Virus record (IMG/VR): IMGVR_UViG_3300027708_000025 | Coordinates: 1-64,000 of that record | Direction: 5' to 3' (one strand) | Length of the DNA stretch: 64,000 nt | Source: a virus | Shown here: piece by piece, positions 1 to 64,000 of the stretch | How the letters are laid out: each line of letters begins with the position of its first letter | Numbering within the stretch: position 1 is the first letter of the stretch | The notes under the pieces: model-generated | Told to the model about the DNA's origin: nothing | Databases searched by the model: none | The model's input: only the letters and a program-made list of their open reading frames with translations | Program-made: the position numbers and the translations under genes

Positions 1-689
1 AATTTAATTTCAAATTGTCCATCTTCAACTTCTTCAATGTAATAAACTTTAGTCGTGGCTGTAACTTCAACTAAATTGGCAACTTTTGAAAATGTTCGTG
101 TTGTGCTGTCTGTAGAAGAATTTAAAACGCTAACAGTCAATGTTGATGTGTCAACATTTTTATTTGGAATTAAAAATCTTTGATCTGGATCATTTAAATT
201 TACAGTATATCTTCTATTAATATATCGTCCTTCTCTGAGAGACATTGCGCTACTATAAACACCATTTGTTGCTGATACAATAACCGAACTTGTATTCAAG
301 AAGTTGTATGTTGTTCCGTCTACTGATCCCGTAAAAGATGTGTATGCAGGAATAGTTATGCTCACTGGAGAACTAGTAAGTGTCAATGTTGCAGTTCCAC
401 TAATAGATGCGGATGTAACTGAACGTGGCGTATAGTTTAGAGACTTGGCCAAGTTGACAACTGAATTTCTTTTTTGTGCTGTTGGCAAGAATGCCTCAGC
501 GGCTACCATGTTGAGGTAGAATGAATTGTAGTATGTGTTATATGCTAACAGGTCAAGCAGAACATTAAGTCCAGAACCTTCAAAGTTATAATCTCTGAAT
601 TGATCCTGTGCTTGCAGATAAGATTTAAAGTTAGTTTTGATTCCCTGAAAATCTAATGCATCTATTTTTAAATTATTGTCCGATGCCAT
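1..689 (-). CDS. 6: Baseplate wedge protein gp6-like, N-terminal part
   Basis: Partial gene: the reading frame is open from the ATG at 689 down to the window edge, about 229 residues. It starts MASDNNLKIDALDFQGIK and continues with a conserved early segment (LAYNTYYNSFYLNMVAAEAF) followed by Ser/Thr-rich beta strands. This resembles the N-terminus of T4 gp6-type wedge proteins (baseplate J family), which form the inner ring joining baseplate wedges. The start overlaps the stop of the gp25 gene by one base (TAATG), so the two are translationally coupled. The order gp25-gp6 is the T4 order. The C-terminal part lies outside the window. Confidence 0.82.
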   Translation of the reverse strand, partial: MASDNNLKIDALDFQGIKTNFKSYLQAQDQFRDYNFEGSGLNVLLDLLAYNTYYNSFYLNMVAAEAFLPTAQKRNSVVNLAKSLNYTPRSVTSASISGTATLTLTSSPVSITIPAYTSFTGSVDGTTYNFLNTSSVIVSATNGVYSSAMSLREGRYINRRYTVNLNDPDQRFLIPNKNVDTSTLTVSVLNSSTDSTTRTFSKVANLVEVTATTKVYYIEEVEDGQFEIK

Positions 690-1072
690 TATGCTGTCCT
701 TTTGACTGTTGTTTGTAAGTTTGCAATACCAGAGGCATTTTTAATTACATATTCTAATTTGATATCAAACCCGTCATCCGAATAATCTATCTTTATGTCT
801 CTTAGTGATATGCGTTTTTCATACTTTTCAATGTCTCTTCTAAGACTTTTTTTAAGTTCATACAATGTAAATGCGCCATTTCTAGAGAACAAATAATTTT
901 TAACGCTACTACCATAATCAGGCATGAACGGGCGTGAGCCTTTTGTCGTGTTAATTAAATTAGACAAAGAACGTCTAACTGCAACCTCATTTGTGATGGG
1001 ACGAACGTCACCAGTCACAGGATGAGGCGTGAAGTCTAATGGTAAATCTTTGTAAAAATTAATAGTAGCCAT
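689..1072 (-). CDS. 25: Baseplate wedge protein gp25-like
   Basis: 127 residues, close to the 132 of T4 gp25. It has the hallmarks of the GPW/gp25 family: an N-terminal 'DLPLDFTPHPVTGDV' segment, then NEVAVRRSLSNLI, then the signature 'GSRPFMPDYGSSVKNYLF'. The protein sits at the inner baseplate and helps hold wedges to the hub and sheath. It lies between a small basic protein gene and gp6, with one-base overlap to gp6. The family assignment is from motif recognition and gene order and is secure. Confidence 0.93.
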   Translation of the reverse strand: MATINFYKDLPLDFTPHPVTGDVRPITNEVAVRRSLSNLINTTKGSRPFMPDYGSSVKNYLFSRNGAFTLYELKKSLRRDIEKYEKRISLRDIKIDYSDDGFDIKLEYVIKNASGIANLQTTVKRTA

Positions 1073-1082
1073 TTTTTTCTTT

Positions 1083-1090
1083 TATTTATG
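1083..1090 (-). promoter_or_regulatory. Possible late promoter, CATAAATA
   Basis: On the minus strand CATAAATA differs by one base from the T4 late -10 TATAAATA. It ends ten bases before the gp25 ATG, leaving almost no leader, so the call is weak. The same octamer occurs at 6568-6575 and 53845-53852. Confidence 0.25.
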
Positions 1091-1094
1091 TCTG

Positions 1095-1271
1095 TTATTC
1101 TGCCGTTTTAGCGTCTTGAATTTCTTTTCTTCGTTCTTTAGCCGCTTTTGTAAACTCTGCTAATGCTTTTCTTGCTCTTGTTCCTGCGGCTTTATTTCCT
1201 TTGTTGTCGAATTTATCATTCTCTGCGAGATATGATTCAAATAAATTAACTAAGTTTTCGTGATTCGTCAT
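1095..1271 (-). CDS. Small basic 'histone-like' phage protein
   Basis: 58 residues, too short for most gene callers. It starts at the ATG at 1271 behind AAGGAAATAATA, a good ribosome-binding site, and ends with TAA at 1095. The core 'KGNKAAGTRARKALAEF' followed by a Lys/Arg-rich helix closely resembles the short histone H1/Hc1-like proteins I recall from cyanophage-type T4-like genomes. The family role is unproven; DNA binding or packaging is only inferred from charge. It sits between gp5 and gp25 in the late baseplate operon. Confidence 0.75.
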   Translation of the reverse strand: MTNHENLVNLFESYLAENDKFDNKGNKAAGTRARKALAEFTKAAKERRKEIQDAKTAE

Positions 1272-1291
1272 TATTATTTCCTTATAAAATG

Positions 1292-1320
1292 TTGACTTTT
1301 GCTTGACATAGTGCTATACT
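1292..1320 (+). promoter_or_regulatory. Sigma70-like promoter reading antisense into gp5
   Basis: TTGACT at 1292-1297 and TATACT at 1315-1320 are separated by exactly 17 bases on the plus strand. The next plus-strand gene starts at 6573, so a transcript from here would first run antisense to the baseplate operon. Seen directly; activity is inferred. Confidence 0.45.
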
Positions 1321-1338
1321 ACTGTGTAGCCTATGATT

Positions 1339-2262
1339 TTAACCTATACCTGTAGAAGTAACACCACCACCATTTTGTACTCCACCATGAACGTGAGTTC
1401 CAAGACTTGTAGTTCCTGTAGTTACAATCGGTGCAGTTACAGAAACCGCACCTGTTATTGGTCCAGCAACTTCTAATATTCCAGTCACACTAACTGAAGG
1501 TGCAGTAATTGTTGTTGTTGCTGATGATTGGAGATTCAATGTGCCAAGAAGCGCACGTACACTTGCGTATAGTCCAGCAGTTGCAGTAAATGCGCCACCA
1601 GCAGTAATAGAAGCAAGCCCTCCAGCAATAATACTTGTTGCTAAAGTTGATGTAGTCGTTATTGATTCTGTCGCTGTTAAATTGATGTTCTTTGCGTTTA
1701 AATTGATATCGCCATTTGACGCTTCAATTGAAATATCATTGGTTGGTGTATAGATTGAAATTTTTCCATCAGAATCTATATTGACTTTTGCGCCAGTTTT
1801 GTGTTGAATTAATATGTGCCCATTCGCTTCACCTGAAGATTGCGTGACAACTTCAATGATGTTGTTTCCAATCTCCCAACAAACTGTATTTGCAGAATTT
1901 TTTGAAGTAGTAACCCTAGCAAAGTTTCTAGTTAAATTGGGTGATGTGCCAAAATACTCTGAAGCATTTTGCGGAATTGCAGGAAGATAACCTAAAATTG
2001 CAGGCTCTTGTGCAGACATAGAATCTAAAAAGAAACCAAATACCCATTCACCAACTTTAGGACTTGCGTAAAGATTTGGTGTGTTTAGAGGGTGAATAGA
2101 TAACGCCCAAGGCAAGTCTTCAGTCGGAACTAAACTAGTTGCCTTTGCAGGATGATATCCAAAGCATCTTACTTTGCATCTGCCAAGCGTCAATGGATCG
2201 TTGATATCTTCAACAACTCCAATCCACCAAACAAATCCATCCTGCCCAATAAAATTTCTCAT
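1339..2262 (-). CDS. 5: Baseplate hub/spike protein gp5-like, without lysozyme domain
   Basis: 307 residues against 575 in T4. The first 100 or so residues (MRNFIGQDGFVWWIGVVED, DPLTLGRCKVRCFGYHP, PKVGEWVFGFFLD) match the OB-fold of gp5/VgrG/gpV proteins. The rest is a run of short alternating beta repeats (DISIEASNGDINLNAKNINL) typical of the trimeric beta-helix needle, ending with GTHVHGG and a Gly-rich tip. The lysozyme domain of T4 gp5 is missing. Peptidoglycan cutting may instead come from the M23 domain of the 1455-aa tail protein. ATG at 2262 is preferred over the TTG three bases upstream. Confidence 0.85.
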   Translation of the reverse strand: MRNFIGQDGFVWWIGVVEDINDPLTLGRCKVRCFGYHPAKATSLVPTEDLPWALSIHPLNTPNLYASPKVGEWVFGFFLDSMSAQEPAILGYLPAIPQNASEYFGTSPNLTRNFARVTTSKNSANTVCWEIGNNIIEVVTQSSGEANGHILIQHKTGAKVNIDSDGKISIYTPTNDISIEASNGDINLNAKNINLTATESITTTSTLATSIIAGGLASITAGGAFTATAGLYASVRALLGTLNLQSSATTTITAPSVSVTGILEVAGPITGAVSVTAPIVTTGTTSLGTHVHGGVQNGGGVTSTGIG

Positions 2263-2265
2263 CAA

Positions 2266-2499
2266 TTATCCCATATGCTTAAAATACTGAATTTGTCTCT
2301 CTTGATCTGCAACCCATTCATCCGAAGGTTTACCCTCGCCTTTGTAGTAACGCAATGGCTTACCTGTTTTTTTAGAGACTAACGCCCACTTTCCGTCTAC
2401 TTGTTTAAGTGTCTCAATTAATTCTGGACCGTAAACTTCTTCTTCCCACTCTTCTTGTGAAAGTGTGGTGCCTTGTATAAATTCTTTAAATTTTTTCAT
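2266..2499 (-). CDS. Conserved small T4-like phage protein
   Basis: 77 residues, acidic N-terminal half and a conserved-looking C-terminal block 'KWALVSKKTGKPLRYYKG' ending in 'DEWVADQERQIQYFKH'. I recognise this block from other phage proteins but know no function. The start overlaps the stop of the upstream P-loop gene (ATGA), and the gp5 gene follows directly, so it is co-translated within the late operon. Confidence 0.7.
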   Translation of the reverse strand: MKKFKEFIQGTTLSQEEWEEEVYGPELIETLKQVDGKWALVSKKTGKPLRYYKGEGKPSDEWVADQERQIQYFKHMG

Positions 2500-3446
2500 A
2501 GCTTGTCTAATTCTGATGTATCTACTGCGCCTGGAGGAACATTGTCTTTAATCCAAGTCAGTAATTGTTTTTTTACATCAAGTTCTGTCTTTGCAGGTTT
2601 TCCTGGTTCTTTAAGAGTTAAGTATTTAAAGTCTTTGATAACAGGATTACCGTTTTTGTCTTTATATGGTTTATTTGTTTTTGGATCGACAATGAAAATT
2701 GTATTCGCTGGATTATTTAGAATGACGTAAACACCGCCTTGAACCGATGGTGGCATAGCTGTTGTCACTAAGTTATATACAGTCTGTGCGGCACCCGCAT
2801 GAGTAGCAAGTAAAATATCTTCTGGCACAACTCTTGCTCTTTTTTTGTTATTCATTATTGCAATCTGATAATTAGTCAGAACCCATGAAACGTGAATGTT
2901 TTTTGGTTCATATCCAGCATCAAACAGTTTTGGCAAAACATCTGTCATGTCTGAAACTTCTTTGAATGTGCTGTCAAAAATAAGATTTGGCAATTGACCC
3001 TTTTCAGCGCCAGCAAGCATTAAGTCTAATGTCTTGTTTTTTACGTCAGTTGCACGAATAAGAATATGTAAGATGTAAACATGCGTTGGAGTTTTTAAGT
3101 CCAACTGACCCATCTTTAAATTCTTGTCTATCAATTCTTTTTTGATAAGGTCTTTATCTTTATCGGAAATCTTGTCGCCATATTTGTCAAGCAAGTCTTG
3201 TGTCGTGAATTTACCAAGTGCATCTAGCTTTTGAAATGCAATCTTCAATTCGTCTACGTCACGTATTTTAAAATCAGACCCTTGCATAAAATGCTGAACG
3301 GCAAAACCTTTACCAGAACCCGCACCACCAGCAAGAAACACAATCTGCCCATACTTTGCGCCATTGTTATAAAGAATTTGTTTCTCTACAAGTTGACTTG
3401 CTTTGTAGTCTTTTAAATCTACATACTCTGAAAATTTAAGTTTCAT
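2496..3446 (-). CDS. P-loop NTPase, kinase/zeta-toxin-like
   Basis: 316 residues from the ATG at 3446, which overlaps the stop of the hub gene (ATGA). A Walker A motif (FLAGGAGSGKG) lies near residue 40, and 'DVDELK' and 'FDSTFKE' follow in positions expected for a nucleoside/polynucleotide kinase or zeta-toxin-type fold. 'DKNGNPVIKDFKYLTLKEPG' near the C-terminus has no assigned role. The gene is embedded among structural baseplate genes, unusual for an NTPase, which raises the question of a virion-associated or assembly role. Substrate unknown. Confidence 0.65.
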   Translation of the reverse strand: MKLKFSEYVDLKDYKASQLVEKQILYNNGAKYGQIVFLAGGAGSGKGFAVQHFMQGSDFKIRDVDELKIAFQKLDALGKFTTQDLLDKYGDKISDKDKDLIKKELIDKNLKMGQLDLKTPTHVYILHILIRATDVKNKTLDLMLAGAEKGQLPNLIFDSTFKEVSDMTDVLPKLFDAGYEPKNIHVSWVLTNYQIAIMNNKKRARVVPEDILLATHAGAAQTVYNLVTTAMPPSVQGGVYVILNNPANTIFIVDPKTNKPYKDKNGNPVIKDFKYLTLKEPGKPAKTELDVKKQLLTWIKDNVPPGAVDTSELDKL

Positions 3447-4945
3447 GGTACTAAACCTTTTCTCCAATATCTGTTCACTATTGTTGTTGAATCTGTGCTG
3501 TCTTGATAACGTCTATTTGGTAATCTAGAATCTGCTGTTGGTGTTGCAACACCAGTATTGAAGTCATACGGAATAGTTGCTCTACCTAACTCTAAAGACT
3601 TTGAATACGAACCCAGTCCAATTTTGTGATGAACCGACATAACAAAATATTTACCCGAATAAATTTTATCGTTGGGTATACTTGGGTTTGTTGGGTCTGC
3701 TAATTTTTCAAATGCACTAGGAACAATGAAGTTCACAATATGCCCAACACCAATGTTATTCTTACCACCTTCAATCTCTATGCCAATTTGAAATAAGTTC
3801 TTAGTCAAATGTCCATAGATGTTATTTGATAACCACTCATCTCTATTTACAGAATCATTTAGTGAAGAGGTAATCAACTTTCTTCCTGGAGTTTGTCCAG
3901 CAATATCGTCATATCTTGAAAATATGTTTGAATCGTCAATCGTTTTAAATGAATAGAAATCAGTTGATTCATTCTGCCCGTTTGCATATGACAATTTTCT
4001 CATCGCATGAGTTCTTGATATTGCGTCAATTGATGTGATTGTTGTATTATACAGCCCCAATAGCATTGCATTCAAATGATTAAAATTTTCTCTTCTTTCA
4101 AACTTTAAAGTTCTTATTGTTGTGTCTTCTTTATTTGCTACAGTTTTTTGTGCAAATTTAATATTATGTATGCCATACTGTGCCGAATCTCTGATTAGTT
4201 TATTCAGACTGCCAAAATAATATGATGACGTAAATGGTTCATCTGTTATAGAATTTGTTGCAAATACGGGATTAAATCTTTCAAAGAACACATAGAAGTC
4301 GCCTTTTGCACATGCACGATGAGTCATTGCTTCAATCGCTTTATGTGGCATAAGTCCTGTAGAGATAAATGGTTTCTCTAATGTAATATTAGGGTCTTCT
4401 AAAATCAAATCATTTGCACCACCCATTTCAGAAAACATAGATGTTACTGCATGTCCAATAGACATGTTTTTGTAACTTTTAAACAAACACTTTTTAGTAG
4501 AATTGATGTAAGTTCTTGACGTAAATTGCAACTGATATACGCTATGCAAAGTTGTTTGATCTACTGTGCTTTCGCTAATCTTATGCACAACTAAATCTTG
4601 TCGCCAAATGATGACCTCACCATTTCCTGGCTTTGCAATTTTTAATCCAATTAATTCTCCACCACGCAATGCAAATTTCTCTAAACCACCACCAGAATCG
4701 TCAATGGTAATTACACCTTCAATACATGCAGAAAACATATCTTCAATAATTTCAATATCTCTAAATGCGCCCATCAAGTCTACCCTCTCACCGTATTGTG
4801 TGAGCAAAAAAACTTCTTTAACGTCAACGTCTGATCCAAAACCGGGAACAATTGACGGATCTTGCGATACTTTTATATCTGAAGTCTGCCCTATGTCAGG
4901 CGAAAATTTAGTAAACGCAGAAAAATTATTATTGGTGGTAGCCAT
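3443..4945 (-). CDS. 27: Baseplate hub protein, gp27-like
   Basis: 500 residues. It contains a 'GERVDLMGAFRDIEIIEDMF' block, a 'YQLQFTSRTYINSTKKCL' strand region and a C-terminal 'GKYFVMSVHHKIGLGSYSK' segment. These features resemble gp27-type hub proteins, which form the torus to which the gp5 spike attaches. It sits directly upstream of gp5 in transcription order, which fits. It is longer than T4 gp27 (391 aa). Assignment rests on pattern and synteny rather than a decisive motif. Confidence 0.7.
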   Translation of the reverse strand: MATTNNNFSAFTKFSPDIGQTSDIKVSQDPSIVPGFGSDVDVKEVFLLTQYGERVDLMGAFRDIEIIEDMFSACIEGVITIDDSGGGLEKFALRGGELIGLKIAKPGNGEVIIWRQDLVVHKISESTVDQTTLHSVYQLQFTSRTYINSTKKCLFKSYKNMSIGHAVTSMFSEMGGANDLILEDPNITLEKPFISTGLMPHKAIEAMTHRACAKGDFYVFFERFNPVFATNSITDEPFTSSYYFGSLNKLIRDSAQYGIHNIKFAQKTVANKEDTTIRTLKFERRENFNHLNAMLLGLYNTTITSIDAISRTHAMRKLSYANGQNESTDFYSFKTIDDSNIFSRYDDIAGQTPGRKLITSSLNDSVNRDEWLSNNIYGHLTKNLFQIGIEIEGGKNNIGVGHIVNFIVPSAFEKLADPTNPSIPNDKIYSGKYFVMSVHHKIGLGSYSKSLELGRATIPYDFNTGVATPTADSRLPNRRYQDSTDSTTIVNRYWRKGLVP

Positions 4946-5475
4946 TAGGTAACAGGTTTCTTAGTAATAGAATTCAAATCAGAAGTAATTGCACTAATTA
5001 AACTTTTTCTAATAACTCTTATTTTTGATTTGTTAGAGTTAACTCGCAACTCATATTCATATTCTGTCTCGGATGTTCTAGCAGTTAATGCAAGACTATT
5101 ATAAGTTGTTTGGTCAATAATGTCTCCGCTTGCATCGTAATAATATTTTACAGTAGACATAGCTGACGTAAGACTACCATACTTTTCAATGATGTATGAT
5201 TCTAAGTCTACAGAATTTCTTGGCCAATCATCATACAAACTATGAATATCATTAGCAAGCATGATAATCCAATCGTAGTCTGTACTACCATAGAGTTTAT
5301 ATGATACGTAATCTGGACGCTCGCCATCTTGCACTTGATATGGTGAATATAGTATTCCTCTGTAGTTTTTTAAATAGTCTTTGACTTTTAAAGATGATGT
5401 GATATCAATTGCCGTAAGCGAATCGTAGGCATCAACTTTATAAGTTATCTTTGGATAGAATGTGTATATTGACAT
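4945..5475 (-). CDS. 53: Baseplate wedge protein gp53-like
   Basis: 176 residues (T4 gp53 196). The segment 'LYGSTDYDWIIMLANDIH' followed by 'DWPRNSVDLESYIIEKYGS' is the characteristic LysM-like/gp53 core. It belongs to the wedge that contacts gp6, gp7 and gp25. The stop overlaps the hub gene start by one base (TAATG), and the gp48 gene ends two bases upstream of its start. Well supported by motif and neighbours. Confidence 0.88.
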   Translation of the reverse strand: MSIYTFYPKITYKVDAYDSLTAIDITSSLKVKDYLKNYRGILYSPYQVQDGERPDYVSYKLYGSTDYDWIIMLANDIHSLYDDWPRNSVDLESYIIEKYGSLTSAMSTVKYYYDASGDIIDQTTYNSLALTARTSETEYEYELRVNSNKSKIRVIRKSLISAITSDLNSITKKPVT

Positions 5476-5477
5476 AA

Positions 5478-6536
5478 TTAGAAAATTGTTCTACCTGATG
5501 TATTGTGTTCTGCTGTTGCGTAATCTGCTGTAATCAATACGCTCTCTCTCAATGCAATCGTCATGTTAACCTCAGATGCAAAATATTCGCCGGCTGCGGA
5601 AGACGTAGGATTTGAAAGAAACACCATTTTGTTTTGTGCTCCATAATCTAAACCAACATTTTCAATCATACAAAAATCAGAAATAAACAATGAAACAATT
5701 TCGCTGTTTGTACCATTCTTTTTATAAAGAATTAATTCTAATTCGCACATGTCTGGATATCCAAATGTTAAAGGAGCCTTAGATGCTTCGGTAATTGCTG
5801 TGCCTTCATTTTCATTGAATGCATCTAAACCTACCTCAGTTAGTGCTAATTTTTTTTCTTCATCTGGCAACTTATTAATTTCATCCATTCGTTCTTGAGA
5901 TATTCCAGACTCGGCTAAAGCATTTTCATTAAATCCTGTTAATGAATCGTTTAAATTTCCTCTAGGTGAAGATGCTACACGAAATGTGTGAATAATATCA
6001 CGCATCGTTTTGGCTTCTTCGTAACTTGTAGGCTTCATATTAAACGGCAATTGAAATGATCTGAATCTAGGTCCTTGATAAATCAATTGCTGAAAACTGT
6101 TAAATAATTTTCTTGTCAAAAATTCTGCTTGAGATTTTCCTGATTGTCCTGCACTCGCAATATATCCAACGCCAGCGCCAAGCGCATTCATTAATCCTTT
6201 TTGAATAGCTTCTAAACCACTACCTTTGACTTTACCTAACAAATCTGTCATGTCTTTTAAAGTAGCATTACTAGTTTGTCCCGGAGTAATAGAACCAAAT
6301 ATACCTGTAGCTTCTTGATAGCTGTTGCTTAACTGTGTGCTAAACGTGCCTCCGAGTCGTATATAAATAGATGGCGCATCAGAATCTGCACCCGTTGCAT
6401 CATAGAATTTAAATCTAGCCATTGGAATAACAAATTCTGAGTGAGCAAAGTCGCTACCAAATATCAATTCAGTTTCTGGTCCAGATGGATATTGAAATCC
6501 AGAAGTTGTTACTGTAAATGGTTGTCTTGTTGCCAT
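5478..6536 (-). CDS. 48: Baseplate tail-tube cap protein gp48-like (gp54 possible)
   Basis: 352 residues (T4 gp48 364). The central 'QLIYQGPRFRSFQLPFNM' followed by 'EEAKTMRDIIHTFR' is the signature of the gp48/gp54 family, which caps the baseplate hub and nucleates the tail tube. An internal Gly/Ala-rich segment around residue 125 is present. It is the first gene of the minus-strand late cluster, with a ribosome-binding site (AAGGGA) before ATG 6536 and a late-promoter-like octamer at 6568-6575. gp48 is favoured over gp54 by length. Confidence 0.78.
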   Translation of the reverse strand: MATRQPFTVTTSGFQYPSGPETELIFGSDFAHSEFVIPMARFKFYDATGADSDAPSIYIRLGGTFSTQLSNSYQEATGIFGSITPGQTSNATLKDMTDLLGKVKGSGLEAIQKGLMNALGAGVGYIASAGQSGKSQAEFLTRKLFNSFQQLIYQGPRFRSFQLPFNMKPTSYEEAKTMRDIIHTFRVASSPRGNLNDSLTGFNENALAESGISQERMDEINKLPDEEKKLALTEVGLDAFNENEGTAITEASKAPLTFGYPDMCELELILYKKNGTNSEIVSLFISDFCMIENVGLDYGAQNKMVFLSNPTSSAAGEYFASEVNMTIALRESVLITADYATAEHNTSGRTIF

Positions 6537-6567
6537 TTTGGCTTTCCCTTATATTAATTCATCATTC

Positions 6568-6575
6568 TATTTATG
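6568..6575 (-). promoter_or_regulatory. Possible late promoter, CATAAATA
   Basis: Minus-strand CATAAATA, one mismatch to T4 TATAAATA, placed about 32 bases before the gp48 start so that a short leader with AAGGGA results. It overlaps the ATG of the divergent gp4 gene on the other strand. Motif seen; use by gp33-dependent polymerase is inferred. Confidence 0.4.
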
Positions 6576-7016
6576 TCATACAAAGGTAAATTTAAGCCTA
6601 AAAACTATCAAAAGTACAAAGGGAATCCAACAAATATTGTGTATCGAAGTTTGTTGGAAAGAAGATTCATGGTCTATTGTGATGAAACTCCTTCCATACT
6701 TGAGTGGTCTTCTGAAGAAATCGTTGTTCCTTATGTGTCTCCTGTTGACAATAGATATCATAGATACTTTGTTGACTTCTGGATGAAGTATAGAGACAAG
6801 AACGGAGAGATAAAATCTGTGCTAATTGAAGTCAAGCCAGACATACAAACACGCCCTCCTGTTAGAAAAAACACACCAGCAGGTAAACCAACCAGACGAT
6901 TCATCAATGAAGTAATGACATGGGGCGTCAATCAAGCAAAATGGGAAGCCGCAACAAAGTACTCAATTGAAAGAAATTGGGAATTTAAAATCATAACCGA
7001 TAAAGATTTGAGATAA
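6573..7016 (+). CDS. 4: Head completion nuclease gp4-like
   Basis: 147 residues (T4 gp4 150). It opens 'GKFKPKNYQKYKGNPTNIVY' and 'RSLLERRFMVYCDETPSILEW', then 'YFVDFWMKY' and 'SVLIEVKP', all typical of T4 gp4 (gp50). The D...E-x-K pattern (VDFW, IEVKP) fits a restriction-endonuclease-like active site. gp4 acts on packaged heads before tail joining. It is the first gene of the plus-strand late block and is divergent from gp48. Confidence 0.92.
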   Translation: MSYKGKFKPKNYQKYKGNPTNIVYRSLLERRFMVYCDETPSILEWSSEEIVVPYVSPVDNRYHRYFVDFWMKYRDKNGEIKSVLIEVKPDIQTRPPVRKNTPAGKPTRRFINEVMTWGVNQAKWEAATKYSIERNWEFKIITDKDLR

Positions 7017-7023
7017 ATAGAAG

Positions 7024-7620
7024 ATGATATTTGATAACATACTCATTCAAGGCGCTAGACAAGGCATCATTCCTGCAAGAACAGTTGCGGCAAGGGATTG
7101 GTATAGGTCTGCGGCTGGCAAATTAATGTCGAACATAAGTCCTGGAGTCTTTGAGAAAAGAACCGATGAGGCAAGAAAAGTTTCGTCAATGGAATTTGGA
7201 TATATGTATGCATTTAAGTACGATCCAAAAACAAAAAAAGATTTGCCGTATTACGATACGTTTCCATTAATCTTTCCCGTGAGAATAGACTCTGATGGAT
7301 TCTTAGGGATCAACTTTCATTACTTGCCTCCAGTGCTACGTGCTAAATTAATGAATGCATTATATTCTACATTGACAAATAAAAAGTATGACGATACGAC
7401 AAAAGTTAGAATTTCATATTCTATTCTACAGTCTGCATCTAAGTACAGATACTTCAAACCAATGCTAAAAAAATACCTAAGAAGTCATGTTCGTTCTCAA
7501 TTCTTAGAAGTGCAAGTAAACGAATGGGACATTGCTATTTTTCTACCAACAGAGTCTTTCAGAAAAGCAGACACAGGGCGTGTTTGGGAAGAGTCACGCA
7601 AACAAATAGGAAGAACATAA
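7024..7620 (+). CDS. Conserved T4-like phage structural-region protein
   Basis: 198 residues, no membrane segment. The strongest blocks are 'ARDWYRSAAGKLMSN', 'LPYYDTFPLIFPVRI', 'GFLGINFHYLPPVLRAKLM' and 'SRVWEESRKQI'-like basic C-terminus (here GRVWEESRKQIGRT). I recognise the family from T4-like genomes next to gp4 but cannot name a proven function. Position beside gp4 makes a head-tail completion role, possibly the gp2 DNA-end protector, a reasonable guess only. Confidence 0.7.
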   Translation: MIFDNILIQGARQGIIPARTVAARDWYRSAAGKLMSNISPGVFEKRTDEARKVSSMEFGYMYAFKYDPKTKKDLPYYDTFPLIFPVRIDSDGFLGINFHYLPPVLRAKLMNALYSTLTNKKYDDTTKVRISYSILQSASKYRYFKPMLKKYLRSHVRSQFLEVQVNEWDIAIFLPTESFRKADTGRVWEESRKQIGRT

Positions 7621-7621
7621 A

Positions 7622-8260
7622 ATGGCAACAACAGCACGGTTAGAAACAGTTACAATTACTGGGCAAATAGAAAATCCATTTAGTATATCCACGTTTAAAG
7701 ATGCTATAGGTAAACCAGTTCGTCCTAATTTATTTCGTGCTATATTGCGTGGATGGGATGATAATGAAGTTCTAGCCGCAACAATGGCTCAGTATGGAGT
7801 TTCAGATATTGACGATTTTGTTTTTAGATGCGAGAAAGCTGAATTACCTGGTCGTTCTATCGCTACGTCAGATGATACTGGCGGTGGTGGTCCTGCATTA
7901 AAACTTCCATACGATGTTACATACAATGATATTCAAATTTCAATTATATGTTCAGCAGATATGAAAGAGCGTGTATTCTTTGAATCTTGGATTGATTCTA
8001 TTGTTGGACCAGCCGGAGAAGCAAATGGTGCATCAGTAGGAGGTTTAGTTTCTTACTTTCAGGACTATGCTAGAGGCGTTACGCTAGAAGTTCAACAATT
8101 AGATGAAGCTGGCAAAGTGCTTATTTCATATCAACTAAATGATGTTTATCCTACAGTAATATCACCTATGAATGCGACATGGGAAGAAGTAAATTCGTAT
8201 CAGCGTTTTGGCGTTACATTATTCTATCGCTATCACAAATTTAAACTCAACAAATTTTAA
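7622..8260 (+). CDS. Tail tube-family protein (gp19/gp54-like)
   Basis: 212 residues. The order of elements is that of T4 gp19-type tube proteins: 'DDFVFRCEKAELPGR', 'PYDVTYNDIQISIIC', 'MKERVFFESWIDSIV', and a C-terminal 'LNDVYPTVISPMNATWEEVN'. It lies between gp4 and gp26 rather than next to the sheath gene. It may therefore be a second tube paralogue or the baseplate-tube initiator gp54, which shares the fold, rather than the major tube subunit. Confidence 0.75.
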   Translation: MATTARLETVTITGQIENPFSISTFKDAIGKPVRPNLFRAILRGWDDNEVLAATMAQYGVSDIDDFVFRCEKAELPGRSIATSDDTGGGGPALKLPYDVTYNDIQISIICSADMKERVFFESWIDSIVGPAGEANGASVGGLVSYFQDYARGVTLEVQQLDEAGKVLISYQLNDVYPTVISPMNATWEEVNSYQRFGVTLFYRYHKFKLNKF

Positions 8261-8284
8261 TCATTACACCTTTGGAGGTATATC

Positions 8285-9022
8285 ATGGCTTTGCCTAAAA
8301 TTAACACACCTATCTTTGAATTGACTTTATCATCAACCGGTCAAGCAATACGATATCGCCCATTCTTAATGAAAGAGCAGAAGATTCTTTTGCTTGCACT
8401 AGAGAGTGGAGAAGCAAAATCAATTATGACAGCAGTAAAGCAAATTATTAATAATTGCGCTGTTAGTGAAGTTGACGTAGATAAGTTGCCGACATTTGAC
8501 TTAGAATATTTCTTTATGAGACTACGTGGTAAATCTATTGGTGAAACAGTAGATTTGCAATTGCGTCATCCTACAGGATTAAACACTAAAGAAGAAGAGT
8601 GTCAGCATGTAACTAAGTTCCCGTTTAACATCATGGAAGTTGAAGTTCAAAAAACTATCACTCATACAGACAAGATTACAATTGACGAAGATACAGGTTT
8701 AGGTATTAAGTTAAAATATCCAACGGCAGACTTTACTGAGATGAATACCGACAATATGAGTCAATTAGATGTTGCAGTCAAAATGCTAATTGCATGTATT
8801 GATTACATTTACGATAAAGATGAAGTATATAAGAAAGAAGACTCTACAGGAAAAGAATTAGAAGAATTTGTAGATAGTCTTTCACAAGAACAGTTTAAAA
8901 ATGTAATGAATTTCTTTGAAACCATGCCAAAGCTGAAGCACACTATTAATTGGAAGTGTACTGGTTGCGGTTGTGACGATGAAGTTACATTGGAGGGAAT
9001 GGGAAATTTTTTCGCATTGTGA
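8285..9022 (+). CDS. 26: Baseplate hub protein gp26-like
   Basis: 245 residues (T4 gp26 208). 'IRYRPFLMKEQKILLLALES' and 'LPTFDLEYFFMRLRGKSIGE' are the family's recognisable blocks. The C-terminus carries a CTGCGCD cysteine cluster that could bind zinc. T4 gp26 is needed for hub assembly. A very strong ribosome-binding site (TTGGAGGTATATC) precedes the ATG. It overlaps the next gene as TGATG, like tail chaperone pairs. Confidence 0.85.
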   Translation: MALPKINTPIFELTLSSTGQAIRYRPFLMKEQKILLLALESGEAKSIMTAVKQIINNCAVSEVDVDKLPTFDLEYFFMRLRGKSIGETVDLQLRHPTGLNTKEEECQHVTKFPFNIMEVEVQKTITHTDKITIDEDTGLGIKLKYPTADFTEMNTDNMSQLDVAVKMLIACIDYIYDKDEVYKKEDSTGKELEEFVDSLSQEQFKNVMNFFETMPKLKHTINWKCTGCGCDDEVTLEGMGNFFAL

Positions 9023-9213
9023 TGGGGCATGATAGTTTAGCAAACTATTATAAGACTAATTTTGCATTAATGCAACATCATAAATACAGTTTAGGTGATT
9101 TGGAAGACATGATTCCTTTTGAGCGTGATATTTACATAATGCTATTAAGTCAACATATCGAAGAAGAAAATGACAGAATACAGCAACAAAATCAAGCGCA
9201 AAGAAGGGGTTGA
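9022..9213 (+). CDS. 51: gp51/GpE-like hub assembly protein
   Basis: 63 residues from the ATG at 9022 (a GTG three bases upstream is possible). The middle reads 'MQHHKYSLGDLEDMIPFERD' then IYIMLLSQHIEEE. The 'PFERDIY' pattern is shared by the short GpE-type tail assembly proteins and by the gp51-like hub catalyst. It follows gp26 with a TGATG overlap and precedes a holin-like gene with another TGATG overlap. Function in hub assembly is inferred from the family and position. Confidence 0.6.
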   Translation: MGHDSLANYYKTNFALMQHHKYSLGDLEDMIPFERDIYIMLLSQHIEEENDRIQQQNQAQRRG

Positions 9214-9719
9214 TGGCAATGACTACAGAAAAAGAATATAACAAATTAACTGATAGTGAGAAGAAAAAAGAAGACTGGATGAACAGCAAATGGCGCCCAA
9301 TGATGGGTTGGGTCTATATGGCTACATGTACAGCAGACTTTGTGTTATTCCCTATCTTATGGAGTTTATTACAGAGTATTAGTCATGGCCAAGTAACTAG
9401 TCAATGGCAACCACTTACGTTGCAAGGTGCTGGACTATATCACATAGCAATGGGTGCTGTATTGGGTCTTGCGGCTTTTGGGCGTACACAAGAAAAACTA
9501 GCAGGAGCAAACAATGGCGGAATGCAACCCGTGGGTCAAAGCGTTACAACAACATATGGCTCGCCGTCAGCAGGAGGCTTTGATAGCAGTTCAGGCTTTG
9601 GAGCATCAACGACTGCACCCTCATCAAGTTGGGGAACAAATTCAATCTCAAAACCCGCAACCGGAAAAGCCGCAAAATTCGCAGACCCAAATCCAGACTC
9701 TGTGTTTGATAGAGGGTAA
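9213..9719 (+). CDS. Holin-like membrane protein (GTA-holin 3TM type)
   Basis: 168 residues from ATG 9213. A charged N-terminus is followed by 'WRPMMGWVYMATCTADFVLF' and PILWSL (membrane segment), then 'LTLQGAGLYHIAMGAVLGLA' ending AAFGRTQEK (second segment). These blocks match the family described as holin of 3TMs for gene-transfer-agent release. The C-terminal third is Gly/Ser/Thr-rich and disordered. It is translationally coupled to the hub genes and followed seven bases later by the M23-containing tail protein, so an alternative is a membrane-interacting tail component rather than a lysis holin. Confidence 0.6.
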   Translation: MAMTTEKEYNKLTDSEKKKEDWMNSKWRPMMGWVYMATCTADFVLFPILWSLLQSISHGQVTSQWQPLTLQGAGLYHIAMGAVLGLAAFGRTQEKLAGANNGGMQPVGQSVTTTYGSPSAGGFDSSSGFGASTTAPSSSWGTNSISKPATGKAAKFADPNPDSVFDRG

Positions 9720-9726
9720 TTAGCAT

Positions 9727-12700
9727 ATGGCAACAATAGGCAATTACGGATCCGCACTAGGTAGCGCACTTAAACAGTCTGCTGGCGGTATAGTTAAAGG
9801 CTTTGGTTATGGACTCAAGGGAGCCGCACTCTCTGAGATGCCAGGACTTGTTGCCGGCTACGGCGCATTCTCTGCGCTACGCAAAAATGCAAATAGCATT
9901 GGACAAGCTAAAGCGGCTCTTGCACAGGGGTCTACAAATACTACTCCAGCATCTTCATCACCAGTAGGTGGTAATCCATTTGCACAAATGGTTCAACAGT
10001 TAGCACAGATTAATGCTAATACTGCTACTGCGGCTAATGTTGCAAGAGCATCAGCTAAAGCTGAACAATACAAAATGATGTTTGAAGAAGAGAAGGCTAG
10101 AGAACAAGCACAACAGAATCAAGCACTCATCGATGCAATTAAAAATTCAGGCATGGGTGGAGGCGGAGGTAAAGCTGGCGAAGCAGGTGCCGCAGCCGGT
10201 GGTGGATTATTAAGTAACATACTTGGAAATGCTTTAGGTGGAATGTTAGGCACAGTTGTTATGGGTGCATTGCTAGGACTTAGAAAAAGACTAGCCGCAT
10301 TCATCGCAGAGTTAGTATTATCTGCGGCATTGTTATTTGGTGGTGGAGGAAAATTAGGTAAAATTGCAGGCGCACTTGGGGTTGGTGCAAGAATTGCAGG
10401 TAAAGTTGGTTCTAGATTTATACCTTATGTGGGTTGGGCTTTACTAGCCGCAGACGTTGCTGAGGCGGCCACTGGTATGATGGGGTCTGGAAAAAAGGGT
10501 GCAAGTAAACCCAATGAACCAATGCAATATGATGCAATGGGCAACGCTACAGGTGCTGGTCCAGATACATCAGGCGAAGATAAAAAAGGTGATGCACGTT
10601 CACCAAAATCATTAACTGCACAAACAGGTGCAAATAAAACTTCAGGACTTTTATGGAGGGTTCCTCTCACAGTACCATATAGAGTTAGTAGTGAGTTTAA
10701 AGAAAAAAGTGCATTAAGAGGAGGCAGAGAACATGATGGTATCGATTTAGCAGTCGGTATGGGTAATTATGTTGTAGCCGCTGCCGATGGTATTCTTGTT
10801 CTAGTAAGTGAAAATAAAACTGCTGGAATATTTGCAATAGTAGACCACCGCAATGGAATGACTTCAGCGTATTGTCATCTATCTGCGGGTTTGACTCAAA
10901 AAGTTGGGCAGAATGTAAAGATTGGAGACGTTATTGGTTTTGTTGGTAGTACTGGCCACTCAACAGGACCACACTTACACTTCTCATTAAAGCGTGGCGG
11001 TAGCCCAGTTGATCCTAGAACCTTTATTAAATTCGGAGAAGGTAACAAAGAAACTGCGCCTGGCGCTCCAGCCACAGCACCAGGTGGTGCGCCTCAAGGT
11101 GATGCTAAACGTGGAAATTTTGATCCTAGAAAGGCTCAAGGTGTTCCTGGTTTTGCCGCACAAGCAAATAAAAAATTAGCAGAAAATGCAGTTACAGCAT
11201 ATTACAAAGCATTAAAAGAAGGTAAGACTGAAGAAGAAGCAACCGCAATTGCAACTAAAGTTGCTGGAGATAATCCTGTTGCAACGGATGCTATATCAAA
11301 ACTTTCTGCAAAACGTGTAGCGATACCAATACCAACAACACCATTAATTGAAATGGGTGATGCAAGTGTTGCAGAATCATATGCAAATAAACGTGACGTT
11401 GAAAACAATAAAAAAGAAGTCATTGAAAAATTAAAATCTATCAAAGAGAATACTGGTGTTACTGCAAAAGCAGTTAAAGACAATAGAATCAGTATGTCTA
11501 AAGGTAAATTTAAAACATCTGAGGATATATTAGCTAGAGTAAATAAACAATTTACTGATAGTTTACAAAGACAATTAACAAAAACAATCTCTGGCACTTT
11601 GATGAGTGCATTGTATCCAGGTGGATATAAAAACGTAAGTCAGAAAACAGCATCTGGACAAATGTATAGAGGTGAACAACTCAACAAGATGTTGGGTCTG
11701 ACGCCACAACTTACTAAACTTGGTACATCAATATTTGGTAAACAATATGGTCCTGCATTCGGACAAATCTTCAGTAAAGCCGCAACAGGCTATATGGAAG
11801 TTGGTGCTAGGTCTGTAGCACAAGGTATCTTTGGTTCAATGGGAATGAATTCCGACCAAGCAAATATTCTTGGTGGACAGATTTTAGGTAATCTTGCTAA
11901 AGGAACACAACAAGGTAAAGTAACTGCATTAGAACAAATTATCTATGGTGTGAGTGGAGGACAAGTTGCACTTGGACCTGAAACTATATTTGCAAAATAT
12001 GGTTTTGCATCGCCACAAGAAGGTATCAGTTACATGGCGAATGTATTGGGTTCAACCGCAATGGGACCTGTTGATAATGCGTTAGGAACTAGTCCACTTA
12101 ATATGCCTAACATGGATCCACGAATGAGAACCATGGGTGCGTTTGGTGGATACAATGGACAATATGGCAGTTCACCTACAGGAATGCCTTCAGCAGGAAC
12201 ATTGCAAGCGGCCGCACAGAATAATCCATATATGCAATTGAATAAAGATGGCATGGTTGTTCTTAAAGATAACGTACCACAATTAACAAAAGATACAGCA
12301 GACCAACTTAATGTAGCAAAACAAGCTGAAAAAGATGCACAACAAAGATTCTTAGATGCTGAAGGTGGTAGTACAGAAAGAGCCATTGCACAGAAAATGG
12401 TTAGTGAAGCACAATATGAACAGCAGATTTTAACTAATAGACTTCTTGCATCTAGAGCAACAACTGGTAGTGGAACAACTATTGGTGGTGGAGGTGCGGG
12501 TGGAGGCGGAGGATTCTTTAGTGGAGGCGGTCCTCTTGCTGAAGTTGGTAACATGGCTATTGACTTAGGTAAGTCTGCTATCACTCAAAAAGCTGTTCAA
12601 GCTATGGGTATTAAAAATCCATACATGGCTATGCTTGCATCTTTTGCAGTTAGCAAAGGATTATCATTCCTTGGTGGTAAAGCATTTGATATGTTTGCTG

Positions 12701-14094
12701 GTACTAGCGCAGGACAAAGTGTTACTGGCGCATTCTCTAGTGCAGGAAATACACTTAGTAATGCTTATGGAACATATGCACCATCATGGGCTGGTGGTTA
12801 TGATGCCGCAACAATGGCCGACTTGCAATTAGGTCAGCAAATGACAGCTAATGCGGCTGGAAGTGCTGGAAGTGCTGGAGCCGCAGGCGCCGCATCATCT
12901 ACTTCTTTTCTTCCAGGATTTGATTTTATGGATGCATTACCATATACGGCCTCCATCATAAAATTAGCACAAGGCGATATTAAAGGTGCGGCTGTAACTG
13001 CGGCCTTTACTTATATTGGATATGCAATTGGCGGACCTGTTGGAGGTTTTATTGGAAGTATTGTTGGAAGTTTATTTGGTGGAGGAAGTTCGCCCCCACA
13101 ACCAAATCCTCAAATCTGGCGTATCATTCGTGTTAAAGGAAATAATAACATCGCTGGTATTGCAGATTTGCAAGCGCCAAGAGAAGCAACGCCACAAGGT
13201 TGGGTAGAATTCGCAGATTCTCTAATTAGAGTAGCATTCAATGCAACTAAAGAAGCAGAAGTTCAAACAAAAGAACAATCTCCATTTGATTTTGTTATGT
13301 GTTCGATTGACAAAAATAGTGTGACGATTAGTTTGATAACGGGCGCACCATCTTCTGCTGGAAATGATTTGAACTTGGGTGCACCAGGAAAAGATTTCTC
13401 AGCGGGTGCGGCGGCATCACAAATTGTTAAACACGTTGCGGATGCATTCAAGGCCGCATATGCGGCTAAATCAGATGCTGTTGATAAAGCATCTAAATTA
13501 TTAAACTCTAAAACTTATGGTACTATATCAAAAGGTTTAATTAAAGAGTTAAGTACTGGCGCAAATAAAATTGATGTTACAAAAGAGCAAGGTGTGTTTG
13601 GTGCTACTGTTGCACAAGATGCAATCATTGCGGCTGGTTTAGCTAATAAACGTCAGGAGGCCACTTCTGGAGATGAGTATACTGCAGGAACTGATCCGAT
13701 GATTTATAGCATGAAAGAAGGTAAATATGTTGAGGCACCATTTACTGAAAAGATGGTAGACGTTACTGATGAGTATGGAAATGTATCTCAGGTTAAACGG
13801 AAAGTTTATGATACTACTGCATTGATGTATGATAAAAATGGAAAACTAATTTACGATACTAATAGTAATGGCATTGATATAGCAGATATTATCAGCGCAA
13901 CACCATCCAATTCTGCAACTATTATTACTGGTGGCAATGCGACTGGATCATCAAGCACACCCGTAACGGTTAATACTGTTGCTGATAACCGCCAGACAAA
14001 CAATCAGTCTGTTAACACATATTATGCAAACCTATTAAGCAAATCTAAAAATGCTATTAGAGATGCTAGTTTGAATACTGGATTGCCTGCATAA
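9727..14094 (+). CDS. Large tail protein with M23 endopeptidase domain (tape measure candidate)
   Basis: 1455 residues, the largest gene in the window. Residues about 310-435 form a peptidase M23 domain with the zinc ligands HDGID and GPHLHFS, the LytM-type fold that cuts peptide cross-links. N-terminal residues 150-250 contain Gly/Ala-rich hydrophobic helices. Further hydrophobic Gly-rich stretches lie near 930-980 and 1070-1120, and predicted helices and linkers fill the rest. Size, hydrophobic segments and location after hub genes suggest a tail tape measure or virion lysin that breaches the wall at entry. This could replace the lysozyme missing from gp5. A classical gp29 is not visible in the window. 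Confidence 0.75.
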   Translation: MATIGNYGSALGSALKQSAGGIVKGFGYGLKGAALSEMPGLVAGYGAFSALRKNANSIGQAKAALAQGSTNTTPASSSPVGGNPFAQMVQQLAQINANTATAANVARASAKAEQYKMMFEEEKAREQAQQNQALIDAIKNSGMGGGGGKAGEAGAAAGGGLLSNILGNALGGMLGTVVMGALLGLRKRLAAFIAELVLSAALLFGGGGKLGKIAGALGVGARIAGKVGSRFIPYVGWALLAADVAEAATGMMGSGKKGASKPNEPMQYDAMGNATGAGPDTSGEDKKGDARSPKSLTAQTGANKTSGLLWRVPLTVPYRVSSEFKEKSALRGGREHDGIDLAVGMGNYVVAAADGILVLVSENKTAGIFAIVDHRNGMTSAYCHLSAGLTQKVGQNVKIGDVIGFVGSTGHSTGPHLHFSLKRGGSPVDPRTFIKFGEGNKETAPGAPATAPGGAPQGDAKRGNFDPRKAQGVPGFAAQANKKLAENAVTAYYKALKEGKTEEEATAIATKVAGDNPVATDAISKLSAKRVAIPIPTTPLIEMGDASVAESYANKRDVENNKKEVIEKLKSIKENTGVTAKAVKDNRISMSKGKFKTSEDILARVNKQFTDSLQRQLTKTISGTLMSALYPGGYKNVSQKTASGQMYRGEQLNKMLGLTPQLTKLGTSIFGKQYGPAFGQIFSKAATGYMEVGARSVAQGIFGSMGMNSDQANILGGQILGNLAKGTQQGKVTALEQIIYGVSGGQVALGPETIFAKYGFASPQEGISYMANVLGSTAMGPVDNALGTSPLNMPNMDPRMRTMGAFGGYNGQYGSSPTGMPSAGTLQAAAQNNPYMQLNKDGMVVLKDNVPQLTKDTADQLNVAKQAEKDAQQRFLDAEGGSTERAIAQKMVSEAQYEQQILTNRLLASRATTGSGTTIGGGGAGGGGGFFSGGGPLAEVGNMAIDLGKSAITQKAVQAMGIKNPYMAMLASFAVSKGLSFLGGKAFDMFAGTSAGQSVTGAFSSAGNTLSNAYGTYAPSWAGGYDAATMADLQLGQQMTANAAGSAGSAGAAGAASSTSFLPGFDFMDALPYTASIIKLAQGDIKGAAVTAAFTYIGYAIGGPVGGFIGSIVGSLFGGGSSPPQPNPQIWRIIRVKGNNNIAGIADLQAPREATPQGWVEFADSLIRVAFNATKEAEVQTKEQSPFDFVMCSIDKNSVTISLITGAPSSAGNDLNLGAPGKDFSAGAAASQIVKHVADAFKAAYAAKSDAVDKASKLLNSKTYGTISKGLIKELSTGANKIDVTKEQGVFGATVAQDAIIAAGLANKRQEATSGDEYTAGTDPMIYSMKEGKYVEAPFTEKMVDVTDEYGNVSQVKRKVYDTTALMYDKNGKLIYDTNSNGIDIADIISATPSNSATIITGGNATGSSSTPVTVNTVADNRQTNNQSVNTYYANLLSKSKNAIRDASLNTGLPA

Positions 14095-14123
14095 AAAAAG
14101 GGGAAGCATTTTACTGCTTCCCC
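14093..14123 (-). terminator. Intrinsic terminator of the gp32 operon
   Basis: A 9-bp stem GGGGAAGCA/TGCTTCCCC with a six-base loop, flanked on the plus strand by a run of seven A, gives a stem followed by seven U on the minus-strand RNA. It lies between the convergent stops of the 1455-aa gene and gp32. It works best for the minus strand. Confidence 0.85.
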
Positions 14124-14149
14124 AAAGTCACAAAGGAGATTACGAAATA

Positions 14150-15055
14150 TTAATCTTCAGCCAACTTCTCAAAATAACTCAAGTCTTCATCATCACTAAC
14201 TGAATCTGCAACTGTAGTCTTTGGCTTAGTTACTGCCTCAGGTTTAGCTGTAACTGGTACGTTAGGTTTAGTGGAGTAATAATTATCTCCAGCAGAACCA
14301 TCTTCAAGCCCAAGCACTTTGTTCAAACGTGCTTTCAATTCATCATAAGACTTGAAGTTCTTTTCGCTCAAGAATTCAGACAAGCTAAACTCTTGCTTCC
14401 AGATACGTTCTAGATCATCTTCATCGCCAGACAAAGGTGCTGGTGATTCAAACTCAGACTTATCATAGTTCTGATAACCTTCAACTTTACGAATCTTCAA
14501 CTTGAAGTTCGCACCTTCCCAAAGGTCAAATGGGTTGACAGGAGTTTCATCTTCAAACTCAGGATTCATCAAGTCATTCAACTTGTCAAAAATCTTCTTA
14601 CCGAATTTGAACAATTTAACTGTTCCATCATTGTCAGGATTCGCAGGATCCTTAACAATATAAACGTTTGCGATATACTGCAACTTACGCTTTTGCTTAC
14701 GTGCAATATCTTTGTTAGCATCAGAACCAGAGTTCCAAAGGATGCTATTGTGTTCAGACACAGGGTCTTTCTTGTTGAGTGTAGTCAACGAATTTTCAAT
14801 GTACCATCCACCAGGACCTTGGAATGAATGATTGAAAACTTGAACCCAAGGTACATCTTCGCCTGCTGGTGCGGGAAGAAAACGGATCGTTGCGAAACCG
14901 TTACCTGCTTTGTCTACTGTGGGTTTCCAGAATCGGAGGTCTTCATAAGACTTCTTACCTTCTTCTTTATTTGTGAGTTTGGAAACTGCGTCTGTGAGTT
15001 TTTCCAAATCTTTGGTGCGTGACTTTTTCAAATCTGCAAATGATGTTGATGCCAT
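14150..15055 (-). CDS. 32: Single-stranded DNA-binding protein gp32-like
   Basis: 301 residues, the same length as T4 gp32, from ATG 15055 behind AAGGAAATACTAAT. An upstream in-frame start at 15115 lacks such a site. The N-terminus is basic (ADLKKSRTKDLEKL), the OB-fold core contains 'NGFATIRFLPAPAGEDVPWV', and the tail ends in an acidic 'SDDEDLSYFEKLAED', the gp32 protein-interaction tail. It coats ssDNA in replication and recombination and works with gp59. A TTGACA/TAGACT promoter lies just upstream. Confidence 0.92.
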   Translation of the reverse strand: MASTSFADLKKSRTKDLEKLTDAVSKLTNKEEGKKSYEDLRFWKPTVDKAGNGFATIRFLPAPAGEDVPWVQVFNHSFQGPGGWYIENSLTTLNKKDPVSEHNSILWNSGSDANKDIARKQKRKLQYIANVYIVKDPANPDNDGTVKLFKFGKKIFDKLNDLMNPEFEDETPVNPFDLWEGANFKLKIRKVEGYQNYDKSEFESPAPLSGDEDDLERIWKQEFSLSEFLSEKNFKSYDELKARLNKVLGLEDGSAGDNYYSTKPNVPVTAKPEAVTKPKTTVADSVSDDEDLSYFEKLAED

Positions 15056-15132
15056 ATTAGTATTTCCTTGTATGTTAAGTATTAAATGTATGTTTTGCTT
15101 GTCCACTTTTATCATAATCTACTATAGTATAT

Positions 15133-15161
15133 AGTCTATCACAATTCTCTTTTTGTGTCAA
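15133..15161 (-). promoter_or_regulatory. Sigma70-like promoter for gp32
   Basis: Minus-strand TTGACA (15156-15161), 17-base spacer, TAGACT (15133-15138). The start point would fall near 15126, giving a roughly 70-base leader to the gp32 ATG at 15055. Confidence 0.6.
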
Positions 15162-15199
15162 TAGACGGCAAACCTTTGATGGTTTACGCATTATTGCCA

Positions 15200-15796
15200 C
15201 TACGTCACTACTAACTCTCTTAGTGACTTTTTCATCCGTGCCGTATCGTAATTTAAAAAGGGCTGGTACTTTTTGCATAACTTGCTTACCTCTTTGTAGA
15301 TTGGATCATGTATCATTATATCATACCTTTTGACAAATTGCAATAGCGAATTAAGTATCGCAAGTGTCTCCAGACTGATTTCTTTTCTTAAGTATTTCTT
15401 TATGATTGGTGGATGATCTCCACCTTTAGCATTAAAAAATTCATTCAGTTCGGTTGCTGTCCAACCAGAGATAAAATCCATCTCATTCTTAAATACATAC
15501 GTCAACGATTCTTGTCTACGTTTCCATTCTTTGTAGCGTTCTTCACACTCTTCAGACAGAAGTTCACCGACCCACATTTTTGTGTCGTGCATAAAATTAG
15601 AAACTAAAAACTCTTCTAAGTAAGCATCTTTACGATTGCCAAGTTTAGCAAAAAAGATTTTGTCTTTACGTTTCAAAAAAGAATCGTAAGTGACATTGAC
15701 TTTCTTATTATACTTGAACCAATCGTAGCTGTCTAACGTAAAATGATTTTTAACTCCTAAGTAAACCTTGTATGCGTCTATAGCATCCATTTTCAT
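15200..15796 (-). CDS. 59: Replicative helicase loader gp59-like
   Basis: 198 residues (T4 gp59 217). The opening 'DAIDAYKVYLGVKNHFTLDS' and YDWFKYNKKVNV and the mid-protein 'YLEEFLVSNFMHDTKMWVGE' match the gp59 family. The protein loads the gp41 helicase on gp32-coated forks. It is strongly basic at both ends. Its start follows the gp33 stop by overlap, and gp32 lies downstream, reproducing the T4 cluster 33-59-32. Confidence 0.87.
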   Translation of the reverse strand: MKMDAIDAYKVYLGVKNHFTLDSYDWFKYNKKVNVTYDSFLKRKDKIFFAKLGNRKDAYLEEFLVSNFMHDTKMWVGELLSEECEERYKEWKRRQESLTYVFKNEMDFISGWTATELNEFFNAKGGDHPPIIKKYLRKEISLETLAILNSLLQFVKRYDIMIHDPIYKEVSKLCKKYQPFLNYDTARMKKSLRELVVT

Positions 15797-16035
15797 CAGT
15801 CTTCAACCTCAAGAGGTAATCTAGCTTTCGGTGCAATCATCTTCAACTTCATTGCTTCGCCTTCAATGGAAGACTTCATGCGAGGTGTAACTAAAGATGC
15901 CGCAGTCTCAACTTCAATGTTTTTAATAGTGCAGTATTCAAGAATAGCATCAATCATTGTGATTGGATGCTTATCAAATTGAATCTTCTTAATTTCAGAT
16001 TCAAATTCTTTCTGAGTCAAAATATTAAGATTCAT
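15796..16035 (-). CDS. 33: Late transcription co-activator gp33-like
   Basis: 79 residues from ATG 16035. The frame is open further up to a TTG at 16077, but ATG 16035 overlaps the upstream stop and begins the conserved part (MNLNILTQKEFESEIKKI). 'MIDAILEYCTIKNIEVETAA' then LVTPRMKSSIEGEAMKL is the conserved gp33 core of T4-like phages. gp33 binds the polymerase flap and links the sliding clamp to late transcription. Shorter than T4 gp33 (112 aa), like the versions in cyanophage-type genomes. Confidence 0.82.
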   Translation of the reverse strand: MNLNILTQKEFESEIKKIQFDKHPITMIDAILEYCTIKNIEVETAASLVTPRMKSSIEGEAMKLKMIAPKARLPLEVED

Positions 16036-16216
16036 AGAATCGTACTGATGTAATTCTGCCGTTTTTGTAGTAGCCAAATTTAGTTTGCACCTTTGCTGGT
16101 TTTGCCGAACGAAAATTCAAATTAGTCATTTCGCTTTCAGACGCATAGTAGTGTGATGGATATCCATTCTTACGCTGATACGTTCTCATCTTAATTTCAG
16201 TCTTCATAATATTCAT
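16025..16216 (-). CDS. Small basic protein upstream of gp33
   Basis: 63 residues, ATG 16216 behind AAAGGAAATTTTGAA. It is rich in Tyr, Arg and Lys and ends KNGRITSVRFYES. The last codons overlap the gp33 ATG by 11 bases, so it would couple gp33 translation. No recognisable family. Supported by ribosome-binding site and overlap only. Confidence 0.5.
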   Translation of the reverse strand: MNIMKTEIKMRTYQRKNGYPSHYYASESEMTNLNFRSAKPAKVQTKFGYYKNGRITSVRFYES

Positions 16217-16233
16217 TTCAAAATTTCCTTTAA

Positions 16234-16743
16234 TTACAATCTATAAAAAATATGCCCCTCAATTTGAGCAATCCTATGCACTTTGTTAATCCATGCTGGT
16301 TTAACATCAATTGCATGAAAGTGTGTAGCACCTTCTAAGAGTTTAATTATATCACTACCTATTGATTTTGTCAATAATAATTTGGCAACTTCATATGATT
16401 CTTTCCAACGACTATTGTTAGCTGGTGGTGTGCTTGCTTGTTTACTATTGTACCAAGAAAACTGTTGTGATTCCGTGACAACATCACGAATGTTTTTTGG
16501 ATAACGTTTATCCTTTAGTCTGTTTAATGTCACTACGCCTACTGCAATTTTGCCGATGAGTGGTTGATTGCCTGCTTCGTGATAAATGTTCATTGCCATC
16601 CAATACAAGTCTGATTTACTTGAATCTTTTGGTGCAGTTGATGCTTCTGATAATTCTCTGAGTGTTGGTAATGCTGATGATGCATGTGACAGAGGTGTGA
16701 TTGATGATAGTACTAAAAATATTACTGCTAGTAATGCTCTCAT
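16234..16743 (-). CDS. Exported SleB-type cell wall hydrolase
   Basis: 169 residues. A signal peptide (MRALLAVIFLVLSSITPLSH, cut near ASS) is followed by the hydrolase_2 core: 'WMAMNIYHEAGNQPLIGKIA' with the catalytic Glu in YHEA, then VGVVTLNRLKDKRYP, 'QFSWYN' and 'GATHFHA'. SleB-family enzymes are lytic transglycosylases. The signal peptide means Sec export to the periplasm, so it could act in lysis independently of a holin or weaken the wall before lysis. A GGAAAAAT site precedes the start. Confidence 0.85.
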   Translation of the reverse strand: MRALLAVIFLVLSSITPLSHASSALPTLRELSEASTAPKDSSKSDLYWMAMNIYHEAGNQPLIGKIAVGVVTLNRLKDKRYPKNIRDVVTESQQFSWYNSKQASTPPANNSRWKESYEVAKLLLTKSIGSDIIKLLEGATHFHAIDVKPAWINKVHRIAQIEGHIFYRL

Positions 16744-16798
16744 ATTTTTCCTTTCTTTTTTGAATGGAGGGATACATTGTACCCCTCCTGCAAACTAA

Positions 16799-17035
16799 TT
16801 ATGCGTTGTCAATAAACGCTTTTAATTCTTTTGCTTTCTTCAGTATGTCTTCTGAAGTTGGGAACTGAGGATTCTCTGGTCTGTTTGGTATCGTACTGCC
16901 CGTGTCTCTTGCGGCACTTGATTCAAACTCCCACTTCTCTCTAGTCCAATTTTGCTTTGCGTAATAGTCTTCCATTACGATGCCTTTCGCCATATCGAGA
17001 ATCTCAAGGCGAATTTCAAACGGTGTTTTACTCAT
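16799..17035 (-). CDS. Conserved small phage protein
   Basis: 78 residues, soluble, with 'TPFEIRLEILDMAKGIVMED' at the N-terminus and 'SEDILKKAKELKAFID' at the C-terminus. I recognise the pattern from cyanophage-type T4-like genomes, function unknown. It has a GGAGGAAATATG ribosome-binding site and sits between the sugar operon and the SleB gene. Confidence 0.65.
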   Translation of the reverse strand: MSKTPFEIRLEILDMAKGIVMEDYYAKQNWTREKWEFESSAARDTGSTIPNRPENPQFPTSEDILKKAKELKAFIDNA

Positions 17036-17065
17036 ATTTCCTCCTGTGTGTGTAATGAGTTGTGT

Positions 17066-17093
17066 AAAATACCCACATAATTGTTTAGTGGGT
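17066..17093 (-). terminator. Terminator at the end of the sugar operon
   Basis: Minus-strand ACCCAC/GTGGGT six-base-pair stem with an 11-base loop, followed by ATTTTAC. It begins at the stop codon of the last glycosyltransferase gene. Moderate U-tract. Confidence 0.5.
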
Positions 17094-18076
17094 TAGTTAT
17101 TTAGCAATCTATTAAGAATTCTTGAATAATCTTGCCAAACGCTTTCCTTGCTGTATGCTTTATACAGAGGTTCTAGGGGTGCAGTACCATTTGCAATGAT
17201 TTGCCTGATGCTACTATTTTCAATTAAAACGCTAGGTTCTAAGTCCCAATAATTTCGCATCTGATGACTACGTGTTACTGCAATAGGGCGCCCTGACGCC
17301 AATGCATAATCTGGACTACTTGCGAGTCCACATCCATCTAGATAATCATAAAAATAACAGTTAATTGTATTTTGCGCTAACAAGTTAATAATCTGTTGAG
17401 TATCTAATAGATCATGTGTGATGATAACATCAATTCCTGGTTTTGTAATAATGCGTTTAACTTCTTCGGCTCTTGCAAGTGCATTACTTCCTTTACGCCC
17501 ATGAATCTGGTCTTCATAGAATCCAAAAGGAATGTGAAGTCTCAATGTTGCTTCATCGAATTCTTCTTGTACTTTGTGCGCTAGTCTAGCAATGCCTTTG
17601 TGTGGTGGACCAAACCCTTGAAATCCGATGATTGGTTTCTCAGGCTCAACATATGATACTGTTGGTTTTCCTGGAAGCAAACGATTTGTTGTGAACACAT
17701 GCTGTGTCTCTTTCACGCTAGGATCATCTGCAATAATGTATTCCCAACCATGATTGGATCTAGGCGAATATGAATCTGCAATTGATTGGCTCATGTCGTG
17801 CATGATTCGTAGGTGTTTAATGTGTGGAAATACATTTCTCAAATGTGGATGATCCATCCATGGAGTTGTTCCTGGTGCATAGTTATAAACGATTGCTTCA
17901 GGACTTAAAGATAGAATTGCGTCTTCTACTGTATTCATATTGTCTGCGTAAATCATCTTGAAATTAAATTCTGGATGTTCAAGTAATACTTTACCTGTAA
18001 CGTCACCCATCAATCCTATACCACAAGCGGCTTTAAATCCTAAAGTCTGTGTGACAAATAATATAGTACGTTTCAT
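17093..18076 (-). CDS. Glycosyltransferase-like protein (GT-B fold)
   Basis: 327 residues from ATG 18076, two bases after the upstream stop; a longer reading from 18097 would overlap it. Rossmann-like halves: N-terminal 'TILFVTQTLGFKAACGIGLM', and C-terminal 'VIITHDLLDTQQIINLLAQN' and 'SSPDYALASGRPIAVTRS'. The C-terminal pattern of a short helix plus 'DYALASGRP' resembles the nucleotide-sugar site of GT-B enzymes. It is paralogous in layout to the protein at 19046-19972 (DRALASKKPFGV). Sugar and acceptor unknown. Confidence 0.65.
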   Translation of the reverse strand: MKRTILFVTQTLGFKAACGIGLMGDVTGKVLLEHPEFNFKMIYADNMNTVEDAILSLSPEAIVYNYAPGTTPWMDHPHLRNVFPHIKHLRIMHDMSQSIADSYSPRSNHGWEYIIADDPSVKETQHVFTTNRLLPGKPTVSYVEPEKPIIGFQGFGPPHKGIARLAHKVQEEFDEATLRLHIPFGFYEDQIHGRKGSNALARAEEVKRIITKPGIDVIITHDLLDTQQIINLLAQNTINCYFYDYLDGCGLASSPDYALASGRPIAVTRSHQMRNYWDLEPSVLIENSSIRQIIANGTAPLEPLYKAYSKESVWQDYSRILNRLLNN

Positions 18077-18077
18077 T

Positions 18078-19049
18078 TTATTGTTTTCCATTTTCAACTT
18101 GAAAATTAATCCACCGATAGGTTTCTTTCAGTCCTTCTTTCAGATTTTGACTTGGGCGCCAATTTAATTTTTCTTCTATCAACTCATTGTTACTGTTACG
18201 CCCACGTACACCTGTTGGACCATCAATGTGTTTCTTGCGGATTGTTTTGCCTGCAATCTGTGCAACAAGATCAACTGTGTCGTTGATACTAATCATTTGA
18301 TCTGCACCGATGTTAACTGGACCATGAAACGTTTCACTATTCATCAAGTGTCTAACGCCTTCAATACAATCATCAATGTATAGAAAACTTCTAGTCTGTT
18401 CGCCATCACCCCAAATTTCAATTTCATCACCATCATTCGCTTTTGCAATCTTTCTGCAAACTGCGGCTGGAAACTTCTCTTTACCTCCGTCCCATGTACC
18501 ATATGGTCCAAAGATATTGTGAAATCTAGCAACTTTGTTTTGCATACCATGTTGACGATTGTATGCATGAAACAATCTTTCAGAGAATAACTTTTCCCAT
18601 CCATATTCAGAATCGGGATGTGCTGGATATGCACTTGATTCTCTGCAATCAGGATTTACATTTGATGATTGTAGTTCTTCATTGTATACACATGCGCTAC
18701 TGCTGAAGAATACTTTTTTGATGTTCATCTCTTTACATCTATGGAGAACATTCAAATTAATTGTTGCGCTATTGTGCATTACATCTGCATCATATAAATT
18801 TGTATTGATATAACCTGCACCACCCATGTCGGCAGCCAATTGATATACTTCATCAAATTGTTGGTCAATAACATTTTTTACTTCAGATTGTGAAGTTAAA
18901 TCTGCAAGTTGAAAATCATCTGCGTGACTATATTCATGTTCATGTAGTTTTTTATCTACGCCACGAACCCAATAGCCTTCTGATTTTAAACGCTTAACCA
19001 TGTGACCGCCAATGAAGCCACCAGCGCCTAGTACTAATGCAGTTTTCAT
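18078..19049 (-). CDS. NAD-dependent epimerase, GDP-mannose 3,5-epimerase-like
   Basis: 323 residues, short-chain dehydrogenase/epimerase. Nucleotide site GAGGFIGGHMVKRL at residues 8-21, 'YQLAADMGGAGYI' near 68, Ser in 'SSSACVY', and catalytic YGWEK near 150. 'AADMGGAGYI' and 'FHNIFGPYGTWDGGKEK' closely match GDP-mannose 3,5-epimerase and related sugar epimerases. GDP-mannose is the likely substrate because a GDP-mannose 4,6-dehydratase is encoded in the same operon. It overlaps both neighbours by a few bases. Confidence 0.82.
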   Translation of the reverse strand: MKTALVLGAGGFIGGHMVKRLKSEGYWVRGVDKKLHEHEYSHADDFQLADLTSQSEVKNVIDQQFDEVYQLAADMGGAGYINTNLYDADVMHNSATINLNVLHRCKEMNIKKVFFSSSACVYNEELQSSNVNPDCRESSAYPAHPDSEYGWEKLFSERLFHAYNRQHGMQNKVARFHNIFGPYGTWDGGKEKFPAAVCRKIAKANDGDEIEIWGDGEQTRSFLYIDDCIEGVRHLMNSETFHGPVNIGADQMISINDTVDLVAQIAGKTIRKKHIDGPTGVRGRNSNNELIEEKLNWRPSQNLKEGLKETYRWINFQVENGKQ

Positions 19050-19972
19050 TTGTCTAATAATCCTTCGTACAATGTCAATAATTTATTTGGATTCCAAGCA
19101 TCATAGAATTCTTGAAATGGTTCAATTCCACCAGCAACAATATCTTTGATTGAAGTTTTTGTCAAATCGTTGAAATCTCTTCTAGTATGTGATAAGAATG
19201 TAGAATCATTAACGCCAAAAGGTTTCTTTGATGCTAACGCACGATCTACTGATCCACTCACGCCAGGAACATTTGGTGTCTTATACCAATACAGATTAAT
19301 GTCGTTTTGATTTAACCACGTAATCAAATCTTTTTTATTGAAGAATTCTTGAGTCACATTGATTTGAACATTACTCTTAGCAAGTTTTCTACATGCACGT
19401 TCTAATGAATTTGAAAGCCCACCAGATGGATCAACATAAGCACCATTTGCTAAGTGAAGATTTAAAATAACATCTTCGCTAAATTGTTCGTTTATTAATC
19501 CGATGATTTGTTCTAGATTCTTTGTTACATTACTGATGCCACTTGTGCCAATCTTCAATACATCATTGGGTTTTGAATATTGAATGTTATCGTAGTATGA
19601 GATTGGAGGAACGCCAGCGTATTCATCTCCCGATGTTTCTTTTCTAGGGTCGGTAAAAATGTAAGAATTAATTCCAGTAAATTTATTAACGTGTTCATGC
19701 CCAACAATCGCTAATTGTTTAGTCTTTGTTGAATTTGCAATCGGTCTAGTGATACCATTGTTTAGCCAATTCAATGTAGATGGATGATGATTGTATATAA
19801 TAGCATATGGATCTATATCAGCCACTTGTTGATTAAATTCTCTATGTGAATCGGTAGCTAAAAATTCAAACTCATAGTTTTTAGATGTTTTTAAAATTTC
19901 ATATACAGAATCTGCATACTGATAGATACCGCATTCTTTAGTCGCACCAGTTACTAAAATTACTTTTTTCAT
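19046..19972 (-). CDS. Glycosyltransferase-like protein (GT-B fold)
   Basis: 308 residues. It opens 'KKVILVTGATKECGIYQYAD' and has C-terminal 'DLITWLNQNDINLYWYKTPN' then GVSGSVDRALASKKPFGV, laid out like the protein at 17093-18076. 'ATKECGIYQYADSVYEIL' resembles the start of family 4-type transferases. It overlaps the epimerase start by ATGA. Probably transfers a sugar made by the same operon; donor and acceptor unknown. Confidence 0.6.
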   Translation of the reverse strand: MKKVILVTGATKECGIYQYADSVYEILKTSKNYEFEFLATDSHREFNQQVADIDPYAIIYNHHPSTLNWLNNGITRPIANSTKTKQLAIVGHEHVNKFTGINSYIFTDPRKETSGDEYAGVPPISYYDNIQYSKPNDVLKIGTSGISNVTKNLEQIIGLINEQFSEDVILNLHLANGAYVDPSGGLSNSLERACRKLAKSNVQINVTQEFFNKKDLITWLNQNDINLYWYKTPNVPGVSGSVDRALASKKPFGVNDSTFLSHTRRDFNDLTKTSIKDIVAGGIEPFQEFYDAWNPNKLLTLYEGLLDK

Positions 19973-20889
19973 GTTATATGTTTTGTAGGTTTTCTATTGG
20001 AAGAATATGTTGGTGTCAGAATTAAATCACTAATAATCTTAATTGCAACTTGATCGTCTATTGTATCACTAAAATATGAGTTTGTCAAATACTCACCTTC
20101 ACCCATCAAGCAATCACGCATCTTATGGCTAAAGCACATGAAGGTTTGTTCTGGATTGTTCATGTTTGTTTTAGTGTGTGCATACGTAAATGGACCACTA
20201 TTCTTGCCAACAATAAGTTTAGCAAATTGACTGATGTATCCGATTTGATTTAGATTGCCTGTTGGAGAACCAAAAATACTGTCGGTACAGTTTACGTTAT
20301 TTTTAGTAACGCCAATATCATGTGTGATTAGAAATGCATAATCTGGAAAACTAGATGATATCGAATCAATGATATTTTTCATATCACCCATGCTACTCTG
20401 TTCGCTTTGCTGAACACCATTACAAATAAGAATTAAATTCTTTGGAACAATTGTTCTTAGATATGAATCGCATTCTTTTAGATCAAAACGATACCAATCA
20501 ATCTTTGGTAGATAGAAGAAGTAATCGCCTTTCATTTCAATTTCTAATGCATTGAAAATCTCTTTCCACATCGTATGTAGACAATGAAAATTAGCATGAT
20601 CTTTTTCTTTTAAATGTTTACCAATCCAACAACCGACCCAAGTATTGATATATAATGTTTTGGAATCATTCTGCGAAACTGCTAAAGGCACAAACGTGCC
20701 AATAGCAGGAATCTCGTTAAGTGTTATATGCTTACAATTTAAATCCGAAACAATGTTTGCATGATTGTTGTGTGCATATAAGAATTCAACATTAGGGAAA
20801 CGGCTAATGATATCACGAACATATTCTTTGTTTATGAAACAGTCGCCGTTTCTCCATTGATTGAAGAAAACGATCTTGGTGAAATTCAT
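19969..20889 (-). CDS. Putative glycosyltransferase, GT9/heptosyltransferase-like fold
   Basis: 306 residues, no membrane segment. 'KIVFFNQWRNGDCFINKEYV' at the N-terminus and 'ISQFAKLIVGKNSGPFTYAH' at the C-terminus recall the two halves of heptosyltransferase-like proteins (GD near the start; 'GKNSGP' where these enzymes bind nucleotide). I cannot place it firmly. It is coupled to its neighbours by ATGA overlaps. Confidence 0.5.
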   Translation of the reverse strand: MNFTKIVFFNQWRNGDCFINKEYVRDIISRFPNVEFLYAHNNHANIVSDLNCKHITLNEIPAIGTFVPLAVSQNDSKTLYINTWVGCWIGKHLKEKDHANFHCLHTMWKEIFNALEIEMKGDYFFYLPKIDWYRFDLKECDSYLRTIVPKNLILICNGVQQSEQSSMGDMKNIIDSISSSFPDYAFLITHDIGVTKNNVNCTDSIFGSPTGNLNQIGYISQFAKLIVGKNSGPFTYAHTKTNMNNPEQTFMCFSHKMRDCLMGEGEYLTNSYFSDTIDDQVAIKIISDLILTPTYSSNRKPTKHIT

Positions 20890-22109
20890 TTTGAAATAAT
20901 TTCAAAGATTGGGCATGGAACAATAAATGAACCACCCGCATCTAAAAATGCTTTTTCTCTTGTTTGAAATTCGCTAATGAAGTGCCATGGAAGAACCAAA
21001 GCAAAGTCTGGATTTGCTTTACGCATTTCTTCTTCGCTAATAATTGGAATGTTTGTTCCAATTGTTTTATAACCAAACTTGTATGGGCTACGTTCTGCAA
21101 TAGCATTAATGTAAGTACCATCTAAACCAAAGTACTGTAGCAAAGTATTGCCTTTAGTGCTTGCGCCATAACCATAAACACTCTTACCTGAAGATTTTGC
21201 TTCTTCAATAAATGTAAGAACGTCAGTCCGTAAATCATCAAGCCTAACTTTGAATGCATCCCAAACTAAAGGACTTGAAATATCTAACACATTATTCTCA
21301 TACTCAAGAATAGTGTTTACACGATAGTCGCACACATCACGCAAAGGAGAAGTTCCAAAACTTGCAACGTTTGCTGTATCTTTTTGGAAGTAAACTCTGA
21401 AGCTACCACCATTCGTATCGTTCAAACTGCAATCAACAAGATTGAATCCATGTTGAGCAAACAACTTGCTGATACTCTTCAAGTCATAATAGTAAACGTG
21501 TTCGTGGCAGATATTATCAAACGCTAATTGATTGACCATCAAAGGTGTGTAACTCATCTGAAGAACAGCAACGCCATCATCGTCAAGAATGTCATACATG
21601 TCTTGCACAAATGGATGTGGATTGTCTAAGTCATAAAACATTGCAATGCAAGTAATAACTTTTGGTTTTTTATCTGCAAACTTTGTTTTCTTCCATGCAT
21701 CTTTGCTGAAGTAATCTTGTACGACAGTAGCAACTTTACTGCTTTCTGCATAGAAAGAATCGTCACATGGATCAATACCAACTTTGTTTAGATTGTCTGG
21801 TACTGCTTTCAATAAAGTGCCATCGTTACATGCAATGTCAAGCCAAATGTCATCATCTTTCAATTTAACTCTAGATGTGATTTCTTTAACAATGCCTTGA
21901 AGTTCAAGTGTCATGCTAGTATTGATTGCACTACGATACCAATACTTACCCCACATTGTAGATGCTGGTGCAACATCTTTCAATCGTGGTGCGCCTAACT
22001 CTTCATCAAGATACAAATCAAGACTGTACTTTTTACGTCCAGCCATTTCGCCGTCATCTTTGATAAAGTCGCTTACATAGTGATCGCCAAGTTCAAGTAG
22101 TTTTTTCAT
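20886..22109 (-). CDS. SAM-dependent sugar C-methyltransferase-like protein
   Basis: 407 residues from ATG 22109, placed by GAGGAATAAT and the upstream stop. Architecture of the NovU/TylC3 class: N-terminal substrate domain, SAM-binding domain with 'IWLDIACNDGTLLKAVPDNL', the 'NICHEHVYYYDLKSI' motif, and a C-terminal 'GKSVYGYGASTKGNTLLQYF' domain. The usual N-terminal zinc-binding Cys cluster is absent; the protein begins directly at LLELGDHYVSDFI. Members methylate nucleotide-linked keto-sugars, so it may act on the product of the 4,6-dehydratase. Confidence 0.8.
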   Translation of the reverse strand: MKKLLELGDHYVSDFIKDDGEMAGRKKYSLDLYLDEELGAPRLKDVAPASTMWGKYWYRSAINTSMTLELQGIVKEITSRVKLKDDDIWLDIACNDGTLLKAVPDNLNKVGIDPCDDSFYAESSKVATVVQDYFSKDAWKKTKFADKKPKVITCIAMFYDLDNPHPFVQDMYDILDDDGVAVLQMSYTPLMVNQLAFDNICHEHVYYYDLKSISKLFAQHGFNLVDCSLNDTNGGSFRVYFQKDTANVASFGTSPLRDVCDYRVNTILEYENNVLDISSPLVWDAFKVRLDDLRTDVLTFIEEAKSSGKSVYGYGASTKGNTLLQYFGLDGTYINAIAERSPYKFGYKTIGTNIPIISEEEMRKANPDFALVLPWHFISEFQTREKAFLDAGGSFIVPCPIFEIISK

Positions 22110-22110
22110 A

Positions 22111-22488
22111 TTATTCCTCATGTGATTTTTCTTCAACCAATTCTGAATTACAAAGAATATTTATTTCTTTTTTAATTCGGCTTCGTTCATCGTTTGTTTT
22201 ATATATCTTTCTAGCAACCTCAATGAAGTCGCCAGTAAATTGTTGAATCTTTTCATAGTGTCTAATGTCTTCTTCAAGAAACCATAAACGCAAATTGACT
22301 TCCATCAATTCTTGCTGGTGTTCTAGCACATCTTTTTGTATTGTAACATATTCAGAAATAGAAGTCAATGCATCATGTTCATGTTGAACATTGATTAATT
22401 TATTCTTATCTTTGATTTGATTTAACTTGATTTTAAGAATGGTGATCTTGTCTATCAACTCTCCAACACTTACTGGTATATAAATCAT
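22111..22488 (-). CDS. DUF6165-like protein
   Basis: 125 residues, mostly helical. The N-terminal 'IPVSVGELIDKITILKIKL' is the hallmark of DUF6165 proteins, often found in polysaccharide clusters. The C-terminal half is a predicted coiled coil with many Glu/Lys. It overlaps its upstream neighbour by ATGA. Function unknown. Confidence 0.7.
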   Translation of the reverse strand: MIYIPVSVGELIDKITILKIKLNQIKDKNKLINVQHEHDALTSISEYVTIQKDVLEHQQELMEVNLRLWFLEEDIRHYEKIQQFTGDFIEVARKIYKTNDERSRIKKEINILCNSELVEEKSHEE

Positions 22489-23369
22489 TTTCTTTCAATG
22501 TCCTCTTCAATGCAATTTTCGCCATATTGAATTTCAATAACTCTTAACGGCTCATCTGTTTCATTGCAGAGTTTGTGCCATTGCTCTCTACTAATATGTA
22601 GACTTTCAAATTTATCGTAAGTCCCAACTAAGTCCATATCAGTACCAGCATTTAGTGTATAAACTGTAGCAGTACCTTCAGCAACAAACCAATGTTCTGA
22701 ACGATCTTTATGCCGTTGCATACTCAAACAAGTTTTAGCACCAACAGTTAATTCTTTAACTTTGATTTCTTTACCTTGTTCATGCAGTACTCTATAGTAA
22801 CCCCATGCTCTGGTAGTCTTGGGTGCTTTCCACTCTTCAAGAATCCATGAAGATGAATTCATTTTGTTATCACCACCAACAGAGAATACAAATTCTAAAT
22901 TGTCTTTGTATCGTATATCATCAAGCAATCCCATTTCAGGAATGTTTTCTGCTGTTCTATCTCCACCATTTGCAAAAATAATCTTTGCGCCAGGAAATGT
23001 TTGAGTTGATTGTTTGATTGCATTGATAGAATTATTTTCGTCATCATTAAATTCAATAACGTAATCTACCATCTCTAAATTCTTAATCAACTGAAAACGT
23101 TCATTCCAAGTATAGAACGAACGTCCTTTTTTTCTTTTCAACCAAGAATCGGAATTGATACCAACAACAAGTGTGTCGCCTAATGCTTTAGCCGCTTTGA
23201 AGTATGCAAGATGCCCTGAGTGAAGTGGATCAAATCCACCTGTAACTAGAACAACTCTTTTTTCTGGTGATCTGACTAAAACTCTAAAGTTTGGCGCTTG
23301 ACCAAATTCTCTAGCATAAATTGTTTTACCGCCATCTGGACTTTCATATACTACTTTAGGTGTTTCCAT
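22485..23369 (-). CDS. Fusion of a cytidylyltransferase domain and a mannose-6-P-isomerase-type cupin
   Basis: 294 residues with two recognisable halves. Residues about 38-180 carry 'VTGGFDPLHSGHLAYF', the HxGH-type nucleotidyltransferase motif of RfaE/TagD-like enzymes. Residues about 187-294 carry 'WGYYRVLHEQGKEIKVKELT' and 'MQRHKDRSEHWFVAEGTATV', the cupin of type II mannose-6-phosphate isomerase/GMP proteins. The pairing of an activating transferase with a sugar isomerase cupin in one chain is unusual. It may supply or bind an activated sugar for the operon. Catalytic residues of the cupin (His pairs) are present. Confidence 0.78.
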   Translation of the reverse strand: METPKVVYESPDGGKTIYAREFGQAPNFRVLVRSPEKRVVLVTGGFDPLHSGHLAYFKAAKALGDTLVVGINSDSWLKRKKGRSFYTWNERFQLIKNLEMVDYVIEFNDDENNSINAIKQSTQTFPGAKIIFANGGDRTAENIPEMGLLDDIRYKDNLEFVFSVGGDNKMNSSSWILEEWKAPKTTRAWGYYRVLHEQGKEIKVKELTVGAKTCLSMQRHKDRSEHWFVAEGTATVYTLNAGTDMDLVGTYDKFESLHISREQWHKLCNETDEPLRVIEIQYGENCIEEDIERK

Positions 23370-24387
23370 TTTTCTGAATCCTCATTTCACTTTCGCACAT
23401 ATCAAACACCAAGTCTTTAAATGTATACTCTGGTGTCCAACCCAAAACAGTTTTTGCTTTAGTGCAATCACCAAAGATTGTTGGCACTTCTGCTGGACGA
23501 TAAAAGTCTTTGTTCACTTTGATGATAGTCTTACCAGTAGACTTATTGATACCGATTTCACTCAAACCTTCACCTCGCCATTCAATTTCAAATCCGAGAT
23601 ATGTCGCAACATCATTACAGAAGTCTTTTACTGAATGCTCTTCACCACTAGAGATTGCATAGTCATCCGGTTTGTCTTGTTGTAGAATCAACCACATCGC
23701 ACGAACGTAATCTTTAGCATGTCCCCAATCACGCCTTGCTGTTAGATTTCCTAGTTCTAGAATATCTTGCAAACCGAGATGAGTACGAATCATACCTAGT
23801 ACAATTTTGCGTGTAACAAATTCAGGACCTCTACGTGGGCTTTCGTGATTAAACAAAATACCATTGCATGAGAATAGATTAAAACTCTCACGATAGTTTA
23901 CTGTGATCCAATAGCCATACATCTTAGCAACAGCATAAGGTGAACGTGGATAGAATGGAGTGTTTTCTGTTTGTGGAGTTTCTTTTACCTTACCATACAA
24001 CTCACTGGTTGATGCTTGATAAAATTTGACTTGCTTTTCTTTAGACAATCGTTTGACTGCTTCAAGCAATTTGAGTACACCAATAGCGTTAACATCGCCA
24101 GTGTATGTTGGGCAATCATAACTTACGCTAACGTGACTTTGTGCGCCTAAGTTATAAACCTCATCTGGTCTTACTTTGAGAATAATACTTTCAAGATTGG
24201 CCGCATCTGTTAGATCGCTATAGTGAAATGTAATTTGGTCTTTGACATGGTTGATGTTTGCAGTATTGTTTCCTGTACTTGATCGGCGTACAAGACCATG
24301 CACATTATAACCCTTTTCAAGTAGAAGTTCTGCTAGATAACTTCCATCTTGTCCTGTAATACCTGTAATCAAGGCAGTTTTTTGCAT
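23356..24387 (-). CDS. gmd: GDP-mannose 4,6-dehydratase
   Basis: 343 residues, full length. 'TALITGITGQDGSYLAELLL' at the N-terminus, 'VYNLGAQSHVSVSY', 'ASTSELYGKVKETPQTE', catalytic Tyr/Lys in 'SPYAVAKMYGYW', and 'LFNHESPRRGPEFVTRKI' are all diagnostic. It converts GDP-mannose to GDP-4-keto-6-deoxymannose, first step to fucose, perosamine or branched sugars. It is the first gene of the operon, starts behind AGGATGGATATAAT just after the tmRNA gene, and may be read from the tmRNA promoter. Confidence 0.95.
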   Translation of the reverse strand: MQKTALITGITGQDGSYLAELLLEKGYNVHGLVRRSSTGNNTANINHVKDQITFHYSDLTDAANLESIILKVRPDEVYNLGAQSHVSVSYDCPTYTGDVNAIGVLKLLEAVKRLSKEKQVKFYQASTSELYGKVKETPQTENTPFYPRSPYAVAKMYGYWITVNYRESFNLFSCNGILFNHESPRRGPEFVTRKIVLGMIRTHLGLQDILELGNLTARRDWGHAKDYVRAMWLILQQDKPDDYAISSGEEHSVKDFCNDVATYLGFEIEWRGEGLSEIGINKSTGKTIIKVNKDFYRPAEVPTIFGDCTKAKTVLGWTPEYTFKDLVFDMCESEMRIQKNGNT

Positions 24388-24420
24388 ATTATATCCATCC
24401 TATTTTATTGTGAAATCTGT

Positions 24421-24739
24421 GACAGGTTATTCTGTTACGAGGAAACCTGTCGAAACCCTAGTCAGCGTTTAGGCTGCCAATGCGAAACGTGAGTCGTTTG
24501 CGTTTACTTTTTTTTCTTCTTTTTACATCGTTGCTGATGTGCTGTCCACTCTGTTACTCTTTGCCCTGTCGAAACTATGCACCCCCATCAAAAGCATTCT
24601 TAATCTCCAGCATACTTGTGGCGATCAATCCACTTTCAACCTTCTCTGATCCTGCGTCCAGTTTAGAATACTTTTGGTGGAGGTGGGGGGATTCGCACCC
24701 CCGTCCAGAACCTGTTTCTCTTTGCTTCATACAGCAATA
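24421..24739 (-). ncRNA. ssrA: Circularly permuted two-piece tmRNA gene
   Basis: On the minus strand the acceptor half comes first. It has a T-arm of GGGGG, loop TGCGAAT and CCCCC at 24686-24702, then CACCTCC and an encoded ACCA ending at 24675. After an intervening spacer (24587-24674), the coding half starts with GGGGGTG at 24586 and a D-loop-like TTTCGACAGGG. GGGGGTG pairs perfectly with CACCTCC, including the G3-U70 alanine identity pair. The resume codon GCA at 24499-24501 opens the tag ANDSRFALAA with TAA at 24469-24471. An 8-bp hairpin GACAGGTT/AACCTGTC (24421-24451) closes the coding half. The T-loop has G where tRNAs have the second T. Two-piece tmRNAs are known from alphaproteobacteria, cyanobacteria and some betaproteobacteria; the tag is of betaproteobacterial type. 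Confidence 0.92.
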
Positions 24740-24745
24740 ACTAAC

Positions 24746-24774
24746 ATTATAACGTTATTTATACAACTAGTCAA
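24746..24774 (-). promoter_or_regulatory. tmRNA promoter, consensus sigma70 with embedded late-like motif
   Basis: TTGACT (24769-24774), 17-base spacer, TATAAT (24746-24751) on the minus strand. The spacer itself contains TATAAATA (24756-24763), identical to the T4 late promoter. The predicted start near 24739 is just before the acceptor half of the tmRNA. Confidence 0.75.
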
Positions 24775-25435
24775 TCAATACAGCATCATATGCTTCACGG
24801 TAAGATATAAAATCTTTGATGTAATCATTGCGCTTCTTAATGAACACTTGTGGATGTTCAGAGTCAACTGCTATCATAATTACAATTTGTGATACTGGTA
24901 TTCCAGTTCGCTCTTCATACATGACTGCATACGCAGAACATTGCATGAAGTATCCTTTAATCCAACTCTCTTCTTTTAACTTGCCTGAAGTCTTAAAGTC
25001 AATGATAGATAGCTTGCCATCATATTCTGCAATACAGTCAACTCTACCAGCAACTTTTAGATGATGAGAATACAAAGGAATCTCTAGCGCATGAATGTTG
25101 TTTACATGTTCATCTAATAAAGGTTGTAGAGACTTGAACATAGCAACAGAATCGGGCATTGTTTTACGTGCATAGTCTTCTTCGTTGTTCAAATAGTTTT
25201 CACAAATCTTGTGTACTCTAGTTCCACGGCTGGATGCTTTAGTTGAAATACGATTGGCTTCTTCTTCGCCCACACGTTTTCTCCATTCGAGGATTTTATC
25301 TTTGCCGTGCTGAGAGGTAATGGTAGTAACAGAGGGATATAGTAATCCCTCTGGTGTCTTGTAGAATCGTTTGCCGTTTACTGTCTCGGTTTCCAAATCA
25401 TAGTCAATGTCGCATCCAATGTGTTTAAAGTTCAC
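24767..25435 (-). CDS. PD-(D/E)XK exonuclease, RecB/Cas4-like
   Basis: 222 residues with a GTG start at 25435. The catalytic signature 'AGRVDCIAEYDGKLSIIDFK' TS (D...D-x-K) lies near residues 128-148, followed by a QCSAYAVMYEE (Q-x3-Y) motif. An upstream 'RGTRVHKICENYL' helix carries the conserved His of the family. Such nucleases are common in T4-like phages and are thought to help host DNA degradation or recombination. Its 3' end overlaps the tmRNA promoter. Confidence 0.82.
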   Translation of the reverse strand: MNFKHIGCDIDYDLETETVNGKRFYKTPEGLLYPSVTTITSQHGKDKILEWRKRVGEEEANRISTKASSRGTRVHKICENYLNNEEDYARKTMPDSVAMFKSLQPLLDEHVNNIHALEIPLYSHHLKVAGRVDCIAEYDGKLSIIDFKTSGKLKEESWIKGYFMQCSAYAVMYEERTGIPVSQIVIMIAVDSEHPQVFIKKRNDYIKDFISYREAYDAVLID

Positions 25436-25464
25436 TTCGCATAATCCTGTAATATAATGATATT

Positions 25465-26280
25465 TTATTTAGCAGTCTCTATTCCATCTTCATATTGCAG
25501 TTTAGCAAGAATGTAATCTTTAACAAGGGAAGAACGAACAATGTCATGCACAGTAAACTCAATCTTTGTAAATGCATTCATATGATATGCAATGTCAAAG
25601 AATTTAAGAATACCCGATACATCGTTTCTTTTTTTGTTTAAGTCTGTTTGTCTATAGTCACCACACCAAATAATTTTAGAACGATATCCAACCCTTGTCA
25701 TAACGGTGTCAATTTCTTCATACGTCATGTTTTGCATTTCATCAACAATAATGATAGCATCATCAAATGACATACCACGAATGAATGATGTTGAAATGAA
25801 TTCTATGTGTCCTTGTTCTTCTAATCTATCCCATGCGTCTTTGCGACCAAACAATGTTTCACATATTTGACGATACGGTTGTTGATAGATTTCCATTTTC
25901 TCATTTACGTCACCTGGCAAATGTCCAATCTCTCGGGACTGAACAGCAGAACGTACTACGATAATTTTATCAAATGGATTTGATTTGTCCATTACTTCTT
26001 CAATTGCTTTGTATAGCGCACAGAATGTTTTACCTGTACCTGCTACACCGTGAAGTGCTACGAAATAATCTCCACGTTTGTATGCTTCAAAAAAGAGTTT
26101 TTGGTTTTCTGTTAAAGGTTGAAAAGTTTTTAAATCATCTAGTCTAAGTCTGAGTGTATTATTGACTGCTTTGAGTCTTGTTGTTGATGGGATTTCAAGT
26201 TCAGTATTCGCAGTTTTAACTGCGCTTGATTTTCTTGCCATTGAAGGAGCCTTTTTACTTGTTGTGTAATGTATCCCCAT
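25465..26280 (-). CDS. phoH: PhoH-like ATPase
   Basis: 271 residues. Walker A 'ALHGVAGTGKTFCALYKAIE' near residue 78, Walker B-like 'AIIIVDEMQNMTYEEIDTVM', and 'RSKIIWCGDYRQTDLNKKRN' are the standard PhoH blocks. PhoH proteins are a common auxiliary gene of marine phages; the biochemical role is unsettled (RNA/nucleotide-related ATPase). A second start at 26241 (MARKSSAV) behind AAGGCTCC is possible. Confidence 0.9.
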   Translation of the reverse strand: MGIHYTTSKKAPSMARKSSAVKTANTELEIPSTTRLKAVNNTLRLRLDDLKTFQPLTENQKLFFEAYKRGDYFVALHGVAGTGKTFCALYKAIEEVMDKSNPFDKIIVVRSAVQSREIGHLPGDVNEKMEIYQQPYRQICETLFGRKDAWDRLEEQGHIEFISTSFIRGMSFDDAIIIVDEMQNMTYEEIDTVMTRVGYRSKIIWCGDYRQTDLNKKRNDVSGILKFFDIAYHMNAFTKIEFTVHDIVRSSLVKDYILAKLQYEDGIETAK

Positions 26281-26282
26281 TA

Positions 26283-26519
26283 TTAGAACGTATTAACGTT
26301 TCCTAAAGGATGTGCTTCTTTAGCCTTTGCAAGGACTTCTCTAAATCCATTGTCTGGCTTCCGAATGCCCAATCTAATAGGATCACCTAATGATGGAGCG
26401 CCTAGCATAACAGATTCATATTGAGGATTCTGTTCAAGGAATTCCTCTCTATCAGCAATTTTAAAAAGTTTCTCAATTATTTCGCCGGTTTCACGATGGC
26501 GAAAGTTGTATGTTGGCAT
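26283..26519 (-). CDS. Small conserved phage protein with FmdB-like N-terminus
   Basis: 78 residues beginning 'MPTYNFRHRETGEIIEKLFK'. The start resembles FmdB zinc-ribbon proteins but all four cysteines are missing. The C-terminal 'GFREVLAKAKEAHPLGNVN' is also seen in other T4-like phages to my knowledge. It overlaps the preceding gene by 29 bases and abuts phoH. Function unknown. Confidence 0.65.
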   Translation of the reverse strand: MPTYNFRHRETGEIIEKLFKIADREEFLEQNPQYESVMLGAPSLGDPIRLGIRKPDNGFREVLAKAKEAHPLGNVNTF

Positions 26520-27066
26520 TCTTTACTCCGTATAAGAACCACTCTGGTGTTTCTCTGTTTTTCCATTTTGCAAATCTACTCTTATCATGTATATAGTAAT
26601 TTTGATACGAGCGAATAGAATCATTCGTTACTTTATATGTATCCGGCATTGCAGGAGTAGGTTCAGTAAAGATTCCTTTGGGAATATTTACTGGGTCCAA
26701 ATAGAGTACGTGCATCAACTTTTCACATGCATGTTTTTTACCATATCTATATGTATACTCTTGCAAAAGATAAAACCACATGCGATAAAGCCAACGATAA
26801 TTTTCTTTTGATTGTCTTACCCAAATATTAGACGGATGATTAACGTGACTTGCTTTATACAAAGTACTTTCAAACATTTCATTTTTCATGCGCCAACGTT
26901 GAATGTTACGATTATTAACAGTTTTATCAGTATATTGTTCACCGTCAAGCATACGATGTGCGGTAGACATGAGTTGTGCATACTCTACAATCATTTTAAC
27001 AACGTGTTTATCTAAGTGCATTTTAGCGCACGTTGATGGATCAGGATCAAGATAAAAAATGTTCAA
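26491..27066 (-). CDS. Conserved phage protein of unknown function
   Basis: 191 residues. The N-terminal 'FYLDPDPSTCAKMHLDKHVV' and KMIVEYAQLMSTAHRM form a conserved-looking helical block with a possible His/Asp site (HLDKH). A Trp/Tyr-rich middle (ENYRWLYRMWFYLLQEY) follows. I have seen this family in diverse phages without a proven activity. It is linked to the next gene by a four-base overlap. Confidence 0.65.
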   Translation of the reverse strand: MNIFYLDPDPSTCAKMHLDKHVVKMIVEYAQLMSTAHRMLDGEQYTDKTVNNRNIQRWRMKNEMFESTLYKASHVNHPSNIWVRQSKENYRWLYRMWFYLLQEYTYRYGKKHACEKLMHVLYLDPVNIPKGIFTEPTPAMPDTYKVTNDSIRSYQNYYIHDKSRFAKWKNRETPEWFLYGVKNANIQLSPS

Positions 27067-27488
27067 TCTAATTTCTCCACAAGTATTTTATCGCCTTGGT
27101 CTGTACCAAAAGACATATTATCATAGTATACACGAACAAGCCCCTTACGTGCAAGTGAAACACAGGTAATACATGCACCAAAGTAATTTACATTTTCGGT
27201 AATATCTTCAATACATTGGCTTGGCACACCTTCGGCACGGGATAACATTTCTGTCATCAATACAACATCTTCCATGCCGTCATTGAATTCACTATCACCT
27301 TCATCAATGATTTCCATTAATACTTGTAAATTTTCATCCGACAATTTTTTAAAGAATTTACCCAATGAAGTGTATGGATTTCTCATTAGCATTTTTGCTA
27401 CTGATTTTGTTACTGGTAAAAGTTTATTCGATCCAATAATTTTTTCCATGCAAGGATGTGAATTCTCAAAGTCAATGTCGTCTTTCAT
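27063..27488 (-). CDS. Conserved phage protein of unknown function
   Basis: 141 residues, acidic. 'LLPVTKSVAKMLMRNPYTSL' and 'GDSEFNDGMEDVVLMTEMLS' are the most distinctive stretches. No catalytic motif is evident. It lies between the phosphoesterase and the preceding conserved gene in one tightly packed operon, overlapping at the 3' end by ATGA. Confidence 0.6.
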   Translation of the reverse strand: MKDDIDFENSHPCMEKIIGSNKLLPVTKSVAKMLMRNPYTSLGKFFKKLSDENLQVLMEIIDEGDSEFNDGMEDVVLMTEMLSRAEGVPSQCIEDITENVNYFGACITCVSLARKGLVRVYYDNMSFGTDQGDKILVEKLD

Positions 27489-28352
27489 TTAAATCTCCAC
27501 GTATTTTAGTTTAAATTCATCAGCACGGTTTTCGTAATTAATATAACCACGTGGGTTGCAAACAACTCTAGTGCTACCAATCATATAGTCAAATTCTTCA
27601 TGTGTATGTCCATGAGTCCACAATTTAATTTGTGGATGATTCAAGATGAAATCATCTAAACGGCTACTGTATGCACCATTCATAATCAATTCGGTTTGAT
27701 ATCGTGGATGCGTAGATGCTTTGCTAGGTGCATGATGCCCAACAACAACATATTTACCAAGAGGCTCACTTATTACATTAATGTATTGTAACATTTTTTT
27801 GTGATCTTGTACAGTATCTTCTGGCGTGAATTTGGCAGGACGTTTATGAAACGTAGGAATCTGCGTACCTTCTTCATTCACATTGAATGTTTTGTACGAG
27901 ACCATTTCGGCACCGTTTTGAATAATACGAAAATCATTCATCATACCACGAATGTTGAACAGAGTAACAGGGTCTTGTGCATTCATGTCAGTCCACAATG
28001 TACCGCCAATAAATGTTACGTCATCAATTGTCACATGCTCTTTATCAAGGATGTGCAAGTTCTGAATGTGCCCAAGATAGTTTCGCAGAATTGTAAACGT
28101 TTCAGCATAGTCACCATTATAGTGTTCGTGATTGCCTGCAATGTAAATCACTTTAGGAAATTCAAATGTGCAACGTTTAAAGAAATCAACATAACGTTGA
28201 CTTTTACCATTCTCTATGATTCCATCAGATTCACGAAAATCAGATGCAACGCAAATATCGCCAGACAGTATTAATACTTCAGCGTTTTCTTCGTTCTTTA
28301 AAATTAGATCACCAAACTCTAGGTGAACATCGGATGCAATAGCAATTCTCAT
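27489..28352 (-). CDS. Calcineurin-like metallophosphoesterase
   Basis: 287 residues carrying the ordered metal-binding motifs of the family: 'ASDVHLEFGD' (D-x-H), 'LSGDICV' (GD), 'YIAGNHEHYNGD' (GNHE), 'VVGHHAPSK' (GH) and 'WTHGHTHEEFDY' (GHTH). Substrate not predictable; nucleic-acid or cyclic nucleotide phosphodiesters are possible. No signal peptide, so cytoplasmic. Confidence 0.88.
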   Translation of the reverse strand: MRIAIASDVHLEFGDLILKNEENAEVLILSGDICVASDFRESDGIIENGKSQRYVDFFKRCTFEFPKVIYIAGNHEHYNGDYAETFTILRNYLGHIQNLHILDKEHVTIDDVTFIGGTLWTDMNAQDPVTLFNIRGMMNDFRIIQNGAEMVSYKTFNVNEEGTQIPTFHKRPAKFTPEDTVQDHKKMLQYINVISEPLGKYVVVGHHAPSKASTHPRYQTELIMNGAYSSRLDDFILNHPQIKLWTHGHTHEEFDYMIGSTRVVCNPRGYINYENRADEFKLKYVEI

Positions 28353-28360
28353 TTATACTC

Positions 28361-28876
28361 TCAATCTGTATGAGGTGGGAGAACATATTCTTCACAATAG
28401 AATTTTAGTTTACGAATAGTCTCATTTACATCTTTATGCAGTATAGCAATACCGCCAGCGGCTCCAAACGAATCAATCACATCTGGTGTGTCATCCACCA
28501 ATATGGTTGTGGATTTTGCGTATTCAGCTTTTAATTTACGCCCAGGTACAGTATTTATTTTAAATTCTATTCCACGTTCGCAAAGCCATTGTGTCTTTTG
28601 AATTGTCACTTCGGTATGATACTTCATTCCACCGCTTGAAGTTAACATTTCAATTTCAATGTTTGGTATAGTTCGCACGTAAGCAAGCAATTCTTGCCCG
28701 CCAGGATTCCAATCTAGTGTCGCAAAATTTTCACCTTCAATGAATTTAGTCCAGTTAGATGAAAAGTTTTTTCTGTCTCTAGATGAACCAGGACTTTCGT
28801 CAAACAATTCAAGATAGCGGTTTTCAAAAGAACACAAAACACCATCCATGTCTAGATACAATTTACTCACAGCCAT
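28361..28876 (-). CDS. HAD-family hydrolase, 5'(3')-deoxyribonucleotidase-like
   Basis: 171 residues. Nucleophile motif 'LYLDMDGVLCSFENRYLELF' at the N-terminus, a Ser motif 'EMLTSSGG', and 'TILVDDTPDVIDSFGAAGGI' at the C-terminus, the HAD motifs I, II and IV. Phage members of this group dephosphorylate deoxynucleotides. The first ten bases overlap a small membrane protein gene, so the two are coupled. Confidence 0.8.
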   Translation of the reverse strand: MAVSKLYLDMDGVLCSFENRYLELFDESPGSSRDRKNFSSNWTKFIEGENFATLDWNPGGQELLAYVRTIPNIEIEMLTSSGGMKYHTEVTIQKTQWLCERGIEFKINTVPGRKLKAEYAKSTTILVDDTPDVIDSFGAAGGIAILHKDVNETIRKLKFYCEEYVLPPHTD

Positions 28877-28989
28877 AGAACCAATCCAATGACTACGATA
28901 AACACAAAATATTCCATAAGAGTAAAGTTTATCATTAGTTTATGAAACCAAGTGTACTTCAATAATCTCTCATATATGGTAAGTTTCAT
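28867..28989 (-). CDS. Small single-span membrane protein
   Basis: 40 residues, missed by length filters. It begins MKLTIYERLLKYTWFHKLMI and ends in a hydrophobic span (MEYFVFIVVIGLVLWL). The start overlaps the preceding stop as ATGA and its stop overlaps the HAD gene start, so it is sandwiched in a coupled operon. No family recognised. Confidence 0.6.
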   Translation of the reverse strand: MKLTIYERLLKYTWFHKLMINFTLMEYFVFIVVIGLVLWL

Positions 28990-29144
28990 TCTGACATTCT
29001 CGCAATTAAATTTTCTAAAACAGGCTCAATCTCAAAAACGGGAATGCTTGACATATACTGGACATATGTTACAACGTCAGTATCAGTCAAGCCTTGATCC
29101 CATGCTTCAAGGATGTATCGTTCTATTACATCACGGTCATCCAT
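28986..29144 (-). CDS. Small acidic protein
   Basis: 52 residues from ATG 29144, behind AATGGAGTAGT; the longer frame from 29228 would overlap the upstream gene heavily. Sequence 'MDDRDVIERYILEAWDQGLT' then DTDVVTYVQYMSSIPVF. Predicted helical. Possibly a small regulatory or adaptor protein; no family known to me. Confidence 0.55.
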   Translation of the reverse strand: MDDRDVIERYILEAWDQGLTDTDVVTYVQYMSSIPVFEIEPVLENLIARMSE

Positions 29145-29160
29145 ACTACTCCATTCATTA

Positions 29161-29628
29161 TCATGTTCGAATATATGCTTCAGCAAATTGGCGGTCTTCA
29201 AAGTCCTCAACTTCTGTATCGATTTCATCTAACAGGTTGACAGGTTTCTTTGCGGAAGACTTTGCCATTGCAGACATGATTCCATCAAGAGAATCACCAG
29301 CACGAACAGGCACAGGAGTAACTTTCTTCGCTTTCACAGGCTTAGCCGCTTTCACAACGGGAGCCTTAGCAGTCTTAACTGCCTTCACTTTGGCAGGCTT
29401 TGCAACAGGTGCAGTACCAGCGCCAACGAGTTCATAGCTTACAACGGTGCGACCATCACGATTGGCACGAACAGCAAAGCCCGTGTTTTTCTTGATTTCC
29501 CACAGATAAGTAGAGAGTCGAGTCGCAACAATGCCATCAATCGCACGAATGGTGCTAACTGGAACTGGCGCATTAGCGGCTTGCAAAACTTCAAAAATCT
29601 TTGTGTATTGTTGAACAGATTTAGTCAT
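29161..29628 (-). CDS. Winged-helix-like protein with Lys/Ala/Pro tail
   Basis: 155 residues. Residues 1-62 look like a compact winged-helix ('QYTKIFEVLQAANAPVPVST', 'RLSTYLWEIKKNTGFAVRAN'). Residues 70-110 are a Lys/Ala/Pro/Val-rich tail like bacterial histone H1-like proteins. The C-terminus is acidic. Probably a DNA-binding protein. It has its own TTGACA promoter at 29665-29693 and an AAGGAAATATATT ribosome-binding site. Confidence 0.65.
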   Translation of the reverse strand: MTKSVQQYTKIFEVLQAANAPVPVSTIRAIDGIVATRLSTYLWEIKKNTGFAVRANRDGRTVVSYELVGAGTAPVAKPAKVKAVKTAKAPVVKAAKPVKAKKVTPVPVRAGDSLDGIMSAMAKSSAKKPVNLLDEIDTEVEDFEDRQFAEAYIRT

Positions 29629-29664
29629 AATATATTTCCTTAAAAAGAGTTAACTAAGAGATAC

Positions 29665-29693
29665 ATGGTAACACACCATGGGGTGTTTGTCAA
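29665..29693 (-). promoter_or_regulatory. Sigma70-like promoter
   Basis: Minus-strand TTGACA (29688-29693), 17-base spacer, TACCAT (29665-29670), driving the winged-helix gene at 29628. Confidence 0.55.
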
Positions 29694-30103
29694 GCGGTAA
29701 CAACAAAAGGTTTGTTCCATTTGCCAACGTTGATATGAGCATAGTAAGCGGTATCAAAATAATCTGTCATCGCATCGCTACGGTCATAATAATCACCAGA
29801 ATAAATCGCAGTAACGATTTTGGTCATTAGTTCTTTTGCTTTACCAGAATAATGATCCTGATAATAATAATGATTCACTTGGTCGTAACCACTTTTATTG
29901 GGTTGAAAACCACGTGCCACTTGATAAGAGTCACGCCCGCAAGTTTCATTAGCATTGGCAATAAAGTCAACGGGTGCGGACTTGATTGTGCATGTAATAG
30001 ATAAACTATCGCAACGCAGGGAATATTTAACGCCAGTACCTTTCAACGCCTTGTCAAGGTTTGCTTTGATAACCGCTTTGCGTTCTTGATTCATATAAGC
30101 CAT
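29690..30103 (-). CDS. Conserved phage protein of unknown function
   Basis: 137 residues from ATG 30103 (GGAG eight bases upstream); a TTG at 30109 is less likely. 'MAYMNQERKAVIKANLDKAL' and 'YSLRCDSLSITCTIKSAPVD' form a pattern I recognise in proteins of several unrelated phages and plasmids. The C-terminal half is rich in Tyr, Asp and His ('YYDRSDAMTDYFDTAYYAHI'). No known activity. Confidence 0.65.
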   Translation of the reverse strand: MAYMNQERKAVIKANLDKALKGTGVKYSLRCDSLSITCTIKSAPVDFIANANETCGRDSYQVARGFQPNKSGYDQVNHYYYQDHYSGKAKELMTKIVTAIYSGDYYDRSDAMTDYFDTAYYAHINVGKWNKPFVVTA

Positions 30104-30105
30104 GT

Positions 30106-30279
30106 TCAATTCACTCCATAAAAAATACAGTCTTCATCATACGAATACGATTCATACATCATCATATCGTGGTAAGCATTCATAGTATCACGGAATGCTT
30201 GGTAAGTCAAGTCAATTTCTTCTTCTTGTTGGGTTAAAGCAACAGTCTGTAATTCAACGTTTATCAAATCAATATTCAT
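30106..30279 (-). CDS. Small acidic protein
   Basis: 57 residues, below usual gene-caller size. Starts 'MNIDLINVELQTVALTQQEE' and ends in a Tyr/Asp-rich tail (YESYSYDEDCIFYGVN). A promoter (TTGACA/GATACT) lies at 30312-30340, making this the first gene of its transcript. The stop is three bases before the next ATG. Function unknown. Confidence 0.55.
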   Translation of the reverse strand: MNIDLINVELQTVALTQQEEEIDLTYQAFRDTMNAYHDMMMYESYSYDEDCIFYGVN

Positions 30280-30311
30280 AATTAGTCCTTAATCTCACAA
30301 CCAACACCTTA

Positions 30312-30340
30312 AGTATCGCATGAAAACCAGCACCTGTCAA
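30312..30340 (-). promoter_or_regulatory. Sigma70-like promoter
   Basis: Minus-strand TTGACA (30335-30340), 17-base spacer, GATACT (30312-30317), reading toward the 57-residue gene at 30279. Confidence 0.55.
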
Positions 30341-30377
30341 GTCTTTTTTCGGTAATGTTGCAAAAAAACAACGAGAT

Positions 30378-30430
30378 TAGGGCGGTTTTGGGCGGTTTTT
30401 AGATATAAGTTGATGCTAGAGTACATCCGA
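30378..30430 (-). repeat. Operon-end element, copy 1
   Basis: Minus-strand GGATGTACT shortly followed by AAAAACCGCCCAAAACCGCCC and, further on, GTTGTTTTTTT. Related sequence follows the last genes at 35385 and 47704. This copy lacks the clean inverted repeat of the 35.3 kb copy. Confidence 0.4.
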
Positions 30431-30733
30431 ACCCTCAGAGTCGCCCAAACGGCGGTCTAGGGCGTCTAAATCCTGCTTCAAACGGCTGTGGAAAGAGTCT
30501 TCTCCATCATCGCAACAAACCAGCCAATCGATCCTTTGCACATAAATTTGTGCCAATAAAATTGTCATTCGTGCAAGTTTAAATTTTTCAATAGTTTCTG
30601 GTGAATACTCATAACTTTTTCTGTCCCCGTATTCGTCCACTTCTTTGGAATCATTGTCTAGAATAATCTGTTCAATTTCATCTGCAATTTGTCCGAATTC
30701 ATATTGTTTGTATTGAAAATGTCCGCCACTCAT
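30416..30733 (-). CDS. MSGGHF-type conserved protein
   Basis: 105 residues from ATG 30733, chosen because AGGAAGATAATT precedes it and the family starts MSGGHFQYKQYEF. The rest is helical and acidic ('IADEIEQIILDNDSKEVDEY', 'YSPETIEKFKLARMTILLAQ') with a Cys pair (WLVCCDDGED). Relatives occur in phages and bacteria; function unknown. Last gene of an operon ending in a repeated operon-end element. Confidence 0.7.
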   Translation of the reverse strand: MSGGHFQYKQYEFGQIADEIEQIILDNDSKEVDEYGDRKSYEYSPETIEKFKLARMTILLAQIYVQRIDWLVCCDDGEDSFHSRLKQDLDALDRRLGDSEGSDVL

Positions 30734-30735
30734 AA

Positions 30736-30861
30736 TTATCTTCCTGTAACAAATCCCACAACAAAACCAAACGTTCGGATACACCAAACCTTGAAACGGA
30801 ATCTTTTGTTTATACCATTTCGTTTTGCATCATTGTATCGATTATGAAATATTGGACTCAC
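30736..30861 (-). CDS. Possible small basic membrane peptide
   Basis: 41 residues with a GTG start overlapping the upstream stop and a GGAGG five bases before it. Strongly basic with a hydrophobic end ('FRFKVWCIRTFGFVVGFVTG'). It fills the gap between two coupled genes. Support is limited to the ribosome-binding site and spacing. Confidence 0.35.
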   Translation of the reverse strand: MSPIFHNRYNDAKRNGINKRFRFKVWCIRTFGFVVGFVTGR

Positions 30862-31058
30862 ACGGTTCCTCCGTAGTACGGAATCAGCAGTTCTAAAGCG
30901 GCAATGATTTTGATGTTGTTTGCAACATCTTCTGGATGCAACCATTTTCCTTCTTTAAAATCTTCAAGTTCTTTTCGCAAATATTTTAATTGATCTTGCA
31001 TAGTCATCAAGGCAATTTTATCTGCGATATCATAGTCAAGTGTAAGTCCGCTACTCAT
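30858..31058 (-). CDS. Small con­served-type phage protein
   Basis: 66 residues: 'MSSGLTLDYDIADKIALMTM' followed by QDQLKYLRKELEDFKEGKW, a probable coiled coil, then 'HPEDVANNIKIIAALELLIP'. Overlaps the upstream gene by eight bases. Function unknown; likely a small oligomeric regulator or adaptor. Confidence 0.6.
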   Translation of the reverse strand: MSSGLTLDYDIADKIALMTMQDQLKYLRKELEDFKEGKWLHPEDVANNIKIIAALELLIPYYGGTV

Positions 31059-31383
31059 AATTCAACTCCATAAAGTTTGTTTCTAGTGGAAGAATTTCCA
31101 TCTCTAAAGTGTCTTTACTTTTCTCAATTAAATCTCCCAACACACCAGCGCCATATCCGCTACAACCATAGTAACTTTTATTGCAGGTATAAATTGAACC
31201 AGACGAACCTTCAAAATAATATGAACGTTCATCTTCTGTTATTTTAGTCACTCCAGAATTTAACTTCCAAGAATCACTACCAAGATAGCCGCCATACCAA
31301 CATGCAAAAATCCTGTAGTGGCATTCATTGTCTTTGTTAGTCAGTTTGACCATTAGCCATTTGTCTGGTGTGTAATCACTCAT
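31051..31383 (-). CDS. Conserved phage protein of unknown function
   Basis: 110 residues, beta-rich. 'KWLMVKLTNKDNECHYRIFA' then CWYGGYLGSDSWKLNSGV, and a Tyr/Gly/Cys patch (SYYGCSGYGAGV). Acidic C-terminus. No enzyme motif. Part of the chain of overlapping small genes between 30.4 and 33.2 kb. Confidence 0.55.
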   Translation of the reverse strand: MSDYTPDKWLMVKLTNKDNECHYRIFACWYGGYLGSDSWKLNSGVTKITEDERSYYFEGSSGSIYTCNKSYYGCSGYGAGVLGDLIEKSKDTLEMEILPLETNFMELNYE

Positions 31384-31386
31384 CGT

Positions 31387-31596
31387 TTAACTCAAAAATG
31401 TTTTAGCAATTTTATCTGCACAATAATGTCCATCCTTGCCATTGTCGCCCATATCTTCACATATGTTTAGGCATTCCTGAATAATCAATTCAGCAAACTT
31501 TGATTCATATGCCTCCGTCCAGAAAGGCTCACCTTTGAAGTTATAGTCAGTATACTTTTCAGCCTGTTCAGCAAGTAGTTTAATTCGTTCGTTCAT
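31387..31596 (-). CDS. Small conserved phage protein
   Basis: 69 residues from ATG 31596; an in-frame TTG/ATG further up is less likely because the recognisable family begins 'MNERIKLLAEQAEKYTDYNF'. 'ESKFAELIIQECLNICEDMG' is also typical. These short proteins are frequent in Gram-negative phages; function unknown. Confidence 0.65.
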   Translation of the reverse strand: MNERIKLLAEQAEKYTDYNFKGEPFWTEAYESKFAELIIQECLNICEDMGDNGKDGHYCADKIAKTFLS

Positions 31597-31597
31597 A

Positions 31598-31804
31598 TTA
31601 ATACCCAAATGCCAATATACCACCTGCACCGCCCCATTCATTATTAGCGATACCCATTAATGCAACTGCAAAGATATCAATGGGTACAGCGTTATGAATA
31701 GGGTTTAAATCGATAATCTCTCCTTGGATATGGATTGATAACCACTCGGCAAAGATATCATGTACCCAAATACCGAATTCGTTTTGTATCATAATATCTT
31801 TCAT
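31598..31804 (-). CDS. Hypothetical small protein
   Basis: 68 residues: 'MKDIMIQNEFGIWVHDIFAE' followed by a hydrophobic stretch (PIDIFAVALMGIANNEWGGA) that could be a weak membrane segment. Overlaps the upstream stop by four bases. No relatives recognised. Confidence 0.5.
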   Translation of the reverse strand: MKDIMIQNEFGIWVHDIFAEWLSIHIQGEIIDLNPIHNAVPIDIFAVALMGIANNEWGGAGGILAFGY

Positions 31805-32034
31805 GCGAATTCCTCAATGTCAAATTTAGCCATAACGATTTGACCTTTAACTTTCTTTGGGTAGTATTCTGGTGTTGTCATTGTCTCAGCAACAAGAATC
31901 TTACCAAGTGCGATCCATTCAACAAGTGACATTGAAATGTTAGTATACGCTTCAAGATATTCTTGGCATTCAGCAAACGATTTGAATTGCTTAGAGTCAA
32001 GTGTGTTTGTCAGTTTTGGTTTTGCGAGTAACAT
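31801..32034 (-). CDS. Hypothetical small protein
   Basis: 77 residues, basic N-terminus ('MLLAKPKLTNTLDSKQFKSF') and mixed helix-strand pattern. Overlaps the following gene by ATGA. No motif or family recognised. Confidence 0.5.
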   Translation of the reverse strand: MLLAKPKLTNTLDSKQFKSFAECQEYLEAYTNISMSLVEWIALGKILVAETMTTPEYYPKKVKGQIVMAKFDIEEFA

Positions 32035-32037
32035 AAT

Positions 32038-32259
32038 TTATTCCTTATAAACAAGTGATGAGGTACCATCATATCGTGAAATATCTTCGTTCCATGAGGG
32101 TGGTTGTCCGCATTCAAAGTGCATCACATCACGCCCTTGAATGTCTTCTTCTATATTCAACATTTCAACTTCATCGGTGTAGTGCCAATCGTGGCACCAC
32201 TCACAATAAACTTTGAATCTGTCTTCTGCCATTTTTCGTTTGCTTTGAAAACCTGTCAT
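32038..32259 (-). CDS. Small conserved phage protein with CxxC
   Basis: 73 residues from ATG 32259, directly after the upstream stop with GGAG eight bases before. It starts 'MTGFQSKRKMAEDRFKVYCE', a pattern recurrent in T4-like phages, and carries CEWCHDWHY plus later Cys/His, a possible zinc site. Function unknown. Confidence 0.65.
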   Translation of the reverse strand: MTGFQSKRKMAEDRFKVYCEWCHDWHYTDEVEMLNIEEDIQGRDVMHFECGQPPSWNEDISRYDGTSSLVYKE

Positions 32260-32261
32260 GT

Positions 32262-32696
32262 TCACTCCGCAGAAATTGGATCTAAACAAAATTGTGCAAA
32301 GTCTTCCCATGTGCCTTCAAACAAAGGCTCTTGGTCATATGGACTTTCGTCATATGGAAAATCGTGATACACAATCACTTTGTCTTTATACACATGATAT
32401 TCATAATCTTGGCTGTAGTCACGTCCAGTCATTGGCGCATAGATGTATATTCCACCAACACCATGTTTCAATTGAACAACCAATTGTGCGGCAAGACAAC
32501 CCATGCCATTGGCTTCAGCCGAATTTTTATCGCTATACCCATTGACTAGAGTTTTAGAATTCAAAAACTGAGCCAGTTCGTGCCCATGGCACGATGGATA
32601 TCCATCGTATTGACGATAGATACACATGATTGGTTCATTAGTTCCGTCATCGGAATTGGAACCATCGTACACAAAAGTTAAAGACCGAGTACCCAT
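32262..32696 (-). CDS. Conserved MGTRSLT-type protein
   Basis: 144 residues. 'MGTRSLTFVYDGS' at the start, 'CIYRQYDGYPSCHGHELAQF' LNSKTLVNGY and 'GIYIYAPMTGRDYSQDYEYH' are strongly patterned. Relatives occur in many phages and some bacteria. Fold and function unproven. One-base overlap with the upstream gene. Confidence 0.7.
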   Translation of the reverse strand: MGTRSLTFVYDGSNSDDGTNEPIMCIYRQYDGYPSCHGHELAQFLNSKTLVNGYSDKNSAEANGMGCLAAQLVVQLKHGVGGIYIYAPMTGRDYSQDYEYHVYKDKVIVYHDFPYDESPYDQEPLFEGTWEDFAQFCLDPISAE

Positions 32697-32884
32697 TATG
32701 CATTCTCCTTTGCCATATCATAACCATTAATAAAATCAGCATTTGAAAACAACGTATCGTTCCAACGCTTCTCAACTATCACTTCAACCCATTCAACTGG
32801 ACAACCAACTTGCGCCGCAATGTCTTCACAAAGCATAACTGTGGTATCCAGCAATTCATTAATTTCAATTTCAATATCGCTCAT
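32696..32884 (-). CDS. Small acidic protein
   Basis: 62 residues ('MSDIEIEINELLDTTVMLCE', VGCPVEWVEVIVEKRW). Resembles a short helix-turn-helix-like regulator by pattern only. It overlaps the membrane protein gene upstream as TAATG. Confidence 0.5.
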   Translation of the reverse strand: MSDIEIEINELLDTTVMLCEDIAAQVGCPVEWVEVIVEKRWNDTLFSNADFINGYDMAKENA

Positions 32885-33048
32885 TATGCATCCTCACGCA
32901 TTGCACTAACACCAGTAAACATCAAAGCAAGTCCAGCAACAGCAAGTGCCATCTGGACAATCAAATCGGCATTGGGATTCACTTCAATGGTACCAACAGC
33001 ACCAAAGACAATCAGAAAACCGACAAGCATTCGAATAGAACCACGCAT
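32884..33048 (-). CDS. Small two-span membrane protein
   Basis: 54 residues, unannotated by usual size cut-offs. Two hydrophobic helices ('MLVGFLIVFGAVGTI' and 'LIVQMALAVAGLALMFTGVS') separated by an Asn/Asp turn. Overlaps both neighbours as TAATG. Resembles small phage inner-membrane proteins; function unknown. Confidence 0.6.
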   Translation of the reverse strand: MRGSIRMLVGFLIVFGAVGTIEVNPNADLIVQMALAVAGLALMFTGVSAMREDA

Positions 33049-33221
33049 TACCAACTCCTAACATTAAGTACTTCAATTTCAACAAATTCATCTTCAATAT
33101 CATCAGGTATTTGCTTTTCAACGGTATTAGCAAAATACACGGCGGCATCATTATTATCAAATGCCTTCAAATTGACCCAACCATTCTCAGGACCGAAACT
33201 CTTAACGATATAAACTTCCAT
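33048..33221 (-). CDS. Hypothetical small protein
   Basis: 57 residues from ATG 33221 with TTGGAG upstream. 'MEVYIVKSFGPENGWVNLKA' and an acidic end. First gene behind the composite promoter at 33251-33301. No family recognised. Confidence 0.55.
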   Translation of the reverse strand: MEVYIVKSFGPENGWVNLKAFDNNDAAVYFANTVEKQIPDDIEDEFVEIEVLNVRSW

Positions 33222-33250
33222 TTTAATCTCCAATCAACTGAACAAATTCT

Positions 33251-33301
33251 AGTATAGCACAATGGGAAAGAATGTCAACAACTATTTTTGATAGTGTTGT
33301 T
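33251..33301 (-). promoter_or_regulatory. Composite promoter with AACAAC/GTTGTT repeat, copy 1
   Basis: Minus-strand TTGACA (33273-33278), 16-base spacer, TATACT (33251-33256). An inverted repeat AACAAC...GTTGTT with a conserved A/T-rich middle overlaps the -35 and runs up to 33301. Confidence 0.75.
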
Positions 33302-33302
33302 T

Positions 33303-33497
33303 TTATGCTACACCAGCCATTTTGCTGTATATTGCTGGATAAACTGTTGCAATGGCTTTGGAAACTGTTGATTCTTTCTTACCATAAATCATAGCCACCA
33401 TTTGGATTTCAGTACTGACCGAACCATATCCACCACTCAAGTAAATTCCAGCTTTCATCTTTGCTAATTTAACAATCATTGTTTCGTATTTTAACAT
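33303..33497 (-). CDS. Hypothetical small protein, possible HTH
   Basis: 64 residues from ATG 33497 behind AAGGAG. 'STEIQMVAMIYGKKESTVSK' AIATVY reads like a helix-turn-helix. A small DNA-binding regulator is possible. Immediately upstream is a composite promoter. Confidence 0.5.
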   Translation of the reverse strand: MLKYETMIVKLAKMKAGIYLSGGYGSVSTEIQMVAMIYGKKESTVSKAIATVYPAIYSKMAGVA

Positions 33498-33526
33498 TTT
33501 TAACTCCTTTTTCAATCTATGAATCT

Positions 33527-33577
33527 ATTATACCAAAGTGCGACTATATGTCAACAACTATTTTCAAGGCTGTTGTT
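33527..33577 (-). promoter_or_regulatory. Composite promoter, copy 2
   Basis: TTGACA (33549-33554), 16-base spacer, TATAAT (33527-33532) on the minus strand, with AACAAC/GTTGTT repeat up to 33577. It overlaps the 3' end of the gene at 33564. Confidence 0.75.
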
Positions 33578-33812
33578 TTCTTGCAACACCAGAAATTTGC
33601 CACAATTTTTCTTCACCTTCATAATCGTGTGCATAAACAGAAAGTTTTTGCCCATATACTTCAATAGTGCCCCAATTATCATAAACATTATACGGGTCTG
33701 GTTCTACAGTAACGTTCCGCATAATTTCACAATAACCATTTCGCCACGTAGGCAATTTCTGTTTAAAATACTTATCATTCTCACGCTGGATAATAAAGAT
33801 TTTAGATTTCAT
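33564..33812 (-). CDS. Hypothetical small protein
   Basis: 82 residues ('MKSKIFIIQRENDKYFKQKL'), mixed charge, aromatic-rich middle. No motif recognised. Ends inside the next promoter. Confidence 0.5.
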   Translation of the reverse strand: MKSKIFIIQRENDKYFKQKLPTWRNGYCEIMRNVTVEPDPYNVYDNWGTIEVYGQKLSVYAHDYEGEEKLWQISGVARKQQP

Positions 33813-33825
33813 TTTATTTCACTTC

Positions 33826-33887
33826 AAAAAAAAGGGGGAAAACATTACGCAACACAAGTCCGCCTAGCGGTAGGGCTAGTTTTCCCC
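33826..33887 (-). terminator. Terminator with branched stem
   Basis: Minus-strand GGGGAAAAC and GTTTTCCCC form a 9-bp stem followed by a run of eight T. The loop holds a smaller CTAGC/GCTAG hairpin and the end of a small gene. Long loop, so strength is uncertain. Confidence 0.5.
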
Positions 33888-34015
33888 TCAAGGATATTCT
33901 TTACAATTTTATCTGTCATAATTACACCACCATATGCACGGCGATAAATTTCAGCACATTCTTTAATTCCAAAAACTAAAACTTTACCAGTTGGCATGAG
34001 GAGGGTGTAATTCAT
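33845..34015 (-). CDS. Hypothetical small protein
   Basis: 56 residues, ATG 34015 overlapping the upstream stop (ATGA). 'MNYTLLMPTGKVLVFGIKEC' and AEIYRRAYGG. Its last codons lie inside the terminator structure. No family recognised. Confidence 0.5.
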   Translation of the reverse strand: MNYTLLMPTGKVLVFGIKECAEIYRRAYGGVIMTDKIVKNILEGKTSPTARRTCVA

Positions 34016-34212
34016 TTTAAAACAGTCACAATTTGAATTTGTAAACCTTTACGCACAGCAACCTTTAAAGTCACTCCGTATTTTTTACAAGTACGTTTAG
34101 GTAAATCCATTCCATAAGGAACAAGAAAATTGGTGCCGTTTGCCGCCTTCAGAAAAACAGCGGTGCTACGACCAACACGATTAAGAACAGAATTTTTAAA
34201 TGCTTTTTTCAT
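34012..34212 (-). CDS. Small basic protein
   Basis: 66 residues, very basic ('MKKAFKNSVLNRVGRSTAVF', PKRTCKKYGVTLKVAVRKG). Could bind nucleic acid. Encoded two bases after the Gp88-like gene and overlaps the next by ATGA. Function unknown. Confidence 0.5.
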   Translation of the reverse strand: MKKAFKNSVLNRVGRSTAVFLKAANGTNFLVPYGMDLPKRTCKKYGVTLKVAVRKGLQIQIVTVLK

Positions 34213-34213
34213 T

Positions 34214-34963
34214 TTAAGCCGCCATCAAAATAAGAGTAGGATACTTTACAAAACCAGTGGTGTCTTTTTTAGCTTTGCCTTTTGCATACAAGCCAACCAC
34301 AACACCTTTGGGATCAAGGAAACGCAAATCGGATTCGTCACCATTGAAAACTGGCATACCCATATAAGTCTCAGGCATTGGCAAAGTTTTCTTAATACCG
34401 AACACGGTAGCAACATTATAACCTTGTTGAATTGCTTTTGTAACATCGGAATCATTGCCGTCAGCGGCAGAGAATGTCAAATGGTAGTTAGCGATATCAA
34501 CAACTTTACGACCAAGAACCTTGGTGTAATCATAGAATTGGACTTCAGGAAAAGCGGTGAACATGTTACGGAACAATTGACCGTTACGGACAACTTCATA
34601 CTTTTCAAACGCAAGGTCGGAAGTACCATTCAAACGAAACACGGGAACAAGGTTCATCCGTTTGCTTTGTTTAATTGCTAATTCAATATCAGCAACAAGC
34701 AAAGTCATAAAATAATTACGGGTTTCAAAAAACATTTTGGTTTTGCGAATACGTGCTTTTTGAATAACGTTAGTGGTCTCGCCACGCTTAAACATACCAC
34801 CACGACCAGCGGTATTCAAACAGGCGGAAGTACAACCAGCGGTACGTTTAGGGCAAGTTTCATAACCACTCAAGTTAGCTGGCGCAAGGTGCAGAATGTA
34901 GGTATTGTAACCTTGTGACATTCCTTTAAGAACCTTGGGATTTCCAGTAGATAGTAGTTTCAT
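34214..34963 (-). CDS. Gp88-family phage protein
   Basis: 249 residues. Starts 'MKLLSTGNPKVLKGMSQGYN' with 'LAPANLSGYETCPKRTAGCT' SACLNTAGRGGMF, a Cys-rich signature of the phage gene product 88 family. Found in many phages without a known role; the Cys cluster suggests metal binding. Read from the composite promoter at 34998-35048. Confidence 0.8.
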   Translation of the reverse strand: MKLLSTGNPKVLKGMSQGYNTYILHLAPANLSGYETCPKRTAGCTSACLNTAGRGGMFKRGETTNVIQKARIRKTKMFFETRNYFMTLLVADIELAIKQSKRMNLVPVFRLNGTSDLAFEKYEVVRNGQLFRNMFTAFPEVQFYDYTKVLGRKVVDIANYHLTFSAADGNDSDVTKAIQQGYNVATVFGIKKTLPMPETYMGMPVFNGDESDLRFLDPKGVVVGLYAKGKAKKDTTGFVKYPTLILMAA

Positions 34964-34997
34964 AAATTTCCGTTTCTTTTCTTAATCTCTAGACTCT

Positions 34998-35048
34998 AGT
35001 ATATCACAGTCGGAACACATGTCAACAACTATTTTCAAGGTTGTTGTT
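34998..35048 (-). promoter_or_regulatory. Composite promoter, copy 3
   Basis: TTGACA (35020-35025), 16-base spacer, TATACT (34998-35003), repeat AACAAC/GTTGTT up to 35048. Drives the Gp88-family gene. Confidence 0.78.
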
Positions 35049-35057
35049 TTTCTGCAA

Positions 35058-35219
35058 CTATTTTGCAGAATTCCACAGGTCACAATAGTACTTGGCATCC
35101 CGCCTGAGGTCACATGCGTCTACCACAAAGTCACCGTCCATGATGTACCAAACAGCCTTCTCTAGACCAGTCTTGGTCATCGTGTAGGATTTCTTGATAG
35201 TGTAAGTCGGTTTGTTCAT
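35058..35219 (-). CDS. Small hypothetical protein
   Basis: 53 residues ('MNKPTYTIKKSYTMTKTGLE', WYIMDGDFVVDACDLRRDA). First and only gene between two composite promoters, 20 bases after the -10 at 35240. No family recognised; a short beta-rich fold is likely. Confidence 0.55.
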   Translation of the reverse strand: MNKPTYTIKKSYTMTKTGLEKAVWYIMDGDFVVDACDLRRDAKYYCDLWNSAK

Positions 35220-35239
35220 AATTTCAATCTCTAGACTCT

Positions 35240-35289
35240 AGTATAGCAGAATAGGTAAACATGTCAACAACTATTTTTAAAAATGTTGT
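35240..35289 (-). promoter_or_regulatory. Composite promoter, copy 4
   Basis: TTGACA (35262-35267), 16-base spacer, TATACT (35240-35245), repeat AACAAC/GTTGTA ending at 35289, directly after a terminator. Confidence 0.75.
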
Positions 35290-35302
35290 AGAAAAACAAC
35301 GC

Positions 35303-35329
35303 AAAAAACCGCCTTGTGGGCGGTTTTTT
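35303..35329 (-). terminator. Strong bidirectional terminator
   Basis: AAAAAACCGCC, loop TTGTG, GGCGGTTTTTT: an 11-bp stem with A and U tracts on both sides. It closes the operon that ends at 35385 and insulates the next promoter. Confidence 0.85.
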
Positions 35330-35385
35330 TAGTCTTGGAGGGGTAAGAGTACAGTCTATAGCGGAAAGTCGCCCAAAAGCCTGAT
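35325..35385 (-). repeat. Operon-end element, copy 2
   Basis: Minus-strand GGGCGACTTT...TGTACTCTTACCCCTCCA...AAAAAACCGCCC, leading into the terminator. Shares spaced blocks with 30378-30430 and 47630-47690. Confidence 0.45.
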
Positions 35386-35801
35386 TATGGTGTCACTTTA
35401 CGCCAGTTTTTAAGTGCTTTTTCTAAGTCCCTGAATGCTTCATCCTCTTCTGAGGTTGCAGGATCATAAGAATAACTTGTAGTACTTGGGTATTCAGTAT
35501 ATGTGCCGTATGTATTCACATCCATGTGGCGCTCGCCATCAAAATTAAATTCAAATTCATCCTGTTCTGGTTCTTCATCATCGCCTTCATCCCTAACACA
35601 ATCCCATACAGTTTGAAATTTTTCATACAATGTAGAATCAATATCATCAATCATGCCTTCTAGTGTGTAGATTGCAGATTGCAATACTTTAATGTCCACA
35701 TCATTCTCTGTACCAGCGACAAGAAGTTTAAATAGATTTTTAAATTCTCCAACCCGAATGATTGCAGATTCTAGTTCAGTTAATTCGTTCCAATGTTTCA
35801 T
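35385..35801 (-). CDS. Acidic hypothetical protein
   Basis: 138 residues; N-terminal helix ('WNELTELESAIIRVGEFKNL') and a strongly acidic second half ('DEGDDEEPEQDEFEFNFDGE'). Last gene of the 38.2-35.4 kb operon. No family recognised; the acidity recalls DNA-mimic or binding-partner proteins but that is speculation. Confidence 0.5.
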   Translation of the reverse strand: MKHWNELTELESAIIRVGEFKNLFKLLVAGTENDVDIKVLQSAIYTLEGMIDDIDSTLYEKFQTVWDCVRDEGDDEEPEQDEFEFNFDGERHMDVNTYGTYTEYPSTTSYSYDPATSEEDEAFRDLEKALKNWRKVTP

Positions 35802-35977
35802 AATGACTCCATATATTTGTTACGTTGCTGAATGTTCTGCGGTTGTTGTTCACGCACAGATTCTTTGATAGTGTTTTGAAATTTACTAACACTACTATCT
35901 ATAAGCATTGCTATTCCGGAAGTGCCCGCTGTTGCAAGAAAGATTCCAACAGCACACCCAAATAAAAATTTCATCAT
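35798..35977 (-). CDS. Small membrane-anchored protein
   Basis: 59 residues from ATG 35977. A hydrophobic N-terminus ('MMKFLFGCAVGIFLATAGTS') and polar C-terminus rich in Gln/Asn. The Cys at position 8 lies in GCAVG, not a lipobox. Coupled to both neighbours by overlaps. Confidence 0.5.
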   Translation of the reverse strand: MMKFLFGCAVGIFLATAGTSGIAMLIDSSVSKFQNTIKESVREQQPQNIQQRNKYMESL

Positions 35978-36282
35978 GCTATAATCCAATCAATGTCATC
36001 ACGAATTTCTACAGATTCAGCACCATCATATTCGTGAATACGAAAAGCAGTACCGACAGGCAACCATTGAACTTTTAAATCACCTGCACCACCACAGTAT
36101 GTGTCTGGATATTTGGCTTCGCAATATTGTGTAATTGTTTCAGAATTTGTTCCGTCTTCAATCATCTCTACAATAGTTGGATCAAACAACAATTCTGAAT
36201 CAGAATTCCATGTTGACCAACCAGCACCAAATCCTGGAGATACAAGTACTGCAACTTTTCCATCACGAATAACTTTGTCCAT
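35974..36282 (-). CDS. Conserved phage protein of unknown function
   Basis: 102 residues: 'VAVLVSPGFGAGWSTWNSDS', 'YCEAKYPDTYCGGAGDLKVQ' and 'AFRIHEYDGAESVEIRDDID'. I recognise the pattern from proteins encoded by various phages. Abuts the lipoprotein gene upstream. Confidence 0.6.
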   Translation of the reverse strand: MDKVIRDGKVAVLVSPGFGAGWSTWNSDSELLFDPTIVEMIEDGTNSETITQYCEAKYPDTYCGGAGDLKVQWLPVGTAFRIHEYDGAESVEIRDDIDWIIA

Positions 36283-36893
36283 TAGTCCACCTTCATCGCA
36301 TTCAATTCATTAATTTTCTGTGTTTCAATCTTATCTGTTTGTTTATCTAACTCACGAAAAGATTTTGAAGAACGTAATTGTGCATAGAGTCCAGCATTAC
36401 GTTGAATCTCAGCAAGCATAATCTTGTTTGATTCGTCAGCAGAGAAACGCAAACGAACGAATGCTCTAAAACCACCATTCTCTTTAACTACCATAAAGTT
36501 TGTACGTTGCACACCAACTAAATTTACTTTAGCAACAATCAATCGTGTGGTACGTTCAATGTCAGCATTAGCAACACTTTTGCCAAGTACACCAGATTCA
36601 ACTGCAAAGTCTTTCATCATAGCACTAGTGTATGAAGAATAGTTAGATGCTAATTCACGTTTAGCAGACAACATTGCTTTGTCTACAGAGAACTGAAAAT
36701 CGTTTGAGTATTCAGTACCAACACCATAGATAGCAGAATCATCTTTCTTCGGCGCATCAGCATACCACTTAGGATAGTCAACTTCGTTACTAAACATTTT
36801 CGTTTCACTCACACTTGGACCATCTTTGATAGTACTACATGCACTCAATGAAATTACAAACGGCAATACTGCATAACATAAAAACTTTTCCAT
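36282..36893 (-). CDS. LPP20-like outer-membrane lipoprotein
   Basis: 203 residues with a lipoprotein signal (lipobox LSAC at about residue 19). The mature part, 'DYPKWYADAPKKDDSAIYGV' and AMLSAKRELASNYSSY, matches the LPP20 family of secreted lipoproteins. Lipidation at the Cys would anchor it in the envelope. With the two upstream genes it forms an exported cassette. Possible roles: superinfection exclusion or receptor masking; not shown by sequence. Confidence 0.75.
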   Translation of the reverse strand: MEKFLCYAVLPFVISLSACSTIKDGPSVSETKMFSNEVDYPKWYADAPKKDDSAIYGVGTEYSNDFQFSVDKAMLSAKRELASNYSSYTSAMMKDFAVESGVLGKSVANADIERTTRLIVAKVNLVGVQRTNFMVVKENGGFRAFVRLRFSADESNKIMLAEIQRNAGLYAQLRSSKSFRELDKQTDKIETQKINELNAMKVD

Positions 36894-36895
36894 GA

Positions 36896-37024
36896 TTATT
36901 TTCCTACATTCTTAATGTATTGACCTGCTTGATTCAAGTCTTGTCCAGCACCTTGCAGAGTGCCACCCACAGTACCACAGCCAGTTAAGACTACCAGTAC
37001 ACCCATAATAAAAAGAGACTTCAT
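36896..37024 (-). CDS. Entericidin-like small lipoprotein
   Basis: 42 residues, too short for usual gene calls. Signal with lipobox LTGC at residue 16, then GTVGGTLQGAGQDLNQAGQY. The Cys-GTVxGxGQDxxxAG pattern is that of EcnA/EcnB entericidins, small envelope lipoproteins linked to toxin-antidote lysis in stationary phase. Sits exactly between two other exported proteins. Confidence 0.7.
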   Translation of the reverse strand: MKSLFIMGVLVVLTGCGTVGGTLQGAGQDLNQAGQYIKNVGK

Positions 37025-37028
37025 TTCA

Positions 37029-37751
37029 CTACCTTTCAATGCTTACATGATGATTAATAACTTTCCGACTGTCAAAAGGAATATCCTTTACCAGCGAATC
37101 AAACTCCATTGTACTGTACTTATCTCTAAAAGTCAAATTCTTATCGGTAAACAAAAACACCAGCAACTCATTAGAATGACTTTTGCCGATTGGCAATTCA
37201 GCTTGCATTTTGTATCTAGTAGATGGAATTTGAATCTGTTTATTAATCTCCAGTACTTTGTCAGTATAGACTAATTGATACTGTTTGTCAACTAAGTTAA
37301 AAATACCAACGGTACCTGTAATCCCAGAGACAGCTTGAAACACAAATCGTTCTCCAACTTTAAGTTGATTCTTGCCATCAACATGGAATTTCATTGAATT
37401 GACAATTTTATGAACATCAACTTCAATGTCAACTTCACATACTTGTCTGTCTCTATTTGGGTAGATTTGTTTATCTTTTTTATAAACAGTTTTAATCTCA
37501 CCACTCACTTCAGTATAAAGAGTAGAAAGCACGGTACATTTCTCATCTTTACAATTTTCGTTTTGTGCGGCTTCAATCATTTCACCCACAAAATTTGTAA
37601 TTGCATTTTGTTTTGCTTTTTCTTCAGCAAGTCTACATGCAACATTTTCAGCAGTATCAGGACCGAATGAGTATTCACCAGTACCTTTTACACGTTCAGC
37701 ATATGCAAGGCTACTCGCACAAAGCAAAGTCATAAAAAATAATTTACGCAA
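37029..37751 (-). CDS. Exported LPP20/FlgT-like protein
   Basis: 240 residues. Signal peptide 'MRKLFFMTLLCASSLAYA' followed by 'VKGTGEYSFGPDTAENVACR' and LAEEKAKQNAITNFVGE, the helix-strand start typical of LPP20/FlgT-N domains. The C-terminal part is a beta-rich domain (residues 130-235). Likely periplasmic or outer-membrane-associated partner of the downstream LPP20-like lipoprotein. Confidence 0.65.
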   Translation of the reverse strand: MRKLFFMTLLCASSLAYAERVKGTGEYSFGPDTAENVACRLAEEKAKQNAITNFVGEMIEAAQNENCKDEKCTVLSTLYTEVSGEIKTVYKKDKQIYPNRDRQVCEVDIEVDVHKIVNSMKFHVDGKNQLKVGERFVFQAVSGITGTVGIFNLVDKQYQLVYTDKVLEINKQIQIPSTRYKMQAELPIGKSHSNELLVFLFTDKNLTFRDKYSTMEFDSLVKDIPFDSRKVINHHVSIER

Positions 37752-38214
37752 CTTTCAATCCTTTCAGTCTATCTGCCGCATAAGAAGCGGCAAATGCATT
37801 TGGTTTAACCATAGGCACAACATTACATGTTCCTTTGATGTAGCCAATTGCTTCGTTAATAACACAAGAACTACCATGCATTTCATTTGGATTAATATCC
37901 AAATGAACTTCAACATCTCGCCCCTCTAATACATCTGCAAGTTTGATATATAACTCAGAAAGTTTATATACCTCTGTCATCAGACGATATCTTGGACGAT
38001 TCACTTTTTGGTCATAGTCACGTTCACGCTGTACTTCACCAAACAATTTGCATCCATGTCTTCCGTCAATGTGAACTACAATAGCAAGAACATAATCTGC
38101 GTACCAAAGCCCACCAATGTTAAATCTTTCAGAATCACAACCAATATAGATTTTAGTATTAGGTGTTTGATCTTCTATGAATTGCCTCACCTCTTCTAAA
38201 TCTAATTTACGCAC
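37744..38214 (-). CDS. RNase H-like nuclease (DUF458-like)
   Basis: 156 residues with a GTG start behind AAGGAGTAAGTT. 'KIYIGCDSERFNIGG' (first Asp), 'EVHLDINPNEMHGSS' (second) and 'VKPNAFAASYAADRL' (third) give the acidic triad pattern of the RNase H-like DUF458 fold. Known from T4-like phages and bacilli. Substrate not established. Overlaps the exported protein gene by eight bases. Confidence 0.75.
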   Translation of the reverse strand: MRKLDLEEVRQFIEDQTPNTKIYIGCDSERFNIGGLWYADYVLAIVVHIDGRHGCKLFGEVQRERDYDQKVNRPRYRLMTEVYKLSELYIKLADVLEGRDVEVHLDINPNEMHGSSCVINEAIGYIKGTCNVVPMVKPNAFAASYAADRLKGLKVA

Positions 38215-38233
38215 AACTTACTCCTTAAAAACC

Positions 38234-38308
38234 TGGTGGGCAGAGAGAGAATTGAACTCCCACTCAAGCGATTATGAGTCGCCTGCTTTACCATTAAGCT
38301 ACCTGCCC
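38234..38308 (-). tRNA. tRNA with CAT anticodon, probably Ile2 (lysidine type)
   Basis: Anticodon arm GGCGA-CTCATAA-TCGCT, encoded CCA, A73. The anticodon arm is, as far as I recall, identical to E. coli tRNA-Ile2, whose C34 is changed to lysidine to read AUA. Two other CAT tRNAs nearby fit initiator and elongator Met better. Confidence 0.85.
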
Positions 38309-38315
38309 TAAAACT

Positions 38316-38399
38316 TGGTATGAGAGGAGGGACTCGAACCCTCAATCCTTGCGGCGGGAGATTTTAAGTCTCCTGTGTATACCATTCCACCACTCTCAC
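38316..38399 (-). tRNA. tRNA-Leu (TAA)
   Basis: Stem GGAGA/TCTCC around CTTAAAA; long variable arm as expected for Leu; CCA encoded. Confidence 0.93.
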
Positions 38400-38404
38400 A
38401 TAAC

Positions 38405-38481
38405 TGGCCTGACTGGAGGGATTCGAACCCCCGACCGACGGATTAGAAATCCGTTGCTCTATCCTACTGAGCTACAGTCAG
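38405..38481 (-). tRNA. tRNA-Arg (TCT)
   Basis: Anticodon loop TTTCTAA in stem ACGGA/TCCGT, G73, CCA encoded. Reads AGA/AGG, useful in an AT-rich phage. Confidence 0.93.
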
Positions 38482-38500
38482 AATTAATTTCTATACATGT

Positions 38501-38529
38501 AGTATAGTTTATATTGATTTGTGTGTCAA
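38501..38529 (-). promoter_or_regulatory. Sigma70-like promoter inside tRNA array
   Basis: TTGACA (38524-38529), 17-base spacer, TATACT (38501-38506), minus strand. Reads tRNA-Arg, tRNA-Leu, the Ile2-type tRNA and on into the RNase H-like operon. Confidence 0.7.
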
Positions 38530-38530
38530 G

Positions 38531-38604
38531 TGGAGCGGGGTAGGAGAATCGAACTCCTGACTTCAGTTTGGAAGACTGAGGTAATACCATTTTACGAACC
38601 CCGC
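38531..38604 (-). tRNA. tRNA-Gly (TCC)
   Basis: Loop CTTCCAA in stem TCAGT/ACTGA, acceptor GCGGGG/CCCCGC, U73, CCA encoded. Confidence 0.92.
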
Positions 38605-38610
38605 ATTTTT

Positions 38611-38684
38611 TGGCATCTCCTGAGAGACTCGAACTCCCACTTACGGTTTTGGAGACCGCAGTACTGCCATTATACTAAGGAGAC
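38611..38684 (-). tRNA. tRNA-Trp (CCA)
   Basis: Loop CTCCAAA in stem GCGGT/ACCGT, G73, CCA encoded. Confidence 0.92.
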
Positions 38685-38689
38685 ATTTG

Positions 38690-39223
38690 TTACGGATTCT
38701 TTGCAGAATGTGGTACATCAAACACGAATGTAATCCTGTCTACTGTACCATTGTTCCACGCAGAATGATATTTCTTATTGTCAAACCAGAAAAATGTTCC
38801 TGGTTCTATTTGTCTTTCTTCACCATCTACTTCATACAAGTAAGTGCCTTGCAATGATAAATGATATCTATCTCTTGTCTCATAATATGTACCATCGTCA
38901 ACGTGGCGACCAACACTATCGTTTGGATTTAATTTAAAGAAAGCGGCTCTTGAAGTTTGCGTAATGTCGTGCTTCTTAAGATACTTTCTCACTTCAGTAT
39001 ACTTATCATAAAGCGGTGTGCGTCTTTGCAAATCAGAATTTTTAGGATTCTCATCTGGACTACGAACCATCGCCATCACTAGAGGAAGAAACCCATACGG
39101 ATTCTTTTCCCCACCAATCTTAGAATAAGTAGAAACTGCTTGCCAATCTGTATCGTCAATCTGCCCTAGAATTTTACTTATGTCAATTCCAGTTTCAATG
39201 AATCTAAAATTACTCATCATCAT
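38690..39223 (-). CDS. Aspartyl/asparaginyl beta-hydroxylase-like oxygenase
   Basis: 177 residues. The double-stranded beta-helix core has 'VGRHVDDGTYYETRDRYHLS' and 'EVDGEERQIEPGTFFWFDNK', then YHSAWNNGTVDRITFVFDV. The spaced His residues and the Arg fit an iron/2-oxoglutarate site of the aspartyl beta-hydroxylase group. First of three oxygenase-type genes between tRNAs; substrate (protein, sugar or nucleic acid) unknown. Overlaps the next gene by 14 bases. Confidence 0.72.
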   Translation of the reverse strand: MMMSNFRFIETGIDISKILGQIDDTDWQAVSTYSKIGGEKNPYGFLPLVMAMVRSPDENPKNSDLQRRTPLYDKYTEVRKYLKKHDITQTSRAAFFKLNPNDSVGRHVDDGTYYETRDRYHLSLQGTYLYEVDGEERQIEPGTFFWFDNKKYHSAWNNGTVDRITFVFDVPHSAKNP

Positions 39224-39869
39224 ATTCCATCAATTGCATACTTCCCGTATGCGGAAAATCGTATCTATCAAAGTGGTCAAAATTTGTTTTACCAATTGGC
39301 ATAATATTCACACCAACAATGATTCTATAATTGCAATCAGTAGGACTTGTTTGATGCGTTGCCCATGCGGGAAACATAACTAACGTACCTGCGACAAAAG
39401 GTAACTCTTCTTGAGACTTCAACATCAATTCATTTTTATCTGAAATTGCAGGTTGTATTACATATTTCTCTGCACCTAGATTTGGAAATACTGTTCCGCT
39501 TGCATTACCATCAGCATCAAACAAATGAAATGAACCACCCAAGAAACTATTCGCATGACTGTGCATGTGATGAAAGCCACCAGCTTTTTGTCTAGTCGCC
39601 CACATACTTGTAATCCCACACTCATCATAATAACCCATATCATCCATTGCATACTTACCACAACTGTGAATGAAGTCTGTTAACTTTTTAACTTTATCAT
39701 CTTTGTGTAAGTTTGCTCTAGTGATTTGAAGCCCATTCCTTTCACGTTCAGAAAGATATAGATTATCCTGTGCAAGATATCGCACTAAGAATTCTTGGTC
39801 ATTCTCAAAGTTTGGATAATGAAATCTCCAAACTGGTGTGTAGAATAGTTTATGTAATTCGACTTTCAT
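39210..39869 (-). CDS. 2OG-Fe(II) oxygenase
   Basis: 219 residues. 'HHMHSHANSFLGGSFHLFDA' near residue 102 and 'VAGTLVMFPAWATHQTSPTD' CNYRIIVGVNIMPIG near 170 are the paired blocks of the putative 2OG-Fe(II) oxygenase family common in marine phages. The HxH...H pattern supplies iron ligands and the final Arg contacts 2-oxoglutarate. Substrate unknown. Confidence 0.8.
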   Translation of the reverse strand: MKVELHKLFYTPVWRFHYPNFENDQEFLVRYLAQDNLYLSERERNGLQITRANLHKDDKVKKLTDFIHSCGKYAMDDMGYYDECGITSMWATRQKAGGFHHMHSHANSFLGGSFHLFDADGNASGTVFPNLGAEKYVIQPAISDKNELMLKSQEELPFVAGTLVMFPAWATHQTSPTDCNYRIIVGVNIMPIGKTNFDHFDRYDFPHTGSMQLMEYDDE

Positions 39870-40045
39870 TTGTTTTCAAACTCATCATCATACAAACCCA
39901 TCTCTTGGCTGATACGAACCATTTCATCCAATGCGGCTTCTTGGCGTTTTTTTGCAAATGCTCTTTGCTCTTCTTCGGTTCCTAATTCATATCCTTTATC
40001 AGAATGAATCTCTTCGGCTGCCGCAATATTCTTTTTGTCTATCAT
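39866..40045 (-). CDS. Small acidic helical protein
   Basis: 59 residues, unannotated by length filters. 'MIDKKNIAAAEEIHSDKGYE' LGTEEEQRAFAKKRQEAALDEM, then an acidic tail. Coupled on both sides by ATGA overlaps to an acetyltransferase-like gene and an oxygenase. Possible accessory subunit; no family known. Confidence 0.6.
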   Translation of the reverse strand: MIDKKNIAAAEEIHSDKGYELGTEEEQRAFAKKRQEAALDEMVRISQEMGLYDDEFENK

Positions 40046-40488
40046 AAAATCACCCTATGATATTCGTAATTAACTGTATCTTCATTTTCTCTAAAAACAA
40101 CTGCACCATTACGCAAATGAAAACGTCTAGCCAATTCAGTCTTTGGACTTAGCGTAAGGTATCTTTGAATTTCTGGTTTGTTTTCTTTGATGTGACTAAC
40201 AGCATCAAAAATTAATGTACGACCGGCACCTGGAGCATAACTCCAAATGGTATAAAAAATTGCAACAATAGGTTCAGATGAAACTTGAAATAACTCTGTT
40301 TCTTTTGTTGGAATTTCTGTCTGATAACTTACGCATGTGATTGCTTTCACTTTGTCATCTGGATCACGCAACACAAAGATATCTTTGTTGTCGCCAACCC
40401 TATCAACATGTGGAATATGAGGGCGCACAGGATCCTCACTTAACATACTCATTACACTATCAGTAAAAGATTTTATTAGATATAACAT
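40042..40488 (-). CDS. GNAT-like acetyltransferase
   Basis: 148 residues from ATG 40488 (a GTG at 40515 is possible). 'DKVKAITCVSYQTEIPTKET' and 'APGAGRTLIFDAVSHIKENK' followed by 'TLSPKTELARRFHLRNGAVV' follow the beta-helix order of GNAT enzymes (cofactor loop, then the 'ARRFHLRNGA' block near the C-terminus). Substrate unknown. Confidence 0.55.
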   Translation of the reverse strand: MLYLIKSFTDSVMSMLSEDPVRPHIPHVDRVGDNKDIFVLRDPDDKVKAITCVSYQTEIPTKETELFQVSSEPIVAIFYTIWSYAPGAGRTLIFDAVSHIKENKPEIQRYLTLSPKTELARRFHLRNGAVVFRENEDTVNYEYHRVIL

Positions 40489-40528
40489 TTTTTTATTCTC
40501 ATTTTTTATTCTCACTTCTCTACATTAA

Positions 40529-40603
40529 TGGTGGAGGATGGGAGGATCGAACTCCCACTTCAGACTTGCAAAGCCCATGTGCTCCCATTATCACTAATCC
40601 CCC
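40529..40603 (-). tRNA. tRNA-Ala (TGC)
   Basis: Loop TTTGCAA; acceptor GGGGGAT/ATCCTCC with the G3-U70 alanine identity pair; A73; CCA encoded. The anticodon stem contains two G-U pairs. Confidence 0.88.
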
Positions 40604-40605
40604 AT

Positions 40606-41130
40606 TTAACTCGGTGTTATGGTGTTAAACGAAATCACCGTTTTTCTTTTATGTCCTAAGTTTATAGGAGAACGATGCCACAAAGTTGCTGGCATCGTTA
40701 AAATATAACCTTCTTCGACATTAGGAATTACAATAGATTCTGTTTTTTGATTCCTAATTTGAGTCTTAACATCATCACTTGGTAACTCCAGATAATAAAC
40801 ATTTGTCCAATTTGCTGTGCCATGAACATGCCAACCATGAAAACTATTGTTATAGTACTGTTGAAACCAACAATTTAAATATCCAAATTGGGTAAATCCT
40901 AATTTTGAATATACATTTTTCATATGCTCAGTTAGAGAAGGACGTAAAATATTCCAATATTTTCTCTCGACATTCTCTTCAACATACCAATCAGTATTAG
41001 TAATTTTTTTGTCATCATTGATAAAAATTGACATACTATCAATGCTTTTGAGAAGAACATTTTTTAAATTGTCATGTTCTTCAAATTTAGATACCGCATA
41101 TGGACAGTCAATGTAATTGATATCAATCAT
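40606..41130 (-). CDS. 2OG-Fe(II) oxygenase-like protein
   Basis: 174 residues. 'FHGWHVHGTANWTNVYYLEL' PSDD (HxH) and 'GYILTMPATLWHRSPINLGH' KRKTVISFNTI (H...R) give the expected iron and cofactor ligand order. Third such enzyme in 2.5 kb. Codon use is more AT-rich than its neighbours, which may mean separate acquisition. Confidence 0.65.
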   Translation of the reverse strand: MIDINYIDCPYAVSKFEEHDNLKNVLLKSIDSMSIFINDDKKITNTDWYVEENVERKYWNILRPSLTEHMKNVYSKLGFTQFGYLNCWFQQYYNNSFHGWHVHGTANWTNVYYLELPSDDVKTQIRNQKTESIVIPNVEEGYILTMPATLWHRSPINLGHKRKTVISFNTITPS

Positions 41131-41145
41131 TATTTTTCAATAAAT

Positions 41146-41349
41146 TTATTTTAGCATTTCTACAACTTCTTCTAGTGTCTCACTTACTTCCCATGTGCCA
41201 TGAGGAGGTCCATAAACAAATGTTACATCTTCAATTACTCCATCTTCACGGGTAACAGTATTTCTGTGTATCGTAACAATTAAATCTTTTCTGATTGAAA
41301 CTTTGTGTCCTCTAAACTCTGGACTTGAATTCGTTAGTGTTATAAACAT
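41146..41349 (-). CDS. FlbD-like small protein
   Basis: 67 residues: 'MFITLTNSSPEFRGHKVSIR' KDLIVTIHRN, then 'VTFVYGPPHGTWEVSETLEE' VVEML. The beta-strand pattern with a 'G-W-V-E' end resembles FlbD-type small proteins. Many phages encode such proteins; role unknown. Confidence 0.55.
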   Translation of the reverse strand: MFITLTNSSPEFRGHKVSIRKDLIVTIHRNTVTREDGVIEDVTFVYGPPHGTWEVSETLEEVVEMLK

Positions 41350-41375
41350 GATATTATCCTTTAAAATTATTAAAC

Positions 41376-41449
41376 TGGTCTCGGTAGCAGGAATCGAACC
41401 TACGCTCTATCGTCCCAAACGACAAGTGATACCATTTCACCATACCGAG
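41376..41449 (-). tRNA. tRNA-Pro (TGG)
   Basis: Loop TTTGGGA in stem TGTCG/CGATA, acceptor CTCGGTA/TACCGAG, A73, CCA encoded. Confidence 0.9.
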
Positions 41450-41450
41450 T

Positions 41451-41458
41451 TATTTATA
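41451..41458 (-). promoter_or_regulatory. TATAAATA late-like motif between tRNAs
   Basis: Minus-strand TATAAATA, identical to the T4 late -10, lies two bases upstream of tRNA-Pro. A start here would fall within the tRNA, so it may be chance. Confidence 0.2.
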
Positions 41459-41459
41459 C

Positions 41460-41533
41460 TGGTGCCCCATGACAGAATCGAACTGCCGTTACCTGAGTAC
41501 AAAACAGGTGTTCTACCATTTAACTAATAGGGC
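41460..41533 (-). tRNA. tRNA-Thr (TGT)
   Basis: Loop TTTGTAC with stem ACCTG/CAGGT and one U-U mismatch next to the loop; acceptor GCCCTAT/ATGGGGC; CCA encoded. Confidence 0.82.
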
Positions 41534-41538
41534 GAAAC

Positions 41539-42282
41539 TTAAATTGCTTTCTCAATTATATTCTTAGCTAAATTATCCACATCGGCTCTTATGGTGCCTC
41601 CGAGAATAACAATTGCATACTGCTCACCATTCTTATGTACTATCATAACAAGACACTTACCAGCCGCATTCGTTGTGCCAGTTTTGGATACTTCAATGAT
41701 ATCAAATTTATTCATCAACTTCACGTTAGTGTTATTGACTGAAATGTGTTTTTCTTTATTCTTCTTATCTACAACAGTTAAATCGTATCTACTCAATGCT
41801 GATATCTCACGTATTTTATCATGTCTATACGCATCTGTCAACAAGACAACCAAGTCCCTTGCGGTACTGGTATTCCTTGCGCTTAGACCAGACGTATCAT
41901 CAAATTTTGTATTGTACATCTCTAGCGCAATTGCACGTTTATTCATTTGGTAAACTGTCCACAATTTACCGCCCATGCTTTCTGCTAATGCTTCTGCGGC
42001 TCTGTTGTCACTTTTGATTAACATTAAATTTAATAATTCTTCTCTAGTAAACTTATTGTGTGAATAAAACATTCCTTTGTATGGAACTTTCTCATTCAAT
42101 GGAACTCCACTTTCAATTATGACAAGTGCGGTCATCAATTTTGTAATGCTTGCTATTGGTCTTATTGTATCAATTTCAGAATCAACAATTGGATACTGTT
42201 TAGTGATATTGTATGTGTAGACTGTAATCGCACTAGCACTTAATGCCGACAGCAATACTAAAGATAAGATTATTTTTTTCAT
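41539..42282 (-). CDS. Exported D-alanyl-D-alanine carboxypeptidase/endopeptidase (S11)
   Basis: 247 residues from ATG 42282; the frame extends to 42351 but would then run through tRNA-Asn. Signal peptide 'MKKIILSLVLLSALSASA', catalytic 'IRPIASITKLMTALVI' (SxxK), 'MLIKSDNRAAEALAE' (SDN) and 'EVSKTGTTNAAGKC' (KTG) complete the penicillin-binding protein triad of S11 peptidases such as PBP7. It would trim or open peptide cross-links in the periplasm. Such enzymes are cellular and rare in phages; placement between tRNAs suggests capture from a host. Confidence 0.9.
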   Translation of the reverse strand: MKKIILSLVLLSALSASAITVYTYNITKQYPIVDSEIDTIRPIASITKLMTALVIIESGVPLNEKVPYKGMFYSHNKFTREELLNLMLIKSDNRAAEALAESMGGKLWTVYQMNKRAIALEMYNTKFDDTSGLSARNTSTARDLVVLLTDAYRHDKIREISALSRYDLTVVDKKNKEKHISVNNTNVKLMNKFDIIEVSKTGTTNAAGKCLVMIVHKNGEQYAIVILGGTIRADVDNLAKNIIEKAI

Positions 42283-42296
42283 ATGATTCTTTGTAA

Positions 42297-42371
42297 TGGC
42301 TCCAGAGGCAGGGATCGAACCTACGACCAATTGATTAACAGTCAACTGCACTACCGCTGTGCTACTCTGGA
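42297..42371 (-). tRNA. tRNA-Asn (GTT)
   Basis: Loop CTGTTAA in stem GTTGA/TCAAT, acceptor TCCAGAG/CTCTGGA, G73, CCA encoded. Confidence 0.92.
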
Positions 42372-42379
42372 ATAGAAAA

Positions 42380-42455
42380 TGGTTGCGGGTGAAGGATTCG
42401 AACCTCCGTCCTTTAGGTTATGAGCCTAATAGTCTGACCTCTGACGTAACCCGCT
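42380..42455 (-). tRNA. Initiator-like tRNA-Met (CAT)
   Basis: Loop CTCATAA in stem TTAGG/CCTAA. The 3' end CCCGCAACCA is that of bacterial initiator tRNAs and leaves position 1-72 unpaired (A-A here, C-A in E. coli), the main fMet feature. Only two of the three anticodon-stem G-C pairs are kept. Confidence 0.75.
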
Positions 42456-42469
42456 ATAATATATATGTA

Positions 42470-42545
42470 TGGAGTGAGTGACAGGACTCGAACCTGCATT
42501 ATACGGACTTGCAAACCGTTGCCTAGCCTTTCAGCGCACACTCAC
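42470..42545 (-). tRNA. tRNA-Cys (GCA)
   Basis: Loop TTGCAAG (closing U-U mismatch), acceptor GTGAGTG/CACTCAC, U73 as in bacterial tRNA-Cys, CCA encoded. Confidence 0.87.
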
Positions 42546-42552
42546 ATAAATT

Positions 42553-42680
42553 TGGCGCTCTACAGGATTCTCACCTGTTCACTGGAGACCCTATAATCAG
42601 GGTTTTTATCCCTCTACTGCCATGAATTGCGAATTCATCGTAGAACCCAAGTTGCGAACTTGGCGTGGAAATATCAGAGC
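42553..42680 (-). ncRNA. Unassigned tRNA-like or structured RNA
   Basis: On the minus strand it ends GCCA in the same manner as neighbouring tRNAs and has a T-arm-like ACAGG-TGAGAAT-CCTGT, but the acceptor plus T stack is two bases too short. Two hairpins of identical design, CCAAG-TTCGCAA-CTTGG and ATGAA-TTCGCAA-TTCAT, sit where the D arm should be. ACCCT/AGGGT encloses a six-base loop. Not a normal tRNA; possibly a degenerate tRNA or a different RNA. Phe is the only amino acid lacking a tRNA in this array. Confidence 0.4.
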
Positions 42681-42687
42681 ATAAACT

Positions 42688-42762
42688 TGGCGGTCTGTAG
42701 GAGAATCGAACTCCTGTAAGTGGATAGACAATCCACAGTAATAACCTCTATACGAACAGACC
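42688..42762 (-). tRNA. tRNA-Asp (GTC)
   Basis: Loop TTGTCTA in stem GTGGA/TCCAC, acceptor GGTCTGT/ACAGACC, G73, CCA encoded. Confidence 0.92.
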
Positions 42763-42768
42763 AAAACT

Positions 42769-42853
42769 TGGTGGAGATGATAGGGATCGAACCTATTGTG
42801 ACTTAAGTCGGAAGATTTACAGTCTCCTGCCATACCATTACGGCGGCATCTCC
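42769..42853 (-). tRNA. tRNA-Tyr (GTA)
   Basis: Loop CTGTAAA, long variable arm as expected for Tyr, acceptor GGAGATG, A73, CCA encoded. Confidence 0.92.
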
Positions 42854-42854
42854 A

Positions 42855-42980
42855 TGGTATTAGATTAGTTGACGCACTATTTGCTACGCTCAACGGAATT
42901 AGTGGCCACCTTACCGTTTATGTACGCAGTTACTCAGGCGTTACGATTGCCCATGGCTTACGTCAACTAATCTAATACCA
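42855..42980. repeat. 20-bp perfect inverted repeat enclosing 86 bases
   Basis: Arms 42855-42874 (starting TGGTATTAGATT) and 42961-42980 are exact reverse complements. The enclosed 86 bases contain further stems (AACGG/CCGTT around a GTGGCCAC palindrome). It sits just upstream of tRNA-Tyr and holds no credible reading frame. Either strand could fold; as tRNA spacer RNA it would form a long closed helix. Confidence 0.75.
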
Positions 42981-42981
42981 C

Positions 42982-43183
42982 ATTTAATTACACTGGATGA
43001 TTGACAAAAATAACAGTTTTGAACCTGCCCTACCATGTCGTCCATGGATTTGCTTGTCAACCACATTACAGACCAAGTTGTTCCAGCGTGATTCGCTCGT
43101 TCATGTAATCTAGAAGTGCCAGTCCGTCAACTGGTTCTCACTTGTTAAATTACCTACTGGCTTGGTAACCAATGTAATTAAAT
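42982..43183 (-). ncRNA. Structured RNA candidate downstream of tRNA-Glu
   Basis: Closed by an 11-bp stem ATTTAATTACA/TGTAATTAAAT at its two ends, starting one base after the tRNA-Glu CCA. Inside, on the minus strand: CCAGT-TGACGG-ACTGG within AAGTG/CACTT, CCATG-GACGA-CATGG within TTGACAA/TTGTCAA, and CAG/CTG around GTTCAAAA. No reading frame. The nested arms look selected, but no known class was recognised. Confidence 0.5.
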
Positions 43184-43184
43184 C

Positions 43185-43260
43185 TGGTACACCTAGGGGG
43201 AATCGAACCCCTCGTTTGCGCCTTGAAAGGGCGCCGTCCTAACCGTTAGACGATAGGTGC
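43185..43260 (-). tRNA. tRNA-Glu (TTC)
   Basis: Loop CTTTCAA in stem GCGCC/GGCGC, acceptor GCACCTA/TAGGTGT, CCA encoded. Confidence 0.92.
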
Positions 43261-43306
43261 ATAATTTTTTAAAGAACATTTGATTGATTTCTCAATCTAT
43301 GAATAG

Positions 43307-43359
43307 AGTATAACACTCTAAACATTTCCTGTCAACAACTATTTTTGGTAACTGTTGTT
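43307..43359 (-). promoter_or_regulatory. Composite promoter inside tRNA array, copy 5
   Basis: TTGACA (43330-43335), 17-base spacer, TATACT (43307-43312), AACAAC/GTTGTT repeat up to 43359. It would transcribe tRNA-Glu and everything downstream of it. Confidence 0.78.
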
Positions 43360-43371
43360 TTTTATTAACAC

Positions 43372-43459
43372 TGGCAGAGAGTATGAGATTCGAACTCATG
43401 CACCGCTTTCGCAATGACAGTTTAGCAAACTGCTCCTTTAACCACTCAGGCAACTCTCT
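43372..43459 (-). tRNA. tRNA-Ser (GCT)
   Basis: Loop TTGCTAA in stem GCAGT/ACTGT, long variable arm, G73, CCA encoded. Confidence 0.92.
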
Positions 43460-43462
43460 ATA

Positions 43463-43552
43463 TGGCGGAAGCGGTGAGATTCGAACTCACGGAACATTTC
43501 TGTTCGCTAGTTTTCAAGACTAGTGCCATAAACCGGACTCGACCACACTTCC
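43463..43552 (-). tRNA. tRNA-Ser (TGA)
   Basis: Loop CTTGAAA in stem CTAGT/ACTAG, long variable arm, G73, CCA encoded. Confidence 0.92.
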
Positions 43553-43558
43553 ATAACT

Positions 43559-43633
43559 TGGTGCGCCCTGAGAGAATCAAACTCCCACTTCAACGTTCGT
43601 AGCGTTGTGTAATATTCATTTTACTAAAGGCGC
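43559..43633 (-). tRNA. tRNA-Arg (ACG)
   Basis: Loop CTACGAA in stem CAACG/CGTTG, acceptor GCGCCTT, A73, CCA encoded. A34 would need deamination to inosine. Confidence 0.9.
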
Positions 43634-43644
43634 ATAAAAACATT

Positions 43645-43722
43645 TGGTGCCCTCTCTCAGATTCGAACTGAGACTTTACGGCTTCTAAGACCGATCTCTC
43701 TACCAATTGGAGTAAGAGGGCA
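43645..43722 (-). tRNA. tRNA with TAG anticodon and short variable arm
   Basis: Loop CTTAGAA gives anticodon TAG, which reads CUA/CUG (Leu). However, the variable region is only about five bases, whereas bacterial tRNA-Leu has a long arm, as does the tRNA-Leu (TAA) at 38316. D-arm TCCAATTGGTAGAGA, acceptor TGCCCTC/GAGGGCA, A73. Called Leu by anticodon only; charging identity is open. Confidence 0.7.
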
Positions 43723-43724
43723 TT

Positions 43725-43798
43725 TGGTTCCCAGAGCAAGAATCGAACTTGCGATAAAGGCTTATCAAGCCTACGTTATACCATTTAACTATCCGGGA
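43725..43798 (-). tRNA. tRNA-Ile (GAT)
   Basis: Loop TTGATAA in stem TAGGC/GCCTT, acceptor TCCCGGA/TCTGGGA, A73, CCA encoded; two bases from the previous tRNA. Confidence 0.9.
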
Positions 43799-43799
43799 T

Positions 43800-43957
43800 T
43801 AATTTCGATTTTCATCTCCCACTACTAACTATTGCTTCCCAATTTATCGTCCATTGGCACCCGTGGTAGGGCTTTCAATGCTCATCGGCCTTGCGTTCTA
43901 GCGCAAGTGATCCTTGGGATAGGACTGCTAGGCCTTAACTTGCCTAGCATCAAGTGA
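43800..43957 (-). ncRNA. Structured spacer RNA candidate
   Basis: 158 bases without a reading frame between tRNA-Val and tRNA-Ile. Stems on the minus strand: CTAGGC/GCCTAG, CTTGCG-CTAGAA-CGCAAG, CATTG/CAATG with an inner CCC/GGG, and CCAAT/ATTGG. Ordinary tRNA spacers here are 2-15 bases, so this insert is exceptional. No family recognised. Confidence 0.4.
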
Positions 43958-43959
43958 AT

Positions 43960-44034
43960 TGGTACCTTGTGACAGGATCGAACTGCCGACCTTCTCCTTG
44001 TAAGGGAGACACTCTACCGCTGAGTTAACAAGGC
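43960..44034 (-). tRNA. tRNA-Val (TAC)
   Basis: Loop CTTACAA in stem TCTCC/GGAGA, acceptor GCCTTGT/ACAAGGT, A73, CCA encoded. Confidence 0.92.
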
Positions 44035-44043
44035 AATTTTCTT

Positions 44044-44119
44044 TGGGGTGACCTATGGAATTCGAATCCATGCTATCGGAATCACAATCCGAGGTGCTAA
44101 CCGCTGACACTAAGGTCAC
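44044..44119 (-). tRNA. tRNA-His (GTG)
   Basis: Loop TTGTGAT in stem TCGGA/TCCGA, acceptor GTGACCT/AGGTCAC, C73 as in most bacterial tRNA-His. The -1 position is T rather than the usual G. Confidence 0.9.
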
Positions 44120-44131
44120 ACCAAAGAAAAC

Positions 44132-44206
44132 TGGTAGGGGCACCGAGAATTGAACTCGGATTTACTGGTTAAAAGCCAGCTACTCTAGCCGTTGAGTTAT
44201 ACCCCC
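44132..44206 (-). tRNA. tRNA-Lys (TTT)
   Basis: Loop CTTTTAA in stem GCTGG/CCAGT, acceptor GGGGGTA, A73, CCA encoded. Confidence 0.92.
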
Positions 44207-44210
44207 AAAT

Positions 44211-44285
44211 TGGTGGTGACAGTTGGATTTGAACCAACGACCGATTGCGTATGAAGCAATTGCACTACCGCTGTGCTATGTCACC
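44211..44285 (-). tRNA. tRNA-Met elongator (CAT)
   Basis: Loop TTCATAC in stem ATTGC/GCAAT, fully paired acceptor GGTGACA/TGTCACC, A73, CCA encoded. The paired 1-72 position marks it as elongator. Confidence 0.85.
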
Positions 44286-44292
44286 TTTTATT

Positions 44293-44366
44293 TGGCAGAG
44301 GGTACAAGGATCGAACTTGTGCTAACAGAGTCAAAGTCTGGTGTGCTACCGCTACACTAACCCCCA
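44293..44366 (-). tRNA. tRNA-Gln (TTG)
   Basis: Loop CTTTGAC in stem CCAGA/TCTGT, acceptor TGGGGGT/ACCCTCT (U-U at 1-72), G73, CCA encoded. First tRNA of the array in transcription order. Confidence 0.9.
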
Positions 44367-44431
44367 ACATAAAAAATATGGATGCAAATTGTTAAAGAAC
44401 GTTTGTAATATATTCGATGATATACACAAAG

Positions 44432-44464
44432 AAAAACCCCCTAGAGTTTTCAGTCTCTAGGGGG
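44432..44464 (-). terminator. Strong intrinsic terminator before the tRNA array
   Basis: Perfect 10-bp stem CCCCCTAGAG/CTCTAGGGGG with an 8-base loop, followed on the minus strand by TTTTTC. It would stop transcripts coming from mazG before they enter the tRNAs unless the upstream structure prevents folding. Confidence 0.85.
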
Positions 44465-44568
44465 CTTGTCTTTGTATTCTCTTTGGACTTATGGTCCTCA
44501 GGTATAACAAGCCCCCATCACTGGTGCGTGGCAATCGGATTTCTCTGAGCGAGAAATACTCTGCCACG
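44460..44568 (-). promoter_or_regulatory. Structured leader with possible anti-terminator
   Basis: GGGGGCTTG (44460-44468) and CAAGCCCCC (44508-44516) can form a 9-bp stem that uses the same bases as one side of the 10-bp terminator. Between them lies GGAC/GTCC. Upstream in the RNA is a CGTGGCA/TGCCACG stem (44527-44568) enclosing ATTTCTC/GAGAAAT. Mutually exclusive stems of this kind are typical of attenuators and riboswitches; no ligand class recognised. Confidence 0.5.
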
Positions 44569-44615
44569 TAATCGGCATATAATTTCTTGTTGAGAGTTTC
44601 GATATTAAATTCATT

Positions 44616-44897
44616 TTAGTTTACTGTTTCTTCGTTAAAAATATTAGACCATTTCTGGAGTTTTGCTTTCTTGTTTGCGGATGCTTTATCTACGTCATCA
44701 ATGTTAATGATACCTGTTTCAATCATCAACTGAATCATACAAAATAAATCACCAACTTCTTCTGTCAATCTGTCTCGGTTAGATGCACCATTGTGTTCAC
44801 CATCTAAACCAAATCTAAAAACTTTACTGATTGCCTGTGTCACTTCGGCACATTCTTCTTGTGCAATTAGTAAAACTTCTTTTTCAACACTATTCAT
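44616..44897 (-). CDS. mazG: MazG-like nucleotide pyrophosphohydrolase
   Basis: 93 residues. 'AQEECAEVTQAISKVFRFGL' (E-x-x-E), 'DRLTEEVGDLFCMIQLMIET' (E-x-x-D) give the four-helix MazG metal site. Phage MazG proteins hydrolyse dNTPs or (p)ppGpp-like alarmones. A single-domain short form. Its 3' flank carries the structured leader and terminator before the tRNA array. Confidence 0.82.
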   Translation of the reverse strand: MNSVEKEVLLIAQEECAEVTQAISKVFRFGLDGEHNGASNRDRLTEEVGDLFCMIQLMIETGIINIDDVDKASANKKAKLQKWSNIFNEETVN

Positions 44898-44919
44898 TAT
44901 TTAACCTTTTAAATCACTT

Positions 44920-45222
44920 TTACGTATTCTGAATGAATTGCTTCACCAAGAATCGTTTCACTTCCCATGCGTTAGTCATTCGCACAGTTTTATCTTTACT
45001 GTTCAATCTATATGTAATATATAGCCTTTTTGGAGCAGAAATTACTACTGCACCAAATAATTTTTTATTGAGTCCAAATGGTACCACATAAGCATCACCG
45101 TTGTCAAGTTTTTTCTTGGCATACCCATTAGCACCTTTGATCTTGTCTAGTCCACCAAATCGAACTGTATCTAAAATTTCAACAGCCATCGATTGTCTTG
45201 GACCCATACCATCAATATACAT
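44920..45222 (-). CDS. Conserved small protein
   Basis: 100 residues from ATG 45222 (overlapping the stop upstream); a longer frame reaches 45270. 'MYIDGMGPRQSMAVEILDTV' and 'KRLYITYRLNSKDKTVRMTN'. Basic C-terminus. No motif recognised. Confidence 0.5.
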   Translation of the reverse strand: MYIDGMGPRQSMAVEILDTVRFGGLDKIKGANGYAKKKLDNGDAYVVPFGLNKKLFGAVVISAPKRLYITYRLNSKDKTVRMTNAWEVKRFLVKQFIQNT

Positions 45223-45355
45223 AATGTTCCTTGTACTTAGGTTCTCTCTTACGTTTGTCTTCAACCACACGCATACGATACTTAGGGCTACGCAAGTCCT
45301 TCGCTACCATGTTACGTGGTTTTGTTTTTGACAATTTAAAATTCAGGCTCTCCAT
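45212..45355 (-). CDS. Small basic T4-like protein
   Basis: 47 residues from ATG 45355 (GGAAG before it), overlapping the upstream gene by 20 bases. 'KTKPRNMVAKDLRSPKYRMR' VVEDKRKREPKYKEHY: the RN-x-VAK start and Lys/Arg-rich tail recur in T4-like phages. Probably nucleic-acid binding; function unknown. Confidence 0.6.
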   Translation of the reverse strand: MESLNFKLSKTKPRNMVAKDLRSPKYRMRVVEDKRKREPKYKEHYVY

Positions 45356-45572
45356 AACTTCCATAATCCTCATCGGTTCCATATCCTGCTGAAGCCATAG
45401 CGGAATCAAAATCTCCGTCCATGCTATCATTATAATCTATATCTGAAAAATTTGCAAAAAAACCATCTACCAATTCTACTGGTATACTAAGCATTGTTGC
45501 AATCGTGAATTCATTGTAGCCTTGTAAATACAACTCTTCAATCTCCATAGCCAACTCGCTCATTTTACTCAT
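45336..45572 (-). CDS. Acidic small protein
   Basis: 78 residues, start behind AAAGGAACTAGC. N-terminal helix pair reads like a helix-turn-helix (YLQGYNEFTIATMLSIPVEL) and the tail is very acidic (DYNDSMDGDFDSAMASAGYG). Unknown function. Confidence 0.5.
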   Translation of the reverse strand: MSKMSELAMEIEELYLQGYNEFTIATMLSIPVELVDGFFANFSDIDYNDSMDGDFDSAMASAGYGTDEDYGSYGEPEF

Positions 45573-45913
45573 GCTAGTTCCTTTTGTTTATCCAAAACTT
45601 GTTGATACGTCATTGTGGGTTCTTTGCTGGTGATAGCACCATCAAACTGTAACTGAGATTTCTCAAACCACGAAAGGTAATCGTCACTTTCCATAGACCA
45701 ATCAGTCATGTACTCACTAGAATAATCTGTATCAGTTTCAATACCACTCAATGCAAACTTCACAAACTCATTATAGTCTATGTTAAGGGGAACGTCAAGT
45801 ATCTTATACTCGGAACCGCCTTTTGCTTTCCAATACTGAGGGCACTCACCTTCACCATCCCAATCATGTGCGCCATAATTTTCGTGGTACTGAGTGCGGA
45901 TAACTATCATCAT
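45569..45913 (-). CDS. Conserved phage protein of unknown function
   Basis: 114 residues: 'MMIVIRTQYHENYGAHDWDG' EGECPQYWKAKGGSEYKI is a pattern I recognise from several phages. Acidic and aromatic middle. Overlaps the next gene by ATGA. Confidence 0.6.
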   Translation of the reverse strand: MMIVIRTQYHENYGAHDWDGEGECPQYWKAKGGSEYKILDVPLNIDYNEFVKFALSGIETDTDYSSEYMTDWSMESDDYLSWFEKSQLQFDGAITSKEPTMTYQQVLDKQKELA

Positions 45914-45924
45914 ATATTTATTCC

Positions 45925-46179
45925 TTAGCGAGGTGTAAAACCCAATTCAAATTCCATCATCAACATTTTTGCAATATTGATATACTGCCGTGCATCATTC
46001 AACGCACGTTCACTACCAGACTGCATCACTTCCTGTGCATCGGAAAGATAACTTGAAATCACCATGCCAGGACCAGAAAATTTGAAACTGATTGAATCTG
46101 TTACAGACTCAAGAATTTCGGATTTCTTAGCACCGTATGCTTGGATTTCCCAAAGGGTTTGTTCGTTTGCTGTTTTCAT
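45925..46179 (-). CDS. Hypothetical small protein
   Basis: 84 residues from ATG 46179 behind AAAGGACATTGAA. 'MKTANEQTLWEIQAYGAKKS' and a helical C-terminus (ERALNDARQYINIAKMLMME). First gene behind composite promoter 6. Confidence 0.55.
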   Translation of the reverse strand: MKTANEQTLWEIQAYGAKKSEILESVTDSISFKFSGPGMVISSYLSDAQEVMQSGSERALNDARQYINIAKMLMMEFELGFTPR

Positions 46180-46209
46180 TTCAATGTCCTTTATCAATCA
46201 ACAGACTCT

Positions 46210-46260
46210 AGTTTAACAGGTTGGGTGGATAAGTCAACAACTATTTTTGGTAGTGTTGTT
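46210..46260 (-). promoter_or_regulatory. Composite promoter, copy 6
   Basis: TTGACT (46232-46237), 16-base spacer, TAAACT (46210-46215), AACAAC/GTTGTT repeat up to 46260. Confidence 0.72.
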
Positions 46261-46441
46261 ATTCCGCAACAGGTGCAAACATCTTGCGACCATCAACCAT
46301 GAACCGCTCGAATGCTTCCATAGTCTTTTCAGAGTAAATCATCTTACCATACTTCTGGATATCTTGCAACAACTCCAAGAAACCCATACCTAAAAATTCA
46401 CGCTCTTTATTCAGAATACCAATTGCTGTTTCGATTTTCAT
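46259..46441 (-). CDS. Hypothetical small protein
   Basis: 60 residues from ATG 46441, one base after the upstream stop. 'MKIETAIGILNKEREFLGMG' FLELLQDIQKYGKMIY, amphipathic helices. Unknown. Confidence 0.5.
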   Translation of the reverse strand: MKIETAIGILNKEREFLGMGFLELLQDIQKYGKMIYSEKTMEAFERFMVDGRKMFAPVAE

Positions 46442-46442
46442 A

Positions 46443-46679
46443 TTAAGCACCATAAAAGTCAGAAGTAAAACCACAAGTATTGTAGACACATTCACGAACT
46501 GTAGTGTCCATCGCTTCACCAAATTTGTTGTAATCATTTTTGGCTAACATGTTGAGACACTTGTAAGTTTCTGGCCATGTCAGGTTCATTGTTACTGCGG
46601 CAACAACAATACCGTGAACGGCTAAGTTGCCAACTTCGCTAAACATTCCGTAAGATATATCATGTGTCAATGTAGTCAT
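46443..46679 (-). CDS. Hypothetical small protein
   Basis: 78 residues: 'YGMFSEVGNLAVHGIVVAAV' TMNLTWPETYKCLNML. Mostly helical, Cys-containing C-terminus. The 'GNLAVHGIV' block recurs in small phage proteins as far as I recall. Confidence 0.5.
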   Translation of the reverse strand: MTTLTHDISYGMFSEVGNLAVHGIVVAAVTMNLTWPETYKCLNMLAKNDYNKFGEAMDTTVRECVYNTCGFTSDFYGA

Positions 46680-46688
46680 TTTATTTCC

Positions 46689-46958
46689 TTAAATCAAATC
46701 AATTTGAACTTGTGTACCAACTTGGCTGGTATTGTAACTTGTCATACCAAGACCAGTGGGAACTAACGCACCATCTTTTTGCGCCATGTAACGCATGTAA
46801 GACAAACGGAGCAAAGCATCATTAGCCGCTTGTGAATGGGTGTATGTAGCAAACACACTAGCAACACCAGCAACGGTGGTGTAGACACCAATTCCGTCAA
46901 ACATCACACGAATTTTTTGTGAATTCTTGAAGCCCTGAATGTAAGTCTTTGTACGCAT
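46689..46958 (-). CDS. Hypothetical small protein
   Basis: 89 residues from ATG 46958 (AAGGAAATTTGAA). 'MRTKTYIQGFKNSQKIRVMF' then 'TVAGVASVFATYTHSQAAND'. First gene behind composite promoter 7. No family recognised. Confidence 0.5.
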   Translation of the reverse strand: MRTKTYIQGFKNSQKIRVMFDGIGVYTTVAGVASVFATYTHSQAANDALLRLSYMRYMAQKDGALVPTGLGMTSYNTSQVGTQVQIDLI

Positions 46959-46994
46959 TTCAAATTTCCTTTTCTTTTTCAATCTCTAGACTCT

Positions 46995-47045
46995 AGTATA
47001 ACAGAATCGGCATACTTGTCAACAACTATTTTCGATTCTGTTGTA
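46995..47045 (-). promoter_or_regulatory. Composite promoter, copy 7
   Basis: TTGACA (47017-47022), 16-base spacer, TATACT (46995-47000), AACAAC/GTTGTA repeat up to 47045. Confidence 0.77.
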
Positions 47046-47070
47046 TTTTTGCAACTGAATACTTTGGTAT

Positions 47071-47403
47071 TCAACAAGCACCAGTCCAACGAACGTTTTG
47101 GAAAGTCCGTGCCATCGTGTTTCCACGGGCAAAATTCTTAGCAGGACTTGCCCAACCAGCGGCTTTCAAAATGTCGCCTTTGGTGAACTTGCCCATGTCA
47201 CGGAGACACACAAAGGAATGAACGGAACGACCGCTACCTTTGCGACCACTAATCACTTTAATATATTTTGATCCAACTTCGAATGTCAGACCATCGCAAA
47301 AATCTTGCGCCATTGCCTTTTGGTTTTCGGAGGGTGTTGCACCTTGCCACTTGATGTAGTCAGCTTTGATGCATTCGAGGTATTCGTTAAATCCGTCAAT
47401 CAT
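47071..47403 (-). CDS. Hypothetical basic protein
   Basis: 110 residues from ATG 47403 (AAAGGAAATGAAA). 'YIKVISGRKGSGRSVHSFVC' LRDMGKFTKGDILKAAGW reads like a small basic nucleic-acid-associated domain. Second gene of a transcript whose first gene encodes a 26-residue membrane peptide. Confidence 0.55.
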   Translation of the reverse strand: MIDGFNEYLECIKADYIKWQGATPSENQKAMAQDFCDGLTFEVGSKYIKVISGRKGSGRSVHSFVCLRDMGKFTKGDILKAAGWASPAKNFARGNTMARTFQNVRWTGAC

Positions 47404-47421
47404 TTTCATTTCCTTTATCAA

Positions 47422-47502
47422 TTAACCGAGGGTCTTAACAGAACCACTAACAGCGGCACCGAACAAAACCATTACTGCAAAAATCATCAAAACTGTAAGC
47501 AT
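47422..47502 (-). CDS. 26-residue membrane peptide
   Basis: MLTVLMIFAVMVLFGAAVSG then SVKTLG. One hydrophobic helix. Very strong ribosome-binding site (TAGGAGATTTAA) and first position behind the promoter at 47539-47566. Resembles small phage membrane toxins or regulators in design, but no family match. The perfect initiation signals argue it is translated. Confidence 0.6.
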   Translation of the reverse strand: MLTVLMIFAVMVLFGAAVSGSVKTLG

Positions 47503-47538
47503 TTAAATCTCCTATTAATCTCACTCGCTACAGAATCT

Positions 47539-47566
47539 ATTATACATGGTTTGGTGGGTACGTCAA
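47539..47566 (-). promoter_or_regulatory. Sigma70-like promoter
   Basis: TTGACG (47561-47566), 16-base spacer, TATAAT (47539-47544). Related to the composite promoters but the AACAAC repeat is degenerate. Confidence 0.65.
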
Positions 47567-47611
47567 CGGTTATTTTCACTTTGTGCAAAAATACAACACT
47601 TGTGGGGAAAA

Positions 47612-47660
47612 AACAACAGCCCTAGAACCGGTTTTGGGCGGTTTTTAAGGCTGTGGAGGG
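47612..47660 (-). terminator. Terminator-like operon end, with repeat element copy 3
   Basis: Minus-strand ACAGCC ... GGCTGT stem enclosing AAAAACCGCCC, followed by GTTTTTT. The flanking TGTACT...ACCCCTCCA (47640-47690) matches the operon-end element seen at 30.4 and 35.3 kb. Confidence 0.5.
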
Positions 47661-47703
47661 GTGTCAGTACACCGAACGGTCTACGCCGTCCCAGACGGCG
47701 GTT

Positions 47704-48306
47704 TTAGGCGTCTTCTATTTCATCTTCCTCGTTTTGCGGCAAGTCTTCGCCACGTTCCAGTCGGTGTGTATCGCACAATGTTGAAATCCATCCGTAGTTA
47801 TTTGAACGACCAGGATTACCACACACTTCACATGTGCGATATGACATGGACTCAGCCATGCTAATCATTCCACTAATCACATCGTTATAACCATTTGTGT
47901 AGAATCGCAATCCGCCAAACTTCTCTTTCACTTGACTTGCTGTGATGTATGGTATGTATGGAGGAACTTCTTTGAACTCTGCGTTTTCAATTGCTTTATT
48001 TGCCCATTCAATTCCAAAACTATCGGGTTCTGATTTATTACCAAAGGTGAAATGCATTTGAAGTGGACGTATGTCGCCAGCCAATGCACGTTTCAATGCA
48101 CGATTAAATCGTAATGCTCTTGCACGGGTTTTACGTTTTTGATCTACATGATGTTGAATGTTTCCACACAATACATCAACGATGTTGTACCAACCATCAC
48201 CACAATCAAAACCCCAACACATAGCAGTATGTGTCATCGGTGCATGACGATACTTAAAAATCTTTGGGTACTTTGCAACTAGTGCTTCATCCAATTCATT
48301 TTTCAT
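47704..48306 (-). CDS. Conserved protein with zinc-ribbon C-terminus
   Basis: 200 residues. 'MCWGFDCGDGWYNIVDVLCG' near residue 30, 'ASQVKEKFGGLRFYTNGYND' near 140, and CEVCGNPG...CDTH at the C-terminus, a plausible zinc site. Relatives occur in phages and in bacteria as far as I recall. Unknown function. Confidence 0.65.
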   Translation of the reverse strand: MKNELDEALVAKYPKIFKYRHAPMTHTAMCWGFDCGDGWYNIVDVLCGNIQHHVDQKRKTRARALRFNRALKRALAGDIRPLQMHFTFGNKSEPDSFGIEWANKAIENAEFKEVPPYIPYITASQVKEKFGGLRFYTNGYNDVISGMISMAESMSYRTCEVCGNPGRSNNYGWISTLCDTHRLERGEDLPQNEEDEIEDA

Positions 48307-48309
48307 AAT

Positions 48310-48918
48310 TTACTCACAAAATTTTAAAATACTAGGCGAACTCATTATACGATTTGAATATGAATTTCTTTGACGATCCGATTCATATATCTGATCGAAA
48401 TTTAACAAAGGCAAATTATCAAAACGGTTTATATATTCTAAAGTATATCGTTCTTCAACAGTACGCACATGTGATTTTAGTGAAACAGTTTTACAATCTT
48501 TAGGTGGAAGAGTAATGCTAACCCATCTTTGACATTGAGGATACAATGGCGGAGAAAAATGTTCAAAATACATTTTAGATTTTTTTATTTCTAATTTGTT
48601 TTCCTTTGACAATTTATCCATATTGAGAGGTTCTTCAAGTAACGTGGACAAATATGCATTGTGATCCAAGAGTCTTTTTTGTAAATGTTTTTTTCTCACT
48701 CCATTCCAAGTTTTTCTATTTTTTATATCGTGGTATGATCCACACGCCATACCAATATAGAATGTGTCTTCTAATTCAAAAGGCATAACATCTTTGTCTG
48801 GTTTATCTTCACCAAAGTAATAAGCATATATTCCCTCGCTTATACAGTCCATACGATCATATGCGTTAGACCATGAAAACCAGCCTAAATGTTCTCCAGT
48901 ATCAATACTCAAAATCAT
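48310..48918 (-). CDS. GIY-YIG endonuclease-like protein
   Basis: 202 residues. 'SEGIYAYYFGE' and 'DTFYIGMACGSYHDI' are spaced like the GIY and YIG strands, followed by a basic helix (VRKKHLQKRLLDHN). The remainder has no clear domain. Codon use looks more AT-rich than its neighbours. A free-standing homing endonuclease is the best guess. Confidence 0.55.
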   Translation of the reverse strand: MILSIDTGEHLGWFSWSNAYDRMDCISEGIYAYYFGEDKPDKDVMPFELEDTFYIGMACGSYHDIKNRKTWNGVRKKHLQKRLLDHNAYLSTLLEEPLNMDKLSKENKLEIKKSKMYFEHFSPPLYPQCQRWVSITLPPKDCKTVSLKSHVRTVEERYTLEYINRFDNLPLLNFDQIYESDRQRNSYSNRIMSSPSILKFCE

Positions 48919-48932
48919 AATATATTACTCAG

Positions 48933-49121
48933 TTATTTTAATTCATCAAATTCTTCAAATTCGTCCCAATCATCTTCTTTAAGATTTTGTGGGTCGATAA
49001 ACTTTGTTTGGTGCTTGAACTTATCTTTTTGTTTTTTAGATTCGTTCAACTTCGGTTTCCTTGCTCTATCCTCGTCTTCATAGAAGTCACGGAAACTGGA
49101 ATATTTCTTTGTCTTTGCCAT
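48933..49121 (-). CDS. Small charged T4-like protein
   Basis: 62 residues: 'MAKTKKYSSFRDFYEDEDRA' RKPKLNESKKQKDKFKH then an acidic end. Likely disordered. Similar short proteins occur beside RNase H in T4-like phages. Confidence 0.55.
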   Translation of the reverse strand: MAKTKKYSSFRDFYEDEDRARKPKLNESKKQKDKFKHQTKFIDPQNLKEDDWDEFEEFDELK

Positions 49122-49125
49122 TTTG

Positions 49126-49569
49126 TTACTCTGATTCTCCCTGCAAGATTTCAGGCAATGCTTCTTCGATGAGTTTTCGATTGATGCCTTTGTACGTAAG
49201 TTTTTTATCTTTCATCATCAAAACTAGTTTAGCCTCTTCTGGAGAAACTGTTTCAAGAACCTCAATAAAAATTGATTCACGTTTGATGGGATTCAAAGTA
49301 CTACCTTTTAGAAAATACTGAAACTTTCTCAATTCTTTTGGAAGACGATTGTGTCCCCAATTACCTGGAGTTTCCATAGGTTTGTATGGAGGTACTCCAG
49401 CTGGTAATTCAAATACAATGTTTTTGTGAAACGTGTATTGCAACACCGTTTTCAATTCTGGTGTCAAGTTTGCAATCTGCTTTAATGAGTTTGCTTTTTT
49501 AGCCGCCGGTAATTCTGCAACATGTTGTAGCAACTCGGGCAAAGTCATCTTACTAATATCAATAGCCAT
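49126..49569 (-). CDS. DUF6433-like conserved phage protein
   Basis: 147 residues. 'LTPELKTVLQYTFHKNIVFE' LPAGVPPYKP and 'LNPIKRESIFIEVLETVSPE' EAKLVLMMKDKKL are typical of the T4-like protein family found next to RNase H. Function unknown; probable role in DNA metabolism by context only. Confidence 0.7.
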   Translation of the reverse strand: MAIDISKMTLPELLQHVAELPAAKKANSLKQIANLTPELKTVLQYTFHKNIVFELPAGVPPYKPMETPGNWGHNRLPKELRKFQYFLKGSTLNPIKRESIFIEVLETVSPEEAKLVLMMKDKKLTYKGINRKLIEEALPEILQGESE

Positions 49570-49570
49570 T

Positions 49571-50437
49571 TTAAAATTCCTGTATATGTTCCATCAACTG
49601 CTTCATGCGGTTTTGGATAAAATAGTTAAGTAGTTTTTCCCTACCACGTTTAGGGGTATTTTCATAGGCATCAAGAATCTTCTCTTGATACTCAGTCGGA
49701 ATCTTAGATAGGTCAATCAGTAATTCGTTTCGTTTGTAATTACGCCACATCACATCATCACAAAAAGACCTTGGTTCTTCTTCTAACCACTTATTTAGCT
49801 TTTTCTCAGTTACAGGTTTTTGTCTGGCTTCTACGACAAATGTATCATCGGAAGACATGAAATTGGGAATGCCATCACTTCTGTCGCCTCGAATAATGTG
49901 TTCTTTCAGAAAGGCTTCTGGATTGTTAGTACGCAAGAACTTCTTACCCATTGGGCTATACTGTTCTACATTAGCGAACTTCTGCAATTGCATAAAGTCT
50001 TTGTCGCTAGACAGAATCAGAATCTTTTCGGTAGTACTGTTCTTAAGCGGAACACCGAACTTGTGTGTCAACGTAGCAATAACATCATCGGCTTCTGTCT
50101 TATCAACTTGAATCACTTTGTACGGAAAGTATTCTTTGATTTCGTCACGCACTTTGTTTAGCGTTTCAAAAATTAAATTCCAATTAAACGGAGATGCCTC
50201 TCTGTCTTTCTTACGACCAGCTTTGTAGTATGGAAAGTAATCACGGCGCCAATACTTTTTGTCATCGCAACAGATAACAATGTCACCATAGTCATCTTTG
50301 AATTTCATATTGTACATGCGAATGCTATTCAGCACCATATGCCGTACCATATTTTCATCAATTACATTTGATGCATTTGAATTTATCTGCATCATCAGAT
50401 TGGAAATCATCACTTGATTCAAGTCAATCAAAATCAT
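49571..50437 (-). CDS. rnh: RNase H / 5'-3' exonuclease (T4 Rnh-like)
   Basis: 288 residues (T4 305). 'MILIDLNQVMISNLMMQINS' (first Asp), 'IVICCDDKKYWRRDYFPYYK', 'VDKTEADDVIATLTHKFG', 'ILSSDKDFMQLQKFANVEQY' and 'RGDRSDGIPN' carry the metal-binding acidic residues of the FEN-1-like family. T4 Rnh removes RNA primers on the lagging strand. Full length, no defects visible. Confidence 0.93.
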   Translation of the reverse strand: MILIDLNQVMISNLMMQINSNASNVIDENMVRHMVLNSIRMYNMKFKDDYGDIVICCDDKKYWRRDYFPYYKAGRKKDREASPFNWNLIFETLNKVRDEIKEYFPYKVIQVDKTEADDVIATLTHKFGVPLKNSTTEKILILSSDKDFMQLQKFANVEQYSPMGKKFLRTNNPEAFLKEHIIRGDRSDGIPNFMSSDDTFVVEARQKPVTEKKLNKWLEEEPRSFCDDVMWRNYKRNELLIDLSKIPTEYQEKILDAYENTPKRGREKLLNYFIQNRMKQLMEHIQEF

Positions 50438-50446
50438 TTTATATTC

Positions 50447-50629
50447 TCAATAGTTCTGAACAATCCAACTGGATAGTTCCTTGACTCTGGATTCAAGCAC
50501 CGAGATTGCGGTATGAATATTTCCAGTATCATGTTCTTCTATTCGACTCTTCAAGATTTCAATTTCATCTTGAAGTGCCTCACAATGACTAACACGATCA
50601 TGCACCTCACTTGTAGTAACGATTGCCAT
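50447..50629 (-). CDS. Small coiled-coil protein
   Basis: 60 residues; 'DRVSHCEALQDEIEILKSRI' EEHDTGNIHTAISVLESRV is a clear coiled coil. Ten bases upstream ends the 372-residue gene. Possibly an oligomerising adaptor. Confidence 0.55.
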   Translation of the reverse strand: MAIVTTSEVHDRVSHCEALQDEIEILKSRIEEHDTGNIHTAISVLESRVKELSSWIVQNY

Positions 50630-50639
50630 ACAGTCTTTC

Positions 50640-51758
50640 TTAATTTATTAATCTAACAATAATTGTATCAGAGTTAATGCGCCCTGTCAACTCGGAAGGC
50701 TTGGTAGACAATCCATCTAACAATTTTTTCAATACGATCTTACCACCATCAAGTACTTGTTTAATAGTCACTTCAGGTTTACGCAAACGTTTGCCAATGG
50801 ATGTTTCAGCATTGAAGTTTTGAATTGTTGTACCTTTGATTGTCAGACCTTTTGCATTGTCAGCATTGTACATACCAAGCAATTTTGTTTTGGTATTGTA
50901 CAACCACACTTGATTTGCACCAATAATCTTTTCAGGTAGAACACTCTTTAAATTCAACTCAGCGAAATCTTTCATGTATTGCACTTTAGCGGCAATCACA
51001 CTTGCAGGTTTCTCTTTTACTTTACGTGCTTTACGTGTAGGTTTCTTTTCTGCACCACGATTTGTTTCAGCAACAATCGCATCGTAGAATTCTTTAATCT
51101 TACGCAATTGTACTTTACTGAAATTAGAATATGCCTCTTTGATATCAGCATCGGATGTATTCATAACGTCTTCAAATTCTTTAGAACGTTTAATGAACAC
51201 TTCACACATTTTTTTCTGCACAACGGAAGATAATTCTTTACCTTTTAGATATGATTCCATGTCTGGTGCAAACTTACATCCACCAGCAATAAACTCATCA
51301 ACAAGTCCTTCAATCTCTCCGACTTCTTCCGATGCCTTTTCACGAATTCTGTCTTGAATAGACACGATTGGTGCAGTTGATGCAACAATAGGTGCTTTTG
51401 TTTTTTTGGTTTTCTTTGCGGTCTCAATGACAGTTTTAAACTCTTTGACAAAGAAATTTTTGAATGTGTCGGATGGATTATATCCCATGCACATCATACG
51501 TGCTACCCAACCAAGTTGTACTGGAATAGATGCGTCACTTGATGCGACTAAAGAAATTTCTTCCTTTGATCGACCAATGCTAGCCATGTATTCGACAACA
51601 AATGTTTTTGCTTGCTTGCTATCACAAAAATAATTATACCAATTCAATGCACGAATTTCAGCAACCTTAAGATTACTGATTTCATCTTGATTGGTCCAAG
51701 AAGGTTCTGTGCCAAAGGCTTGTGCGTCAGCGCCAGGATTGATCTTGGAAAATTTCAT
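50640..51758 (-). CDS. Large conserved T4-like protein of unknown function
   Basis: 372 residues. N-terminal helical domain ('KVAEIRALNWYNYFCDSKQA' KTFVVEYM), a Lys/Ala/Pro linker around 115-130, a middle domain and a basic linker (KKPTRKARKVKEKP) near 245, then a beta-rich C-terminal domain ('NQVWLYNTKTKLLGMYNADN'). Related proteins occur in marine T4-like genomes; role unknown. Confidence 0.65.
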   Translation of the reverse strand: MKFSKINPGADAQAFGTEPSWTNQDEISNLKVAEIRALNWYNYFCDSKQAKTFVVEYMASIGRSKEEISLVASSDASIPVQLGWVARMMCMGYNPSDTFKNFFVKEFKTVIETAKKTKKTKAPIVASTAPIVSIQDRIREKASEEVGEIEGLVDEFIAGGCKFAPDMESYLKGKELSSVVQKKMCEVFIKRSKEFEDVMNTSDADIKEAYSNFSKVQLRKIKEFYDAIVAETNRGAEKKPTRKARKVKEKPASVIAAKVQYMKDFAELNLKSVLPEKIIGANQVWLYNTKTKLLGMYNADNAKGLTIKGTTIQNFNAETSIGKRLRKPEVTIKQVLDGGKIVLKKLLDGLSTKPSELTGRINSDTIIVRLIN

Positions 51759-51761
51759 AAT

Positions 51762-52094
51762 TTATTCACCTATTGTAAATGATACAGATTTAACAGAATC
51801 GTAACGGAAAGAACGCCATTCGTTTTTCTCTAAGTCAACCACAGAGATTGCCTCGTCAGTTGAAGTATTGCGAACACGTTCGGTTTTCTTTTCGTATGTT
51901 GGGATTGCAGATTCCTGCAATGTGCATTTCATAGTACGCATTGTACCATCTTTTTTCAGAAAGTCAACAGTCACAGGACCAAATTTGAGGTGGCTAACAA
52001 GCCACTTGCGAAATGCTTTTTGTTCTTTTGGCGTAGTTGTTGAATAATTAAAAGTTGTCATATCAAAGTTCTCCATGTTAAAAATGTCTTCCAT
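51762..52094 (-). CDS. WYL_2/DUF2693-like small protein
   Basis: 110 residues as the longest frame; ATG 52061 (behind GGAGAACTTTGAT) is the better start because the promoter -10 lies at 52106. 'KFGPVTVDFLKKDGTMRTMK' CTLQE and 'TDEAISVVDLEKNEWRSFRY' DSVKSV form the small Sm-like beta-barrel common in phages. Function unknown. Confidence 0.65.
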   Translation of the reverse strand: MEDIFNMENFDMTTFNYSTTTPKEQKAFRKWLVSHLKFGPVTVDFLKKDGTMRTMKCTLQESAIPTYEKKTERVRNTSTDEAISVVDLEKNEWRSFRYDSVKSVSFTIGE

Positions 52095-52105
52095 TCAATG
52101 TCTCT

Positions 52106-52134
52106 AGTATACTCATAATCCAATCAATTGTCAA
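52106..52134 (-). promoter_or_regulatory. Sigma70-like promoter
   Basis: TTGACA (52129-52134), 17-base spacer, TATACT (52106-52111), minus strand. Confidence 0.7.
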
Positions 52135-52137
52135 GTT

Positions 52138-52404
52138 TTATTCTCGGGTTTCGTTTTGAAATTGTTTTTCCATTTTTACTTCACTATACAAATAATCGTA
52201 TAGTTCTTTAATACCGCCAATGTATTTTGCATCGTGATATATGTGAGGAACAAAATTAGTTTCTGGAACTAATATCCTCAATTGTTCTATTGAATAATCT
52301 TGACCCAATATGAATAATTTATATTGGCGTCTACAGACTGTCAACAGCGTTTCAACTTTATTGGTTGTTCTGCTTCCCTCTGCACCATAAACATAATACG
52401 TCAT
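52138..52404 (-). CDS. Glutaredoxin-like protein lacking active-site cysteines
   Basis: 88 residues. The fold pattern of glutaredoxins is kept: 'YYVYGAEGSRTTNKVETLLT' start, 'VPETNFVPHIYHDAKYIGGI' KELYDYL with the Pro-His segment and GG. The CxxC that should follow the first strand is replaced by EGSRTT. Redox activity is therefore unlikely; a binding or structural role is possible. Overlaps the exported protein gene by ATGA. Confidence 0.65.
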   Translation of the reverse strand: MTYYVYGAEGSRTTNKVETLLTVCRRQYKLFILGQDYSIEQLRILVPETNFVPHIYHDAKYIGGIKELYDYLYSEVKMEKQFQNETRE

Positions 52405-52805
52405 GGGGCATTATACACCTGCACAAATTCACTTGGTTCATTATTTAAAATTGCAGTTTTAAGTGTACCCTTAAAATCATATGTTACTTGATATCCTTTG
52501 ACAACACTTTGATATACTTGCTCATTGACAAGTTTACATATAGGGGTTGAAAGCGGAGGCGTCATACCCAAGACTAGAGTATTAGTTCCTGGTCCCGAAT
52601 AGTGTGTTATTCCATATTGTTTTTGACAATAATTTTTTGTAGTCATGTACGGTACCTTTTCTATAATAGGTTTCACATTTATCACTTTTGCCATATAGTA
52701 GCCGTCTTTGATTGACGAATCTTCTACAAGAACAACTCCAGCTTGTGCAAAATTACACAAAAATAAAGTTGTCACTATACTATGTAGCGTACATGTTTTT
52801 TTCAT
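52401..52805 (-). CDS. Exported beta-rich protein
   Basis: 134 residues with a signal peptide (HSIVTTLFLCNFAQA). 'KVINVKPIIEKVPYMTTKNY' CQKQYG and 'GYQVTYDFKGTLKTAILNNE' resemble the paralogue at 52809, which has the same strand order ending in F-x-Y-x-G. Periplasmic. Similar domains occur in proteobacterial 17-kDa-type surface antigens, but that link is tentative. Confidence 0.55.
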   Translation of the reverse strand: MKKTCTLHSIVTTLFLCNFAQAGVVLVEDSSIKDGYYMAKVINVKPIIEKVPYMTTKNYCQKQYGITHYSGPGTNTLVLGMTPPLSTPICKLVNEQVYQSVVKGYQVTYDFKGTLKTAILNNEPSEFVQVYNAP

Positions 52806-52808
52806 AGT

Positions 52809-53168
52809 TTATTCTACAGCATAAACTTTCGTTACTGTCTTGATTCTAATTGCATTACCAGGATCGTAATTCATTTTAACTGTACGAATTTGTCCTTGAT
52901 ATTCAAATGTCACATTGAATGCAGTAACATTATAGCGAAACTCTCTGTCACTATATGTTACACATTTTTGTTGTTGCGTTTGAACGGGCGCACCCGCACC
53001 TTCAATTGGTTCAACGTTGGTACATGACATTCTAGGCATTGAAATTGCTTTCATACTTCCAATTGGATCAACTTTAATGACTTGCACAATTTGATAATTA
53101 ACAATATCATCGGCAAATGCACATGTTGCAATTAATGCAGTAACTGCAACCGCTAAGATTCTTTTCAT
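52809..53168 (-). CDS. Exported beta-rich protein, paralogue
   Basis: 119 residues, signal peptide 'MKRILAVAVTALIATCAFA'. 'VNYQIVQVIKVDPIGSMKAI' and 'FNVTFEYQGQIRTVKMNYDP' parallel the next gene. Two Cys residues could form a disulfide. Exported partner of unknown role. Confidence 0.55.
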   Translation of the reverse strand: MKRILAVAVTALIATCAFADDIVNYQIVQVIKVDPIGSMKAISMPRMSCTNVEPIEGAGAPVQTQQQKCVTYSDREFRYNVTAFNVTFEYQGQIRTVKMNYDPGNAIRIKTVTKVYAVE

Positions 53169-53371
53169 TGTTTACTTCCTTTCATTACTCCACCAACTGC
53201 AATAGTCAACCAAGTAATTGCAGAAATAGTTTCCATACTAACTGGAATATTAGTTCCGAAAATTACATTGATTGACATGATGGTAAAAATTGAACCAATC
53301 GCAACCGCAGTTACAATGGCAAATAATATACCAAAAAATAATGCAAGATTATCGGTTTTGAAATTTGTCAT
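53165..53371 (-). CDS. Small two-span membrane protein
   Basis: 68 residues from ATG 53371 behind GGAGTGCTT. Two hydrophobic helices ('LALFFGILFAIVTAVAIGSI' and 'SMETISAITWLTIAVGGVMK'). First gene of a transcript from the promoter at 53398. Could be a small inner-membrane protein or holin-like; no family match. Confidence 0.55.
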   Translation of the reverse strand: MTNFKTDNLALFFGILFAIVTAVAIGSIFTIMSINVIFGTNIPVSMETISAITWLTIAVGGVMKGSKQ

Positions 53372-53397
53372 AAGCACTCCTATATGTTACTTTAAAC

Positions 53398-53426
53398 AGT
53401 ATAACACACCATATATGGCATGTCAA
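53398..53426 (-). promoter_or_regulatory. Sigma70-like promoter
   Basis: TTGACA (53421-53426), 17-base spacer, TATACT (53398-53403). Drives the membrane and exported protein genes. Confidence 0.7.
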
Positions 53427-53740
53427 AATGTATTCAAAGATGGTTCAAACTCGGCAATCAATTCTCGTTCACGTTGGTGTGCGGGTTTACGCCCACGAAT
53501 CACTTCAAGGACTTCATATTGCCATGCGGCACCAGCCAACTCACGCAATGCATTACACATTGCCCAGTTTTTGTTTTCGCACTTCGCACGACTCACATGT
53601 TTTTGCCAACGGATTTTGACCGAACGGACGTAGGCTTGTCCCTGTGCAACAGTCAAGCCAACATATGAATCGCCAGTATCTACACATGTAACTTTATACA
53701 GCACATGGTTTCTGTCGGATCGTTTCTTTCTCAATGTCAT
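53423..53740 (-). CDS. GIY-YIG nuclease-superfamily protein
   Basis: 105 residues. 'LYKVTCVDTGDSYVGLTVAQ' (GIY/YVG strands), 'SVKIRWQKHVSRAKCENKNW' (catalytic Arg) and 'HQRERELIAEFEPSLNTF' (catalytic Glu) complete the GIY-YIG layout. Its own promoter -10 lies only seven bases before ATG 53740, so the message would be nearly leaderless. Possible free-standing mobile endonuclease or repair-type nuclease. Confidence 0.75.
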   Translation of the reverse strand: MTLRKKRSDRNHVLYKVTCVDTGDSYVGLTVAQGQAYVRSVKIRWQKHVSRAKCENKNWAMCNALRELAGAAWQYEVLEVIRGRKPAHQRERELIAEFEPSLNTF

Positions 53741-53746
53741 ATGACT

Positions 53747-53774
53747 AGTATACCACAATGGGACAGCAAGTCAA
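53747..53774 (-). promoter_or_regulatory. Sigma70-like promoter of the GIY-YIG gene
   Basis: TTGACT (53769-53774), 16-base spacer, TATACT (53747-53752). Start would fall at or next to the ATG at 53740. Confidence 0.6.
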
Positions 53775-53844
53775 GGGTTATTTTGGCTTTGTTGCTCAAA
53801 AACAACAAAATCCGCCTCTGATAATTGCCGAAAACTTGGTTTAC

Positions 53845-53852
53845 CATAAATA
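53845..53852 (+). promoter_or_regulatory. Possible late promoter, CATAAATA
   Basis: One mismatch to TATAAATA, 26 bases before the GTG start at 53879, followed by AGAAGGAGG. Best-placed late-type motif in the window; suggests this plus-strand operon is late. Confidence 0.45.
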
Positions 53853-53878
53853 TGTTGACACATTAGAAGGAGGTTGTC

Positions 53879-54619
53879 GTGGTAACAAAAAAAGTTATAG
53901 CAAAGCCAGCAACAAAAAAAGCAACACCTGTTAAAAAGGCACCAGTAAAAAGAACAGTTAAAAAAGTATCACCTGCACCAGCATCAGTAATTAGTGTTGA
54001 TGTGAGTGGTGCTACAAAATCCGCATCGTCAATGTTAGATAAAGCTATTGATCTAATTAAGTGGGTTGATACACCTTTTAAATTGTTTGAAGTAATCTTA
54101 CTTGCAAGTGTATTCTTTTTTGGATACTTTGCATGGGATAGTAGAACAGTTATTCTAAATGCAATTACTCAGTCAAGTAAAGTAACTAATCTCAAAGAAG
54201 TAAATCATCTTATTCCTGTTGCTGTTACTCTACAAAAAGATTTGGAGGCTGTATCTGTTGTAGTACACAAAGCAAGTTTAGTAGTTAATACAAGAACAAC
54301 AATGTTGGCCTTCGGTGCTAAAGGCAGAGACAACTCTTTAGACGGATTAATTTCTAGTTTGTTTAATAAAGATCCTGGCCGTAATGCCGCAATTATTGGT
54401 ATGCTTAACGGAGAGGTTATTTGCGATAAACTAGATGTAACTAGTAAGTCCTCAGAGTGGGAAGCCAAGCAAGGTGCTACATTTATTTGTCGTGGTGGTA
54501 TTCCTCCAGAGATTGGAGACTTTGATGGATATGTTGCAGTTGGTTTTAAAACAGAACCCGCAGACTTAAATGTAGTGAAAACTAGAATTAATCTAGCATC
54601 TTCTGAAATGTCACGATGA
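53879..54619 (+). CDS. Membrane-anchored protein with Lys/Ala/Pro N-terminus
   Basis: 246 residues, GTG start behind GAAGGAGGTTGTC. Residues 1-40 are a Lys/Ala/Pro-rich tail, residues 68-88 a membrane helix (FKLFEVILLASVFFFGYFAW), and the rest is outside or periplasmic with two Cys (VICDKL, FICRGG). A basic cytoplasmic tail plus single span is unusual for a virion protein. First gene of a four-gene plus-strand late-type operon. No family recognised. Confidence 0.55.
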   Translation: MVTKKVIAKPATKKATPVKKAPVKRTVKKVSPAPASVISVDVSGATKSASSMLDKAIDLIKWVDTPFKLFEVILLASVFFFGYFAWDSRTVILNAITQSSKVTNLKEVNHLIPVAVTLQKDLEAVSVVVHKASLVVNTRTTMLAFGAKGRDNSLDGLISSLFNKDPGRNAAIIGMLNGEVICDKLDVTSKSSEWEAKQGATFICRGGIPPEIGDFDGYVAVGFKTEPADLNVVKTRINLASSEMSR

Positions 54620-54957
54620 AATGGATAATAGCATTTATATTATCATTTCTGAGTATATCAAGTTTAAGTGAACAATGTGATGATTGCATAGGCAATATTG
54701 TTGCTACAGATACCAACACCTGTTTGGTATCTAATTTTTATAAAATTGCATATTCAATACATGATCCCGGATTACGACATCAACAATTATCATCATGGTT
54801 AACAACAAATGGAAACAAGTGTGACAGTAAACAACTTGTTATAATTTGGAATCGTCTTGCCGAATGGGGTGGTGCATCCGACTCAGCAGAATTGCGAGGG
54901 AAACTTCTTTATTATTTTTCTAGGGCTGAGGAAAGAGAACGAAAAGAAAAATCATAA
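54616..54957 (+). CDS. Exported Cys-containing protein
   Basis: 113 residues with a signal peptide ('MKWIIAFILSFLSISSLS'). The mature part has CDDCIG and two more Cys, so disulfides are likely, and a charged C-terminus. Overlaps the upstream stop (ATGA). Function unknown. Confidence 0.5.
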   Translation: MKWIIAFILSFLSISSLSEQCDDCIGNIVATDTNTCLVSNFYKIAYSIHDPGLRHQQLSSWLTTNGNKCDSKQLVIIWNRLAEWGGASDSAELRGKLLYYFSRAEERERKEKS

Positions 54958-55190
54958 TGGACGGAATAACATGGTTTCCGATAGTACCACCAAGTTACTC
55001 AAATGTAGATGGCATATTAGCCGATGTTCATGCGAAAAAAAATGAACAAAAGTGGGAAGAATACAATAAACAATTAATTGAAAAAATACATCTTAGAGAT
55101 TATTTGTATGATTTGTATTCAAAAAGATCACATGAGAATCACATACGCATGGAAATATACAATGTCAGCACTATAGATTTTTACGTTTAA
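54957..55190 (+). CDS. Hypothetical small protein
   Basis: 77 residues, one-base overlap with the gene before (TAATG). 'WFPIVPPSYSNVDGILADVH' then a Lys/Glu-rich helix. Unknown. Confidence 0.5.
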   Translation: MDGITWFPIVPPSYSNVDGILADVHAKKNEQKWEEYNKQLIEKIHLRDYLYDLYSKRSHENHIRMEIYNVSTIDFYV

Positions 55191-55195
55191 TTAAA

Positions 55196-55969
55196 ATGGA
55201 TCCAATCACACTATTTGCCATGGCTAATGCCGCTGTGTCAGCGGTTAAAAAAGGATGCCAACTATACAAAGATATTAAAGGTGCGGCTGGTGATATTAAA
55301 GCAGTACTCAAAGATTTAGATGAACAATTTCATAACAATCATAAAGACAAGCCAGCAACAATTACGCAACGTAATGCTTACATAGGAGAAAAAAATCGTG
55401 TTATAGAATTAAACAAACGTGATGGTGAAACTGTTGGCATCTATACAGAAATTGGAAATCATCTTGGCACATACTATGATAACTTAAATAAATGCATGGC
55501 TATCTTTGCAGAAGAAGAACGTAGAAGTAAAGAGGAGTTATATGAAGGTGATGACAGTTTAGGTAAACGTGCGTTACAGCGTGTTCTGATGAAAAAACAA
55601 TTGGAACAAATGGGGACCGAATTACGTGAATTGATGGTGTATCAAAGCCCACCTGAGTTAGGTGCTTTGTATACTGAAGTAGAAGAGATGATGAAAGTTA
55701 TGGGTAAAGAACAAAAAATACTTATGACAATTAAGATGAGAGCAGAAGAAGTGCAATCAAAAAGAAGAGCCGCACAGATGAAACAGTTAAGGCAAGATGC
55801 TATAATAGGTCTGGTTATTTTAATAGTAATATTTACTATGGGCGCAATGTTTATGTGGGTTGCATACGATAGACAACAAAAATATCCTCAATACGGTGAT
55901 GAGTTATTTCCTAAGAGTGAACGTCAACGACAGCGAGAAAGAGAACCAAAGGTATATATAGGCAGATAA
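55196..55969 (+). CDS. Conserved T4-like protein with C-terminal membrane span
   Basis: 257 residues. Begins 'MDPITLFAMANAAVSAVKKG' CQLYKDI; a long helical middle ('ELMVYQSPPELGALYTEVEE'); a membrane helix near 203-225 (IIGLVILIVIFTMGAMFMWV); and a charged tail. Proteins with this start, the 'PPELG' block and the C-terminal span occur in cyanophage-type genomes. Role unknown; perhaps virion or lysis related. Confidence 0.65.
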   Translation: MDPITLFAMANAAVSAVKKGCQLYKDIKGAAGDIKAVLKDLDEQFHNNHKDKPATITQRNAYIGEKNRVIELNKRDGETVGIYTEIGNHLGTYYDNLNKCMAIFAEEERRSKEELYEGDDSLGKRALQRVLMKKQLEQMGTELRELMVYQSPPELGALYTEVEEMMKVMGKEQKILMTIKMRAEEVQSKRRAAQMKQLRQDAIIGLVILIVIFTMGAMFMWVAYDRQQKYPQYGDELFPKSERQRQREREPKVYIGR

Positions 55970-55990
55970 CAGCGCATTTATTTTGGCGCT
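55969..55990. terminator. Convergent terminator-like hairpin
   Basis: CAGCGC/GCGCTG stem with a 10-base loop between the convergent stops of the 257-residue gene and the gene at 55978. For the plus strand it is followed by GTTTTCTTC. Confidence 0.4.
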
Positions 55991-56280
55991 GGTTTTCTTC
56001 TCTTAGGTGCAGTAACTGCTTTAGCAGGCTGTTGCTTTTGCCTATTGGGTTTAGCAATAGCCGCAGGAGGATTCTTAGTCCATGCTTGTTCTTTTGCTGG
56101 CGCAGATGTTGCTTCTGCTACTGGTGTTGTGGCTGGTGTAACTTGAACCGTAGCAGTTATTGACTCTGTAGTTTCTTTGATGTTTTTAACTGCAACATCT
56201 ACCACAGTCAAAGGAACTTCTTGAGTTGCCTCTACTGCTGGTTTGCTATTTGTGAAAAATTCTTTAATTTTTTTAAACAT
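55978..56280 (-). CDS. Lys/Ala/Pro-rich protein
   Basis: 100 residues. Short amphipathic N-terminus (MFKKIKEFFTN), then a low-complexity Ala/Thr/Val/Pro/Lys region ending in 'KAVTAPKRRKPAPK'. Likely disordered and nucleic-acid or membrane binding. Unknown function. Confidence 0.5.
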   Translation of the reverse strand: MFKKIKEFFTNSKPAVEATQEVPLTVVDVAVKNIKETTESITATVQVTPATTPVAEATSAPAKEQAWTKNPPAAIAKPNRQKQQPAKAVTAPKRRKPAPK

Positions 56281-56293
56281 GATTATCGCCCTT

Positions 56294-56914
56294 TTAAGTT
56301 AAAATTTCAATCGCATGATTGTAATGATTGATTCTGTCTTCTAAGCCAATGAACCCACCATTGATTCGTTTTGTCATTGTCTTCATATCTCCAATATCTG
56401 CTAGTTCATTTAGTCTAGCGGCAGACCAAAACCAACAAGCAGAGTGAGTAGCATACTCTGTTTCAAGTAACAAATCAGGATTCTCAACTAACACATTGCT
56501 TTCAAACAATGATTGCGAACACTTAGTGTAATTGTTCTTTCCTGTAATCTGTACAATGCCTCTACCACGAAAGTACCAACCTTCTCCAGATGCTTCATCT
56601 CCATTGCCCATACGATTAGCATATACACGATTAGCAATCATTTCTGGTCTACGTTCATATAACTTTGCTTGGGCTTCAGTAGGAAAGTATTTCTTAAATG
56701 TGCCAACTAAACCTTTAGCAGAGTAATTCAAATTCTCTTGCATCAAAGTAAAGCCACCAGACTCATGTCCACATTGTGCCATGAATGCCGCAACTCTATG
56801 CGGTGTATCTATATCGTATTCTGGCAATATATTCAGTAAATTATTATACCATTCGTCAAAGTTTTTTACTTTAGGTATCAACTGTCTTACTGCATCTTCC
56901 GTAAAAAAGTCCAT
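56294..56914 (-). CDS. GH19-type endolysin
   Basis: 206 residues. 'RVAAFMAQCGHESGGFTLMQ' carries the first catalytic Glu, followed by ENLNYSAKGL; 'GWYFRGRGIVQITGKNNYTK' and 'ACWFWSAARLNELADIGD' are the other GH19 blocks. Phage members cleave peptidoglycan sugar bonds. No signal peptide, so it needs a holin or the exported hydrolases. Its ribosome-binding site is buried in a perfect hairpin just upstream. Confidence 0.9.
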   Translation of the reverse strand: MDFFTEDAVRQLIPKVKNFDEWYNNLLNILPEYDIDTPHRVAAFMAQCGHESGGFTLMQENLNYSAKGLVGTFKKYFPTEAQAKLYERRPEMIANRVYANRMGNGDEASGEGWYFRGRGIVQITGKNNYTKCSQSLFESNVLVENPDLLLETEYATHSACWFWSAARLNELADIGDMKTMTKRINGGFIGLEDRINHYNHAIEILT

Positions 56915-56920
56915 TGCTAT

Positions 56921-56949
56921 CTCCTATGATTATCATAGGAGTATTTAGC
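56921..56949 (-). promoter_or_regulatory. Hairpin sequestering the endolysin ribosome-binding site, with late-like motif
   Basis: CTCCTATGA-TTA-TCATAGGAG (56921-56941) is a perfect 9-bp stem; the AGGAG next to the endolysin ATG (56914) forms its 3' side. Directly upstream on the minus strand is GCTAAATA (56942-56949), a late-promoter-like octamer. A transcript starting there would lack part of the 5' arm and free the site. Same arrangement as T4 gene e. Confidence 0.7.
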
Positions 56950-56955
56950 ATAGAA

Positions 56956-57627
56956 TTAATCCCAAAGTGCTTGATAGTATTTGCCGAATAGTTTAAAGCC
57001 ATTTTGAATACGATCTTCAACAACTTTCATACCTTCATAATCACACTTGTATGTGTGATTCGGACCATCTTCTAATTTGAACATTTTAGCTTTGCCGTTT
57101 TCATACCACTCACAAGCAACTGATTTATGATCCATAACACCGCTACGATATGCTTCTTCCCACTCTTTATTGATGTGATGTTCAAAAGCAAAAATCATTT
57201 CATCCATGACCCAATCCCAACGCTTGAAATGATTATCATCGGTGTCCCATTCATTTTCTTTTGTTGGTGCTGAAGTAGACTTTAATTCTTCTGGCACATC
57301 TTCATCATCAACAAAAGGCGCACCATGCTTTTTATCTTTCAACTGTTTCAACATAGGCAAAGCAATTTGACCGAGAGTGTGATCCATAGACCAAGTATCC
57401 CAATAGTCAATCTTCACATAGTCAATCTTAGGATCAAAAAAATCTGCAACTTTTGCCATAACTTTACAGATAGGATCTAAACGATTAACCCACTTTTCGT
57501 AAGGTGCATCAGGTTTATCTTCAAGATTGTAAAAGATGCTATCATCTTTTTCCCAAAAGCAAACAAACTTTAGAATGTGATATGGGGAAAGCCAATGATG
57601 CTTGTAATTGTTGATGTATACTTTCAT
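56956..57627 (-). CDS. Conserved phage protein of unknown function
   Basis: 223 residues: 'MKVYINNYKHHWLSPYHILK', 'DPKIDYVKIDYWDTWSMDHT' LGQIALPMLKQLKD, 'EWEEAYRSGVMDHKSVACEW'. These blocks occur in a family spread among phages of several types. Rich in Trp and acidic residues. Function unknown. Confidence 0.7.
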   Translation of the reverse strand: MKVYINNYKHHWLSPYHILKFVCFWEKDDSIFYNLEDKPDAPYEKWVNRLDPICKVMAKVADFFDPKIDYVKIDYWDTWSMDHTLGQIALPMLKQLKDKKHGAPFVDDEDVPEELKSTSAPTKENEWDTDDNHFKRWDWVMDEMIFAFEHHINKEWEEAYRSGVMDHKSVACEWYENGKAKMFKLEDGPNHTYKCDYEGMKVVEDRIQNGFKLFGKYYQALWD

Positions 57628-57935
57628 GCTATAGTTGATTTTCTAGTGTAAATGTATGGATGCGGGTTAGGACGATCACGAATTGTTTCGCCAGATATAA
57701 ATGGATCATCATTATGTAGTTGCCCAAATTCTTTCTCCATATAATATCTTCCCATTGCTTTAATACATTGATCCATCAAACTATTAGAACCAGATGAATC
57801 ATCTTCTGCCCAAAAACAAATTGGCGATCTACCCCAAGTCCGATACTGCATTACATCATGGAAAATCTTTCTATGTTTTTTGTTGCCAGGGTCAAACGTT
57901 TCATGCGGTCTGCCGAATTGTTGAATCTTGCTCAT
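57624..57935 (-). CDS. Hypothetical protein
   Basis: 103 residues from ATG 57935 (GTG 57947 possible). 'QFGRPHETFDPGNKKHRKIF' HDVMQYRTWGRSPICFW. Basic N-terminus, Pro/Asp-rich end. Overlaps the next gene by ATGA. No function known. Confidence 0.55.
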   Translation of the reverse strand: MSKIQQFGRPHETFDPGNKKHRKIFHDVMQYRTWGRSPICFWAEDDSSGSNSLMDQCIKAMGRYYMEKEFGQLHNDDPFISGETIRDRPNPHPYIYTRKSTIA

Positions 57936-58074
57936 TGCTACTTTCACTTTCTATCATAATTAAAAGACGTTTTGATTCTCTACTAATCTCAGAGGTTACT
58001 GCCCATCCAAATCCTTCGGGATGCAATAACTCTTTTAGAAAATGTACAACTTCATTTTCAGTTTTCGTTTTCAT
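57901..58074 (-). CDS. Hypothetical small protein
   Basis: 57 residues, not seen by length filters. 'MKTKTENEVVHFLKELLHPE' GFGWAVTSEISRESKRLLIM. Overlaps the genes on both sides (35 and 17 bases) in other frames, so support is mainly the compact pattern 'HPEGFGWAV' and the otherwise empty gap. Confidence 0.45.
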   Translation of the reverse strand: MKTKTENEVVHFLKELLHPEGFGWAVTSEISRESKRLLIMIESESSNEQDSTIRQTA

Positions 58075-58291
58075 TCGTCACCTTCACAAATTGACTAGAG
58101 ACTGCATAGTCTTCAGGCAATCTTTCTACGATCTTTGTAAAATCATATGAACTTGGATAATGCCTTAGAACACCATATGCACGTTGACGAATGTACTTTG
58201 GAACTTTAGGCGTTATTTTGGGGTTCAACAAATCTAAAAGCATTTGATGCCCACATCGTAACGCACGATATCTTTCATCAGGTAGCGTCAT
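58058..58291 (-). CDS. BPSL0761-like protein
   Basis: 77 residues: 'MTLPDERYRALRCGHQMLLD' LLNPKITPKVPKYIRQRAYG and 'LRHYPSSYDF'. This closely follows the BPSL0761 family, known mainly from Betaproteobacteria. It is one pointer to the host lineage. Function unknown. Confidence 0.7.
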   Translation of the reverse strand: MTLPDERYRALRCGHQMLLDLLNPKITPKVPKYIRQRAYGVLRHYPSSYDFTKIVERLPEDYAVSSQFVKVTNENEN

Positions 58292-58763
58292 AATTATTCT
58301 CCCGAATATGTTCTTCCATTGTTGTGAAAAACGTTTTAACTTTCAATTCATCATTCCATACTCTTGCGTAGTCATTGTCTTTATCGCACAATGCAAGTGC
58401 TTCTTCTTTAGTCACGACACGATGTGACACGATAGTTTCGCCTAAGTGTTCTTGCGAAAATTCTTTGGCTTCTTCTAGTGTAACTGTATCAAGTGCCCAA
58501 TCTGTTTTGTCTTTACCGTATTGGTCTGTGCCAACAGGTACTTCTACCATGTATCGTTGACGAAACATAGATACAGTTTCAACAAGCACCCATTGTGTTT
58601 CAATTTTCTTCATAGTCCAACTTCCATCTTTATTGTCAATCCATTCAAGACTATCACCAGTTTGCCAACCAGTTCCTTCTAGTATATCATCATTCAATGG
58701 AAGAATCAAGTCACCTGTCTCAGGATCTTCTTGCAATTCTATAGTCCAAGTTTTGTTTTCCAT
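58278..58763 (-). CDS. Conserved protein with AbrB-like N-terminus
   Basis: 161 residues. 'WTIELQEDPETGDLILPLND' DILEGTGWQTGDSLEW resembles a SpoVT/AbrB swapped-hairpin domain. The C-terminal 110 residues ('VLVETVSMFRQRYMVEVPVG') have no assigned fold. Similar T4-like proteins exist. Possibly DNA or partner binding. Confidence 0.6.
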   Translation of the reverse strand: MENKTWTIELQEDPETGDLILPLNDDILEGTGWQTGDSLEWIDNKDGSWTMKKIETQWVLVETVSMFRQRYMVEVPVGTDQYGKDKTDWALDTVTLEEAKEFSQEHLGETIVSHRVVTKEEALALCDKDNDYARVWNDELKVKTFFTTMEEHIRENNYDAT

Positions 58764-58788
58764 GTTTACTCCTTAAACGAATACATTC

Positions 58789-58817
58789 ATTATAACTCAA
58801 GTTTTATGGAAAGTCAA
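58789..58817 (-). promoter_or_regulatory. Sigma70-like promoter
   Basis: TTGACT (58812-58817), 17-base spacer, TATAAT (58789-58794), minus strand, driving the gene at 58763. Confidence 0.68.
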
Positions 58818-59107
58818 ACGGTAAGCATCCTCACTAGTCCTATGGTATCAATTGTAGTCAACAGTAGATAGTTAGCCAACATGCCAAAAGATTTCCTAGT
58901 CCAAGAAGCCCAAGCATACAAAGCACAGCCAGTGATCCAAACGGGATAAAGAGCAAGAAGCGGAGGGTTTGGGACTGTGATTGCCATAGTAATACTGCAA
59001 CCAACACTAATAGCCCAAGCAAGCAACTCAATAAAAAAGCGAATCCTGTTAGACTTAAAGTCATCTTTTATCCATTCTATAGTAGGGCGAAACAAATCAA
59101 TAATCAT
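58814..59107 (-). CDS. Conserved cyanophage-type membrane protein
   Basis: 97 residues from ATG 59107, after the upstream stop. Three or four hydrophobic segments ('FFIELLAWAISVGCSITMAI', 'PPLLALYPVWITGCALYAWA', 'FGMLANYLLLTTIDTIGLVR'). I recognise this pattern, including PNPPLLALYP and SFGMLANY, from T4-like cyanophages. Function unknown. Confidence 0.7.
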   Translation of the reverse strand: MIIDLFRPTIEWIKDDFKSNRIRFFIELLAWAISVGCSITMAITVPNPPLLALYPVWITGCALYAWASWTRKSFGMLANYLLLTTIDTIGLVRMLTV

Positions 59108-59111
59108 AAAA

Positions 59112-59930
59112 CTAATCCAAGTTAAACAAATCAGGATGCGTCTTTGCAAAATACAATCTTAATAAATTCCAATGTTCAAAAAGTTCTTGTGATTGTCGTT
59201 CGACAATCATGCGCTTGATACCATACAATGATTCTAATACTTTGCTAAAATCATTAATTTGATTTTGATACACGCTATAATCGTATGGCTGACTATAGAC
59301 TTTATATTCTTTCATTTGAAGAAACGTAGAGAATAGTCGTTCAACAATAAACGGAAACATATTCAGATTTGGGTCTCTGCTATAGTTTGCGCTACCATGA
59401 TAAATTTCTGCATCTTCACCAGTTAATTCTTCAAGATGTTTTTTAATATCTTTTAAGAATGCAATGTATTCTATCCAAAATGCTTTTGTTGCAACAAAGT
59501 AACTGCAATAGCAAGTTGAATCTGTCATTACATTATCAAGTGCATTGGTATCATAGCCACCGGCAATAAATGCAGAACGAACAACTTGTTTAATTCCTGG
59601 ATGAAAATAATCACCTTGTTCCCACACGTTCGCAGTTAGTGCATTCTGTACTCTAGCATGATTGAAAATGTAAACATCAAATCCTTCATTTTCATCAATA
59701 GCATCTTTGATTACGTTAGCTTCATAACGCATCTTGCTTTGCCACCGAGGACCAAACACACCCCATGCGTCTAAGTCATCTGCAAAGCCTTCGTCAATGA
59801 TACGATTGAACGAATGAAACTCACGCAACTCTGGATGTTCATTTGAAGTATTATCAAATGGTGTTAACAAAGAATCAACTAAAGCAATCTGTCTGTCTTC
59901 AAAACAAATCTGAAAAATCTTATAGTTCAA
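59112..59930 (-). CDS. Glycosyltransferase-region protein
   Basis: 272 residues. 'YKIFQICFEDRQIALVDSLL', 'FVATKAFWIEYIAFLKDIKK' and 'NMFPFIVERLFSTFLQMKEY' recall DUF4422-like capsule glycosyltransferases, where the 'ERLFS' block lies near the end. Coupled by ATGA to the next gene. Moderate confidence; substrate unknown. Confidence 0.5.
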   Translation of the reverse strand: MNYKIFQICFEDRQIALVDSLLTPFDNTSNEHPELREFHSFNRIIDEGFADDLDAWGVFGPRWQSKMRYEANVIKDAIDENEGFDVYIFNHARVQNALTANVWEQGDYFHPGIKQVVRSAFIAGGYDTNALDNVMTDSTCYCSYFVATKAFWIEYIAFLKDIKKHLEELTGEDAEIYHGSANYSRDPNLNMFPFIVERLFSTFLQMKEYKVYSQPYDYSVYQNQINDFSKVLESLYGIKRMIVERQSQELFEHWNLLRLYFAKTHPDLFNLD

Positions 59931-60637
59931 TCTGATACCCTCGCTCCATTTGGCGCAATGTTTCCTTCTACACCAAGTTTACCAATGTTCTCAATCAGTA
60001 TGGGATCAAGATGATGAAACAATAAATGTTCAATATCAATATACCCCTTTGCGTTCAATCGCTCTGTCATATGATTAAACATGTCAGTATAAAGGTCTCT
60101 AACGTATGGAAGCAAGAATGCATCAAAACTCCACAAACGACTCATATATTGTAGTGATACACCACCTGTGATTTCTTGTCTGAATTGACTTGTGAATGGA
60201 CCACGAACAATAATTTTATCTACCGCTTGCATGTGTTTATCATAATTGAAATCATCATTCAATATATAACGCCCACTCATCTTAAAGATACGTTTATACT
60301 TTTCACGCCAACCATCGTCAATAGCTTTATCAAAGAAAGAACCATACATAATAATTTCAATCATGTTCTTAACAATGTCGTGATTAGGAACTTGTTGAAG
60401 TTGTTGAATGTTTTCAGCATCAGAAAAAGTATAAAATCTATCAATGTATTGTGATAGTATCTCACGTTCTTTTTCTGTGATATCTTCATAGCCACCATCT
60501 AGTACAATGATATCTGCATCACATTTGTTTCTAATAGACTTACATGTTTCAATAGTTTGTTCAAGTCTTGTTTGAGTATCATACACACCATGCTTTGCAT
60601 GAATTGCTGACGATACTAAAAATACACCATCACTCAT
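59927..60637 (-). CDS. Glycosyltransferase-like protein
   Basis: 236 residues. 'DADIIVLDGGYEDITEKERE', 'YKRIFKMSGRYILNDDFNYD' and 'YIDIEHLLFHHLDPILIENI' look like a GT-A type nucleotide-sugar enzyme with D-x-D-like acidic sites (DADI, NDDF). Pairs with its neighbour; both could modify a surface or virion component. Overlaps the ClpP-like gene by eight bases. Confidence 0.5.
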   Translation of the reverse strand: MSDGVFLVSSAIHAKHGVYDTQTRLEQTIETCKSIRNKCDADIIVLDGGYEDITEKEREILSQYIDRFYTFSDAENIQQLQQVPNHDIVKNMIEIIMYGSFFDKAIDDGWREKYKRIFKMSGRYILNDDFNYDKHMQAVDKIIVRGPFTSQFRQEITGGVSLQYMSRLWSFDAFLLPYVRDLYTDMFNHMTERLNAKGYIDIEHLLFHHLDPILIENIGKLGVEGNIAPNGARVSD

Positions 60638-61277
60638 TTGTCTTCCTCACTTTTTTAACGGGCGCCTTCTTAGGCACAGGTTTGGCTCTAGGCTTTTTAG
60701 GCGCAGATGCTTTCATTATATCTTCACCACGTTTATTTAAACGTTTGAATACTTCTTCGGGATCCATCCAAATGTCTTTATTCTCTAACATGGATTTGAT
60801 TTCATCGTCTGTTAAGAATCCAGAATAGACACTTCGCATGAATTTATCTGACCACTTGCGTTCATACATGATATTATCATACATTTCACCACCCTTGCCG
60901 ATAGTGCCACCAGAGTAATTGTGAAACATGAACATGGAGTTTTCTGATATTTCAAAACCATCTGCGGCTAAGAATATCATTGTTGCGGCTGACATACATG
61001 CACCTTCTACTGATGCAATGATGTTTGCTTGAGACTCTGCCATAACACGCATCAACTGCACAGCAGTAAATAAATTACCACCAGGAGAATTGATGTGAAT
61101 TTTAATTATGTCAGTTTCATTTGCGTTTCTAATAACTTCAAACCACTCTACGTATTCATTAGGCGAATTTAATTCGCCACACAAATATAGTGTGTGTAAT
61201 TGTCCAATTATTTTTGGTTGTCTAGGTTTTTTGTCATCATCTAGACCAAACAACGAACTAAGTTTTTCTTCTTCCAT
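60630..61277 (-). CDS. clpP: ClpP/SppA-like serine protease
   Basis: 215 residues from ATG 61277. 'IHINSPGGNLFTAVQLMRVM', catalytic Ser in 'VEGACMSAATMIFLAADGFE', and His in 'MFHNYSGGTIGKGGEMYDNI' follow the ClpP order. A Lys/Pro/Ala-rich C-terminal tail (APKKPRAKPVPKKAPVKKVR) is added. Phage ClpP-like proteins may mature head proteins or alter host proteolysis. Promoter at 61304-61332. Confidence 0.85.
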   Translation of the reverse strand: MEEEKLSSLFGLDDDKKPRQPKIIGQLHTLYLCGELNSPNEYVEWFEVIRNANETDIIKIHINSPGGNLFTAVQLMRVMAESQANIIASVEGACMSAATMIFLAADGFEISENSMFMFHNYSGGTIGKGGEMYDNIMYERKWSDKFMRSVYSGFLTDDEIKSMLENKDIWMDPEEVFKRLNKRGEDIMKASAPKKPRAKPVPKKAPVKKVRKTNE

Positions 61278-61303
61278 GATTATCACTTTCTATTATAATA
61301 TAG

Positions 61304-61332
61304 AGTATACTCTACTTTGTTTCGGATGTCAA
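61304..61332 (-). promoter_or_regulatory. Sigma70-like promoter
   Basis: TTGACA (61327-61332), 17-base spacer, TATACT (61304-61309), minus strand. Confidence 0.7.
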
Positions 61333-61881
61333 CTTGTCAACCCCATATTTGCATAACCAATATGCATCAATTAAGTCGGAAGAAGGATTCCATTGCTTCT
61401 CAGTCATATGTAGTTCGTCTTTTAAACGAATGTCATTAAATTCCTCAAAGACTTCTTGCATTCGTTCTTTATTTGCATTACCTTTACCAGTAGCATATTT
61501 CTTAAGTACTGTTGGTGGTATCTCTGTACACTCTACGGCAAACAACCATAGTCTGTATTTTAGAATACCAGCATTCTCGGCAATGTTAAACACTCTGCCT
61601 TTTGATCCCATGGAATAACCTTCTAGGAATACATGGCAGTCTTTATCTGTTTCTAACAATCTGTCAATGAAGAAATTTGAAATACCATCGTATCGCAATA
61701 CGTCAGTCATTCCTTCGTGGTCAAAAAATCTACCTGTTATATTTTTAAATTGCACATCGTATTTTCTAGATTGAGTCAGAAAATAAAAATGACACTTTTC
61801 AAAACTAAACTCACCATCTTCATCATCAAATACACACATTGCAGGACATGTTAGAGAATAATCTACTCCTGCGATAATCAT
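61312..61881 (-). CDS. RuvC-like Holliday junction nuclease
   Basis: 189 residues. 'MIIAGVDYSLTCPAMCVFDD' (first Asp), 'HVFLEGYSMGSKGRVFNIAE' (Glu), 'KKYATGKGNANKERMQEVFE' and 'SSDLIDAYWLCKYG' (last Asp) give the RuvC acidic pattern. T4-like phages use such enzymes for recombination or branch removal before packaging. Overlaps the zinc-ribbon gene by four bases. Confidence 0.8.
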   Translation of the reverse strand: MIIAGVDYSLTCPAMCVFDDEDGEFSFEKCHFYFLTQSRKYDVQFKNITGRFFDHEGMTDVLRYDGISNFFIDRLLETDKDCHVFLEGYSMGSKGRVFNIAENAGILKYRLWLFAVECTEIPPTVLKKYATGKGNANKERMQEVFEEFNDIRLKDELHMTEKQWNPSSDLIDAYWLCKYGVDKLTSETK

Positions 61882-62090
61882 CTATCGTCTTCCGAGGACC
61901 ATTCATCATCTTCTATTAATTTGTCCCAATCCTCATCTGTCCAATCTTCGTCTTTTTCTGAAATTGTTTCTTCGGTTATTGTTGAACCGCAGTATGCACA
62001 ATTTGTTGGTGTTGTTTTATCTCCGCCTACTAATGGAGTTACTGAATATTCAGCCTCGCATGTGTCGCAGAATACGTTATATGTTGTCAT
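61878..62090 (-). CDS. Zinc-ribbon protein
   Basis: 70 residues from ATG 62090 behind AAGGAGAAAA; the longer frame from 62138 overlaps the upstream gene. 'MTTYNVFCDTCEAEYSVTPL' and CAYCGS form two CxxC pairs, then a very acidic tail (EDWTDEDWDKLIEDDEWS). Likely a small zinc-binding adaptor. Confidence 0.65.
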   Translation of the reverse strand: MTTYNVFCDTCEAEYSVTPLVGGDKTTPTNCAYCGSTITEETISEKDEDWTDEDWDKLIEDDEWSSEDDR

Positions 62091-62098
62091 TTTTCTCC

Positions 62099-62722
62099 TT
62101 ATTCGTACATTACCGTACTTGTGCTTCCAAGTGCCCATTTTGCGTCAGTCTCTACAGACCAACGCTTTGTTGCTACTTTGAAATCAGGAACTTTTAATTC
62201 CTTGGGGTTGCTACTAGGTTCTAAAATCAGCATTCTATTGTTCGGCTGTGCCGCAAACTGACCATTGTCACATTTAATAAAGTTATAAGATTTATGGTCT
62301 TCAATATCTTCGCTGAATCCCGTATCTAGTATATTGAAATCTGGATGTGCAGAATCGACAGTAAACAAGTACTCGCCGTATCTCCAGTCACCAGCCTTAC
62401 TTTTAAATTTACATTTTTGAGATTGCAACTGCGCTTTTTTAATTACAGTAATGTCATATGATAAACAATCCCACAATTGTAAATGATCTAAAGGCATTTC
62501 TTCTGTTATTTTTTTCCAACAGAATGCGTGTAAAGGCAACTTGTCGTATAGTGCGCCGTATTCATTTAAATATGCTTCTATACGAAATGCTTGTCCCCTC
62601 AAACTCTTTATACTTATCCACCAGCAAGGAACTAATTCTCCGTGACCTTTTTCAAAGTCATAGAGAAATTCTTTGCGTACAAAGCATTTAACTGCGGGAA
62701 GATTTGCTACTATGTGTGCCAT
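62099..62722 (-). CDS. Conserved T4-like protein of unknown function
   Basis: 207 residues. 'HGELVPCWWISIKSLRGQAF' RIEAYLNEYGALYDKLPLHA, 'LQLWDCLSYDITVIKKAQLQ' and 'FTVDSAHPDFNILDTGFSED'. This pattern is familiar from cyanophage-type genomes. No known activity; mostly beta. Confidence 0.7.
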   Translation of the reverse strand: MAHIVANLPAVKCFVRKEFLYDFEKGHGELVPCWWISIKSLRGQAFRIEAYLNEYGALYDKLPLHAFCWKKITEEMPLDHLQLWDCLSYDITVIKKAQLQSQKCKFKSKAGDWRYGEYLFTVDSAHPDFNILDTGFSEDIEDHKSYNFIKCDNGQFAAQPNNRMLILEPSSNPKELKVPDFKVATKRWSVETDAKWALGSTSTVMYE

Positions 62723-62725
62723 GTT

Positions 62726-62875
62726 TTACCAATGCCTTATAACGCCTGCTATAATAAACAGGTTCGTTATTATATAGCAAAACACAATACATGTTCTGAT
62801 GATTGCAACTTTGTCCGACTCTTTGTCACATGTACTAGATTTGTGTCCTAGTGCTTTTGCCCACAGCCGCCACAT
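62726..62875 (-). CDS. Small conserved membrane protein
   Basis: 49 residues, missed by size limits. 'MWRLWAKALGHKSSTCDKES' DKVAIIRTCIVF then a membrane span ending FIIAGVIRHW. The 'KALGxKxSxxDxESDKVAxIRT' start and 'NLFIIAGVIRHW' end match short proteins I recall from T4-like cyanophages. Starts three bases after the upstream stop. Confidence 0.7.
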   Translation of the reverse strand: MWRLWAKALGHKSSTCDKESDKVAIIRTCIVFCYIITNLFIIAGVIRHW

Positions 62876-62877
62876 GG

Positions 62878-63174
62878 TTATTGAGTGCAAGTTCTTTCAC
62901 GATAGATTCTTCCATCGGATTGTTGAATTTCTTTCCAATCAGTACACACTTGAGGTGACTGTTGAATTATAACAGGCTGTTGCTGAACATATATTGGTTG
63001 CTGTTGAACATATATGGGTTGTTGTCGTGCGATTTCGTACCCAATGACACCACCTATAATTGTAGGTCCAATCCAACTGTATGGTCTAAGTCCATAACCG
63101 TGATGATAACCATGGTGCTGTGCAAATGATGAAGCAGACACCATTAACAAAAATACAGTTAATATTTTTTTCAT
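62878..63174 (-). CDS. Exported Gln/His-rich protein
   Basis: 98 residues. Signal peptide 'MKKILTVFLLMVSASSFA', His/Gly start, a glycine-zipper-like 'IGPTIIGGVIGYEIARQ', three QQPIYV-type repeats and two Cys at the end. Resembles small surface proteins of Proteobacteria. Exported; role unknown. Confidence 0.55.
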   Translation of the reverse strand: MKKILTVFLLMVSASSFAQHHGYHHGYGLRPYSWIGPTIIGGVIGYEIARQQPIYVQQQPIYVQQQPVIIQQSPQVCTDWKEIQQSDGRIYRERTCTQ

Positions 63175-63186
63175 TTGTTAATCCTT

Positions 63187-63987
63187 TTATCCACACTTTT
63201 TACGTTTAACATTAGTTAGTGCACCAAAATCAACTGGCCATTCTTGACCAGGTTCTAACTCTTTTGCTTTAGATGGAAATAAGTACTTTACACCAGCTTG
63301 TTTTTCTATTTCTGAGATTGGCACACGATATACACGCATGTCATTTCCGAGATTTGGATATGGTGGTACATGCGGAAATTTCCATCCAGCAACCTCATGT
63401 GTTGTATTATTGATTACAATTTTATAATAACCATGTGGAACAACAACACCATTCCCAATTGTTTTATCACCAGCACCATAAAATGCACCAACGTATATAG
63501 TAAAAGGTTGATTTAGCTGAACTGCCCAACCACGAACAGAAGTTTCGAGTAATTTCCAAACACCACGATTTAGTGAACCTGCTTGTGGATACATGTTTGT
63601 CATTAGGAAAGATTCATATTCAACTTGAACATCCCAAGACAAATCACCATCTGGTGCCGCATGACCTTTGTCGTAACCCGTGCCAACATAATCATCTGGA
63701 CGTGGACCATTAGGTACTGATTGATCTGCAACAAATGCATTAGTACGTGCTACACAACCCAATGCATTCGGAGGAGTTAATTCGTATGTTACAAACTTTG
63801 GAATCTTTGCTTGTTCATCATATCCAACAAGATATGCTTCTCTGCAAATTGGCTGAACATTTTGCACAACAGGGAATCCATAAGGCGCATGAACCGCACA
63901 TGCTTGAGGTGATAAAGGCGCACGTTGAGTCCATGCAAATGCATTAAATGATAATAAGATGAATAACGATACTAATATTTTTTTCAT
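63187..63987 (-). CDS. Secreted DNA/RNA non-specific endonuclease
   Basis: 266 residues. Signal peptide 'MKKILVSLFILLSFNAFA', then the nuclease core: 'GYDKGHAAPDGDLSWDVQVE' with the catalytic His of the DRGH-type motif (here DKGH), and 'TNMYPQAGSLNRGVWKLLET' with the metal-binding Asn and Glu. NucA/Serratia-type enzymes cut DNA and RNA outside the cytoplasm. In a phage it could destroy incoming rival DNA in the periplasm or free released DNA. Four cysteines suggest disulfides. Complete within the window. Confidence 0.85.
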   Translation of the reverse strand: MKKILVSLFILLSFNAFAWTQRAPLSPQACAVHAPYGFPVVQNVQPICREAYLVGYDEQAKIPKFVTYELTPPNALGCVARTNAFVADQSVPNGPRPDDYVGTGYDKGHAAPDGDLSWDVQVEYESFLMTNMYPQAGSLNRGVWKLLETSVRGWAVQLNQPFTIYVGAFYGAGDKTIGNGVVVPHGYYKIVINNTTHEVAGWKFPHVPPYPNLGNDMRVYRVPISEIEKQAGVKYLFPSKAKELEPGQEWPVDFGALTNVKRKKCG

Positions 63988-64000
63988 GCCGCTTTCCCCC

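Follow-up and report, generated by a model that had tools for sequence, protein, structure and literature searches.

The window, that is, the whole stretch of 64,000 nucleotides that was analysed, belongs to a record which is a 150,107-bp T4-like virus sequence with T4-like gene content (gp32, tail tube, baseplate hub, tail tube cap, PhoH and a T4-type exonuclease). On its minus strand, positions 24421-24774 hold a circularly permuted two-piece tmRNA gene, in which the acceptor piece and the coding piece are separated by an intervening segment (IVS). The locus consists of the following parts:

24767-25435, minus strand: upstream neighbour, a phage exonuclease (PD-(D/E)XK, phrog_298), assigned by domain and PHROG match
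24746-24774, minus strand: sigma-70-like promoter TTGACT-17-TATAAT, a consensus match that reaches into the end of the exonuclease gene upstream
24675-24736, minus strand: acceptor piece with P2 strand, GGAC, T-arm, CACCTCC, A73 and CCA (ARAGORN, Rfam, sequence; mature 5' end predicted)
24736-24731, minus strand: P2 strand of the acceptor piece, TGCTGT (sequence)
24691-24697, minus strand: T-loop TGCGAAT with G55 at 24696, where U or pseudouridine is usual (sequence; covariation with A18)
24587-24674, minus strand: IVS of 88 nt, non-coding here and presumably absent from the mature tmRNA (sequence)
24666-24674, minus strand: 5' strand of the 9-bp IVS helix that extends the acceptor stem, pairing with 24599-24591 (covariation, precursor fold)
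24591-24599, minus strand: 3' strand of the IVS basal helix (covariation)
24590-24587, minus strand: conserved TGAT directly after the 3' strand of the IVS helix (sequence)
24421-24586, minus strand: coding piece with GGGGGTG, D-loop, P2 strand, hairpin, tag frame and 3' hairpin (ARAGORN, Rfam, sequence; mature 3' end predicted)
24575-24576, minus strand: D-loop residues A18 (24576) and G19 (24575) (sequence; 18-55 covariation)
24545-24540, minus strand: P2 strand of the coding piece, ACAGCA (sequence)
24469-24501, minus strand: tag frame GCA...TAA encoding ANDSRFALAA-stop, resume codon GCA at 24501, stop at 24471-24469 (ARAGORN, sequence)
24421-24451, minus strand: 3' terminal hairpin GACAGGTT/AACCTGTC (sequences of relatives)
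23356-24387, minus strand: downstream neighbour, GDP-mannose 4,6-dehydratase (PF16363, E 3e-141)

ARAGORN predicted a permuted tmRNA (tmRNA*) on the minus strand at 24378-24767 with the tag ANDSRFALAA*. The covariance search proposed in the first-pass annotation returned both tmRNA_permuted RF04321 (119.8 bits, gathering score 47, E 8e-23) and beta_tmRNA RF01850 (100.5 bits, gathering score 84, E 2e-29), so that the gene belongs to both families by score, far past chance expectation. ARAGORN and the two Rfam models thus agree with the two-piece architecture described there, in which the acceptor half precedes the coding half. The remaining anatomy can be read directly from the strand and is as first described: CCA is encoded (24677-24675) and directly preceded by the discriminator A73 at 24678, GCA opens the frame for ANDSRFALAA-stop, and in the 7-bp acceptor stem GGGGGTG (24586-24580) pairs with CACCTCC (24685-24679), one pair being G3-U70, the identity pair for alanine. 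The acceptor halves are complementary in every relative retained for analysis, through several distinct sequences, and the 3' terminal hairpin is altered on both sides in two of the relatives (L010 and L086). In close relatives the mature pieces and the tag frame are conserved while the promoter and the downstream flank are divergent. The precursor has a minimum-energy fold of -91.8 kcal/mol (z = -2.4 against shuffles); such a plain fold does not recover the full tmRNA shape, which depends on pseudoknots and tertiary contacts.

The gene had also been credited with its own promoter, and TTGACT-17-TATAAT indeed agrees with the consensus in 11 of 12 bases. Two copies of exactly this pattern are present in the 64 kb, where 0.04 are expected, although a match alone is no proof of function. 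An intrinsic terminator was searched for downstream of the tmRNA gene and none was found. The T4 late promoter motif TATAAATA at 24763-24756 was given no weight because the window contains it no more often than chance would give (3 occurrences versus 6 expected). Rfam gave no riboswitch match in the window at gathering score.

Permuted phage tmRNAs had been called rare, which is too strong since they are documented and common in viral contigs. A survey from 2022 counted 53 two-piece molecules among 133 distinct phage tmRNAs, nearly all aquatic, and described the permuted tmRNAs of the OM43 myophage Melnitz and the Pelagibacter phage Mosig (PMC9004378). As a kind, the two-piece phage tmRNA is therefore already known from marine phages. 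Both phages resemble that of the window in being T4-like myophages with a permuted two-piece tmRNA, and Mosig also shares the upstream PD-(D/E)XK nuclease and the A18-G55 elbow described below. However, the Mosig tmRNA fits the alpha model whereas the tmRNA studied here has a beta-like body and tag. In metagenomic viral contigs, a single pattern for the acceptor piece matched at least 119 stretches, most of them confirmed as permuted tmRNA by ARAGORN; counts from such contig scans are lower bounds. Relatives of the exonuclease were examined at 59 loci that extend for 2.2 kb or more downstream; 25 of these carry a permuted tmRNA within 2 kb downstream on the same strand, a placement also found in the isolate Mosig. 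Together, the known cases and these counts show that the gene is widespread in phages and that the window adds a new member to it. ARAGORN also predicts permuted tmRNAs, none of them annotated, in the isolates Xanthomonas phage Rb1 (L267), Alcaligenes phage QDWS595 (L268) and phiCbK (L273). No close isolate relative of the window phage was found in the phage collection, where the DNA comparison gave one 2% match and the exonuclease matched at less than 60% identity.

In addition to the tmRNA, the window contains 24 tRNA genes (ARAGORN) at 38234-44366, on a single strand and covering most amino acids. One of them, tRNA-Arg(acg) at 43559-43633, has the D-loop TGAAT and the T-loop TTTGATT and thus reads A19-U56 in place of G19-C56, which may be a compensatory change of the elbow. 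The region directly downstream of the tmRNA gene (17093-24387) carries genes of sugar-nucleotide/LPS type, e.g., the GDP-mannose dehydratase, and includes cytidylyltransferase and mannose-6-phosphate isomerase domains. The absence of an SmpB gene, first noticed in the window, extends to the whole 150,107-bp record: no PF01668 match was obtained there, and the same search was positive in 10 of 14 control genomes. As the phage has no SmpB, that of the host would be needed.

The tag ANDSRFALAA differs from ANDERFALAA only at residue 4, as first stated. However, the proposal that tagged proteins may for this reason be degraded differently is unsupported. Residue 4 is S or E among close relatives, and the AND...ALAA ends are kept. 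ANDSRFALAA was found again in close relatives, and L010, whose exonuclease is 88% identical, carries ANDERFALAA. At this residue the AND tags of phages have E (42), S (32), N (27), A (14), D (6) or T (4), and those of the sampled bacteria E (23), N (2) or D (1), phages and bacteria being unevenly sampled. The E. coli signals are ALAA for ClpX and AANDENY for SspB (PMC8512704), and both regions are largely preserved in the window's tag. It has been suggested that phage tmRNAs aim their tagging at host products (PMC9004378), a reading with which the preserved AND...ALAA would agree, but tmRNA acts on stalled ribosomes regardless of the mRNA, and nothing points to a preference for host proteins. 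We consider this reading unlikely.

A degenerate pattern for the tag gave six matches in 84,980 species genomes, all in one-piece tmRNAs. ANDSRFALAA itself occurred only in Jezberella montanilacus, whose tmRNA is also one-piece, and none of these genomes yielded a permuted tmRNA carrying this tag. This argues against the gene being a captured, non-functional host ssrA, a remnant that might be expected from the use of host ssrA as an integration site by mobile elements and from the ssrA fragments in prophages (PMC9004378). Further evidence on this point comes from the covariation within the gene.

In the tRNA elbow, G18 pairs with the universally conserved pseudouridine 55 (PMC4810234). The window tmRNA instead has A18-G55, with A at position 18 of the D-loop CATAGTTTCGAC and G at position 55 of the T-loop TGCGAAT. 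The change is confined to the tmRNA, as T55 is present in 24 of the 24 phage tRNAs of the window. Among 124 unique permuted tmRNAs, G18/U55 was found in 52 phage and 25 bacterial sequences and A18/G55 in 47 phage sequences, with no mixed combination. On a quick tree of 144 sequences, built from 183 columns with D-loop and T-loop excluded, positions 18 and 55 switch jointly in all 144 sequences, with 24 state changes on the best tree. At least eight of the joint changes are placed on branches with good support, and all of the independent pairs (8 of 8) agree (p = 0.008); the tree counts are partly weighted by a set picked via a Shine-Dalgarno plus ATG motif. The D-loop/T-loop contact of a permuted tmRNA is thus seen as 18/55 covariation. 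Because the two positions lie in different mature pieces, their covariation is evidence that the pieces meet, and it strongly supports a folded tRNA-like domain built from both pieces and under selection.

The betaproteobacterial type assigned in the first-pass annotation holds for the body, which matches RF01850, but not for the elbow. With the betaproteobacterial permuted tmRNAs the window shares the body, the resume region, the AND...ALAA tag and the layout of acceptor stem and P2. However, the bacterial beta-type molecules have G18-U55, IVSs of mostly 25-65 nt and tags such as ANDERFALAA, ANDESYALAA, ANDENFALAA and others, none being ANDSRFALAA. All 25 unique permuted tmRNAs sampled from Burkholderiales have G18-U55 and none has A18-G55, a regularity of the present sample rather than a published criterion for the beta type, and the window departs from it. 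A18-G55 is the state of the alpha_tmRNA consensus (RF01849), i.e., the alphaproteobacterial permuted tmRNA shares the elbow with the window and differs in body and tag.

G55 is not an invention of phages, since the T-arm pattern also occurs in 12 of 399 Pseudomonadota genomes, where the D-loops inspected have A18, and since the RF01849 consensus has both A18 and G55. A sequencing error was ruled out because G55 recurs together with A18 across many contigs. The isolates Mosig, phiCbK and CcrRogue (the last judged by eye) have the A18-G55 elbow as well. The equivalent pair in E. coli, G13-U342, was reportedly tied to SmpB function by Barends et al. in 2002. In Caulobacter, a G has been noted at the place of U342 (PMC1168896). 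The A18-G55 form is therefore not new in itself; new are its repeated switching within phage tmRNAs, the occurrence of an alpha-type elbow inside a beta-type body, and the co-evolution of both tmRNA pieces at a tertiary contact.

Covariation was also found in the IVS. In distinct viral IVSs ending in TGAN, the first nine bases were compared with the nine preceding TGAN. For 114 such IVSs, 8.62 of 9 positions pair on average versus 6.54 with shuffled partners, and every type of pair is seen at some positions; these counts, too, are partly weighted by the set picked by motif. The window's IVS has 9 of 9 helix pairs, is otherwise non-coding and is nearly unchanged in close relatives (mean identity 0.977), and there are relatives in which the whole IVS has been swapped out. 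In the sampled bacteria the IVSs are shorter than in phages. From these comparisons, the IVS is a replaceable cassette, with a covarying helix of 9 bp closing it off. The co-evolution of 18 and 55, the covarying helix and the intact tag across many divergent contigs largely refute the reading as a remnant of host ssrA, which is highly improbable.

In relatives the exchanged segment can be a small protein gene. L007 and L189, with acceptor pieces almost identical to that of the window, have an ORF of 50 amino acids in the IVS. This ORF (MKYKIVVK...NTII) fills the IVS of L007, L189, L404-L410 and L414-L420 and is free-standing in L412/L413. It is conserved at the protein level, with dN/dS mostly 0.1-0.25. 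Among the 19 loci of family A, 13 lie within an IVS according to ARAGORN, two more (L407 and L421, cut by the contig end) are alike by their flank, and the others are free-standing. A family of 52 amino acids (KLKELQENLAKDL...) is present in L067, L078, L318 and L423-L456, in many contigs within the IVS, and in L438, L439, L451 and L454 it lies immediately before a tmRNA. Family B occurs in IVSs and also free-standing or a short way upstream of a tmRNA, and in L436/L437 its ORF persists between apparent decayed tmRNA remnants. Further IVSs contain a membrane-protein-like family of 41 amino acids (L108, L190, L368), a protein of 64 amino acids (L022) or other small proteins. Usually CCA is followed by T/A-AAGGA and, a few bases on, by the start codon, and the stop codon TGA is often located inside the terminal TGAT.

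Among the IVSs at least 75 nt long in two sets that were not chosen for ORFs, 4 of 12 and 6 of 38 were positive in a strict test for a Shine-Dalgarno sequence plus ORF, versus 0.09 and 0.27 expected from shuffling. A third set, picked by the Shine-Dalgarno plus ATG motif, served for examples only. The dN/dS values are mostly 0.05-0.3 for families A-C, and 0.36-0.5, from few sites, for the short family H. The excess over shuffles together with these ratios rules out that the ORFs are there by chance, and as far as substitution patterns tell, the predicted nested proteins are real and under purifying selection. They gave no Pfam match above cut-off and one weak PHROG match of unknown function, and families A-C were not found in isolate phages.

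Other cargo was observed as well. In L003, ARAGORN predicts a tRNA-Arg(ccg) inside an IVS of 117 nt. L138 has in its very long IVS of 237 nt a further stretch resembling a T-arm and another copy of CTCCACCA, which may reflect a partial tmRNA duplication. Excerpts of a 2025 survey (PMC11915505) report one tRNA gene inside the IVS of a permuted tmRNA, plus one repeat, and mention no protein genes in IVSs. That case resembles the relatives of the window in that the IVS hosts another gene, but the relatives host protein genes. In the literature found, the coverage of which is incomplete, a small protein gene inside a tmRNA gene was not described earlier. What we regard as new, on the evidence of the sequences, is that in close relatives a small protein gene makes up the discarded stretch between the two pieces.

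The gene anatomy, its conservation, the co-evolution of the pieces and the lack of a phage SmpB are observed, and from them we infer the processing, alanine charging and use of the tmRNA and its benefit to the phage. We consider it likely that this is a functional two-piece tmRNA which sustains trans-translation during infection by means of host enzymes. A single transcript would be made from its own promoter, with the acceptor stem running on into the 9-bp IVS helix. Host tRNA-processing enzymes would then excise the IVS, with RNase P cutting at GGGGGTG and 3' trimming to CCA. The mature pieces would pair through acceptor stem and P2, and the 18-55 contact would close the L-shaped tRNA-like domain. 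After charging by host AlaRS, the tmRNA would be brought by host SmpB and EF-Tu to stalled ribosomes, which would append (A)ANDSRFALAA. Most likely it would serve, as part of a translation kit with the 24 phage tRNAs, to maintain trans-translation while host transcription fails and mRNA is cut.

Alternatively, the phage tmRNA might be a decoy that competes for host SmpB or AlaRS and lowers host trans-translation. According to work cited in PMC4131195 and PMC11915505, a tmRNA consisting of the tRNA-like domain only inhibits the resident tmRNA, and a decoy role has been proposed for such an RNA of mycobacteriophage DS6A. However, a decoy would not need a tag frame, a resume codon and a stop, all of which are intact and kept in relatives, and this role is quite improbable.

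For the IVS we tentatively propose, with somewhat less than even confidence, a composite gene in which the IVS is a cargo slot for small protein genes, a switch between translation and maturation would report translation activity, and the window's IVS is a non-coding allele. In many of the nested genes the Shine-Dalgarno sequence lies within the IVS helix. Because it is part of the precursor helix, translation of the small protein may be incompatible with folding or maturation of the tmRNA. The switch is put forward as a hypothesis that does not concern the window's own IVS.

Ribosome rescue encoded by phages is barely studied. The natural 18-55 variants provide matched tmRNA pairs for probing the role of the elbow for SmpB, and are useful here because two separate RNA molecules must maintain the contact. 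If the nested genes are real, a segment thought to be discarded in maturation is coding, and if the switch proves true, the translation of a phage protein would be tied to the making of a ribosome-rescue RNA.
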